Origin: a virus
DNA: 32,343 nucleotides
Reading direction: 5' to 3' (one strand)
IMG/VR virus record: IMGVR_UViG_3300035688_000042
Coordinates: 1 to 32,343 of that record
Each line of letters opens with the position of its first letter. Within the stretch, counting starts at the first letter, position 1. The position numbers and the translations under genes were made by a program. This document shows, piece after piece, positions 1 to 32,343 of this stretch. A model generated the notes under the pieces. It made no database searches. It had not been told where the DNA came from and was given only the letters and a program-made list of their open reading frames with translations.

Positions 1-2
1 CT

Positions 3-293
3 GTGCCTCCTGAAATGGCAAAAATGGCTTTGAGTCTACTCAAAGCAACAGAAACTTGGATTGAAAAGCAAAAAACGGCGGGATTCCTCATTGAAGCATG
101 GCAATACACTGAAGGTATGGGTGGAGTTGCAATAGTCGAAGCGAAGTCAAACGACGCCCTATATCTAAAGCTAATGAGTTCGCCATTCAGCCCCTTCCAG
201 CAATATTGCGTAACTCCACTGACAGACATGAAACTAGCCATAGAAGACGGCATGAAGTCTTATCAGAAGATGATTGGAAAGACTAAGAGTTAA
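3..293 (+). CDS. Small ferredoxin-fold protein, 5' end cut off (muconolactone-isomerase/DUF3303-like)
   Basis: The frame is open to the left edge of the window, so the GTG at position 3 may be an internal valine and the true start may lie outside. The 96 visible residues have the beta-alpha-beta pattern of small dimeric alpha/beta-barrel proteins: a helix ending in WIEKQK, a strand-turn-strand around AWQYTEG and GGVAIVEA, and a C-terminal helix. The LY...SPFSPFQQYCVTPL segment resembles the muconolactone-isomerase-like and DUF3303 families, which act as small cytoplasmic dimers of mostly unknown substrate. No catalytic residue can be assigned. It ends with TAA and is followed by a T6 run at 370-375 that could end transcription. 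It is probably a host chromosomal gene. The family call is tentative. Confidence 0.6.
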   Translation: MPPEMAKMALSLLKATETWIEKQKTAGFLIEAWQYTEGMGGVAIVEAKSNDALYLKLMSSPFSPFQQYCVTPLTDMKLAIEDGMKSYQKMIGKTKS

Positions 294-383
294 CCTAGCT
301 CTGAAACCTTCCCTCTTTCTCTATTCCCATTGTCAAGTTCATTTGCGTTCAAGCTGAAGCGCGCGCTGGTTTTTTCGCGGTTG

Positions 384-398
384 TAGAACGATGTTCTA
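384..398. repeat. Short inverted repeat TAGAAC-GAT-GTTCTA
   Basis: Two perfect 6-bp arms are separated by 3 bp in the AT-rich gap after the first gene, about 50 bp before a TATA-like TTTATATT. The size and symmetry fit a dimeric regulator half-site pair, but nothing else supports a function. Confidence 0.3.
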
Positions 399-466
399 GA
401 ATTGAAGCATAGGATCAGCCTTCATAGTTGTTTATATTGTTTTGTCACCGATTTTGCGTGGGGCTG

Positions 467-889
467 ATGTTGGAGAAGGACTATGCGCTCGATGCGTCCA
501 AGAGGTGGGAAGAGGCCGTTAAAGAGCTGAGAAGGCAATGGAGGTCTATGTGGAATGAGCGGTTCGATGACAAGGTGAATGCTGAGGGCATTGCCAAGCA
601 GGATTATCCTTTGCTCTATTTGGAAGGCGGCACGGTTGTTGTTGCCACAAGAAGGTACAGGGCTCCAGACTTTTTCGAGATTCTGGAAAGACATCGCCGC
701 ATGTCAGGGATTTACAGGACTGATGGATACGCTGAGCCGTCAGTGGGTGGATGGCGAAGCTTCTGCAGGAAGACTCTCAAAAGGCAGGTGCACCTTGACG
801 GTCGAAGCAGGCTGGAGTCGCAGGAAGGAAACAGAAAGGCAACCGTGCAAAAGAAGAAAGGAGGCAGAGGCTGGATACATCAATTCTAG
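467..889 (+). CDS. Hypothetical basic protein, 140 aa
   Basis: The frame is open from a TTG at 428, but ATG at 467 is preferred because a TATA-like TTTATATT lies at about 431-438, roughly 30 nt upstream, which suits a leaderless archaeal message. The first ~80 residues look like real protein: a charged helix (residues ~8-30, rich in W, E, R), then LLYLEGGTVVVATRRYR as a strand pair and a helix EILERHRR. The last ~50 residues are low-complexity, very basic (KKKGGRG) and less protein-like. An overlapping frame (579-920) is open across the same stretch, so a frameshift near 690-720 is possible. I do not recognise a family. Confidence 0.4.
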   Translation: MLEKDYALDASKRWEEAVKELRRQWRSMWNERFDDKVNAEGIAKQDYPLLYLEGGTVVVATRRYRAPDFFEILERHRRMSGIYRTDGYAEPSVGGWRSFCRKTLKRQVHLDGRSRLESQEGNRKATVQKKKGGRGWIHQF

Positions 890-1092
890 ATTCCCTATAT
901 GCTTCGTAGACTTTGTTTAGCGCGCTCGTACCACCGTATTGATCAGTCGTACAGTCACGCATAGAGACGTGGCGGCTGACAATACCAGAACGATCTCTAT
1001 GCTAGCAACCAAGTTGCTGCCGAGTTCACCAATTAGGCTGAGGAAGTTCCTCTTGAAGTAACAGCACTATGGCGCGCTTAAATACTACTTGA

Positions 1093-1099
1093 TTTATAA
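1093..1099 (+). promoter_or_regulatory. TATA element for the small membrane protein gene
   Basis: TTTATAA lies 30-36 nt before the TTG start at 1129 and is followed by a strong GGAGG at 1111-1115. The promoter therefore gives a short leader with an internal ribosome binding site. Confidence 0.5.
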
Positions 1100-1128
1100 G
1101 GCATTGGAAAGGAGGCGAATGAATAACC

Positions 1129-1359
1129 TTGGATAAAAGGATGGGTATGCTCCTCGGCGGCTTGCTAATTCTAATTGCCCTGATACTCGGCTTAGTGCAG
1201 CATTTCGGAGTCTACAATATTTACGGAAGCGAAGACTACAAATGGTACTTCTACGGGCTAGTCGGCGTCATCGGCCTAATAGGCATCATACTTGCAGTAT
1301 GGCCGCTTATGAAGACAGAGCAGCCGAAGGCAGAGCAACCTAAAAAAGCAACTGAGTAA
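1129..1359 (+). CDS. Small membrane protein with two transmembrane helices, 76 aa
   Basis: The start is TTG at 1129, 13 nt after GGAGG; an in-frame ATG at 1141 is the alternative. Residues ~6-24 (GMLLGGLLILIALILGLVQ) and ~40-61 (YFYGLVGVIGLIGIILAVW) are clear membrane helices. They are joined by a short polar loop with several tyrosines, and the charged tail (KTEQPKAEQPKKATE) is likely cytoplasmic. No enzymatic motif is seen. It has its own TATA element and no close partner gene, so it is probably a monocistronic host gene. Function unknown. Confidence 0.65.
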   Translation: MDKRMGMLLGGLLILIALILGLVQHFGVYNIYGSEDYKWYFYGLVGVIGLIGIILAVWPLMKTEQPKAEQPKKATE

Positions 1360-1626
1360 CATGACACGTGCGCGTCTTAGACCGTCAGTAGTTTCTTCTT
1401 AACGATTTTTTCGTCTCGCCTTTACTCCCATTTTTAAGCAAGGGCACGGACGCTTCTTCACCTTTCCCATGGAAACGTTGAACGCACGCTTTCCTTATGA
1501 GCCATCCATACTCTTTCCAAAAGCCCAAAGAGAGAATCCAAGTAGGCGAACTGCTGGCTTTCTGTTACTCTCGTTTTTCCGCTGTATGGTTCCGTCCACT
1601 TGTATACTTCGTGAAGCTCAGGTTCC

Positions 1627-1824
1627 TTGACGAGCAAGCGCGCGCGCATGCTGGTCTTGTGGAAATCAGAAAAGGATTTGACAATGTGCAAAATATGTCA
1701 ACGCACAGGACTTGGAAGAAGTGCGGTGTCGAGGCATCTCCGCAACCTTGTAGAGGCTGGGCTAGTTTCCAAAAGGATTTATGGGGAAATCCCCCTCTAC
1801 ACTAGCGCGCGCGCTACCGCCTAA
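1627..1824 (+). CDS. Winged helix-turn-helix transcription regulator, 65 aa
   Basis: The 65 residues form little more than one winged-helix domain. Helix 1 is around RARMLVLWKS, helix 2 around MCKICQRTG, the recognition helix is GRSAVSRHLRNLVEAGLV, and the wing is SKRIYGEIPLYTS. The SxVSRHLxxLxEAGLV pattern is typical of ArsR/MarR-type DNA-binding proteins, which repress or activate by binding operator DNA as dimers. The TTG at 1627 gives a complete helix 1; ATG at 1648 would trim it. A TATA-like TATACTT lies at 1603-1609. There is no ligand or metal-binding domain. The start lies in a run of (GC)5. It could regulate neighbouring genes, but no target is visible. Confidence 0.6.
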   Translation: MTSKRARMLVLWKSEKDLTMCKICQRTGLGRSAVSRHLRNLVEAGLVSKRIYGEIPLYTSARATA

Positions 1825-1870
1825 AGCAATGGCTTCTTAGTTAATTCCTTCCCGAGCTCACGATTAAAAG

Positions 1871-2032
1871 TCATATTCTCAATAAGTCAGGTGGTTCTTT
1901 CACGTTCTTCAATCCAATAGTCACTAACCTTCGTAAGACCTCTGCTTCCCTTAATCCTGACTTCTTAATAAGTGCTTCAATTTCTTTTTCAGTTCTGTCA
2001 TTAAGCCTCGTCGACCATGTCTTTCTACTCAA
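1871..2032 (-). CDS. Ribbon-helix-helix DNA-binding protein, 53 aa
   Basis: This short gene lies in an otherwise empty gap. Reading leftwards from TTG at 2032, the protein starts MSRKTWSTRLND, the N-terminal strand of an RHH fold. It continues with helix A (RTEKEIEALIKKSGL) and helix B (EAEVLRRLVTIGLKNV), ending in PPDLLRI. In this family the strand enters the major groove as a dimer and represses nearby promoters. A TATA element (2071-2077 read on the minus strand) lies about 40 nt upstream. It is divergent to the gene at 2136 and hence to the restriction-modification island. By position it could control that island, as controller proteins do, but this is inference. Confidence 0.6.
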   Translation of the reverse strand: MSRKTWSTRLNDRTEKEIEALIKKSGLREAEVLRRLVTIGLKNVKEPPDLLRI

Positions 2033-2070
2033 GACAATCCGCTCTTTGGACTTATGTGTCTTGTTGCATT

Positions 2071-2102
2071 TATAAATCTTGGTTTAAGCAAAACGCTTAT
2101 AT
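2071..2102. promoter_or_regulatory. Divergent promoter region with an inverted repeat
   Basis: Two TATA elements sit back to back: TATAAAT at 2071-2077 serves the leftward RHH gene, and CTTATAT at 2096-2102 serves the rightward gene at 2136. Between them, overlapping the second, is the inverted repeat TAAGC-AAAAC-GCTTA (2085-2099). An RHH dimer bound there would block the rightward promoter. The TATA elements are seen directly; the operator role is inferred. Confidence 0.45.
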
Positions 2103-2135
2103 GCCGTACACCCCCCTTATCTTATAGCAAGACAT

Positions 2136-2363
2136 ATGAGACAAACAAGTGAATGTGAACAGCAAATGTGGGAGTGGTCAGCAACCGTTTTGGCCATCGT
2201 CTCAGTAACTATTGGAATATTGATCAAATATCACAAACGCGCACTTGAAGTATCGGCCATTCCAAAGAGTTGCATCTGGACAAAAATCCTCAATACCTTT
2301 CAAAAAGGTTTCGACAAGGAGAAAGTTTTATCACATGTTTCCAGATACAACCTGAACAAATGA
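2136..2363 (+). CDS. Small protein with one N-terminal membrane helix, 75 aa
   Basis: ATG at 2136 lies about 35 nt after a TATA element, so the transcript leader is very short. Residues ~10-30 (MWEWSATVLAIVSVTIGILI) form a single membrane helix, followed by a basic segment KYHKRAL. A C-terminal cytoplasmic tail contains helices around TKILNTFQKGFDKEKVL. No family is recognised. It is the first gene on the + strand before the methyltransferase pair (gap of 52 bp with no clear promoter), so it may be co-transcribed with the modification genes. Known LlaJI-type operons do not need such a protein, so its role there is open. Confidence 0.55.
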   Translation: MRQTSECEQQMWEWSATVLAIVSVTIGILIKYHKRALEVSAIPKSCIWTKILNTFQKGFDKEKVLSHVSRYNLNK

Positions 2364-2415
2364 GAAGGAGAAGGACGACTGTCGAATGCATGAACTTCTG
2401 ACAGGGGTTTAGACT

Positions 2416-3489
2416 TTGAGGTTTATTGGATCAAAAGCTAAGTTGCTATCAACCATAGAAGCTGTGGTCAAGAAGTATTCTGACACCGCGCCTACGACTT
2501 TCGGAGACTTGTTTTGTGGAACAGGTGTGGTAAGCCGTCATTTCAAGAGAATGGGGTATGAAGTCACTGCAAATGACAAGCTAGCTTTCTGCAGTGACTT
2601 GGCTAAAGCCGTACTGCTTGTTAATGATGAGCCGCGATTTTCAAAGCTCTTGGATTCTGAGGAAATTACCATAAACAGAGAAATTGAGGGATTATCGCCT
2701 AAACCCTACGATTTTGTCCTTGATTCCCTCAACCGTCTGTCCGGTATAGAAGGTTTTATGTATGATGAATATTCGCCCGAGGGTACTTCTGGAAAAGAAC
2801 ATGTGAGGCGCTATTTCACAGGCTCTAATGCTAAGAGGATTGATGCGATAAGGCAGAGAATAGCTGATTGGGCGGATCATGGTCTGTTAAGTGAAGCTGA
2901 AGAGGCTTTGTTGATAGCTGATCTAATAAGAGCGACAAACAAGGTTGCCAACATTGCTGGTACCTACGGCTATTTTTTGAAAGATTGGGATCGACGTGCT
3001 TTTAAGAGCCTGACTCTGATGCGATCTCGAATCATCAGAAGCGAGAAGCAACACAGAGTCTGCACTAGTGATGCAAATGAATTGGTGAGTCGTGTGGATT
3101 GCAAACTTCTTTATTTTGATCCTCCATATACTTGGCGACATTATGGAGCTTACTATCACATTCTCGAAACCATTGCGAAATGGGATAGACCGAAGGTAAC
3201 AGGCATGTCGGGCATTCGACCTTGGGAGGAAAGTAAATCTCGTTACTGCTACAGGGATGAAGCCGCAGATGCATTGTCAGAACTTATCCAGAAAGCTAAG
3301 GCAGAACATCTCTTCTTGAGTTATAATGACGAAGGTCTAGTTACACATGAAGCAATACTCAAGATTCTTTCAACTAAGGGTAAGCCATCCTGGCAAGCAA
3401 TTTATTACCGTAGATACAGGAGTCACGGAGAGAACAACACAAGAAGCAAAGTTATGGAACGGATATATTATGTTAGAACAGAAAGATGA
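2416..3489 (+). CDS. D12-class adenine-specific DNA methyltransferase (Dam-like)
   Basis: The 357-aa protein begins MRFIGSK, the classic N-terminus of Dam/D12 enzymes, which fixes the TTG start at 2416. Motif I for S-adenosylmethionine is DLFCGTGVVS (residues 31-40). The catalytic motif IV is DPPY (235-238), giving the alpha-class order with the target-recognition region between them. Such enzymes transfer a methyl group to N6 of adenine in a specific duplex site. Its end overlaps the next methyltransferase by 20 bp, so the pair is translated together and probably protects two strands or two sites for the McrB/McrC-like nuclease downstream. The recognition sequence cannot be read from the protein. 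Confidence 0.88.
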   Translation: MRFIGSKAKLLSTIEAVVKKYSDTAPTTFGDLFCGTGVVSRHFKRMGYEVTANDKLAFCSDLAKAVLLVNDEPRFSKLLDSEEITINREIEGLSPKPYDFVLDSLNRLSGIEGFMYDEYSPEGTSGKEHVRRYFTGSNAKRIDAIRQRIADWADHGLLSEAEEALLIADLIRATNKVANIAGTYGYFLKDWDRRAFKSLTLMRSRIIRSEKQHRVCTSDANELVSRVDCKLLYFDPPYTWRHYGAYYHILETIAKWDRPKVTGMSGIRPWEESKSRYCYRDEAADALSELIQKAKAEHLFLSYNDEGLVTHEAILKILSTKGKPSWQAIYYRRYRSHGENNTRSKVMERIYYVRTER

Positions 3490-4420
3490 AAAATCAGGCA
3501 TCCGCTATTCAAAGCCGTTTTGGAGAGTCCTTAAGAGCAACGGTAGACGGAAAAGAGTCGGTGAGTACGGTGTTGATCTAGGGGAGAGAGGAGTGTATGA
3601 TAAGAGGAACACTCTTAACGAGTTAACGGGCAGAGAATGGACTTATTTTCTTAACAGTGTTTGGGTTACTGCATATCCTCCGGCGGCTGCAGACTTTGCC
3701 TTTGACCTCAGAAAAGTTCACCCTTGTCCAAAGCCTCCTCAATTGATGAGAGACATTATTCTCTTTTTTACCAAGACAGACCAATGGATACTTGATCCCT
3801 TCGCTGGAGTTGGAGGGACACTTTTGGGTGCTTCCATATGTGAACACCGTCGACAGTGTGTTGGAATTGAAATAAACAGAGCATTTGCAGAGATTTATCA
3901 CGAAGTATGCGAAAAAATGGGAATACTGCCACAACCGATAATCTGCGATGACGCTAGAAATATGCTCTCACACGATGAGATAAACAGTCGAATGTTCGAC
4001 CTGATCCTGACCGATCCTCCTTATTCTAATCTGATGAATAGACGCAAAAATGGGCAGAAAAAGAAACTATATGATAAGAATGATCCGACACCATTTTCCA
4101 ATGATTCACGAGACATAGGCAATCTGGAGTACAATGAGTTTCTTGCAGAGCTTAGGAAAATATTGGAAAAGTCCATTTCAAGGCTTAGACCAAAGAAATA
4201 TCTAGTTCTCTTCAGCCGGGATTTGCAGCCGATCGAGGCGAAACCAAACCTACTTCATGCTGATGTCATCAATGAAGTCATCAGCATTCCAGGTATTTCC
4301 TACAAAGGTATGCGTATATGGCATGACCAAGCTGTCGATCTCTACCCATTTGGTTACCCGTATGCATTCGTTGCCAACCAGATGCATCAATACATACTGG
4401 TTTTTAGGAAGGAAAAATAA
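3470..4420 (+). CDS. Second amino-type DNA methyltransferase (N4-cytosine/N6-adenine)
   Basis: The frame is open from ATG at 3347, but ATG at 3470 is preferred: it gives a 316-aa protein with a 20-bp overlap and avoids a long overlap with the Dam-like gene. With this start, a conserved HPCPKPPQLMRDI element (residues ~84-96) precedes motif I DPFAGVGGT (109-117), and the catalytic motif IV TDPPYSNL follows at ~181-188. This is the COG0863-like DNA-modification methylase type, methylating exocyclic amino groups. It has no 5-methylcytosine PC motif, unlike the methyltransferases of the original LlaJI system. It forms a modification pair with the upstream gene. A hairpin with a T-run follows its stop. 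Confidence 0.82.
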   Translation: MLEQKDEKSGIRYSKPFWRVLKSNGRRKRVGEYGVDLGERGVYDKRNTLNELTGREWTYFLNSVWVTAYPPAAADFAFDLRKVHPCPKPPQLMRDIILFFTKTDQWILDPFAGVGGTLLGASICEHRRQCVGIEINRAFAEIYHEVCEKMGILPQPIICDDARNMLSHDEINSRMFDLILTDPPYSNLMNRRKNGQKKKLYDKNDPTPFSNDSRDIGNLEYNEFLAELRKILEKSISRLRPKKYLVLFSRDLQPIEAKPNLLHADVINEVISIPGISYKGMRIWHDQAVDLYPFGYPYAFVANQMHQYILVFRKEK

Positions 4421-4427
4421 TCGAGTC

Positions 4428-4453
4428 AGACCACCTTAGCGTCCGTGGTTTTT
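4428..4453 (+). terminator. Hairpin plus T-run after the methyltransferase pair
   Basis: AGACCAC (4428-4434) pairs with GTGGTTT (4445-4451) across a 10-nt loop, with one G-T wobble, and runs into five T residues. It lies 8 bp after the methyltransferase stop and also covers the stop of the convergent zinc-ribbon gene. Archaea mostly terminate on T-tracts, so the T-run may matter more than the stem. Confidence 0.5.
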
Positions 4454-4613
4454 ACTTCGATTTCGGAATAGTATGACTCAACTCGCCTTTCCTGTAATAG
4501 GCTTTGAACTTCTGTTGGCACTTGTTGCAGTCGAACAGTTTGACATGAAAAACAGAATAGTTCCATTCTTTGTGAGTGTCAGCGGCTTCCTTTCCACACC
4601 TTGGGCATTTCAT
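4452..4613 (-). CDS. Small zinc-ribbon protein, 53 aa
   Basis: Reading leftwards from ATG at 4613, the protein starts MKCPRCGKEA and contains a second pair CNKC at residues 29-32, giving CPxC-x24-CxxC. This is the four-cysteine zinc-ribbon pattern of many tiny archaeal proteins. A basic tail (YYRKGELSHTIPKSK) follows. Such proteins bind zinc and usually contact nucleic acid or a partner protein; no specific function is known. It is convergent with the methyltransferases and divergent from the mcrB-like gene. It therefore splits the restriction island into two transcription units. Confidence 0.65.
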   Translation of the reverse strand: MKCPRCGKEAADTHKEWNYSVFHVKLFDCNKCQQKFKAYYRKGELSHTIPKSK

Positions 4614-4676
4614 ATAAGGTCATCTAGTTCCTGCTGTCGTGACATACGTTGCACTCTATTATTGAAAGTCTGAGAG

Positions 4677-4683
4677 TATAAAT
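4677..4683 (+). promoter_or_regulatory. TATA element for the mcrB-mcrC operon
   Basis: TATAAAT lies 38-44 nt before the TTG start at 4721. With the terminator at 4428-4453, this indicates that the restriction genes are transcribed separately from the modification genes. Confidence 0.5.
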
Positions 4684-4720
4684 GATTTTATGTGGCCCGA
4701 TGTGAAAGCTTGGCGCATGA

Positions 4721-6910
4721 TTGAAAAGAAAAAAATTAAAGGTTAGAGATGTGTATGTTCAAGTTATGACAGCGAAACAAGATTTTGTTTACATATTCCA
4801 AGACTACGACCCAAAAGAGTTGCAGGCACTGCCTGAACGTTTCAAGTTATCAGATTTCAATTTCATGATAACAAGTCAAAGAACGATGGCGAGAATACAT
4901 GAGAAGCTAGAGGACATTGATCAAAAGAAAGTTAGTCAAGTGTATGGTAACTTTTGGATTGACCTCAGGGTCTTGGGTCTAGCAAAAGAGAATCAGAATG
5001 AAATTAGTTACTTTGGGAAGACAACTCTGGAATACTTCAGAGGGGAAAAAAGTCCTTTTAAACGTGAACACTTTATTCTCTCAAACATACGGAATAGAAG
5101 CTATGACATCCCGAAGGATGTCCAAGACAGCTATTTTTCCAAGGTGGAGAATCTCAGGAATTATCTTGAGATCATTCCTGTATTAAACCAGAAGGGAAAA
5201 GAGCTTCTTCTTGATGAAGAAAAGGTTTTCTTCACCGAATGCTTGAATACTTTTCCCAAGGCACTAAACCGCTACTTCAGCCTCTCGCCAGATAGACAGA
5301 CTGCTTTGGATTCGTTGCATGAGTCAGGCTTGAAGACCCTTTTTGACCCTAGTGTTCCGACGGAAGCACCTTATGCGAAAGTTGCAAGAAGATTCTGGAA
5401 TGTTTGCCGAACACACCAGAGAAGGACGAATTTCATCAAGTCTGTAATCTTGTCTGGATATGAAGAAAAAGTCAGTAAGAGTAAGCATCATTTCATTCCT
5501 TTTGAAATAATGAGTGCCTACACCAAGATCCTCAACGAGAGATTGCTGATTCCAGTCATCAAGAAGTCAGAAGTCATACAGCTTGCCTTAGGATCAAAGG
5601 CCATCGAAGATATTTTTATCGATGATAACCCGTTGACAATGCCATCAAGAAAGGAGATTCAGGAAACAATATCAGAGATTAGAAAACTGCTACTAATTGA
5701 GGATGATGTCGTGACACAAACAATCTCTAACTTGGTTTCTGGAAGAAACGTAATCATAGCGGGTCCTATAGGAACTGGAAAGACGCATCTAGCTATCCTG
5801 ATCTCGAAACTCGCATGGAAAAAAGAAGGCGGTTATTATCCTGAGGTTGTGACGGCAACCGCTGACTGGACCACTCATGAAGTAATCGGCGGAATATATC
5901 CAAAAGTAGATGAAAACGGTAACGTGAAATACGTTGTTCAACGCGGTTGCGTATATGACAGCGTCGCTAGGAATTGGAAGACCGGCGGTGCTGGAATAGA
6001 AAGAAAAAAAGCCTACGTTGATGGAGAAGAATACACTGGTGTCTGGCTAGTGATTGATGAATTTAATAGAGCCAATATTGATCGTGCGTTTGGAGAGATG
6101 TTCACCGCAATTGAACATGGAAAGTTAAAAGTGCCCACAAGCAAGGAGGGAGAATACTTTGAAGAGATCAGAATACCTAAAGACTATCGAATCATCGGCA
6201 CTCTAAACACTTTTGACAAACACTATCTTTTTAGACTGTCAGACGCATTAAAGAGAAGATTTGCATTTGTGGAATTATTTCCACCTAGGCGAGAAAGGGC
6301 AGAGGAAGAGAAATACTATGTACTAAAGAGAGCGTTTGAAGAATTGTCATACAAGTCTCCTATTTCTGAAAAAATAGTCTTGGATCATGAGAAAAAGACC
6401 ATTGTTCGGGACAAATCTGATCAGGACTTCCTCTCTCTAGTTGACTCGACTTATGAGATAATGAGTTTCATTCGGCTCACCAAGAACCTTGGGACTGCAA
6501 TTCTGATATCAATGTTCAAGTTTATTCTTGTGGATAGCCTTACGAACGACCATCTGGAGAATAGCCTTGACATTGCACTAAAATCAAACGTAGTCCCACA
6601 GTTAGAGAACGTTTCAAAATGGTCATTGGAAGCCATGAGAGCCTTTGCCTGTGAAGATATAACTGACTTTTTCAAGAACGTGAGTCCAGACTCTGTAGAC
6701 TTCAACAAATATGAGACAGAATTTCTGAAACTCGTTCACCTTTATCTAAATAAGGACAATATTCAACACAGACTAGAAAGATTTAGGAAAAAAGATGTAA
6801 CTGAGGAGGAATGGAGGAGCTACGACCCTTGGGCTGGAAAGACAAGACCAAAGTTGCCTCTTTTCAGTCGCTCCCTCACAGAACTCATACAAGAGATCCA
6901 GCTTATGTAA
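4721..6910 (+). CDS. mcrB: McrB-like AAA+ NTPase, motor subunit of a LlaJI-type restriction system
   Basis: The 729-aa protein has an N-terminal region (residues ~1-300) of unknown fold that probably recognises DNA, followed by an AAA+ domain. Walker A is GPIGTGKT (348-355), Walker B WLVIDE followed by FNRANIDRAFGE (442-458), and the McrB-type signature NTFD (496-499). The arginine-finger segment is DALKRRFAF (~508-516). McrB proteins are GTP-driven rings that translocate DNA and activate the McrC nuclease. The TTG start is placed after a TATA element. The downstream mcrC-like gene is 18 bp away. With two methyltransferases upstream, the set fits LlaJI-type restriction (R1 subunit) better than stand-alone methyl-dependent McrBC. 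Confidence 0.82.
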   Translation: MKRKKLKVRDVYVQVMTAKQDFVYIFQDYDPKELQALPERFKLSDFNFMITSQRTMARIHEKLEDIDQKKVSQVYGNFWIDLRVLGLAKENQNEISYFGKTTLEYFRGEKSPFKREHFILSNIRNRSYDIPKDVQDSYFSKVENLRNYLEIIPVLNQKGKELLLDEEKVFFTECLNTFPKALNRYFSLSPDRQTALDSLHESGLKTLFDPSVPTEAPYAKVARRFWNVCRTHQRRTNFIKSVILSGYEEKVSKSKHHFIPFEIMSAYTKILNERLLIPVIKKSEVIQLALGSKAIEDIFIDDNPLTMPSRKEIQETISEIRKLLLIEDDVVTQTISNLVSGRNVIIAGPIGTGKTHLAILISKLAWKKEGGYYPEVVTATADWTTHEVIGGIYPKVDENGNVKYVVQRGCVYDSVARNWKTGGAGIERKKAYVDGEEYTGVWLVIDEFNRANIDRAFGEMFTAIEHGKLKVPTSKEGEYFEEIRIPKDYRIIGTLNTFDKHYLFRLSDALKRRFAFVELFPPRRERAEEEKYYVLKRAFEELSYKSPISEKIVLDHEKKTIVRDKSDQDFLSLVDSTYEIMSFIRLTKNLGTAILISMFKFILVDSLTNDHLENSLDIALKSNVVPQLENVSKWSLEAMRAFACEDITDFFKNVSPDSVDFNKYETEFLKLVHLYLNKDNIQHRLERFRKKDVTEEEWRSYDPWAGKTRPKLPLFSRSLTELIQEIQLM

Positions 6911-6928
6911 ACAGGTGAGAGCCGCAAG

Positions 6929-8332
6929 TTGTCAAAGCAGCTTCTCCTTAACGAAATAGAACGGATTTTTATCGAAAATGAAGAAAAACAAGAGAACATG
7001 GTAGATGAAAAATATGCCTTTACGAAATACCCTCATTTGCTTTCCCTTTTTGAGCATTACAAAGTCAAAGGAGAGAAATGGCATCAGCTAGTGAGGGAAG
7101 TTGCCGTCTTTCCAAAAGACGACCTTCAATACATGTATGGTCGGACAATGCAGCTTCTCAGACGGTTCCTCAAAGACGTTCGCCTATACTTTAGCGTGAA
7201 AACAGAAATAGGCACGTACACTCTTCCCGACAGAATTTCCGATTTGAATCGACTTTTTGAGCTTTACATTGAGTTCTTCACCGTGATATACCCAAATATA
7301 AGTAAAAGGTTGCGCTTTGAGGTTCATTCCCAAGAGCAAGAGTCAAGAATCTTGCGTGGCCGAGTCCTTTGGCCCAAAACGATAGAACGTTGCATCAGTG
7401 AAGGCGACCACACATGTCCAACAACTTTTGCCACGGTTATGCAGAGATATGAATTTGAGACGCCTGAGAACATATTAACGATTCTCTCAGTACTAAGACT
7501 CAAACAGGATTCACTTTTTCTGCTACGATACAATTTCCAAGACCCTCTTTCAACCGGAGAGCGGGCTATACTTGGCAAGATCGTAGATGGCTGCGACAAC
7601 ATTCTAAGAATAACATTGCTTAAGGAATTGCTTCCTCTTGCAGCAAAATACGTGACTATGAGGTTTGAAGACCCTCGGATACTGCTCCTAGAAAACCAAA
7701 GCTATACAAGGCTACGTGGCGAACGTGAAACCAATCCCTATTTACGCCTTCTGCAATGGATACAAAAATACAGAGAGCTAAATCTACGTTCAGTCTCAAT
7801 AAACAAGACGAGTTTTCCTGTTGATCGTCTCCAGAATTTAGATACTATGTTTGAAGTTTGGGTACTGTTCGAACTCTTGGATTATTTTCGAACCTATGAA
7901 GGGGCAGAAATAACAATTGAACGAATGCCACAGAAATTCAGAATTTCAGCACACGGAACGGATTTCATCCTTTTCTATGAAAAGGCATATTCAGGTTGGG
8001 CGATAAATGCAAACCCTGATTTTTCAATCGAGAAAAATGGTGAGCTGAAGATTATAATGGATGCCAAGAACTGGCTCCAACCAAAAACCGAAGCCGTCTA
8101 TAAAATGTTAGGCTATTTAAATAACCTAGATGGGACTATTGGAATACTCTTCTTCCCCAATGAGGCTTCTTTGGGCGGCGAACGAATTTTTGAAGGACAT
8201 GACTTGCAACATCATAAAAAGCAATTACTTTTCAATTGCGTTGTAAAACCGTCCGGTTCTGAAGAGGCAATTCATCGGAAACAGGATGCGCTTAAACAGA
8301 CTGTTGGGATAATATTCCAGAATCTCAGCTAG
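6929..8332 (+). CDS. mcrC: McrC-like PD-(D/E)XK nuclease, cutting subunit of a LlaJI-type system
   Basis: TTG at 6929 follows a clear GGTGA at 6913-6917. The protein has 467 aa. Residues ~1-290 are mostly helical and likely dock onto the AAA+ ring. The C-terminal half carries the nuclease: a conserved glutamate at E309 (TMFEVWVLFELL), then NPDFSIE with D364, and the catalytic DAK (378-380) after the strand LKIIMD. A helix YKMLGYL follows, as in McrC and LlaJI R2 proteins. It would make double-strand cuts when the motor subunit loads. The close upstream mcrB-like gene supports this. I infer that the methyltransferases at 2416-4420 provide self-protection. Confidence 0.8.
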   Translation: MSKQLLLNEIERIFIENEEKQENMVDEKYAFTKYPHLLSLFEHYKVKGEKWHQLVREVAVFPKDDLQYMYGRTMQLLRRFLKDVRLYFSVKTEIGTYTLPDRISDLNRLFELYIEFFTVIYPNISKRLRFEVHSQEQESRILRGRVLWPKTIERCISEGDHTCPTTFATVMQRYEFETPENILTILSVLRLKQDSLFLLRYNFQDPLSTGERAILGKIVDGCDNILRITLLKELLPLAAKYVTMRFEDPRILLLENQSYTRLRGERETNPYLRLLQWIQKYRELNLRSVSINKTSFPVDRLQNLDTMFEVWVLFELLDYFRTYEGAEITIERMPQKFRISAHGTDFILFYEKAYSGWAINANPDFSIEKNGELKIIMDAKNWLQPKTEAVYKMLGYLNNLDGTIGILFFPNEASLGGERIFEGHDLQHHKKQLLFNCVVKPSGSEEAIHRKQDALKQTVGIIFQNLS

Positions 8333-8529
8333 TTTCGAAAACTGAAACTCAGCATGACCCGTTCCCTTAGATCTGCAACCTCTATACCCAGAAGAGCAAA
8401 AATTGGTAGTCAAAAAAGGTTAGCCATGAAGGTAGAAACCGCTCATCAAGGTGGAACAACAATAGAGGAAACGCTCGCGAGCATGTGACATCCTTAAGCG
8501 CGCGCCCGTTGGATGGCAATTCATGCTTT

Positions 8530-8973
8530 CTACCTTCTACGTCTTCCAAACAATATCCACCCGAAAAAGTGAACGATAAGTCCGATAATAATCCATGAAA
8601 TCAAGAACATAATCGTAGAATCATCATAGCCTAAAATCCGATCTGAGATAGAACTTGCCCAACCTAGAAGGTTAACAGCGTTCAGACTAGCAGTCAAAGT
8701 TAAAGCACCAAAAGTCTTTGTTCCAAACAGCGAATACAACATTCTTTTTCCCTTGTAGGCAACTGCTACTCCGAGAATCACATATAATGCTAGGATGAAA
8801 CAGATTATTATGGGTAAATCATTTGAGCCTAGAAACAACGCTGTAAAAATAAGATTCATGATAACACTCATCCACGCTGTGTAGTATCTTTCCCATCTCA
8901 CACCATATCCAATACTCACGAAGGACATGAGAATATTTGACAAGAACGGAGGCAAAAGAGGCAAGACTTTCAC
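8530..8973 (-). CDS. Four-helix membrane protein, 147 aa
   Basis: A GTG start at 8973 gives four hydrophobic segments: residues ~5-22, ~36-70 (NLIFTALFLG and DLPIIICFILALYVILGVAVA), ~84-105 and ~120-142 (TIMFLISWIIIGLIVHFFGWILF), ending in a positively charged GRRRR tail. No channel, transporter or enzyme motif is seen. It lies between the restriction island and the end of the virion operon, on the same strand as the latter but 160 bp beyond its last gene. It could be a host gene or, speculatively, a holin-like membrane protein. Four helices and no partner lysin make the latter weak. Confidence 0.55.
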   Translation of the reverse strand: MKVLPLLPPFLSNILMSFVSIGYGVRWERYYTAWMSVIMNLIFTALFLGSNDLPIIICFILALYVILGVAVAYKGKRMLYSLFGTKTFGALTLTASLNAVNLLGWASSISDRILGYDDSTIMFLISWIIIGLIVHFFGWILFGRRRR

Positions 8974-8990
8974 CTGTTATTTTTTCTATC

Positions 8991-9164
8991 ATGGACTTGA
9001 TTGATCGACTTATTCTAAATGTTCTTGTTTGGCTATGTAAAGATGTTCTCGGTTGTGATATGGAGAGAACATGTAATCTAATACTGAGATGCCCTGATGA
9101 TAAATCGAGACGGCAATACATTCAAAGCAAGTTCAAGGAATCTGGTAGTCCATTGTCATATTAG
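8991..9164 (+). CDS. Possible small protein, 57 aa (uncertain)
   Basis: An open frame from ATG at 8991 reads MDLIDRLILNVLVWLCKDVLG, an amphipathic to hydrophobic helix, followed by CDMERTCNLILRCPDDKSRRQ and a basic tail. The composition is protein-like, but no family is recognised. It starts only 18 bp from the divergent membrane-protein gene, leaving little room for a promoter. Its end overlaps the stop of the minus-strand ABC-ATPase gene by 32 bp. It may be spurious. Confidence 0.25.
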   Translation: MDLIDRLILNVLVWLCKDVLGCDMERTCNLILRCPDDKSRRQYIQSKFKESGSPLSY

Positions 9165-10626
9165 CGCGCACGCTCCAGAATAGGTAGACTTTTGTTTGCA
9201 TTAGGAAGCCACATATTTTGATCAGGCTTGCAAGCTTGTCTAGGTTCGCATGTGCTATTTCTCGTTTGTAGGCTTCTTTCTTACCAAAAGGAAGGTGATA
9301 GGAGAAGCTTTTCAGAAATCTTGTGTGGCTGTGCTTCACGAAAGCCTCTCTTATTCTGGCCACTTGTCCACTGTCTAGGCTCTGAAGCTGGCCTAGAACG
9401 TAACTCATGCTGCTTAATAGTTGAGGGTTAAACTCGAGGGATTCCAAGACCGCCAACAGCTTGAGGGCTTCTTTGGACGGTTGCTGCTCGGCTATCTTCC
9501 TCATTCCTGCCTTCTCTGCGAACGGGTTATACTTGGCCATGACCGCACTCATCTCAACATAGTCTGTGCCTGCCAAAAGCAGCGTCTCACGCACGAGTCT
9601 AGACCCTAAACCTACAGTCCTGTACTTTGGGTGAACAACTACGCGGCTGATTATGCTCAGTTTCTCATTCAATTCTTTCATGGACATTTTCGGAAGGACA
9701 AGCCTGCGTCCGAAGCATGCAGAGGGCGGATAACAGTAGACTATCACGCCGCACAGTTCCTCACCGCGCCTCAGACAGAAGATCTTGCGTGGTGCAGCAA
9801 TCTTGTGGCTTCGATAATGAAAACCTGCTAGACTCCTCCAATCCGCAGTCGTGCCAGCCTCAATGTGCATTTCCCTGACCAAACTGCAATCAGTCGAGGG
9901 CTCGTTTGGGAAGTATTTGACAGTGATCTCTTTTCCAAACCGTTTGTGAACGTGAACGCTGGGATGCAAGTCTTCAAACAGGTCCGTATGTGTTGTTGCT
10001 GCGAGGACAGATTTGCCCTGTGCACGCGCAAGCTTCTGAAGATTGTAGCCCACGATTTTAGCCGTGTCACGATCAAGCGTTGCAGCAAACTCGTCAAGGA
10101 TCCAGAACTGCGCCTGGCTTTCAATCATCCTTGCTATTTTGTAGCGGTATTTCTGGCCATCGCTAAGCTCAGTAAACCTTCTCAAGAAGAGAAAAGCATC
10201 AGAAAGACCAACCTTGCTCAGAAGCTCAAGAGCTTCATTAACACTCTTGCCAACGGTCTCGACAAGAGGTTTATCCTCTTCAGGCTTCACGTCTGCAATA
10301 TTCACCGCACTGAAGCCGGACTCTTCCAAGTCCTTCTGCAAAGCCTTCAACAGGACACTCTTGCCTGAACCTGAATCCCCAGTAATGTAAACGACATCTC
10401 GAGGGCCCAATTTCAACTCAACATTATCGTAAAGAACAAACTTTTCCCAATGGTCGAGACCTAACCCGAAGCCCTCAGCAACAGCTACAACTCTCTCAGA
10501 AGGCTTAGGTGCTGCTGTCGCATAGGCAATGTTGATGACAAAGTTGCCTGTCTTCCTGTCAAAACGTCGCCTGAAGCGTCGAATGTGAAAATACTCTTCG
10601 TTAAGCCTTCTGCCCACATGCTTCAC
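9133..10626 (-). CDS. ABC-type ATPase fused to an acetyltransferase domain (COG2401-like)
   Basis: The N-terminal half is an ABC ATPase without membrane helices: Walker A GDSGSGKS (83-90), signature LSDGQ (154-158), Walker B FWILDE (174-179) and H-loop TTHTD (211-215). The C-terminal half has a GNAT fold at residues ~280-375, with the acetyl-CoA loop VVVHPKYRTVGLGSRLV (329-345). A helical tail of ~120 aa follows. This matches the family described as an ABC ATPase fused to a predicted acetyltransferase; substrates are unknown. Its start overlaps the stop of the upstream small membrane-protein gene by 4 bp (ATGA), so it is the last gene of the virion operon rather than an unrelated host gene. 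Confidence 0.8.
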   Translation of the reverse strand: MKHVGRRLNEEYFHIRRFRRRFDRKTGNFVINIAYATAAPKPSERVVAVAEGFGLGLDHWEKFVLYDNVELKLGPRDVVYITGDSGSGKSVLLKALQKDLEESGFSAVNIADVKPEEDKPLVETVGKSVNEALELLSKVGLSDAFLFLRRFTELSDGQKYRYKIARMIESQAQFWILDEFAATLDRDTAKIVGYNLQKLARAQGKSVLAATTHTDLFEDLHPSVHVHKRFGKEITVKYFPNEPSTDCSLVREMHIEAGTTADWRSLAGFHYRSHKIAAPRKIFCLRRGEELCGVIVYCYPPSACFGRRLVLPKMSMKELNEKLSIISRVVVHPKYRTVGLGSRLVRETLLLAGTDYVEMSAVMAKYNPFAEKAGMRKIAEQQPSKEALKLLAVLESLEFNPQLLSSMSYVLGQLQSLDSGQVARIREAFVKHSHTRFLKSFSYHLPFGKKEAYKREIAHANLDKLASLIKICGFLMQTKVYLFWSVRANMTMDYQIP

Positions 10627-10874
10627 CCCTGCTGTGAAATAAGAATGCCCGTAACAGTGCCCACAAGACCCATGATAGCAGCGAAAATCTCACTGTTCCA
10701 ACTGTGTAATGCGAAAAGATGTGCCACTTCCATGACTGTCAAGCATGCTGTCATTCCAATCGAGAATTTTACAGCATAAACTAGCCTCTCGTTTGGTTCC
10801 TCGATAATAGCAATGCCCCTAGGGCCCCTCTTGACACGTTTGCGAGTAAGAGCCTTTCTAACCCAGTCAGACAT
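10623..10874 (-). CDS. Small membrane protein in the virion operon, 83 aa
   Basis: The N-terminus is strongly basic (VRKALTRKRVKRGPRG). It is followed by one or two hydrophobic segments at ~34-52 (VKFSIGMTACLTVMEVAHLF) and ~62-80 (IFAAIMGLVGTVTGILIS). ATG at 10874 overlaps the preceding gene by 8 bp, and its end overlaps the ABC-ATPase gene by 4 bp. Size, charge and position after the tail genes would suit a holin-like or virion-associated membrane protein, but no lysin partner exists here. Function unknown. Confidence 0.6.
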   Translation of the reverse strand: MSDWVRKALTRKRVKRGPRGIAIIEEPNERLVYAVKFSIGMTACLTVMEVAHLFALHSWNSEIFAAIMGLVGTVTGILISQQG

Positions 10875-11274
10875 GATTCTTCACTCGCTTCTGATAATAA
10901 TTATGATGATAAGCCCTAGTTTCAAAGCGTGTCCGCCCGCCACGAATGAAACTGTTCACAAGTTGCTCCGCCATCCTACATTCAACGCTGGCTTTCGTTA
11001 TTATGCAAAAACTAATGGTCCAAGCAAGTGGTATGCTCGTGTAGTCAATGTCGAACAGGCGGTCAGAATAGCAATAAGTGTTTTGCGCCAAAACTATATG
11101 CTTACTCTTCTGGCCTAAGACACCTATAAATATGCCCCAGCTCTTCACTGGAACATCAACAGCAACGCCGCTGCCTAAGCTCTTTCCTACGCTTGCATCA
11201 CACCATTCAACGCGAACAAGATCACCCAAGCTAAGCTTTCTAAGCTCATCAACAATTCTGCGTTTCAACCTCAC
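10867..11274 (-). CDS. Hypothetical virion-operon protein, 135 aa
   Basis: The protein has an N-terminal basic helix (RLKRRIVDELRKLSLG). A run of predicted beta strands follows (DLVRVEWCDASVG, VDVPVKSWGIFIGVLG, KHIVLAQNTY), resembling a small SH3- or Sm-like barrel. The C-terminus is basic and rich in aromatic residues and histidine (TRAYHHNYYQKR). It lies between the fibre protein and the small membrane protein, with short spacing, and is transcribed with them. I recognise no family. It might be a minor virion or assembly factor. Confidence 0.55.
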   Translation of the reverse strand: MRLKRRIVDELRKLSLGDLVRVEWCDASVGKSLGSGVAVDVPVKSWGIFIGVLGQKSKHIVLAQNTYCYSDRLFDIDYTSIPLAWTISFCIITKASVECRMAEQLVNSFIRGGRTRFETRAYHHNYYQKRVKNHV

Positions 11275-11316
11275 TTTTCACCTTTCCAAATTTGCTTTTT
11301 TGCACGAATACCTACT

Positions 11317-12825
11317 TCATAACACAAGCACGTTCAGATTTTCTGGGTCCGATGCTTTCAGGTTCAATACGGGCTGACCCAAGCTAAGCAAAACACTGCC
11401 TGTTTTGGCAAGCTTGATCTCCCAGACTGTCTTCCCAGTTAGGACGAATTTCTTCGTGTATGTTTGATAGCCTGCCTTCGTAATTGCAAGCGTATGTGGG
11501 CCATAATCCTGCAATGTATTGCCGTTAGCCTGGTTATAGTGACCTCGGCTAACGGTCTGCTTTGCAATGCTCCCGTTTGCATCTGTTGTTATGCTGAAAA
11601 CTTGGTTTCCGTCCCTGTCGGTTAGGGTTACTGTCGCGCCGTTGATCGCATTGTTGTCCTTATCTGTCACTTTCAAGTCGAAGCTATATTGTCGGTAGAC
11701 GACGGCAGTGGGTGAGCTGACCCATAATAGTGCCCAGGCGCTCAGCGTACAATCAATTAGGTAGTGGTTCACAGCTGAGCTCACGATTGTTAGTGCGTAA
11801 CTATTGAAATTGGCAAGCGAGCAGTTTCTCAACGTTGCTGATGTGCTGCCCAGCCTAATCCCCCTATCACTGCCGAAAACGTTAACATTGTTGAAAGTGT
11901 TTGCGCCATAAGTAATGATGCCATACATAGGGCTTGCAGCTTTGGTATCTTCAATGCCAAGATTAAATGCGTCAACGCTTGTATTCACGATTAGCTCTGT
12001 TTGGCCTGTGAAGAGGCAATTCCAGACGTTTGTTCCTGCCCAGATTTCAACGTAAGCACCTGCTAGACTGTAAAAACTGCAGCTGTACAGGTTAATGATT
12101 CCAAGGCCTGCATATTGGCTTGTCATGAATCCGGAAGGTGTTGCGTCATCAAGATAGAGGAAGGAGCAGCCGTCAGTCGTATGCTTCAGTGTTGCGTCAA
12201 TGACTGTCCCAAAAGTCACCGTAGCGGCTGTTCTTACGAGCATCCATGCTCCGGCAGACCACCACCCCTTATTCAGAATAATCATCTTGTTAGTGTCAGT
12301 GAGATATGTCGTTGTTGAGTTATCGCCTACATAGAGCCGGCAGTCAAAAGCGAAAGTGTTCGTTCCAAGCTTCCATACCACGCCCCACTGGCCTTGCTTT
12401 ACTTCGTATGCAAAGCTTCCTGTCCCGCTGAACACTGTAACTTGAGATTGGGTTAAGGTCGCGAAGTATTTGGTGGCGTAATATGTGCCATTTCCAGTGA
12501 TTGCTAGATCCTCAGTCTGAGCGTTGCCAGCCGTGTCCGTTCCGACAAGCCTAACTGTTGCAGAAGTCATATTCGTCCAAGCAGTTACGACTATGTAGAG
12601 ATCCTGCTTTGCACCGCCGAGCACAACTCTATCCGTTGGTCTTGCGTTTCTAGTGAGAGCTACTGGGTTTGCGTCTATTCCGATTATTCCTGTCCTAGCA
12701 TGAAGGCTTAATGTTCCGGCTTTATCTGCGTTCCAGATGTCAAGGAAAGTGATTGGTGCAGACTGAGTGCCGCCTGTCATGTTGATTCGATTGTTCGCGA
12801 CATCATAAGTGAATGTGCCGACCAA
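11317..12825 (-). CDS. Beta-helix fibre/adhesin with a C-terminal carboxypeptidase-regulatory-like domain
   Basis: The 502-aa protein is rich in G, T, N and S with regular short strands. Residues ~130-365 contain repeated patterns such as SFLYLDDATPSG, LYSCSFYSL, NVWNCLFTG, ATLRNCSLANF and YLIDCTLSAW, typical of a right-handed parallel beta-helix. Residues ~378-475 (FDLKVTDKDNNAINGATVTLTD, then FSITTDANGSI, GPHTLAITKAGYQTYTKKF) match the beta-sandwich CarboxypepD-regulatory/PEGA-like fold common on surface proteins. No catalytic residues are evident. Position after the hub suggests a receptor-binding fibre that attaches to host glycans or the S-layer. Confidence 0.65.
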   Translation of the reverse strand: MVGTFTYDVANNRINMTGGTQSAPITFLDIWNADKAGTLSLHARTGIIGIDANPVALTRNARPTDRVVLGGAKQDLYIVVTAWTNMTSATVRLVGTDTAGNAQTEDLAITGNGTYYATKYFATLTQSQVTVFSGTGSFAYEVKQGQWGVVWKLGTNTFAFDCRLYVGDNSTTTYLTDTNKMIILNKGWWSAGAWMLVRTAATVTFGTVIDATLKHTTDGCSFLYLDDATPSGFMTSQYAGLGIINLYSCSFYSLAGAYVEIWAGTNVWNCLFTGQTELIVNTSVDAFNLGIEDTKAASPMYGIITYGANTFNNVNVFGSDRGIRLGSTSATLRNCSLANFNSYALTIVSSAVNHYLIDCTLSAWALLWVSSPTAVVYRQYSFDLKVTDKDNNAINGATVTLTDRDGNQVFSITTDANGSIAKQTVSRGHYNQANGNTLQDYGPHTLAITKAGYQTYTKKFVLTGKTVWEIKLAKTGSVLLSLGQPVLNLKASDPENLNVLVL

Positions 12826-12829
12826 GAAA

Positions 12830-13042
12830 TTAACTCCTCACAATGCTTATCACATTGCCAGCGCTGTAGCTGAAAGTCAACGTGAAAAGCGTCGCACCAC
12901 CCGTTTCCTTGAAGATGATAGTATTTATTGAGCCGTCGCCATTCCAAGTGAAATCAACTTGCTTAATCTTCTTGCCCGTCGGCGCAGCAGAGATGCTACT
13001 GAGAATCGCATCATGAATTGCCTCGCCACCCCAAACACTCAA
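12830..13042 (-). CDS. Small virion-associated protein, 70 aa
   Basis: The sequence begins MSVWGGEAIHDAILSS and continues with strands KIKQVDFTWNGDGSINTIIFKE and TLFTLTFSYSAGNVISIVR. This KQ(V/I)xFTWxGDG...TI pattern occurs in small beta proteins next to tail fibre genes of tailed viruses; I use it as a pattern, not a proven homology. It starts with a 4-bp overlap with the stop of the 980-aa hub gene and ends 4 bp before the fibre gene. It may link fibre to hub or assist folding of the fibre. Confidence 0.55.
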   Translation of the reverse strand: MSVWGGEAIHDAILSSISAAPTGKKIKQVDFTWNGDGSINTIIFKETGGATLFTLTFSYSAGNVISIVRS

Positions 13043-15981
13043 CTTGGCACACTCACCTTTTCCTTACGTTTTCCACGCATCTTCATCCATAACCGGTTCA
13101 ATTTGAAGCTCTTAGGACGCAACTTCCCGAAGAGCGCGAGATTCCCGTTTTCGTCAAGCAGCATTATGATCTTCCCTTTTGGATTGAGGAAAGCGAGCCC
13201 CTTTCCCAGTTTGAGGTTTTCGGCTTCTGTGATGCGAAAATCATTTTTGAATATTATGTCTGTGGCATGCCAATTCGTGCAGTTTACGGCACCAGTTGCA
13301 AGACTGGAGGTTGTTATCCCTCCCGGGAATGTCATAATATCCATGAAATTATGGGGTATGCGCTCTTCAGCGAATGTTCCAGAAGTAACGGCGCTGGCAC
13401 TATGCGTGTGTGATGATGGTGGGTAAGTGCTTGGCTTGTCTGGAATATTCGCCCAGAACGCGGCTGCAAAAAAGTCGGAGATCTTCGATCGACTCAAAGT
13501 TGGAATGCGGTCTACACCTAAGATGCCAGAAGTTATTAGGCCGGCGTCAGCTGATAGGTTTTGAATGACGCCAGCGCTTGTGATAACGATTGTACCGCTG
13601 AGTGCGAGGGAGAAACATGAAAAGTTGTTGTCAGTCCTAAGGTGAGTAGCATCAACGCGATAAAGGTTTACGTCACAACCGCCTGTGCCTGGACCGAAGT
13701 AGAGTGCTCCCTTTTGAAGAATCGCGCCCGGATAGGCGTCTGCGCCGCTGTAGAGGTTAAGCGGGTCTTTGAGGTTCGCTTGCAGGTTCTGAAGAATTCG
13801 AGCTGCAGTGATGACTTCAGTGGCTCCGATACGGAGAGCCAACGCGTCAAAGTTGTCGTCAGTCTTCAAGACCTCTGCTGCTGAACGATAGAGCTTGACA
13901 TCTAGGGCAATGTTTCCAGCGCCAAACCATAGTGCACCTTTTACCATGTAAGCTGATGAGTAAGAGTCTCCTGGGTACCATAGGGCGAGAGAATCAATCA
14001 TGTTGACGTATTTGACCCAGAGTTCGTACCAGTAGAGCGAAGAATCGCCTAGCTTGCCGTATGCTGCAGCTGTAGGACAAAAAATGTGATGAAGATTAAC
14101 ACTTCCCGCAATGTTTTTCGTGCGAAGGTAAAGACGATCAGCAACATCAGTGTAGGGACCAATGTACTTAGGTTGGATCCAGCCAGAAAGGCGGTCCGAG
14201 CCGCCCAAGCTTGGGTCTGACCATATAACACCAGACTCATCGCCCGCTTCATGCGTTGTCTTATGAGGTGGGGATTGAGCGGCTAAGACTGCGATTATCT
14301 GAGAGAGCGCTGCACCCTTCCCAAGCTTGACCCTCGCAAGCTTTTCAACCGTAACTGTCGTCGCTCTGAGGCCGTAAAGATAGTCTGCCAAGAGAGGCGG
14401 AACCTTTCCCAAGTCAAACGTGAGCTCAAGTGTTTGGCTATTTGCGTAGACGTGATAGTCAATTGCTTCAGTGCGGTAGTCTCCATTGATGTTTTCGTTG
14501 TACAAGTGTACGTGGATCTTGTCAGCTGCTAGGGGCGGCGTAAGGCCGTAATCGATGATTGTGCTCCTCATAGTCAAATATTCTGCAGGATCCTTCAGGT
14601 AAGCGAGCAAAGCTTTGGCCCTGTGGGCGCATTCGGCATCCGATGCCAATTCATCATCAGTTTCAGTGAGTTCACGGATGCCATAGAGAGCTTGGCTAGC
14701 AGAGTCTTGTTCTAACGCTGAAAATCTGCCATTCTTGAAGTAGAGCTGGTCGATATGAAGTGTTGAGCGTCCGAGCCCGCTTTTGGTCACATAACCCTCG
14801 ATGTAGAAGAGAACCTTGTTTATGTTCTTCCAGTTTGGGCTGCCTGTCTTCGTCCAGGCAGGCGTCGTTCCAGACGCTGTCTCGTATGGTTTGCCGATTT
14901 TCTCGTCATGGTAAATCCAGCGGATGTCTGCAGCTTCGCTTTCGGTGAGGATGAATTCCTTCTGGAAGTAGTTGCTATCATCAGTCATCAGTTGAATCCT
15001 AATCTTGGTGCAGCGATATTCACACCCGGAATCCAAGTCTTCGCCCGTTGCTCTCAGTACAGCACATATGCTCTGATACCCGTAGTCGCCGCCGCATTCT
15101 ATTGGCGATGCCAACGCATATTTTGCCCAGCCGCTCGTTGTTCCTGCTCGGCCTGTGCGGAGCTTTATGCTTGCAGTTCCAGCAACTTTGTCGCTTGAAT
15201 CAGCCGTAAGTGTTGAGCCGCCTGCGTCATGTGTCCAGCTTGTTATCGTCTCAGTCCAAGCATCCATGTCTGAAGGGTTAACCTTCGCTGCCATCCCGTA
15301 AGCTATGATTTTGTTTCGGACCCTGAGAATGTCTTTCTTGTAACTGCCAAATTCACCCTTGTCAACAAGGTTTATCGACGCGCTCTTGCTGTTCTTTGCG
15401 AAAAACTCAAACTTCCCGTCCGGCGCCACGCGAAAATCGTAGCCTATGACGCCGGCCTTATCGCTGCTTTCAGCAACGTATTTCAGGACATCCCAAAGAG
15501 GAGTATTCTCGTATTCCAGCTTGTTAAACGTCGTGTCTGTATCTTCGACAAGCTCTGTCCCGCCTCTGTTGTGGCTCAGGTTGGCGTAGTTGTCCATGAG
15601 GTCCTTGACTACGGCTTCGCCCTTGCTTGACGAATAGTCTTTAGTGATGACTCGCCTGAACAGTTTCTCGCCAAAGCACCTGCCTGAAACAGTAACGTAA
15701 TTCTCATCGGGGTTAGGATGTTCATATTCGACGCTTTCAACGTGGCAAGCTATTATTGGTGGCAGGTTTGAGCCGCGGCCAATGTTTATGCTCCCATCCA
15801 AACCTACAGTGATGGGAGTTGTTCCGCTTGGACTATATTTCTTGTCCCAGTTTTGCAGTTTCACACTGAAGGATGATACTTCTTTTGAGCAGCCTAGATG
15901 AACGTTGACGTCTACGATGTCGCCTTGGGGCGGAGTGACTGAGCCGAAACTCATGCTTACGACGGGAAGGGGAACGCTCAA
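13039..15981 (-). CDS. Tail hub/tip protein with carbohydrate-binding insert and fibre repeats
   Basis: The 980-aa protein has a modular build. Residues ~1-245 and ~425-555 resemble the split barrel/hub of gp27/gpD/Tal-type proteins, with strand-rich segments and the helical KDLMDNY and PLWDVLKYVAE. Residues ~246-420 (from WTHDAGGSTLTADSS to STLHIDQLYFKNG) look like an inserted jelly-roll carbohydrate-binding module. Two internal repeats at ~680-733 and ~756-809 share KGAL(W/Y)FG.G....DV.LYR......L.TD.NF and I(L/I)QNL, fibre-like units. A further SHTH segment (~857-860) and a C-terminal strand repeat follow. It forms the distal tip that contacts the cell. Confidence 0.7.
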   Translation of the reverse strand: MSVPLPVVSMSFGSVTPPQGDIVDVNVHLGCSKEVSSFSVKLQNWDKKYSPSGTTPITVGLDGSINIGRGSNLPPIIACHVESVEYEHPNPDENYVTVSGRCFGEKLFRRVITKDYSSSKGEAVVKDLMDNYANLSHNRGGTELVEDTDTTFNKLEYENTPLWDVLKYVAESSDKAGVIGYDFRVAPDGKFEFFAKNSKSASINLVDKGEFGSYKKDILRVRNKIIAYGMAAKVNPSDMDAWTETITSWTHDAGGSTLTADSSDKVAGTASIKLRTGRAGTTSGWAKYALASPIECGGDYGYQSICAVLRATGEDLDSGCEYRCTKIRIQLMTDDSNYFQKEFILTESEAADIRWIYHDEKIGKPYETASGTTPAWTKTGSPNWKNINKVLFYIEGYVTKSGLGRSTLHIDQLYFKNGRFSALEQDSASQALYGIRELTETDDELASDAECAHRAKALLAYLKDPAEYLTMRSTIIDYGLTPPLAADKIHVHLYNENINGDYRTEAIDYHVYANSQTLELTFDLGKVPPLLADYLYGLRATTVTVEKLARVKLGKGAALSQIIAVLAAQSPPHKTTHEAGDESGVIWSDPSLGGSDRLSGWIQPKYIGPYTDVADRLYLRTKNIAGSVNLHHIFCPTAAAYGKLGDSSLYWYELWVKYVNMIDSLALWYPGDSYSSAYMVKGALWFGAGNIALDVKLYRSAAEVLKTDDNFDALALRIGATEVITAARILQNLQANLKDPLNLYSGADAYPGAILQKGALYFGPGTGGCDVNLYRVDATHLRTDNNFSCFSLALSGTIVITSAGVIQNLSADAGLITSGILGVDRIPTLSRSKISDFFAAAFWANIPDKPSTYPPSSHTHSASAVTSGTFAEERIPHNFMDIMTFPGGITTSSLATGAVNCTNWHATDIIFKNDFRITEAENLKLGKGLAFLNPKGKIIMLLDENGNLALFGKLRPKSFKLNRLWMKMRGKRKEKVSVPS

Positions 15982-16587
15982 CTATTCTACCCCATGGCGA
16001 TACATTGCTTCTTCGCCTGCCCTGGTTATGCCATGCATCTTCGCCGGAGTCTCAGAAGCAGCTTCATTGTAGCCTTTAACAGCTGAGGTTGCAGCATTCA
16101 TGTTCGCTGCGAAGACTGCTACTGCCGCTGCAGCAGCAACAAGCACGCCGATCCCTATTCCCGTTAGAGCGATCGCCGCTGCCTGGCTAATGTTGAAAGC
16201 GTTCTGGGCTGCCGTTGCGATAGCCAAGAATCCTGAATGTATCTTGTGAGCTATACCTGAGAGACCCAGGACTGACGCGTTTGCTGTTTGTGTGGCAGTG
16301 TTTACGGCTACCGAGGCCGTGTGCCCGGTCGTGAGAAGTGTGAGGTAGGACTGCATTCTCGCGAAAGTAGAAATCGTTGTGATGACAAGCATTATAGTGC
16401 GTACCCATTTGGACGTCTCTTTATCTATAATGCCGAAGTCAGCTGCAAGCGTAGTCAGATGTATCCCCATCGAGCCCACAGTGCTTATTGCCCTGGCAAC
16501 TGATGTTAGGCTTACTTCAACGGCCTCACATGTAGGTGTGGCCTCATTGACGCCGCGAATAACGAAGTTGATTTCTCCCAAACTCAT
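15982..16587 (-). CDS. Short tail tape-measure-like protein, 201 aa
   Basis: The protein is alanine-, threonine- and isoleucine-rich and mostly helical. A helix spans the N-terminal ~45 residues, hydrophobic stretches lie at ~62-85 (WVRTIMLVITTISTFARMQSYLTLL) and ~135-160 (AAAIALTGIGIGVLVAAAAAVAVFAA), and the tail is small and charged. It directly follows the chaperone/gp10 block and precedes the hub, which is the tape-measure position in long-tailed viruses. It would set tail length and pass through the membrane on DNA entry. At ~0.15 nm per residue it would specify a tail near 30 nm, very short for a siphovirus. The 4-bp overlap with the gp10-like gene supports co-translation. Confidence 0.6.
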   Translation of the reverse strand: MSLGEINFVIRGVNEATPTCEAVEVSLTSVARAISTVGSMGIHLTTLAADFGIIDKETSKWVRTIMLVITTISTFARMQSYLTLLTTGHTASVAVNTATQTANASVLGLSGIAHKIHSGFLAIATAAQNAFNISQAAAIALTGIGIGVLVAAAAAVAVFAANMNAATSAVKGYNEAASETPAKMHGITRAGEEAMYRHGVE

Positions 16588-16958
16588 TCTACTGCTGCCT
16601 CTCTTGTTGCATGTTCGAAACTTGATTGAAGGATGGATAGAAGCCTAGGCGCCGTCTCGGCAAGGGCTCGCGTTAAGAAGTAGCGGGGCTGAATGTACCT
16701 TGTTCCGAACTCTTGAAAATAAGCGTAGGGCACGTAGCAGCCAACTTTGATTATCCAGCGGTATATCACCTGAGCGTAGATGCTCTGCATCAGACGCCCC
16801 GTTCGAATCGGCGCCAGGACCTTCGCACGCCACATCATGTCTTCAGCCAACTCAACAAGGCCCTGTTGGACTTGCTCCTGCATGGCCTCGTCAAGCCGCC
16901 TAATCTTGCGGGAGAAGCTTTCAATGTCGCTGGCTTCAACTCTGATCTCGATGCTCAA
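16584..16958 (-). CDS. HK97 gp10-like tail/neck component, 124 aa
   Basis: The protein matches the HK97-gp10 family pattern. An N-terminal strand and helix (IEIRVEASDIESFSRKIRRLDEAM) are followed by a long helix with AEDMMWRAKVLAPIRTGRLMQSI, then strands and the hallmark VPYAYFQEFGT...IQPRYFLTRAL. Family members are minor tail or head-tail completion proteins, usually encoded upstream of the tail tube. Here the gene lies between the tail chaperones and the tape measure, an unusual place. It overlaps both neighbours by 4 bp. Confidence 0.75.
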   Translation of the reverse strand: MSIEIRVEASDIESFSRKIRRLDEAMQEQVQQGLVELAEDMMWRAKVLAPIRTGRLMQSIYAQVIYRWIIKVGCYVPYAYFQEFGTRYIQPRYFLTRALAETAPRLLSILQSSFEHATREAAVE

Positions 16959-17167
16959 AATGCTCTGCCTCTGAACGTGTTTGTCTGCGGTTTGGCTTTG
17001 TCTAGTTCCTCTTGCGCTTGCCGGTCCATCTCGCCGAGAATAAGCAGAAACTCATGGACCTTCTTTGCCGGCTGCGCATCAAGCTGCTGAACGGTCCAAC
17101 CGAATTCTTTGCATAGCCGAAAGTCTGCGAGGGCTGGATGTGGCTTTCCACTCCTCATCGCCCTCAA
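16955..17167 (-). CDS. Tail-assembly chaperone, second ORF (frameshift extension), 70 aa
   Basis: This ORF lies immediately 3' of the first chaperone ORF in the -1 frame. As a free gene it would need TTG at 17167, inside the stop region of the upstream ORF (TTGA overlap). As a frameshift product it joins after a slippery A AAA AAC to give a fusion of about 182 aa. Its content (HPALADFRLCKEFGWTVQQLD, then KKVHEFLLILGEMDRQAQEELDKA) resembles the second half of GT-type tail chaperones, which coat the tape measure and recruit tail tube subunits. Small size, position before the tape measure and the -1 relation all support this. Confidence 0.65.
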   Translation of the reverse strand: MRAMRSGKPHPALADFRLCKEFGWTVQQLDAQPAKKVHEFLLILGEMDRQAQEELDKAKPQTNTFRGRAF

Positions 17168-17176
17168 GAGTTTTTT
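17129..17176 (-). promoter_or_regulatory. Programmed -1 ribosomal frameshift site
   Basis: On the minus strand the heptamer A AAA AAC occupies 17176 to 17170 and is in the correct register of the upstream ORF (codons ACA AAA AAC). The zero frame then reaches TGA at 17166-17164, while the -1 frame reads CTC TTG AGG and enters the next ORF. Four nt after the heptamer, GAGGGC (17165-17160) can pair with GCCCTC (17134-17129). A nested GTGG/CCAC hairpin with an AAAG loop lies inside. Heptamer, register, spacing and stem are all seen directly; use in the cell is inferred. Confidence 0.65.
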
Positions 17177-17502
17177 GTTTCATCAGGTCCTATGCTGTTG
17201 AGCCTGTTTGCTGCTCTAGCCAGAAGCTCGCCCAAGCCTATTGGGATACCATTGTCTCCTTCGCTCAGAAATCGTTCAAGCGTTATCGGCTTGCTTGGCG
17301 GCTGCTCCTTAAGGCTTGCGAGAAGGGTTTCTGCTTGAATGGCCACGTGATCGATGTTAATGACTCTTCCAGTTTGAGGGTTGTAGTGCGTGTTTTTCGT
17401 TATGATTCTGCTGCGTTTCGCCCAAGTGATCTCTTGGAGAACGTATTTTCCTTTGAACTCTTCGCCGTAGGTCTCATCTACTTCAACTATTGTTGTTTTC
17501 AT
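17164..17502 (-). CDS. Tail-assembly chaperone, first ORF (gpG-like), 112 aa
   Basis: The frame is open from 17550, but ATG at 17502 lies 2 nt after the tail-tube stop and gives a natural start MKTTIVEVDETYGEEF. The protein has an N-terminal strand pair (YVLQEITWAKRSRIITKNTHY) and a helical half (DHVAIQAETLLASL, ITLERFLSEGDNGIPIGLGELLARAANRL), as in siphovirus gpG/gp14-type chaperones. It would keep the tape measure soluble during tail assembly and be absent from mature particles. The last codons before the stop hold the slippery A AAA AAC, so a fraction of ribosomes may extend into the next ORF. Confidence 0.7.
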   Translation of the reverse strand: MKTTIVEVDETYGEEFKGKYVLQEITWAKRSRIITKNTHYNPQTGRVINIDHVAIQAETLLASLKEQPPSKPITLERFLSEGDNGIPIGLGELLARAANRLNSIGPDETKNS

Positions 17503-17504
17503 TT

Positions 17505-18395
17505 TTAGTAACCTACCGAAAGCGTTAATGATCTTGCTGTGAACGGGCACTTAACCGGGACGAGATCCTCAATCTTAGTTAGAAAACTCGCGGAGCTCCA
17601 CTTGCAGCCAGCAAACGTGAATTTATGTCGCCCTTCCAACGTGCTTACCATGCCTATTTCCAAGGTGAACTCTGTGTCAGCGATGATATCATCTGCCTCT
17701 GCTTTACTCTCGAATTCGAAGATTAGCTCGCCGTCGATTGCGCGGTGCCTTGGCTGCAGGTACATCAGCACATCAGCTCCCGTTGCGCCACTTGGATCCC
17801 TGAACACCGGGACCCGCTTCAGATTGTTATTGAGTGTCCAACGCCAGTCTGTGCACCTTAAAAGTAGGCTTCCAGCCTTCTTGATGTAAGTGTCTACCCA
17901 ACTCACGGGGGCTTCAGCATATGGTGTGTTAGCAGTATTGATTTTCGCTGTTCCCGTTATGGGTCTCTGAGCCCACAGTTCGCTGCTTACGATAACGTTC
18001 TGCTCCATTCCGCATGCCATTTCAATCTTGTTGAATTTGCAGCCTGCGAACTGCAGTGAGATGACTCCTCCGCTTGGAACGCCCGTATAAGCAGCTTCAA
18101 TGTACATGCTGTCTCCTTCGGAAGCATTCATGATTCCGTGCTCGATGAACTCGTATGGCCTGTAGGTTTGCGGAATATGCTTGACTTTGAGTATTGGTGT
18201 CTGTAAGCCCTTCTTGATGAAGTACAAGTCGCGGCTGCCAACGCCTGGAACCTTGATGTTTGACCGTTCTATAAGCGGTTCGAATTCTTCTGCTAGAAGC
18301 TGAGGAAACCAGAAAGGCGCGCCTGGCAGCTGGCCATAGGTTGATTCTAGGCACCATGCTAGTATTGCTTCATGTGCTCCTAATGGATGTGCCAT
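17505..18395 (-). CDS. Major tail tube protein, 296 aa
   Basis: The protein begins MAHPLGAHEAILAWCLESTYG, a typical tail-tube N-terminus. It has beta-rich repeats around VISLQFAGCKFNKIEMACGM and HKFTFAGCKWSSASFLTKIEDLVPVKCPFTARSLTLS, and the last element resembles the C-terminal strand of Phage_tube-type proteins. The two FAGCK motifs suggest a duplicated core. Such proteins stack as hexameric rings around the tape measure to form the DNA channel. No sheath gene is present, so the tail is non-contractile. The chaperone gene follows with 2 nt between. Confidence 0.7.
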   Translation of the reverse strand: MAHPLGAHEAILAWCLESTYGQLPGAPFWFPQLLAEEFEPLIERSNIKVPGVGSRDLYFIKKGLQTPILKVKHIPQTYRPYEFIEHGIMNASEGDSMYIEAAYTGVPSGGVISLQFAGCKFNKIEMACGMEQNVIVSSELWAQRPITGTAKINTANTPYAEAPVSWVDTYIKKAGSLLLRCTDWRWTLNNNLKRVPVFRDPSGATGADVLMYLQPRHRAIDGELIFEFESKAEADDIIADTEFTLEIGMVSTLEGRHKFTFAGCKWSSASFLTKIEDLVPVKCPFTARSLTLSVGY

Positions 18396-18410
18396 TTCAA
18401 ACCACCATTA

Positions 18411-19664
18411 TCATGTTTTTGTCGGGTAAACCTTGACGTAATAACTGACTCCTCCGATCTTGATTTCAACAATCTTCGGAGTCCCGCTTAACGTGGCGTC
18501 AGCCAAGTTTTTGGGGTCTTGCAGGAGCTGGTCATTCAGTAAGATGTCACGGTTCGTATCTATGGCACCCGGACCATACGCGCCAGCTGCTCCTGCTTTG
18601 ATTTCAAGGTACTTTGTCACATTCGTCTTATCCAATCCTGTACCGCCAATGTACAGGGGCCCAATGATGTTTACGTCGCGCGTTGGACACTGGATATTCG
18701 GCCCACCTGCATTGCGCTCCATTTTTCCGCCAAATATCTCAAGTATCTCAAGCCCAGGATTCAACGTACTGTAGATGTTGGGCGCATCTGTAGAGTTTAT
18801 CTGGCCGCCGACGATCGTTAAGCCGCTTGCTTGAACGTTTTGGATCAGTATGTTTGGATGTGTGCCTATTGCGCCGTCGAACCAGGGACCGAGAAGCACG
18901 ACTGAAGGCCACATGGCATACGGGCCTGTCCCGCCTTCAAGTATCATGTGCGCTTGGAAACTAGCGCTCCACTCAACTTTACTCGCGAATAGGCCGCTGT
19001 GGAATTTTGCGTGCCAAATATTCTTCAAGTAGACGTCTGCTTTCTTGTGGAAGCCGAACCAGCCATCAAAGAAGTTAAGCTGGCCGCCTGTCTGGTATCC
19101 ATCTCCAGGCTGACCTATGCGAAGCCCGTAGTCGCCGTAAAGTGTAACAGGGCTTGACTCTTCTTTGCGACCATCACACCAAAAATCAAAGAGGCTACTG
19201 TCCTCGCAGCCCGTTAAGTCGATTTGACAGTCTGTTGCTCCCCAAAACTTGGAGTGCTTTATCCTATGGACTGGAACCCAGTCAGCATGCATGCCGTCAA
19301 GGCATTTTGTCGCAAGCCCATAGCCGTTGAGGAAGACGCCGTTAAGATGGAATGCCCGGACCGACCGAATGTCAATCACACGTGCCATGGCCGAATGAGC
19401 TCGGATCTGTGCGCCATTGCTCATTATGCTGATATCATCTGATGGAGGGACTATAGGTTGATCAATGAGGAAAAGCTCGTTCTGCAGCCAGACGCTTTTG
19501 TGCCCAGCGTTTAAAGCTGCTTGTACATTGGCGTAGTCTCCGCTGCTCCCTACCACGGTGTCAGGCATTACTGTCTTGTGATCGTGCAGATCGTCGACAA
19601 TCGCGTTTATGTATGCTGGATCTCCTAGATCCCCGTTTGAAAGATGGTTTGGGTATGTTACCAT
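18411..19664 (-). CDS. Right-handed beta-helix tailspike/fibre-like protein, 417 aa
   Basis: The N-terminus (HLSNGDLGDPAYINAIVDDLH) is followed by DYANVQAALNAGHKSVWLQ, the pectate-lyase-superfamily entry motif. Many short strand repeats follow (FHLNGVFLNGYG, CQIDLTGCEDSSLFDFW, ILIQNVQASGLTIVGG, LEILEIFGGKMERN). Such trimeric beta-helices bind or degrade surface glycans. Acidic residues are present but no catalytic set can be assigned. The gene sits between the tail terminator and tail tube genes, an odd place for an adhesin, and may be an insertion. Translation from ATG at 19664 starts 2 nt after the upstream stop. Confidence 0.65.
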   Translation of the reverse strand: MVTYPNHLSNGDLGDPAYINAIVDDLHDHKTVMPDTVVGSSGDYANVQAALNAGHKSVWLQNELFLIDQPIVPPSDDISIMSNGAQIRAHSAMARVIDIRSVRAFHLNGVFLNGYGLATKCLDGMHADWVPVHRIKHSKFWGATDCQIDLTGCEDSSLFDFWCDGRKEESSPVTLYGDYGLRIGQPGDGYQTGGQLNFFDGWFGFHKKADVYLKNIWHAKFHSGLFASKVEWSASFQAHMILEGGTGPYAMWPSVVLLGPWFDGAIGTHPNILIQNVQASGLTIVGGQINSTDAPNIYSTLNPGLEILEIFGGKMERNAGGPNIQCPTRDVNIIGPLYIGGTGLDKTNVTKYLEIKAGAAGAYGPGAIDTNRDILLNDQLLQDPKNLADATLSGTPKIVEIKIGGVSYYVKVYPTKT

Positions 19665-19666
19665 TC

Positions 19667-20125
19667 TTATTCTTGCTCCTGTCCATAATGAGTTGTTTCG
19701 ACCATTACCAAACGATGATAGAGCATAGGGCTCCCAACTCGGTCATCATCTCGAGTGTTCACTTTCTTAAGAAAAGTCAGGTTGCCGCCGGGCTTATGCT
19801 CGTTCACCTTTATTATTTCCTTGATCTGCTGGATACTATTCGTGCAGACGTCTTCGCCCTTCATGTTCAGCTTGTCCTTGGTCCAGACGCCCACCCGGTA
19901 CGTGCCCTTATACTCAAAATAGGCGACTGTAGCGATTCTCCGAGCCTTCTCAGTTTCTCTTCCGATCGTGATTGTAATGTCAAATTTGTCTAAGCTTGAG
20001 ATGATTTCTTGCTCGGGCAACTCGAAGACAACCTGACAAAGTGTAGCGGAACCGTCATCTTTCTCGACTCTAAAGTTGTCTCTGAGTAGCTTTAGAATCG
20101 TCGTCTTAGGATCCTCAAATACCAT
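19667..20125 (-). CDS. Tail terminator/completion-like protein, 152 aa
   Basis: The N-terminal helix DPKTTILKLLRDNFRVE and the following strands (CQVVFELPEQE, FDITITIGRETEKAR, ATVAYFEYKGTYRVGVWTKD) fit the alpha/beta fold of tail terminator (gpU-like) and neck proteins. The region DVCTNSIQQIKEIIKVNEH forms a further helix. The call rests mainly on gene order: it follows the head-closure gene and comes before the tail tube. No database match was made. The spacing to the upstream gene is 4 bp. Confidence 0.5.
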   Translation of the reverse strand: MVFEDPKTTILKLLRDNFRVEKDDGSATLCQVVFELPEQEIISSLDKFDITITIGRETEKARRIATVAYFEYKGTYRVGVWTKDKLNMKGEDVCTNSIQQIKEIIKVNEHKPGGNLTFLKKVNTRDDDRVGSPMLYHRLVMVETTHYGQEQE

Positions 20126-20129
20126 GCTC

Positions 20130-20555
20130 TTACCATCCCCACTGCTCGCAGAAGCAAACTCGAAACATGAACAGTTTGCCCATCATCATCTCCTGCGGCC
20201 GAGACTTCACCTCATACTCAGTGCCATTCCAGACTACACGGTCCAGATGCTTCAGGCCGTCAAGAGCGTAAACCCTGATGGGAGCGTGTACTCGCGCTCC
20301 AGGATGCAACCATTCAACGGCTCCCGGCTGAGACTGAACCAGAACGTCAATGTTGTGATCCACGAAGCTGTAGGTGGGCTTCCCAGTCTCAGGATCCACG
20401 CTTGTTTCAACGCGCTCGCGCCAAACAACGCTGACGCTGTCACTATTAACTGCTTTCAGATCCTCCAAGATACGCGTCAGTACAGAGGGGATTTTGTATA
20501 TTCCCCAGCGGAACGCGCCCCAGTGTGTCTTTCCCCAAACTGCAGCTTCACTCAT
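20130..20555 (-). CDS. Head-closure (stopper)-like neck protein, 141 aa
   Basis: The central part is beta-rich, with NIDVLVQSQPGAVEWLHPGARVHAPIRVYAL, DRVVWNGTEYEVKSRPQE and the terminal MFRVCFCEQWGW. This resembles the small barrel of SPP1 gp16/HK97-type head-closure proteins, which plug the portal after packaging. The position between head-tail adaptor and tail terminator agrees. Its ATG overlaps the stop of the upstream 40-aa zinc-ribbon ORF by 8 bp, indicating coupled translation. Confidence 0.5.
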   Translation of the reverse strand: MSEAAVWGKTHWGAFRWGIYKIPSVLTRILEDLKAVNSDSVSVVWRERVETSVDPETGKPTYSFVDHNIDVLVQSQPGAVEWLHPGARVHAPIRVYALDGLKHLDRVVWNGTEYEVKSRPQEMMMGKLFMFRVCFCEQWGW

Positions 20556-20670
20556 TTTTGAGCAACCCGTTAACTAGCTTGTGGACCTCGCAGGACGGGC
20601 AAGCTGAATAGTCCGTTTGCCCGCAACTCCTGCAGAGGAGCATGCTGAGCTTCTTCAGCTTTTCAATCAT
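20548..20670 (-). CDS. Tiny zinc-ribbon protein in the virion operon, 40 aa
   Basis: Reading leftwards from ATG at 20670: MIEKLKKLSMLLCRSCGQTD, then YSACPSCEVHKLVNGLLKNE. The two CxxC pairs (C13/C16 and C24/C27) are separated by 7 residues, a compact zinc-binding knuckle. The frame is open further upstream to a possible TTG, so the protein may be slightly longer. The stop overlaps the start of the neck gene by 8 bp, which argues for real translation. A nucleic-acid or protein contact is likely; specific role unknown. Confidence 0.55.
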   Translation of the reverse strand: MIEKLKKLSMLLCRSCGQTDYSACPSCEVHKLVNGLLKNE

Positions 20671-20756
20671 GTTTTCTCGCCCATACAGCAAACGAGATCT
20701 CCAGTTGGAGAAAGGAGAATTGGTGTTGATGGATGAAAGGCTGCGTGGGTTTCGAG

Positions 20757-20782
20757 AACATTATCTAGCGCTAGATAATGTT
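20757..20782. repeat. Perfect 26-bp palindrome within the virion operon
   Basis: The half-site AACATTATCTAGC is followed directly by its exact reverse complement with no spacer; symmetry stops outside at both ends. It lies 5 bp after the stop of the 43-aa gene, in one of the few gaps of the operon. There is no T-run after it, so it is not a standard archaeal terminator. It could bind a dimeric protein, or form an RNA hairpin that protects or processes the message. Confidence 0.8.
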
Positions 20783-20787
20783 AGCCG

Positions 20788-20919
20788 CTAGCTCGGACAG
20801 ACTACTTCAACGTCGTACCCGTCGTTGATGAGCTGCTGAAGCTCAGCGCTCGTCAAAACCTTCTTTGTGCCGTTGACCTTGGCAACAATGTAGTTGCCCT
20901 TGCCTAACACGTGGTTCAT
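20788..20919 (-). CDS. Small virion-operon protein, 43 aa
   Basis: From ATG at 20919 the protein reads MNHVLGKGNYIVAKVNGTKK, then VLTSAELQQLINDGYDVEVV and CPS. It is a beta-hairpin followed by the helix TSAELQQLINDGYDVEVV. The start overlaps the stop of the head-tail adaptor gene by 4 bp (ATGA), the coupling used throughout this operon, so it is very likely translated. Similar short proteins (a strand pair and a helix ending G(Y/F)(D/E)V) occur between head and tail genes of tailed viruses. Function unknown. Confidence 0.6.
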   Translation of the reverse strand: MNHVLGKGNYIVAKVNGTKKVLTSAELQQLINDGYDVEVVCPS

Positions 20920-21380
20920 GGATTAATCAGGCCTCCGCGATAGGTGGGAACTTCGTCAGCTGCACTTGCCTCAGCAGCGATTATGGGAGTTGCGAAGTTG
21001 ACAAGCATTGCAGCCAGATCATTCTTGAAGCCTTCAACAGCCTTTTCAAACGCTAGCCGTCCGATACTTGCCTTCGTAACGTAAAGGTCTCCCAGCCTAT
21101 AATCAAAGGCGCCCAACAGCATGCCGCCGCTTGCGGCCACGAGAATTCGGAGGCACGCCATCTCGAGGGCTGCTAGCTTCGCCCAATCATATCGCTTACT
21201 GGTTGCATTAAGGTCAGAGCCCACGATGGCGTTCACGTAGGTGTTCGCGTGGCTAACGTGAGCCTCGAAGCTTGCCTGAGTGACAGACAAGCCGAAAACA
21301 GTGTACGTCGACGTGAGAGAATCATAACTAGCGTTAAGATGGGCTTGCACATCGCTAGTTGTGATATATGCTACTGTCAT
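20916..21380 (-). CDS. Head-tail adaptor (gp6/gp15-like), 154 aa
   Basis: The protein is largely helical. It starts with YITTSDVQAHLNASYDSLT, as in head-tail connector proteins that begin T..D...L. It has helices around SFEAHVSHANTYVNAIVG, YDWAKLAALEMACLRILVAASG and SIGRLAFEKAVEGFKNDLAAMLVNF. In HK97/SPP1-type viruses such adaptors form a ring under the portal. The gene order (capsid, membrane protein, this gene, small ORFs, neck) fits. No cysteine or enzymatic motif suggests another role. Confidence 0.6.
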   Translation of the reverse strand: MTVAYITTSDVQAHLNASYDSLTSTYTVFGLSVTQASFEAHVSHANTYVNAIVGSDLNATSKRYDWAKLAALEMACLRILVAASGGMLLGAFDYRLGDLYVTKASIGRLAFEKAVEGFKNDLAAMLVNFATPIIAAEASAADEVPTYRGGLINP

Positions 21381-21456
21381 GAGTTTGAACCTCGATGAAT
21401 TTGGAAACTAAAAAGGGGAAGAGAGAGGAGGGAATTAAAACCCCTGAATTCTGCGA

Positions 21457-21849
21457 CTACGGCTTAGTCGGCGTAGTGGGCGGCTTCTCAGGTGCCACTA
21501 TTTGTGTTGGCACGCCTGCAATTTCTGTTACGGCAATGCCCTGTCCAGCTGCGACTGCCAAAGTCGTCATTGAAACAATAGAATTAATGCCAAGTGCGGT
21601 GCTTGATGTTATGGCTGTTTGCGCACTCTTGTGGAGATATATTCCGTAGAGTTCTGCGATCACGAAGCCCAGTGTAGCTACACCGCCGAATATCAGGGCA
21701 AACTCAAGGATCGCTCCTTGGTCATACACAAAGCTATTCGCGGTAGAAACCACAGCAGTTTCATTGTCAGCCGCAAAAGCAGGCTGACTGGCTGAAACTG
21801 TGATTGCCATAGCTACAAGGACCAGCAATGCCGCTAGAAGAATTTTCAA
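21457..21849 (-). CDS. Signal-peptide membrane protein encoded next to the capsid gene, 130 aa
   Basis: TTG at 21849 follows AGGTGA by 12 nt. Residues ~1-26 are a textbook signal peptide (MKILLAALLVLVAMAITVSA, cleavage likely after QPAFA). Two more hydrophobic segments lie at ~47-70 (AILEFALIFGGVATLGFVIAELYG) and ~83-105 (ALGINSIVSMTTLAVAAGQG). The end is proline-rich (PEKPPTTPTKP). It is thus exported and membrane-anchored, odd for a gene between major capsid and connector. It could be a holin-like, superinfection-exclusion or virion-release protein. No family is recognised. Confidence 0.6.
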   Translation of the reverse strand: MKILLAALLVLVAMAITVSASQPAFAADNETAVVSTANSFVYDQGAILEFALIFGGVATLGFVIAELYGIYLHKSAQTAITSSTALGINSIVSMTTLAVAAGQGIAVTEIAGVPTQIVAPEKPPTTPTKP

Positions 21850-21876
21850 TTTCGTGTTTTTTCACCTCTTAGGCTT

Positions 21877-21919
21877 GTTTCCCCCACCCCGCATGTGAGT
21901 GGGGAATGAAACAGAAAAA
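21877..21919 (-). terminator. T-run and bulged hairpin between capsid and membrane-protein genes
   Basis: On the minus strand, after the capsid stop, a CTTTTTTC tract (21914-21919) is followed by a hairpin. In plus-strand terms, GTTTC+CCCCAC (21877-21887) pairs with GTGGGG (21899-21904) and GAAAC (21908-21912), with a 3-nt bulge. The pair may cause partial termination or protect the capsid mRNA 3' end, helping capsid outnumber downstream products. This role is inferred. Confidence 0.45.
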
Positions 21920-21949
21920 AGAGGGTGAGAATGCTGTGAAAACAATCTA

Positions 21950-22843
21950 CTATGCTGTTGCTAATCCTGTTACTTTGAAAATTGCTTCTCCATTCAGCAC
22001 AACAGGAGCGTACCTCGTTGTCAACGTTACGTCGACGGAGTCGAAATCCTTCTTGATTTCCAAGTCAGTCAGCAAGGGCCGTTTGATTACGAAGAAGCCC
22101 ATAGGCGCGTAGGATGCTGAAAGGTTCGATCCTGTGCTGAGAATATATGCCGTGCCTGCGCTTACCACATTTGTCACGTGTACTCCCATGCCATAGATCT
22201 CGCCGATCATGCCTGTTTGCATTACGGGCTCGCCGTACTGCATGTGCAAGCTGAACTGGGGCAGGTACCTGACGTCTCTGGCGTTTATGGGGTTCATTAT
22301 CATCCTGTCTGGGATGAAGTTGTACGCTTCGATTTTTGCCCTCGCGTTGAGAATGTCCTTTGTTCCCAGGCCGCCGCTGATCGTGAACTCTGTGCCCGTC
22401 GCACCCAAACTGATGCCTGAGCCTGCTGAAGTACCTCCGGCTGCTGCGCCGATGACATTCATGCAGTCAAGGTCAATAGTGTAGGCCATACGTCTAGCAA
22501 GCCTGCGCAACTGGTCTTCGATCACTGGGATGTACAGGTCTTCAATGTTCTCTCGGCTTATGCGCTCACGTAGGCCCTTCTTGTAAGGCGTGACTGTTAC
22601 GTTTGAGTATGGCGTGAAGTCCATCGGGATTTCTACGCCTTCGCTTACCTCGCTGATTGCAGCGCTCCTGGATCCTGACTGCTTGACGAATGTTGCGCTC
22701 TTGCCGGCGACAAGCGGAAACTCTGGGAACATGCTCTTGACGACTAGCGCTGGCATTGTCAGCTCGATGATTTTCTTGTGCAGTGCTGGGTACGCTACTG
22801 CTCCTGTGTCAACCCATGTTAAAGCATCACGAACAAGACTCAT
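21950..22843 (-). CDS. Major capsid protein, HK97 fold, 297 aa
   Basis: The protein shows the HK97 capsid layout. An N-terminal arm is followed by LTMPALVVKSMFPEFPLVAGKSATFVKQ (E-loop region) and the helix-rich P domain (ENIEDLYIPVIEDQLRRLARRMAYTIDLDCMNVIGAAAGG, the spine helix). The A domain follows, with GTKDILNARAKIEAYNFIPDRMIMNPINARDV and YILSTGSNLSASYAPMGFFVIKRPLLTDLEI. The C-terminus is KKDFDSVDVTLTTRYAPVVLNGEAIFKVTG. It follows the decoration and protease genes in the usual order. A perfect GGTGATC 5 nt before ATG predicts high translation. Confidence 0.85.
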   Translation of the reverse strand: MSLVRDALTWVDTGAVAYPALHKKIIELTMPALVVKSMFPEFPLVAGKSATFVKQSGSRSAAISEVSEGVEIPMDFTPYSNVTVTPYKKGLRERISRENIEDLYIPVIEDQLRRLARRMAYTIDLDCMNVIGAAAGGTSAGSGISLGATGTEFTISGGLGTKDILNARAKIEAYNFIPDRMIMNPINARDVRYLPQFSLHMQYGEPVMQTGMIGEIYGMGVHVTNVVSAGTAYILSTGSNLSASYAPMGFFVIKRPLLTDLEIKKDFDSVDVTLTTRYAPVVLNGEAIFKVTGLATA

Positions 22844-22847
22844 ACAT

Positions 22848-22854
22848 GATCACC
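22848..22854 (-). promoter_or_regulatory. Full-length Shine-Dalgarno site of the capsid gene
   Basis: GGTGATC reads on the minus strand just after the decoration-gene stop and 4 nt before the capsid ATG at 22843. It is among the strongest ribosome binding sites in the operon, in keeping with the most abundant virion protein. Confidence 0.6.
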
Positions 22855-23282
22855 TATGTGTCAAGGATATACGCTGTGCCGCCGCTTGCGGCGCCTGCAA
22901 AGGCAACGCCTAAGACTGACATGGCCTTGTTAATTGCAGCTGCTGTTCCTGCGCTAGTGTTGCAGTCGACTGCTGTAATGGGCGCGATTGTCTGCACTGT
23001 TCCGCCTGGGCCTGACCCCACCAGATCGCCTGCAGTGATTGCCCCATACGCTTTACCGCGCAGTAGTCCCCTGCATACGATACTAACTTTCTTGCCGCTT
23101 AATGCTGACGTGAGCGCTACACCCGTCCGTTTTGTGCTTGGGTTCGTTGTTGGCTTCGCAACTGTCCAGTCTGCGGTGATCTCAACAAATTGGCCGACTG
23201 TGATGTCTTCGCCTGCTGTTGCCGTGATTATGTATCGATCAGATACGAGCGGTGTTGTTCCCTCATAGATTGGTGTACTCAT
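22854..23282 (-). CDS. Capsid decoration/stabilising protein (DUF2190-like), 142 aa
   Basis: The sequence is rich in G, T, A and V, with short strands and glycine turns: TATAGEDITVGQFVEITADWTVAKPTT, RTGVALTSALSGKKVSIVCRGLLRGKAYGAITAGDLVG and LGVAFAGAASGGTAYI. The pattern (entry of treatment with G...G.VV, then a V..RG strand and A...G turns) matches DUF2190/head-decoration-type beta-tulip proteins found just upstream of the capsid gene. It would stud the capsid exterior and stabilise it. It starts 11 bp after the protease-scaffold stop. Confidence 0.6.
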   Translation of the reverse strand: MSTPIYEGTTPLVSDRYIITATAGEDITVGQFVEITADWTVAKPTTNPSTKRTGVALTSALSGKKVSIVCRGLLRGKAYGAITAGDLVGSGPGGTVQTIAPITAVDCNTSAGTAAAINKAMSVLGVAFAGAASGGTAYILDT

Positions 23283-23293
23283 CGTACCTCACC

Positions 23294-24415
23294 CTAGCTG
23301 AATCCTACGAGGCGCTTGTGAGCCTTGAGCATGTCCTTAAACCAGTCGAAGTTACCCAGCGCGTCCTTGTTGATTTCGTCGACTGCAACGATCCCTCTGC
23401 CGGATGCCCTCTGAGCTTCGCCAGCTTTAGGAGGAATGTTCGTGTCATCTTTGCCTTTGCCTTCTTGAACTGGTTCGGCTTGTTCACTGTTCAGTTTCTT
23501 GGTGAGCTCGCTGATCTTCTTGGCTAGATCTGCCTTTCGCCCTCTCTTGGCTAGTTCTGATTCAAGCTCGCCGATCTTCTTCGTCAGTGCGTCTAGTTCT
23601 GCGTCTGATGCTGTGGATCCGCCTTGCTTGATCTGCTTCTCAAGCTGCGTTAGCTGCTGCATGAAATCTTCGTATGTCACTTGTTTCGGCGCCTGTTCTC
23701 CTGGTGCCACGTTGACTACTCCTTGTGCTTGATGCGGAGAAGCCTGTTGCTGCGCATTTTGTGCAGACAAAGGCTTCACCTCCTCTTTCTTTGGTTTGTT
23801 TTCAGGTTCTTGCAGGTTTCCCTTAGAACCCACATCTTTGTTATCTTCCGATAACCGTGAAAAGTTCTCCAGAAGCGCGGATTGTTGCTCATTCATGGCT
23901 GAAGAGAACCCCGTAGGCTTGAACGTCGTATTCTTGTAAGCGGGACTCGCAACGATGCTGAGTTCCCTGACGCGAGGTTTATGTACGATCTCCCATGCTC
24001 CTGGGCAAAGGTGGATCATAACGCCTTCGTTTCTAGTAGGCTTCTTACACTTGCTGCATTCAACTTCGTCGCTGTCAACTTGGATACTGACGTGATCCAC
24101 GTAGCCGCGCAGGATTTTCTCGATAAGTTTCTCGTCTCCAACTTCGCCCTTAAAATAGACCTCTTGTCCATGACGACCCGCTTCGGGCACTTTGCCTACG
24201 ACCATAAAAACGCTTTCTGCATGATCTGCACGCAACTGGGCGCCTTTCAATGTCTCAAGCAGATAATCAAGATCCTCTTCAGGTACTTGCCACTTATTCG
24301 CGTTCACGCTGGTATCTATGGCGGTGCCTTCAATGTTCAAAAGCTTATTCTGCAAGGCCGAAGCAATATCTTGGTTGCCTTGAGCCTTAAACGGCACAAA
24401 ATACCTCAACTGCAT
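23294..24415 (-). CDS. Prohead protease fused to scaffold (U35-like), 373 aa
   Basis: The N-terminal ~170 residues form a capsid maturation protease. The catalytic histidine is H65 (QLRADHAES, then VVGKV) and the serine S110 (YVDHVSIQV), followed by the family signature VRELSIVASPAYKNT (148-162). Between them, CSKC (120-123) with C137 and H135 or H145 may bind zinc. Residues ~170-280 are low-complexity, rich in Q, P and K. A coiled coil at ~235-320 (QQLTQLEKQIKQ, ELDALTKKIGELESELAKRG, KKISELTKKLN) is the scaffold. The fusion both organises capsid assembly and then degrades itself before DNA packaging. Confidence 0.8.
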   Translation of the reverse strand: MQLRYFVPFKAQGNQDIASALQNKLLNIEGTAIDTSVNANKWQVPEEDLDYLLETLKGAQLRADHAESVFMVVGKVPEAGRHGQEVYFKGEVGDEKLIEKILRGYVDHVSIQVDSDEVECSKCKKPTRNEGVMIHLCPGAWEIVHKPRVRELSIVASPAYKNTTFKPTGFSSAMNEQQSALLENFSRLSEDNKDVGSKGNLQEPENKPKKEEVKPLSAQNAQQQASPHQAQGVVNVAPGEQAPKQVTYEDFMQQLTQLEKQIKQGGSTASDAELDALTKKIGELESELAKRGRKADLAKKISELTKKLNSEQAEPVQEGKGKDDTNIPPKAGEAQRASGRGIVAVDEINKDALGNFDWFKDMLKAHKRLVGFS

Positions 24416-24416
24416 T

Positions 24417-24539
24417 CTAGGTCACCAAAACCCCACGTTTACCCTGCGACCGTAACCAAGCTTCCTGGTACGCCCTAAACGCTTCAGCATCAAGCCAACT
24501 CTTTTCAGGCCTAATCTGACTAGACTTTTTACTACTCAT
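24417..24539 (-). CDS. Tiny protein between portal-side genes and protease, 40 aa
   Basis: From ATG at 24539 the protein reads MSSKKSSQIRPEKSWLDAEA, then FRAYQEAWLRSQGKRGVLVT. It is a helical segment rich in W, R and K. The stop is 1 nt before the protease ATG, and its start is 7 nt after the preceding gene, so it fits the operon packing. No family or function is recognised. Confidence 0.5.
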   Translation of the reverse strand: MSSKKSSQIRPEKSWLDAEAFRAYQEAWLRSQGKRGVLVT

Positions 24540-24546
24540 TTCCAAG

Positions 24547-24882
24547 TCACTCTACACTCGAAATGTTAACATAAGCATTCATGACACGGCGCCGGTACTC
24601 GTTCCACGCCTTGAAGTCTAGGAGGGTCCGGATCTCGCCCTTCAGGTGGCCATCAAGCCACTTACGCACTTCCTCGGCAGTCTTGAAGGATTCTTTCTCG
24701 AACATGTAATTCTGGATCTCCCATCGGTCACTATTCTTCACTTTCCCGAGTGTGATCTTGACGCCTTTCCCAAGCTCCTTCACTCTGAACTTCTCAAACT
24801 TACCCGGGTCCTGAACCCGGTACCGCCAGACAGTTTTGTCCTCTTCCAGGCCGGGCATGATTAGTTCGCCAACCATTCGCAT
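24547..24882 (-). CDS. Hypothetical virion-operon protein, 111 aa
   Basis: The stretch VWRYRVQDPGKFEKFRVKELGKGVKITLGKVKNSDRWEIQNYMFEKESFKTAEEVRKWLDGH resembles a small alpha/beta domain often found just before or fused to prohead proteases of tailed viruses. The aligned features are xVRVxDPxxF, then G(V/I)..I.GK and Q...F....F....A..W...H. ATG at 24882 overlaps the upstream gene by 22 bp; ATG at 24858 is an equally good start without overlap. The C-terminal helix (FKAWNEYRRRVMNAYVNIS) may contact capsid parts. The role is inferred. Confidence 0.5.
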   Translation of the reverse strand: MRMVGELIMPGLEEDKTVWRYRVQDPGKFEKFRVKELGKGVKITLGKVKNSDRWEIQNYMFEKESFKTAEEVRKWLDGHLKGEIRTLLDFKAWNEYRRRVMNAYVNISSVE

Positions 24883-25127
24883 ATTGTGAGTAGGCGCTTC
24901 AGAAGTTGGGCCTTCATGGTTTTGAGGTGCCTGCTATTATCGATGAATAGCACGTACGTTGTGCAGTCTCCAGGCATCACAATCCGCATTTGCTTGTTGT
25001 AATGGTACTTGTTCTTGTCCATCTTACCGTAAAACCAACGTCTAACCCTGCAGTACGTGCAGCTGAAATGCGGCCTTCTCAGGTTATGTCCGCACAGTTT
25101 CTTACAGGCTAAGCTCATGGTTTTCAT
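24861..25127 (-). CDS. Basic cysteine-rich protein, 88 aa
   Basis: CKKLCGH (residues 8-14) and CTYC (23-26) form a likely zinc-binding pair at the N-terminus. A basic stretch follows (RVRRWFYGKMDKNKYHYNKQMRI), then strands VMPGDCTTYVLFIDNS and a helix KTMKAQLLKRLLTICEWL. It starts with a 4-bp overlap with the minor head protein gene. It is probably a virion-operon nucleic-acid-binding or assembly protein; no family is recognised. Confidence 0.5.
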   Translation of the reverse strand: MKTMSLACKKLCGHNLRRPHFSCTYCRVRRWFYGKMDKNKYHYNKQMRIVMPGDCTTYVLFIDNSRHLKTMKAQLLKRLLTICEWLAN

Positions 25128-25393
25128 TCACCCTCGTAAACCTTCGTGAGTATGCACCGGCAGTTCGGGTGGACGTTTGGTTTGAAAACGCCATCACCAA
25201 CCATATCGCCGTACTCAAACAACTCATACAGATCATCATCGCTCAAGACGTCGACGAGCTCACCATCATACGAGTCGCATTCATCACACGTCGCATCGTC
25301 TCGCATCGTAACAAACACCCAAAGGCTGTGCATCTGAGCGTAGAACGCGCTGAAAGCCCGGAACGCTTCTAATGCACTAGTCAGCCTCTGCAA
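25124..25393 (-). CDS. Minor head protein, short form (SPP1 gp7/Mu F-type C-terminus), 89 aa
   Basis: The protein carries VTMRDDATCDECDSYDGELVDV and the closing VHPNCRCILTKVYEG, the cysteine-rich C-terminal hallmark of head-morphogenesis (phage Mu gpF/SPP1 gp7) proteins. Those are usually 250-400 aa. Only the terminal domain plus a helix (LEAFRAFSAFYAQMHSLWVF) is present here. The CDEC and HPNCRC set likely binds zinc. It overlaps the end of the portal gene by 17 bp, the standard neighbour. The short form may be native or a truncation. Confidence 0.7.
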   Translation of the reverse strand: MQRLTSALEAFRAFSAFYAQMHSLWVFVTMRDDATCDECDSYDGELVDVLSDDDLYELFEYGDMVGDGVFKPNVHPNCRCILTKVYEGE

Positions 25394-26768
25394 TGAGCCA
25401 ACGCTTCCGCTTTTTCCTAGCGTTTAATCCTTGGAGTTGATGCTTAGCTGAAGGAGGATTCTCTACGATTTCGTTTTCACCTGCCGCGACTGGATAGCCG
25501 AGTTGCGCGCGCGCTTCATCCCTGTCAATTATGGCTCTGTCAATCAAGTCGCCAATCAGTTTCGCTTTATCAGTCAGGTTTGGCTCCCAGATTGGCTTCC
25601 ACTTCACCTTCGGAACTTCAAGGCCCTCGCCGAACTCATGCTCGATCAGCTGCTTGAACAAGAGAGTTTCAAGGGTGTCGCCGATTATTTCCTGCATCAT
25701 CCGAAGCCTGGTAACGTACTCTTGCATGACGACTTCAGCGGTAGCCCTGTTTGTGCCCTCACTTTTACCCATGAAAATCTTCGGAACCCCAAGGACAGCT
25801 TCGCGTTGCGTATAGAGATAGTCAAGCCACCACTGAATGTTCACGTCCTTCGTCAGGCTTGGTATGACATCAACAGCCACGTCGCCACGGACAAACACAT
25901 CAGTGGCAACTTTGCGATTCTTGAAAGAGTCAGCCAGCACTCCGAGTTGCGAGTCACTATATGGCTTTTCGGCCGTCCCTCCTTTTACTACTAGCATTGG
26001 CTTAGCGTAAGTGTGAACGATAACGGCCATATCGTCTTCCATCTGATCAATTAAAGCCTGAATCTTCAGCAGCGGCCTCAATAGGCTCGTGCCGTAAGAG
26101 AACTCGTACCACCATGACTTGCTGCCCCACCGGAGATGCACGATGTCTTGAGCTGTGAAAGCTACAGGGGGAAAAGTCAGAAGCTGAATGTAGCCGAACA
26201 CGTTTCCATAGGCGTCGCGACGGACGCGCATGTGCACAGGGTCAAGGGGCTTGAGCCACCATTCTTCAGGTGGCTGACCCTCTTCCCGGCAAATCTCTAG
26301 GTAAGCGTTGCCGAAGACAAGCTTATCGGTGCCAGCGATTCGCAGGGTTTCTGCAATGTTCTGTTCGTCAAGCCAGTCTTCAAGCCACTTTCTGACCTCG
26401 TCTTTTCCGCCTTCAAGTTCGAAGCCATTGCTTACTGCTAGGTTTACAGTGACATCAATTGCAGCTTTGATATACGGCGTGAAAGTGTAAAGGTCCTTGT
26501 ATTTGGGTAGGTCTTCTATGGGTGTTGCTCCCCAAAGCCTTTCCCAGTAAGCCGTGTAAGGTGGGGTAACAAAGCCTGCTCCGGAGCCCTTAAGCATGTA
26601 CTTGCTGACGTAGCCCCCAAGGATGTTGTCTGTTTTCCAAGACAGCTGGATTTCCTCTTCAAGTTGTCGCCTGCTTATGTCAGGTGCGACGTGACGTTGG
26701 GCGCGAAAGCTGGTAGCAAATTGTCTAACAGCTTTGCGCAGTCTAGTTGCAATTAGGCTCATGTTCAA
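25377..26768 (-). CDS. Portal protein, 463 aa
   Basis: The protein matches the HK97/SPP1 portal family: YTFTPYIKAAIDVTVNLAVSNGFEL near residues 92-116, LRIAGTDKLVFGNAYLEI, EWWLKPLDPVHMRVRRDAYGNVFGYIQL and the DIVHLRWGS strand with YGTSLLRPLLKIQALIDQMEDDMAV. It continues with GVPKIFMGKSEGTNRATAEVVMQEYVTRLRMMQEII (stem/clip helices) and a basic C-terminus NARKKRKRWL. Dodecameric portals sit at one capsid vertex, host the packaging motor and later bind the tail. The start is TTG at 26768 or ATG at 26762; both lie directly after the terminase stop. Confidence 0.85.
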   Translation of the reverse strand: MNMSLIATRLRKAVRQFATSFRAQRHVAPDISRRQLEEEIQLSWKTDNILGGYVSKYMLKGSGAGFVTPPYTAYWERLWGATPIEDLPKYKDLYTFTPYIKAAIDVTVNLAVSNGFELEGGKDEVRKWLEDWLDEQNIAETLRIAGTDKLVFGNAYLEICREEGQPPEEWWLKPLDPVHMRVRRDAYGNVFGYIQLLTFPPVAFTAQDIVHLRWGSKSWWYEFSYGTSLLRPLLKIQALIDQMEDDMAVIVHTYAKPMLVVKGGTAEKPYSDSQLGVLADSFKNRKVATDVFVRGDVAVDVIPSLTKDVNIQWWLDYLYTQREAVLGVPKIFMGKSEGTNRATAEVVMQEYVTRLRMMQEIIGDTLETLLFKQLIEHEFGEGLEVPKVKWKPIWEPNLTDKAKLIGDLIDRAIIDRDEARAQLGYPVAAGENEIVENPPSAKHQLQGLNARKKRKRWLIAEAD

Positions 26769-28187
26769 TCACTCTGAATGTGATAGCATAATCGCGCCTC
26801 TTCCACCCGGTGGAGTTTGCATAGCCGCATAAACCGCCAGAGCTAAACTCCAAAGCATATCATCATGGCTGTTTTCTGGGTGGCTGAACTGCAGATGCCC
26901 AATCTTGCTGTAAGAGTATTGTTGTTCATTGATTTGTTCACACAACTCCCTGTGATAGGGTATTGCCAGTCGGTTCTGTTCCATAGCTATCTTTAGTGTG
27001 GTAAGTAGACCCTCTTTCACTTCAATAGTGAACTTTACACCTTCAGCGCAGTTTATGCCTTGGTTGCGAATTTCCTCTAGAACCGGCTCACCCAAGCCTG
27101 TCTGATCCACAAGCATTTGGCGGAAAGCGAATTTCTGCTGTCCTCGGACTAAGTGGCCTATGACATTAGTGTAGGGCGTTTCAAGCGCGAATTGATGCAT
27201 GTAAACAAGCCTAAGCGTGTCTCCTTCACGTTTCAGAACAGTAACAACACTATAGTCTTGCAGTTTACCAAAGTCGACTCCAGCGAAGTATTCTCCTTCA
27301 GGAAATGAAGCTTCGAGATTTGTCGAGGCTTCGAGATTGATCTTTTGGGCGAGCTCAACAGATCTGCGTATCAGATCTTGCGGGAAAAAGCTGTTAATGG
27401 CTTCAGCAAACTCGGCTTCATACTCCATCAGGTACGCTTCGCGAGTCATATTCTGCCGCATTTCGTCAAGAAACCCAGGCTTGATCAGCGGGCACTCGTT
27501 TGACTTGACTTTGTGCACGCTGTAATAAGGATTCATGAAAGCGCGATGGAAAAAGTGATTCCTGCCCCATGGTGTGCTGAGGAAGATGGCGTAACCATCA
27601 GTTGTGCTGAGCATCGGAAATATGACCCGTGTAATAACCTGCTCAGGCATGAACGCAGCTTCATCTGCAATCACCATTTGAGCTGAGTAACCACGCAACA
27701 GATTCTCAGAACAGGGCAAAGCCACTATGCGACTGCGATTGTCAAAGTGGATTAGTGTTCTTGTCGCGCGCACTACTCTTTTCCGCAGACGCGTGCTGTA
27801 AACGAAATAGCCTATGCGGTCAAACATTATGATGCTTTGACGGAGACTTGGACTCGTAATTAATACAGTGACATTAGAGTTTGTCTGTGCAAAGTAAATA
27901 GCTTTCATAGCGATTGCAGTCGTCTTGCCAGTTTGTCTTCCCATACAAGCTACTATGCGCTTGCTCTGGTCTTCAAGCACCTTTGCCTGATAAGGAAAAG
28001 GTTTCATGCCAAGAGCACACTCAGCAAAATTCACAGCCCCTTTGACTTGAACGTCTTCTTCACGTTCCAGTTGCCTTACTCTATCCACAATGTCATCAAG
28101 GACTCTTTGTGCTCTTCGCTGCTTGTAGCTCTGCCACAGCAACCCTAAGGTCTTCAATCTGTTTCTCAATTTTCTCCCACTTCTCAA
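26769..28187 (-). CDS. terL: Terminase large subunit, 472 aa
   Basis: The ATPase half has the adenine-contact FPYQAKVLED, Walker A GRQTGKT (83-89), Walker B MVIADEAAF (171-179) and coupling motif FLSTPWGRN (202-210). The RNase H-like nuclease half has the metal-binding FAGVDFGKLQDYS (D305), LVDQTG (D361) and SHDDMLWSLALAVYA (D442/D443). It pumps DNA into the capsid and cuts concatemers. ATG at 28187 overlaps the terminase small subunit gene by 92 bp; a later non-ATG start is possible because the first ~45 residues are a basic helix that could be partly untranslated. Confidence 0.9.
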   Translation of the reverse strand: MRSGRKLRNRLKTLGLLWQSYKQRRAQRVLDDIVDRVRQLEREEDVQVKGAVNFAECALGMKPFPYQAKVLEDQSKRIVACMGRQTGKTTAIAMKAIYFAQTNSNVTVLITSPSLRQSIIMFDRIGYFVYSTRLRKRVVRATRTLIHFDNRSRIVALPCSENLLRGYSAQMVIADEAAFMPEQVITRVIFPMLSTTDGYAIFLSTPWGRNHFFHRAFMNPYYSVHKVKSNECPLIKPGFLDEMRQNMTREAYLMEYEAEFAEAINSFFPQDLIRRSVELAQKINLEASTNLEASFPEGEYFAGVDFGKLQDYSVVTVLKREGDTLRLVYMHQFALETPYTNVIGHLVRGQQKFAFRQMLVDQTGLGEPVLEEIRNQGINCAEGVKFTIEVKEGLLTTLKIAMEQNRLAIPYHRELCEQINEQQYSYSKIGHLQFSHPENSHDDMLWSLALAVYAAMQTPPGGRGAIMLSHSE

Positions 28188-28494
28188 AATTCGCTAACAA
28201 CGGCCCATAATCCCTTGCAGCTTGGAAAATTATCCGAAACCGTTCAAGCCGAAGCTTGTCAACTACGGCCAAATTGCAGATCTGCTTGAAGGCAGTACTG
28301 AAAAGCTTAACAGTTTTTTCTATACTCAAAACGTCCCTAGCAGGGTGTACAGCTGGAACCATTGTTTTCTGCTTCTTTTGAGACGAAGGGCAAACGATCC
28401 ACATTTGCCTCTTAATGGCCCTGTAGGTTCTGCCAGAGAGTCTGCCGCTATCGTAGACTTGCTGAAGGGTTAATCCCTGAGCAGCCATCTCCAT
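28096..28494 (-). CDS. terS: Terminase small subunit-like DNA-binding protein, >=132 aa
   Basis: From ATG at 28494 the protein reads MEMAAQGLTLQQVYDSGRLSGRTYRAIKRQ, an incomplete helix-turn-helix. A helical middle (IEKTVKLFSTAFKQICNLAVVDKLRLERFRIIFQAARDYGPLLANF) and a C-terminal coiled coil (EKWEKIEKQIEDLRVAVAELQ) follow. Just upstream in the same frame the codons read SKTSADKPWTDEEIQAL, completing a Myb/SANT-like first helix, but no ATG, GTG or TTG precedes that stretch before a TGA at 28548-28546. A GGTGA site lies immediately before ACG at 28539, so a non-canonical start is possible. Location before TerL supports the small-terminase role. Confidence 0.65.
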   Translation of the reverse strand: MEMAAQGLTLQQVYDSGRLSGRTYRAIKRQMWIVCPSSQKKQKTMVPAVHPARDVLSIEKTVKLFSTAFKQICNLAVVDKLRLERFRIIFQAARDYGPLLANFEKWEKIEKQIEDLRVAVAELQAAKSTKSP

Positions 28495-28545
28495 TAAAGC
28501 TTGAATTTCCTCATCTGTCCAAGGCTTATCTGCACTCGTCTTCGA

Positions 28546-28788
28546 TCACCTTTGAAAGCTTCCATTGCCACGGACGTCCATCAAAACTTCACCCTTCTCT
28601 ACATCTGGCACATCACCCAACTCGATAGGTTCAGCCATCAATCCAATAACATCCTCACGTGAGAGCCTGCAGATTGTCTCGCATCTGACTCTGTCCCTAA
28701 AGCTGCTGAAGATTATAATTCTGCACATCGTTCTAAGCCGTCTCTCTTTCTCACTTCTTTTATGCGTCATAGTCCTCACTAGTGCCAC
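28546..28788 (-). CDS. Hypothetical protein before the small terminase, up to 80 aa
   Basis: Possible starts are GTG at 28788 (directly after the previous stop) or ATG at 28770, which has GAGG a few nt upstream. The protein is basic at its start (THKRSEKERRLRTM) and has strand-rich middle parts (CRIIIFSSFRDRVRC). It ends with an acidic, proline-containing region (AEPIELGDVPDVEKGEVLMDV). It is in the same frame as both neighbours, separated from each only by TGA. No family is recognised. Confidence 0.45.
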   Translation of the reverse strand: MALVRTMTHKRSEKERRLRTMCRIIIFSSFRDRVRCETICRLSREDVIGLMAEPIELGDVPDVEKGEVLMDVRGNGSFQR

Positions 28789-28905
28789 TCAGAGGCGGCC
28801 AAACGTAGGGTTCTTGTAATAATAGTGCATTAGCGATTGAAAAGTCAGGCGGTACTCCGGTGAGTGAAGGAAGACGTCCCTTCTAACTACAAGAATATTC
28901 GACAT
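28789..28905 (-). CDS. Tiny ORF at the upstream end of the virion operon, 38 aa
   Basis: From ATG at 28905 the protein reads MSNILVVRRDVFLHSPEYRL, then TFQSLMHYYYKNPTFGRL. It has a short hydrophobic strand, aromatic-rich helix and basic residues. The TGA stop is followed at once by a GTG that can start the next ORF. It is the first candidate gene of the minus-strand virion block. No clear TATA element was found in the 260 bp upstream. Confidence 0.35.
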   Translation of the reverse strand: MSNILVVRRDVFLHSPEYRLTFQSLMHYYYKNPTFGRL

Positions 28906-29164
28906 TTATCTGACCTGGTTCTGTTAACTCTTAGAGGTTCAAGCCTTTCTCTAACGTGTGCTGAAGTCAGATTCCAAGAGTCAGAATGGGAAACAACAGG
29001 AAATTGACACTTAATTAGCGAAGAGGCTTTCTTTTTTGCTCAACACTTGAGGAACGAAAAGCAGACATGGACTCCAAGAACTCCTATTCCTCCATCAAAT
29101 AGATTGACGTAGGAGTGGAGATATCTATCTCGTATACACAACTCTTTGCGATGCCGGTAAGAGA
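28906..29164. other. Intergenic gap between virion module and Shedu-like gene
   Basis: This divergent gap should hold the promoter of the minus-strand virion operon and that of the + strand nuclease gene. A GTATACA at about 29133 could be the TATA element of the latter. I see no clear element for the virion operon, and no tRNA, integrase or repeat that would mark an attachment site. Confidence 0.4.
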
Positions 29165-30268
29165 TTGACAACAGAACCACGCATAGAATTGCTTGCTCAA
29201 CAGTTTATCCAAGCATATCTGAGGAAAATCAGGCATTCATCATCAATGTTCTCATACAGAGACTGGGGGGTATTCCCGAGATATTGGTTTCATCCTATCA
29301 AGATCGGGATTTTTCAAACGAACACAAGTGATATTGCGGTTAGCTTCGGAGACCTTGCAAAAGCAAAGGAAGATAGGATGAGAACGATTCAGTGGAATGG
29401 TCGAATAGAGGAGAGCCAGTTTCCTAACCTCAACTACGAAGAATGGCCAATGTTTAATGTTCCTAGCGGGACTCATCACAGTATGATGAAAGGAGGCACG
29501 CTCTCAGTAGGCAACCATCCAGTCATAGTATTGGGGCAAGGAGTGGAGTTTAAACTGATGAATATCAGAGTCGAGGCGTGCGTAAGAGGCTATCCTCGAG
29601 AGAGAGAATTCATCTGGTTTTTCACTGATCCATGCAGAACATATCTAGTTAGTCAAGAAAGAGCAGAAGAAGAGGCTTTGCACGATTTTTGGGACACAAT
29701 AGGCTCTATTGTCTTTACCAAGTTGGACTCAATCGCGGGGCGCAAGTTGAACTCCGACATAGTTAGTATTCTTCTTGACTCTGTCAACAGGCTTCAAAAG
29801 GAGTATCACTCATTGATAACACTGGAAGATATTGAGGAACAACGCCTTCAAAACTTCCTCGAGAATCACTTCTTTCTGATCGATCCAAATCAGAGTTACA
29901 CTAAGGAAAAACGGCAGCTGGGTCCCTACTATCCCGACTTTGTCTTGAGATATGCAGATGGCAATATTACGTTTGTAGAGATTCAGCGGAACAATGACCC
30001 CTTCATAGAAAACGGTGCGCTATCCAAGGGTCTGAAAGAAGCGATCGGACAGTTAAGAAGCTGGTTCGAATGGATAAGCGCAAACCAGCCAGCGCTTTTT
30101 TCAAAATGTTCAGGTCTCATTATTATTGGTCGAAGGCCGGATTATGAGAAAAACAAAAAACTAATTGAGAAGGCCCTGTCAAATATGTTACGTCCTGTGA
30201 GACTAGTCACATACAATGACCTAGAGGGTTCCTTTGATTATGTAAAGAGCATGCTCAAGACAATGTGA
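29165..30268 (+). CDS. Shedu-like (DUF4263-type) PD-(D/E)XK nuclease with E-x-Q active site
   Basis: The TTG start at 29165 gives 367 aa. The N-terminal ~200 residues are a mixed domain (HPIKIGIFQTNTSDIAVSFGD, GHPVIVLGQGVEFKLMNIRVEACV) that probably senses the trigger. The C-terminal part has the DUF4263 layout: LQNFLENHFFLIDPNQ (a helix starting the nuclease), YYPDFVLRYADGN with D258, and TFVEIQRNNDP with E272 and Q274, then AIGQLRSWFEW. Shedu nucleases cut invading DNA. The usual catalytic lysine is replaced by glutamine, an E-x-Q arrangement known from BglII. It is flanked by the virion module and a TIR-like gene. Confidence 0.65.
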   Translation: MTTEPRIELLAQQFIQAYLRKIRHSSSMFSYRDWGVFPRYWFHPIKIGIFQTNTSDIAVSFGDLAKAKEDRMRTIQWNGRIEESQFPNLNYEEWPMFNVPSGTHHSMMKGGTLSVGNHPVIVLGQGVEFKLMNIRVEACVRGYPREREFIWFFTDPCRTYLVSQERAEEEALHDFWDTIGSIVFTKLDSIAGRKLNSDIVSILLDSVNRLQKEYHSLITLEDIEEQRLQNFLENHFFLIDPNQSYTKEKRQLGPYYPDFVLRYADGNITFVEIQRNNDPFIENGALSKGLKEAIGQLRSWFEWISANQPALFSKCSGLIIIGRRPDYEKNKKLIEKALSNMLRPVRLVTYNDLEGSFDYVKSMLKTM

Positions 30269-30290
30269 AGGGTATACAACTGCAACATGT

Positions 30291-30321
30291 GTGTGCGCGC
30301 GGGTGCGCGTGCGGGTGCGCG
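30291..30321. repeat. Alternating GT/GC tract with an 11-bp tandem repeat
   Basis: GCGGGTGCGCG occurs at 30299-30309 and again at 30311-30321, one base apart, preceded by GTGTGCGCGC. The strict purine-pyrimidine alternation could adopt left-handed DNA. It starts about 20 bp after the Shedu-like gene stop. Confidence 0.7.
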
Positions 30322-30326
30322 GGTTT

Positions 30327-30400
30327 TACACACGTACGTAACTAAGAACGTAAGAAGAAACGTAGATACACACGTGGATACGTACGTAAAAACGTGTGTG
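30327..30400. repeat. Cluster of ACGT-containing direct and inverted repeats
   Basis: TACACACGT occurs at 30327-30335 and 30367-30375, exactly 40 bp apart. ACGTACGTAA occurs at 30332-30341 and 30380-30389. An inverted copy ACGTGTGTG lies at 30392-30400. Several single AACGT(A/G) motifs lie between them. The set is dense enough to be a binding array, but no protein partner is known. Confidence 0.65.
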
Positions 30401-30406
30401 TTTGGG

Positions 30407-30421
30407 GTAAAGTTTTATCCC
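30407..30421. repeat. 15-bp direct repeat, left copy (GTAAAGTTTTATCCC)
   Basis: The identical 15-mer recurs at 31765-31779. The two copies bracket the TIR-like gene (30617-31654) with 1343 bp between them. They could be insertion footprints, an att pair or shared promoter-type elements. Confidence 0.6.
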
Positions 30422-30447
30422 CCCCCTCCTGACTACTACGACGACGT

Positions 30448-30533
30448 GAACCTGCCTGATTGAATTGAGGCTGGAGAAGGCAGGGCTGGAACGAACCTGC
30501 CCGCTGGAAAAGAGGCTATTAAAGGGCAGGGCT
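30448..30533. repeat. Imperfect 45-bp tandem repeat with two CCTGCC/GGCAGG hairpins
   Basis: Each unit reads GAACCTGCC-N10-GAGGCT-N6/7-GGCAGGGCT: unit 1 at 30448-30487 and unit 2 at 30493-30533. In both, CCTGCC can pair with GGCAGG across a variable loop, so compensating structure is kept while the loop differs. They lie in the gap before the stop of the TIR-like gene and may be transcribed. Confidence 0.6.
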
Positions 30534-30616
30534 CATTCCCCAACCCCTGACTGGCTAAAGCCAAAGATAGAAACAATGGTCGAATTCTGTCGTCGCGTGC
30601 GCTACCGTTTTCTTGG

Positions 30617-31654
30617 CTATGGTTTTCTGAAATCGGTCAAAGCCTTCTGCAATTTCATTGCTGTATTGAAAGTGAGTTCGTCGCCTTCATATTCGCTTCG
30701 ATAGAGACCTTGCAAGTTGGAAGGCAACTGCACCTTTTTGTCCACAAGCAAAATCACTTTCTTGTTGTACTTGAGGAAAGCTCCGCCGATTTCTATGAGA
30801 ACATTAGGATTTATCCCGTAAGTTTCATCCGCTCTCTTTTCTTGTTCGTCCGCACTTACGTTTATTATTGCACAATCACAATCTCTCATCAATCCAAAAA
30901 TCTTATCTGGAATCGGAATAGCAGTAGTTTCTGTTTCTTCGGCTACTACGTGTTGGAACTGCCCAAAATCCAAGATTTGTTTTATTTGGTCAACTATCTT
31001 CTTGTTCTTACTGTGAGAAATGAAAACTCGTGGTTTCTTGGTTTCTTCCGTTGCCAACTCTGCTGGCAATCCCTCTTTCTTTTTTTTTGCCTCTCCTTCC
31101 GCTTCTTCTTCACCTTCTCCTTCTGGCGAAACTATAGGAGTAGTCTCGAAAACGGCACGCGAAGCGCCTGCTACCTCTCTAATTATCCCAGAGAACCTTC
31201 CGTTCGTTACTATGAGATTATGGCACTCATCCACATGCTCAGGTGGAACATCAAACTCATCTTTCAAGAGTTTTTTTGCGTATTCGTCTGTGGGTAGTTT
31301 AGCATCGCGATATCTTTGGTAGAAACTCTGAAATACAGGTACTTTTTGGCAAGCTTCTTGGAGAAACGGTACTCTTTCCGTCCCTTTTGCCTTAACGACC
31401 GATTCTCCTAAGGGCGTGAGATTGATATATTCAGATTTCTCGTTTCCTTGTGTAAGCCCGTACTTGAAAGACGCACTAATTAAATACTTGAAATTGGTAC
31501 TTTCAGGTTTTATTTTCAAATGGTCTGCGATGAAAATTCTTTTCATTGGTTTACCATTGTTCTGGTCTTGAATTGTCTGAGCAAACCTTAGAGCATCTTC
31601 CAGCGTATTTCTTGGAAAAGGTCTTTGCTTTCTGGATTCTGTCTCTTCGCTCAT
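30617..31654 (-). CDS. TIR-like (CAP12-type) nucleotide-binding protein with N-terminal DNA-binding-like domain
   Basis: ATG at 31654 follows GAGAGG and a TATA element (TTAAATA, 31697-31691 on the minus strand). Residues ~13-100 (RNTLEDALRFAQTIQD, FIADHLKIKPESTNFKYLISASFKYGLT, INLTPLGESVV) resemble a winged-helix domain. Residues ~180-200 are an acidic/basic low-complexity linker. Residues ~207-340 match the TIR-like predicted nucleotide-binding fold: VFISHSKNKK, DCDCAIINVSADE, NPNVLIEIGGAFLKYNKKVILLVD (likely catalytic E288) and LPSNLQGLY. Such TIR-like domains serve as NAD-cleaving or cyclic-nucleotide-sensing effectors in antiviral systems. The substrate here is unknown. Confidence 0.7.
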   Translation of the reverse strand: MSEETESRKQRPFPRNTLEDALRFAQTIQDQNNGKPMKRIFIADHLKIKPESTNFKYLISASFKYGLTQGNEKSEYINLTPLGESVVKAKGTERVPFLQEACQKVPVFQSFYQRYRDAKLPTDEYAKKLLKDEFDVPPEHVDECHNLIVTNGRFSGIIREVAGASRAVFETTPIVSPEGEGEEEAEGEAKKKKEGLPAELATEETKKPRVFISHSKNKKIVDQIKQILDFGQFQHVVAEETETTAIPIPDKIFGLMRDCDCAIINVSADEQEKRADETYGINPNVLIEIGGAFLKYNKKVILLVDKKVQLPSNLQGLYRSEYEGDELTFNTAMKLQKALTDFRKP

Positions 31655-31755
31655 GTCCTCTCAACCGTTTTCCACAGTAATTGTTCTCCATATTTAACTC
31701 TTGCTGTAAATTCTTTTCGTTAATTGAAATGCATGTTAGCTCACGCTGCTAGAGG

Positions 31756-31769
31756 TTTACAATTGTAAA
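31756..31769. repeat. 14-bp perfect palindrome TTTACAATTGTAAA, overlapping the right 15-bp repeat
   Basis: The palindrome lies about 100 bp upstream of the TIR-like gene start and overlaps the second copy of GTAAAGTTTTATCCC (31765-31779) by 5 bp. It is a plausible operator for a dimeric regulator; no regulator is assigned. Confidence 0.5.
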
Positions 31770-31779
31770 GTTTTATCCC
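31765..31779. repeat. 15-bp direct repeat, right copy (GTAAAGTTTTATCCC)
   Basis: This is the exact match of the copy at 30407-30421. It is followed by ACACACAAAATGACGCGC, whereas the left copy runs into a C-tract, so similarity ends abruptly at the edges. Confidence 0.6.
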
Positions 31780-32195
31780 ACACACAAAATGACGCGCGCT
31801 AAGAACAACAACATAGGAAATACTCACTTCAATGTTGGACCGGCAACACTTCATGTTCTTCCAGACAAGAAAACATGTAGACCAAGCAACACTCCGCCAC
31901 CAGCCTCCACCATTTCCACACCTCCAAATCAACTGAAACACGTGAACAACCAACATCGGCACCTAAGTGCGGCCACTCCTGACCCATCACACCTGCCACA
32001 GGGAAAGCCCTCACTCACAAGCAGGTCTAAGAAACCATGAATAGGCGTTTCCGGAATGTTCGGCAAAAAGTTAATAGGCTTCATTTTTCATTTCCATGTA
32101 GCTCGCCTTTAGGCGGTTGAAATTTGAATGCTTCAGAGAGACGCAAATACTGTGCATGCTTGTAGATATCGCGTTACGATGAGGAAGGCTTGAAT
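31780..32195. other. Gene-poor region before EF-2 with an A/C-rich tract
   Basis: Between 31800 and 32035 the + strand is unusually rich in A and C and poor in G. The one open frame (31789-32040) encodes a P/S/T/N/H-rich chain with no protein-like order, so I do not call it a gene. The stretch could be transcribed as a non-coding RNA or be an untranslated leader. No tRNA, SRP or RNase P hallmark was recognised. Confidence 0.4.
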
Positions 32196-32343
32196 ATGGG
32201 ACGTTACAGGCAAGTCGAAGAAATTGTTAAGCTCATGAATAGTCCTATGATAGTGCGGAACACTAGCATCATAGCGCATGTTGATCATGGAAAGACCACG
32301 CTTTCAGACAGCCTTTTGGCTGCTGCAGGCGTGATTAGCGAGA
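32196..32343 (+). CDS. fusA: Translation elongation factor 2 (aEF-2), 5' part only
   Basis: The start [20 protein letters not shown] is that of archaeal EF-2. It is followed by [20 protein letters not shown], containing the GTPase P-loop (G1) AHVDHGKTT and the start of switch I after [12 protein letters not shown]-2 moves tRNAs and mRNA through the ribosome using GTP. ATG at 32196 is chosen because it gives the conserved N-terminus and follows GAGGAAG at 32181-32187. The gene runs off the right edge after 49 codons. It marks host chromosome and supports an archaeal origin. Confidence 0.95.

Follow-up and report, generated by a model that had tools for sequence, protein, structure and literature searches.

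What kind of restriction system is formed by the two DNA methyltransferase genes and the McrB-like and McrC-like genes that follow each other in a virus-derived contig, and which DNA would it cut? The window analysed here is the whole stretch of 32,343 nucleotides of IMG/VR record IMGVR_UViG_3300035688_000042. An earlier note on this DNA had described the set as LlaJI-like and as a variant in which a McrBC-type engine is paired with amino-methylation. From the sequence comparisons reported below it is probable that the genes encode a complete restriction-modification system of type II, related to McrBC and similar in kind to LlaI, and that this system would restrict unmethylated sites.

The four genes and their products

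The genes, and the parts of their products referred to in the text, are the following.

2416-8332, plus strand, all in one direction: four-gene restriction-modification set (M1, M2, McrB-like, McrC-like)
2416..3489, plus strand: M1, D12-class DNA methyltransferase, predicted N6-adenine (PF02086, 1.7e-29; PADLOC MTase_II, 6.7e-88)
3470..4420, plus strand: M2, N6_N4-class DNA methyltransferase, predicted N6-adenine or N4-cytosine (PF01555, 7e-21)
4721..6910, plus strand: McrB-like protein, N-terminal reader fused to an AAA_5 motor (PF07728, 7.2e-15; TgMcrB 6ut3, 1.6e-15)
4790..5452, plus strand: reader domain, residues 24-244 (homology to a 273-aa protein, L028:14395-15216, minus strand)
5747..6262, plus strand: AAA_5 GTPase-type motor, residues 343-514 (AAA_5, 7.2e-15; Walker A, VIDEFNR, NTFD)
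6929..8332, plus strand: predicted McrC-like nuclease subunit, directly after the McrB-like gene (PF10117, 1.9e-5)
8015..8068, plus strand: PD-x13-DAK nuclease motif, residues 363-380 (invariant in an 11-protein alignment)

The four genes announced in the earlier note, a D12 and a second methyltransferase with a McrB-like and a McrC-like partner, are all found at these positions with intact reading frames, and such a set is far above chance expectation. M1 has 357 amino acids and a TTG start, and its DPPY motif at residue 235 comes after the FxGxG-type motif FCGTG. In M2 the DPPY motif lies at residue 182 and is preceded by FAGVG, a motif of the same type. The cytosine-5 motif PCQ/PCN was looked for in both proteins and is present in neither, so the description of both enzymes as DPPY rather than 5-methylcytosine methyltransferases is correct. 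The overlap of the two genes was also described before; it is probably short. The longer frame of M2 opens at ATG 3347 and overlaps M1 by 143 nt. Because alignments with relatives set in only some 40-80 residues into this frame, ATG 3470 is the likely start, giving a product of 316 aa and an overlap of 20 nt.

The McrB-like protein contains the Walker A motif GPIGTGKT, VIDEFNR and the McrB signature NTFD (NxxD type), and thus has the Walker A/B motifs and the Nx(xx)D signature of the McrBC superfamily. Its top relative among solved structures is the McrB protein of T. gammatolerans. Comparison with the homologous protein of Neobacillus soli L028 makes ATG 4766 a likely better start than TTG 4721.

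The assignment of the last gene is borderline. Its product reaches 24.2 bits against PF10117, for which the cut-off is 23.9, and the match spans residues 102-184 only. An hhalign comparison with six McrC proteins gave an E-value of 0.0026 at a probability of 11%. The profile of alignment A4 (11 sequences) matches the McrC structure 6ut5 (1.4e-6), which says little on the window protein alone since A4 includes recognised McrC proteins. The structure predicted from the A4 alignment of 11 sequences was unusable (pLDDT 38.6), and a search run without positive control found the protein in none of 151 Methanobacteriota genomes. We regard the nuclease as a divergent, putative McrC-like PD-(D/E)xK protein. 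The barely significant and short PF10117 match could also mean that the McrC-like gene is too divergent for cutting, and that the methyltransferases serve anti-restriction or regulation beside a decayed nuclease. This is very improbable in view of the four intact frames and the complete PD-x13-DAK motif, of which P363, D364, D378, A379 and K380 are invariant across the 11 aligned proteins.

LlaJI, LlaI and the type of methylation

The methyltransferases of BsuMI are of the 5-methylcytosine type. The same is reported for LlaJI (PMC1459862). The window resembles LlaJI and BsuMI in the order of four co-directional genes, two for methyltransferases followed by a McrB-like and a McrC-like one, and in the logic of the engine. 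It differs from LlaJI in its DPPY methyltransferases, only PF02086 and PF01555 being found in the window in place of two cytosine-5 enzymes, and in its nuclease. Membership in the LlaJI family was rejected, as the nuclease has no PF09563 (RE_LlaJI) match at E <= 1; in the positive control, the prophage protein L120:10658-11959, this profile matches at 4.8e-34. An hhalign comparison of the nuclease to three LlaJI-type relatives likewise revealed no match.

LlaI, which is encoded by the Lactococcus plasmid pTR2030 and has been known since 1995, combines a D12-class methyltransferase with McrBC-like genes. The window shares with it a D12-class methyltransferase and, in the same operon, genes for a McrB-like AAA protein and for a nuclease, in the window a putative one of the PD-(D/E)xK type. 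A gene annotated as 'LlaI methylase' is of the D12 class and 30% identical to M1. Between the AAA proteins the similarity is 27% over 147 residues, while the nuclease genes have no significant similarity (0.032). Unlike LlaI, the window has a second methyltransferase of the N6_N4 class and a reader fused to the AAA protein. In the LlaI-type cassette of pUCCL629C (L113) the AAA gene (PF07728, 2.1e-11) is followed by a gene annotated as 'LlaJI family restriction endonuclease'. AbiA is encoded near this cassette.

In PMC2614495 LlaI, BsuMI and LlaJI are classed together as relatives of McrBC that have two type IIS methyltransferases, and are described as cutters of unmethylated DNA. According to a census from 2024, methyltransferase-linked McrBC systems occur across all McrB branches (PMC11090510). 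The pairing of a McrBC engine with amino-class methyltransferases, which the earlier note had considered a variant of its own, is real in the window, where two DPPY enzymes stand beside the engine, but it is already known from LlaI.

LlaJI-type nucleases together with two adenine-type methyltransferases are present in the prophages L120, L125 and L132, of which L120 had its LlaJI-type nuclease family checked by profile. The reader of the L120 type has no similarity to that of the window. D12 methyltransferases next to McrBC genes were counted in at least 4 of 80 genome loci and at least 9 of 62 viral loci, which are rough lower bounds as many loci end at a contig edge. The McrB profile was built from the window and from L027, L033, L036, L090 and L113, which match by construction; L117 and L090 are the same locus, as their match coordinates agree. 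Among plasmids, 257 records have a McrB match, and five of them were examined in detail.

Methyltransferases, reader and motor in other genomes

The best M1 match of the genome scan, ranked first among 385 confirmed matches, comes from Neobacillus soli L028 (47% identity), which also contains the nearest relative found of M2 (56% identity). There the neighbours of the two genes encode a homologue of the reader with 273 aa, an AAA protein and a protein with DUF2357 and PDDEXK_7. The reader homologue is 28% identical to the window's (3e-14 pairwise, 5.9e-11 in a search of the whole L028 genome) and is a separate protein, whereas it is fused to the McrB-like AAA motor in the window. The engine differs as well, with a nuclease of the DUF2357/PDDEXK_7 type, a location on the opposite strand and the McrB signature GTVNID (NxD) in place of NTFD (NxxD); these two branches are used here as defined in PMC11090510. 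Because M1, M2 and the reader recur together in a distant genome with an engine of a different branch, we conclude that they probably constitute a module for site specificity.

This L028 protein is the one relative of the reader found in all. Neither the 298 other genomes of the class of L028, nor the plasmids, nor the viral contigs apart from the same virus contain another. The reader has no match in Pfam, NCBIfam, PADLOC or PDB, its profile has none among solved structures, and an AlphaFold model based on the two sequences of alignment A6 was unusable (pLDDT 34.9). One match with 25% identity (H1) begins at residue 119, within the reader region. Scans of viral contigs with each of the four proteins as single sequence returned the same virus only.

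The nucleases encoded next to other relatives of M1 include FokI, members of the AlwI family and McrBC. A full FokI homologue (1.8e-129 to 1fok) adjoins a fused relative of M1 and M2 in L034, and in L029, L031, L051, L074, L080, L185, L187 and L188 a nuclease-like gene of 460 aa is found beside M1/M2 relatives. In FokI- and AlwI-type systems the D12 methyltransferases are related to M1, but the nucleases are single polypeptides without a McrBC engine. Judged by their neighbourhoods, M1/M2 pairs beside conventional nucleases present the pattern of cognate methyltransferases that would shield against a nuclease of unmethylated sites. GGATG, a guess at the site taken from the FokI neighbour, occurs 52 times in the window against 62.1 expected (rank 47 of 512), which is no useful depletion.

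The McrBC systems of E. coli and T. gammatolerans, which resemble the window in the AAA motor (2e-11 and 1.6e-15) and in the putative PD-(D/E)xK partner, are type IV systems, cut modified DNA and have no cognate methyltransferases. The McrB-like and McrC-like genes could also be a modification-dependent nuclease next to a separate methyltransferase pair with another role, since McrB-like genes with the NxxD signature are classically modification-dependent. About 300 nt lie between M2 and the McrB-like gene, so that the methyltransferases and the engine may be expressed separately, and among the nearest McrB relatives L181 has no adjacent co-directional methyltransferases and L179 has others. 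The earlier note had named conservation of the mcrBC-like pair without these methyltransferases as an argument against its proposal. That is half the case, as relatives have other methyltransferases or none adjacent, but this points to swapping of engines and not to absence of a functional link. We consider a type IV function improbable, because the reader accompanies M1/M2 relatives in L028 despite the engine of the other branch, D12-McrBC neighbours are numerous, and Pfam finds none of the modified-base readers SRA, EVE and YTH, either in this region of the window's McrB-like protein or in its L028 homologue, though a modified-base fold of another type may be present.

In a type II system of the LlaI kind one strand of an asymmetric site would be methylated by M1, at adenine, and the other by M2, at adenine or N4-cytosine. 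The reader at the N-terminus of the McrB-like protein would recognise the same site when unmethylated, and the McrB-like ring, driven by nucleotide hydrolysis, would translocate together with the McrC-like PD-(D/E)xK subunit and cut unmarked DNA. It is our inference that the site recognised by the reader is that of M1 and M2, that its methylation prevents cutting and that the four genes are functional. More tentatively, M1, M2 and the reader may be a portable cassette used by two deeply separated McrBC engines, and the reader may be a new DNA-recognition fold sensing the unmethylated, possibly GGATG-like, site, so that unrelated molecular motors could be driven by one such module.

Probable virus cargo and meaning of the gene set

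The source is a fragment of a tailed-virus genome. Relatives of the terminase (about 28-31%) are found in Meiothermus/Thermus phages and a Halogranum virus, the ABC-GNAT gene matches bacterial phages, and no match was found for the capsid protein. The cluster sits at the contig end, its G+C content is 41.5% against 49.6% in the structural genes, and none of eight related virus records, which are fragments, has a McrB match. It could thus be host DNA flanking a provirus, or the contig could be mis-joined, which would leave the biochemistry the same but the virus without the cluster. This is rather unlikely, as contig L002 joins the cluster unbroken to the tail-gene side (564-16329 identical), although it comes from the same sample and is hence not independent of the window, and as the adjacent ABC-GNAT gene (9133-10626) has DNA matches in the related viruses L012-L014.

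With the LlaI precedent and its repeated occurrence among the loci studied here, the combination of McrBC with amino-methylation loses its supposed novelty. In McrBC-type restriction the motor may be separable from the module for site recognition, to which the methyltransferases would belong. If this is true, reader domains of otherwise unassigned function could be assigned by their co-occurrence with methyltransferases of known site.

Gene content of the cluster

The earlier note had described two DPPY methyltransferases together with McrB-like and McrC-like genes, and this gene set was confirmed with refined starts for M2 and ORF3.

Features of the window
32,343-base virus record, minus strand: terminase, portal and capsid genes
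2416-8332, plus strand: cluster of four intact frames, M1, M2, ORF3 and ORF4
M1, plus strand: D12-class methyltransferase (PF02086, 1.7e-29)
M2, plus strand, start probably 3470: N6_N4-class methyltransferase (PF01555, 7e-21)
ORF3, plus strand, start probably 4766: McrB-like AAA_5 protein (7.2e-15)
ORF4, plus strand: weak McrC match (PF10117, 24.2 bits versus a cut-off of 23.9)
9133-10626, minus strand: fusion of ABC ATPase and GNAT acetyltransferase
29165-30268, plus strand: Shedu-type gene (SduA C-terminal domain PF14082, 3.9e-13; PADLOC SduA, 3.7e-10)
30617-31654, minus strand: CAP12/Pycsar-type TIR domain at the C-terminus (PF10137, 9.4e-17)

Motif inspection revealed Walker A GPIGTGKT, VIDEFNR and NTFD in ORF3, whose closest solved structure is T. 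gammatolerans McrB (1.6e-15), and PD-x13-DAK in ORF4. The cluster may be something other than virus cargo: its G+C content is 41.5% versus 49.6% in the structural genes and none of eight related virus records has a McrB match, but a second contig from the same sample is continuous through the cluster. The Shedu-type gene is a second defence-like gene on the record, beside the R-M set. Relatives of the ABC-GNAT fusion are found in large Pseudomonas and Stenotrophomonas phages, and also in viral loci L012-L014.

Relation to LlaJI and LlaI

The gene order is the same as in LlaJI. Membership of LlaJI is not supported, because both the nuclease model and the methyltransferase type fail. PF09563, the LlaJI nuclease family model, gave no match to ORF4 at E <= 1 (as positive control, the nuclease of prophage L120 was matched at 4.8e-34). 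The methyltransferases of LlaJI are 5-methylcytosine enzymes according to PMC1459862, whereas M1 and M2 each carry DPPY and FxGxG and lack a PCQ/PCN motif on motif inspection. A LlaJI-type nuclease with adenine-type methyltransferases, as literally proposed before, does exist outside the window, as seen from the gene sets of three prophage systems that also contain a fusion of a reader (the proposed DNA-reading part) with an AAA domain:

L120:6353-11959
L125:5906-11722
L132:1-4031

In all three a D12 gene is followed by the reader-AAA fusion and then by a nuclease-type gene, which is RE_LlaJI (PF09563) in L120, for which the family assignment was made. The D12 gene is preceded by a TaqI/Eco57I-class methyltransferase in L120 and L125; the L132 contig begins at its D12 gene.

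The supposed novelty of combining McrBC with amino-methylation was not upheld, since LlaI is a precedent and McrB-like neighbours of M1 relatives recur in genome and viral loci. LlaI, BsuMI and LlaJI are described, in PMC2614495, as McrBC-related type II systems which cleave unmethylated DNA and have type IIS methyltransferases in pairs. The LlaI paper of 1995 is cited there and in PMC3990576, which also cites a paper that describes the pTR2030 enzyme as a 'type II A methylase'. In a Lactococcus phage, a gene with the annotation 'LlaI methylase' is of the D12 class (3.5e-52) and 30% identical to M1. Plasmid pUCCL629C contains DNA 99.4% identical to this gene region and encodes, in this order, a methyltransferase (annotated in short pieces), an AAA protein, a 'LlaJI family restriction endonuclease' and AbiA, a gene set which would be the LlaI cassette. 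In literature searches of open-licence papers, the titles and abstract openings that came up named neither this virus nor a D12 + N6_N4 + McrBC system.

An M1-alignment scan of 84,980 species genomes gave 385 confirmed relatives. Among the best 80 of these 385, a McrB-like gene adjoins the M1 relative in four loci (L028, L033, L036, L090). The same holds for nine of 62 viral loci, the virus of the window left out (L117, which is the same locus as L090, L120, L121, L123, L124, L125, L129, L132 and L138). The second methyltransferase is of the Eco57I class in L033, L036 and plasmid L027. A putative reader of ~180 aa, different from that of the window and without Pfam match where tested, is common to the D12 + McrBC systems L033 (13536-14081), L036 (12646-13188), L121, L123, L124, L129 and L138.

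Other nuclease partners of M1 and M2 relatives

In L034 a fused M1-M2 relative adjoins a full FokI homologue (1.8e-129 to 1fok), and a nuclease-like gene of ~460 aa adjoins M1/M2 pairs in L029, L031, L051, L074, L080, L185, L187 and L188. Members include:

L029:8623-10014
L031:6938-8329
L074:3714-5120
L187:2605-3984

The proteins start with a LWILTEERPK-like motif, gave no Pfam or NCBIfam match where tested, and are likely an unrecognised type II nuclease family. Both kinds of neighbour support the view that M1 and M2 may be two halves of the protection of one asymmetric site. Judged from the FokI neighbour, this site could be GGATG-like, at ~41% identity a lead only; GGATG occurs 52 times in the window versus 62.1 expected, which is no notable depletion. 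Fused M1-M2 methyltransferases also occur in Poribacteria (L038, L040, L041, L042, L045); they are perhaps solitary enzymes, as L038 and L042 showed no obvious nuclease gene nearby.

A probable specificity module shared with Neobacillus soli

The top match of M1 in the genome scan is Neobacillus soli locus L028 (47%), which is also the closest found for M2 (56%; next 48%, viral locus L186) and pairs with the window in the M2 tree of 24 rows (support 94/85). On the strand opposite its methyltransferases L028 has genes for three proteins, one of 273 aa, an AAA protein of 452 aa and a DUF2357 + PDDEXK_7 protein of 600 aa. ORF3 residues 24-244, the window's reader, are homologous to the 273-aa protein (28%, 3e-14; 5.9e-11 with the whole genome searched), which is separate in L028 but fused within ORF3 in the window. 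The AAA protein of L028 carries GTVNID (NxD) versus NTFD (NxxD) in ORF3, signatures which define deep branches in the McrBC census (PMC11090510). Since L028 combines homologues of M1, M2 and the reader with an NxD engine, the module appears to be kept while the engine differs: judged from these sequences, methyltransferases and reader stay together, and motor and nuclease differ. Four plasmid-borne relatives of the ORF3 motor, with E values between about 1e-31 and 1e-28, have neighbours other than M1/M2; the one in L179 lies with two DPPF methyltransferases, and the one in L181 has no co-directional methyltransferase beside it.

The borderline McrC match of ORF4, a reader family with one known relative and the failed structure models of reader and ORF4 count against a LlaI-kind system. 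A LlaI-kind R-M system cutting unmethylated sites is nevertheless the best-supported reading, given the gene content, the motifs and the joint occurrence of the module's parts. If active, its ORF3/ORF4 engine would cut sites left unmethylated by M1 and M2, and methylation by the two enzymes would block cutting.

Follow-up and report, generated by a model that had tools for sequence, protein, structure and literature searches.

Two short open reading frames lie directly behind the tail tube gene of the uncultured virus IMGVR_UViG_3300035688_000042. They overlap, and the second is in the -1 frame relative to the first, as in G/GT-type tail chaperone genes. This raises the question of whether the second frame is translated on its own or is reached by a shift of the ribosome at the end of the first. 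The whole record, positions 1 to 32,343 (32,343 nt), was analyzed and is referred to as the window; the chaperone locus is on its minus strand (Table 1). Comparison with related loci indicates that the genes form a G/GT-type tail assembly chaperone operon of a tailed virus of Bathyarchaeia, and that a programmed -1 shift of the ribosome almost certainly connects them.

Table 1. Positions of the chaperone genes, junction elements and neighboring genes in the window
Feature	Position	Strand	Basis
ORF1, G-type tail assembly chaperone, 112 aa, 0 frame	17164..17502	-	translation, fold, HCTV-1 match
Slippery heptamer A AAA AAC, in register	17170..17176	-	kept as A6/T6 heptamer in 216/216 relatives
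ORF1 0-frame stop TGA, one codon past heptamer	17164..17166	-	sequence
T domain (ORF2), -1 frame after slip, 71 aa + stop	16955..17170	-	phrog_9001; Andromedavirus chaperones
In-frame ATG of ORF2, possible independent start	17156..17158	-	start codon in 65/65 A-type junctions
Downstream hairpin	17129..17165	-	outer arms 17160-17165 / 17129-17134, inner 17148-17151 / 17140-17143
Tail tube protein, upstream neighbor	17505..18395	-	PF18906 Phage_tube_2, E 3.3e-11
HK97-gp10-like tail completion protein, downstream neighbor	16584..16958	-	PF04883, phrog_5; 138/140 representative loci
Short hydrophobic protein, tape-measure position	15982..16587	-	position + composition only; 130/140 representative loci

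The locus and its products

The 3' end of ORF1 reads ...GAA ACA AAA AAC TCT TGA on the minus strand, and the heptamer A AAA AAC is in exact reading register, as the first-pass annotation had noticed. That annotation had also proposed that a -1 slip leads into ORF2 and yields a fusion of about 182 aa. The translation agrees with this, as 111 residues of ORF1 are followed by 71 residues of ORF2 to give 182 aa, with the junction ...DETKN/LLRAMRSG....

The assignment of the pair to the tail assembly chaperones, made at the same time, was confirmed for both proteins. An AlphaFold2 model of ORF1 (pLDDT 92) matched YqbN best (3KLU, Z 8.6), followed by gp13, the tail assembly chaperone of HK97 (2OB9, Z 7.2); the next match had a Z score of 4.6. 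Named viral chaperones were among the best matches of the ORF1 model to viral models. The tail assembly chaperone of HCTV-1 was matched with an E value of 2.7e-4, and further matches were a protein of an uncultured archaeal virus and the chaperone of Bacillus phage Gemini. ORF2 matched phrog_9001, 'tail assembly chaperone' (E 2.5e-10), and the tail assembly chaperones of Andromedavirus phages. These matches, on the ORF1 side to a predicted structure, support ORF1 and ORF2 as a tail assembly chaperone pair in which ORF1 has the HK97 gp13/YqbN fold.

Behind tube, G and T come the gp10-like gene, the short hydrophobic gene and then a gene for a large tail protein, and this order was maintained in the relatives. 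The short hydrophobic protein, separated from T by the gp10-like gene, had no family match in domain-family and PHROG searches; from its position and composition it is a candidate for a short tape measure protein. It comprises 201 aa in the window and about 155-305 aa in the relatives, and a very short tail would be implied if the 201-aa protein is the tape measure.

Three other regions of the window were also noted. The gene at 30617-31654 (minus strand) encodes a C-terminal CAP12/Pycsar-type TIR domain (PF10137, E 9e-17), a defense-like effector in a virus. In the gene at 29165-30268 (plus strand) the C-terminal domain of Shedu SduA was recognized (PF14082, E 4e-13). The stretch at 2416-8332 (plus strand) is a restriction-like cluster, with consecutive genes for two DNA methyltransferases, an AAA_5 ATPase and a McrBC-like protein.

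Conservation of the slip site

Relatives were collected with profiles of ORF1 and ORF2 that did not include the junction; from the searches in IMG/VR the best 80 of 381 and the best 80 of 352 confirmed stretches were used. Genome assemblies contributed 26 loci, and an additional scan led by a divergent member, with search patterns far from the junction, added 80 loci. The two first scans were single-protein queries and one ORF2 pattern touched the junction, but the loci found in this way were a minority; for the most part the searches drew on sequence outside the junction. In total 216 distinct junctions were obtained. Start codon, stop codon and run length were determined for 151 distinct junctions, 65 of them A-type and 86 T-type, as defined by the heptamer; neighboring genes were counted in 140 representative loci.

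All 216 junctions had ORF2 in the -1 frame together with an in-register A6 or T6 heptamer. T TTT TTA was the most frequent (128 junctions), followed by A AAA AAC (63), T TTT TTG (19), A AAA AAT (4) and A AAA AAA (2). In-register heptamers of these types occurred at only 2 of 20,432 codon positions in the ORF1 bodies of the relatives. Fifteen further genes of the window, with 5,196 codon positions, contained none. The case named beforehand as speaking against frameshifting, homologues that keep both ORFs while the slip site is destroyed, was looked for and was not encountered in any of the 216 junctions.

The codon that supplies the first base of the heptamer varied (CGT, GCT, ACA, GCA and others), while its third base always fitted the heptamer; the constraint thus acts on the nucleotides and not on the protein. 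Wherever a relative had lost A AAA AAC, T TTT TTA or T TTT TTG was present in the same register. In one pair of loci (L015 and L093) the chaperone proteins were 88% identical and the flanking DNA was very similar, and about 45 nt at the junction had been replaced, changing A AAA AAC to T TTT TTA. This junction looks as if the frameshift signal had moved as a small cassette. On the best tree the heptamer type switched at least 10 times, although only 2 independent type contrasts were located on well-supported branches. Comparison of the sequences thus establishes the slip site, its register and its replacement by other slip sites, and selection on the site is clear at this level.

Two types of junction

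The window belongs to the A-type, which combines A AAA AAC with a downstream hairpin and an ATG. In the A-type the 0 frame ended within five codons in 61 of 65 junctions, and codon 4 of ORF2 was a start codon in every junction (64 ATG, 1 GTG). It usually lay inside the ORF1 stop or directly behind it, and was closely preceded by GAGGG. This start codon was retained even in the four junctions without a nearby stop. The ATG lies inside the hairpin and usually supplies a TGA in the 0 frame. The statement of the first-pass annotation that ORF2 has no good independent start beyond TTG was therefore wrong for this virus, as an in-frame ATG directly follows the ORF1 stop, but it does fit most T-type relatives. 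In the T-type the corresponding codon was not a start in 84 of 86 junctions, and a search for ATG, GTG or TTG in the first 15 codons of ORF2 found none in 84 of 86. Being mostly without a start codon, the T-type ORF2 can mostly be expressed only by shifting. In the A-type viruses, including that of the window, production of standalone T from the ATG is possible beside frameshifting.

After the T-type heptamer the 0 frame stayed open for 25-49 codons, across ORF2. No stop was present in 0-frame codons 5-23 of the 86 T-type junctions, compared with a stop in 16 of the 65 A-type junctions (Fisher p 4e-7, with kinship ignored). This suggests that either an extended unshifted protein or a distant stop matters in the T-type. 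The association of heptamer type with start codon, stop codon and hairpin was near-perfect, but with the two well-supported contrasts a test for correlated evolution gave no significance.

In the window the hairpin is formed by GAGGGC pairing with GCCCTC, enclosing GTGG/CCAC, and the 45 nt past the heptamer fold at -19.0 kcal/mol. The mean MFE of the A-type junctions was -14.5, compared with -10.9 after synonymous recoding. RNAalifold found no consensus pairs on the A-type alignment, and per-pair covariation in one fixed register was not above that of shuffled alignments, probably as the register of pairing is shifted between subclades; a test that does not depend on a fixed register was therefore used. 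In this test the mean MFE was -14.6, compared with -13.6 in column-wise synonymous permutations, of which none of 100 was as low (Z -3.3). A-type windows further downstream gave no folding signal in the permutation test, and no downstream hairpin was found in the T-type up to 165 nt. Conservation of the hairpin is thus supported, as judged from predicted folding, for the A-type relatives only. The alignment of homologues that had been proposed as a check on heptamer and stem showed conservation of the heptamer throughout, and of the stem, which does exist in the window, in the A-type but not in the T-type. An upstream Shine-Dalgarno stimulator was also sought, but anti-SD pairing was not above the synonymous null in the codons adjoining the site or, for the T-type, in the nearest four codons. 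Some tailed phages seem to lack stimulators (PMC5009743).

Origin of the fusion and comparison with known systems

Three other explanations of the junction were considered. Ribosomes might terminate at the TGA of ORF1 and restart at the ATG of ORF2, the heptamer being incidental. The start codon present in all A-type junctions, the GAGGG just upstream of it and its retention in the four junctions without a nearby stop agree with such reinitiation, and in A-type members it may take place in addition to frameshifting. However, reinitiation leaves both the in-register heptamer in 216 of 216 junctions and the replacement of A-type by T-type sites unaccounted for, it could not serve the 84 of 86 T-type ORF2s whose first 15 codons contain no start, and the spacing between GAGG and ATG is only 3 nt. 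As the sole explanation it is very improbable.

Slippage of the RNA polymerase on the A6/T6 run, inserting a base into some of the mRNAs, would make a ribosomal shift unnecessary, and the site is indeed a homopolymer run of six. Yet the run had a length of exactly six bases in 146 of the 151 junctions and of at most 8 in any of them, and runs of 6-8 are short for known transcriptional slippage. The strict codon register, the hairpin and the fixed set of last bases (C, T or A following A6, and A or G following T6) are characteristic of slippage by the ribosome and without meaning for a polymerase. We regard this explanation as even somewhat less probable than reinitiation. Homopolymer runs are also error-prone on some sequencing platforms, so that an error of sequencing or assembly, or the decay of what was once a single ORF, might produce a similar picture. 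The same -1 offset recurred in the 216 distinct junctions, which came from a large number of metagenomes and genome assemblies, with proteins conserved on both sides of the junction; this recurrence excludes an assembly error, and the chance that error or decay accounts for the locus is negligible.

In the favored reading, programmed -1 frameshifting, most ribosomes would read ORF1 and stop at its TGA to give gpG, while a minority would slip back by one base when they reach A AAA AAC and translate the -1 frame from there, producing the 182-aa gpGT fusion. The slip would be helped by the hairpin, which starts 4-6 nt past the heptamer. By analogy with phage lambda, gpG may coat the tape measure protein and the T part may recruit tube subunits. 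From the junctions and from this analogy we infer that the slip takes place in vivo, and likewise how often it does so, the ratio of G to GT and the function of T.

Long-tailed phages generally make their G/GT chaperones by frameshifting (PMC5009743, PMC8211752); a known case is that of gpG and gpGT of lambda (Levin 1993; Xu 2004, 2013, reviewed in PMC5009743). As in lambda, the tube gene is followed by G and then by T in the -1 frame, the heptamer is near the end of G, and no separate T is needed. The present loci differ from lambda in their heptamers (A AAA AAC or T TTT TTA/G), in the hairpin and conserved ATG added in A-type members, and in the gp10-like gene between T and the presumed tape measure. 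A -1 shift has been predicted for the same gene pair in the haloarchaeal siphoviruses HVTV-1, HCTV-1, HCTV-2 and HCTV-5 (PMC5009743, PMC8211752). HCTV-2 has A_AAA_AAC, the same heptamer as the window, whereas HCTV-1 and HCTV-5 have G_GGA_AAC and G_GGA_AAG. ORF1 is matched by the structure predicted for the chaperone of HCTV-1. These viruses infect haloarchaea and comprise a handful of cases, compared with 216 loci here. The Andromedavirus phages of Bacillus pumilus have a homologous T domain in the -1 frame and, in 8 of 8 loci (L207 and L238-L244), an in-register heptamer located 6 nt upstream of the ORF1 end. Their hosts are bacteria, however, the heptamer is A AAA AAG (3) or A AAA AAA (5), and the chaperone genes are annotated as two separate CDS; these pairs are probably unannotated frameshifts. 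According to a review of archaeal recoding (PMC8211752), the only programmed -1 frameshift reported in Archaea themselves is that of Sulfolobus fucA1, which likewise has an A-rich site and a putative stem-loop but is a cellular enzyme gene.

An archaeal host had been assumed for the window, and this was supported by homology, as 24 of the 26 loci from genome assemblies were titled Bathyarchaeota or Bathyarchaeum. The same locus was also present in a MAG labeled Bipolaricaulis, a bacterium, which is possibly mis-binned. The second codon of the heptamer was AAC, AAT, AAA, UUA or UUG, and AAG in none of 216 junctions. A pattern search located genes for tRNA-Lys(CTT) in two Bathyarchaeota genomes with loci of this kind. 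In another Bathyarchaeota chromosome ARAGORN reported no tRNA-Lys, and several RF00005 matches there were without assignment. A dedicated tRNA-Lys(CUU) reading AAG would re-pair poorly with AAA, which would explain the absence of AAG. On mammalian ribosomes, few sites are as prone to shifting as A AAA AAC (PMC5009743). Tentatively, and with the odds rather against it, the family may be read as a natural record of archaeal slip sites, devoid of AAG as it should be if decoding in hosts with tRNA-Lys(CUU) resembles that of eukaryotes, while the bacterial relatives use AAG or AAA; in addition, A-type viruses would make three products (G, GT and free T from AUG) and T-type viruses two, the control schemes having been switched.

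Frameshifting is not mentioned in two reports on Bathyarchaeia viruses and archaeal proviruses (PMC10848311, PMC11705971). What the present loci add to the known cases is a new host group, the depth of comparison and the alternation between two types of signal. The family adds 216 aligned natural sites from viruses of an abundant uncultured archaeal class, and it makes testable on which heptamers archaeal ribosomes slip and whether a structure is needed. For annotation, the chaperone of these viruses should be given as a joined CDS.
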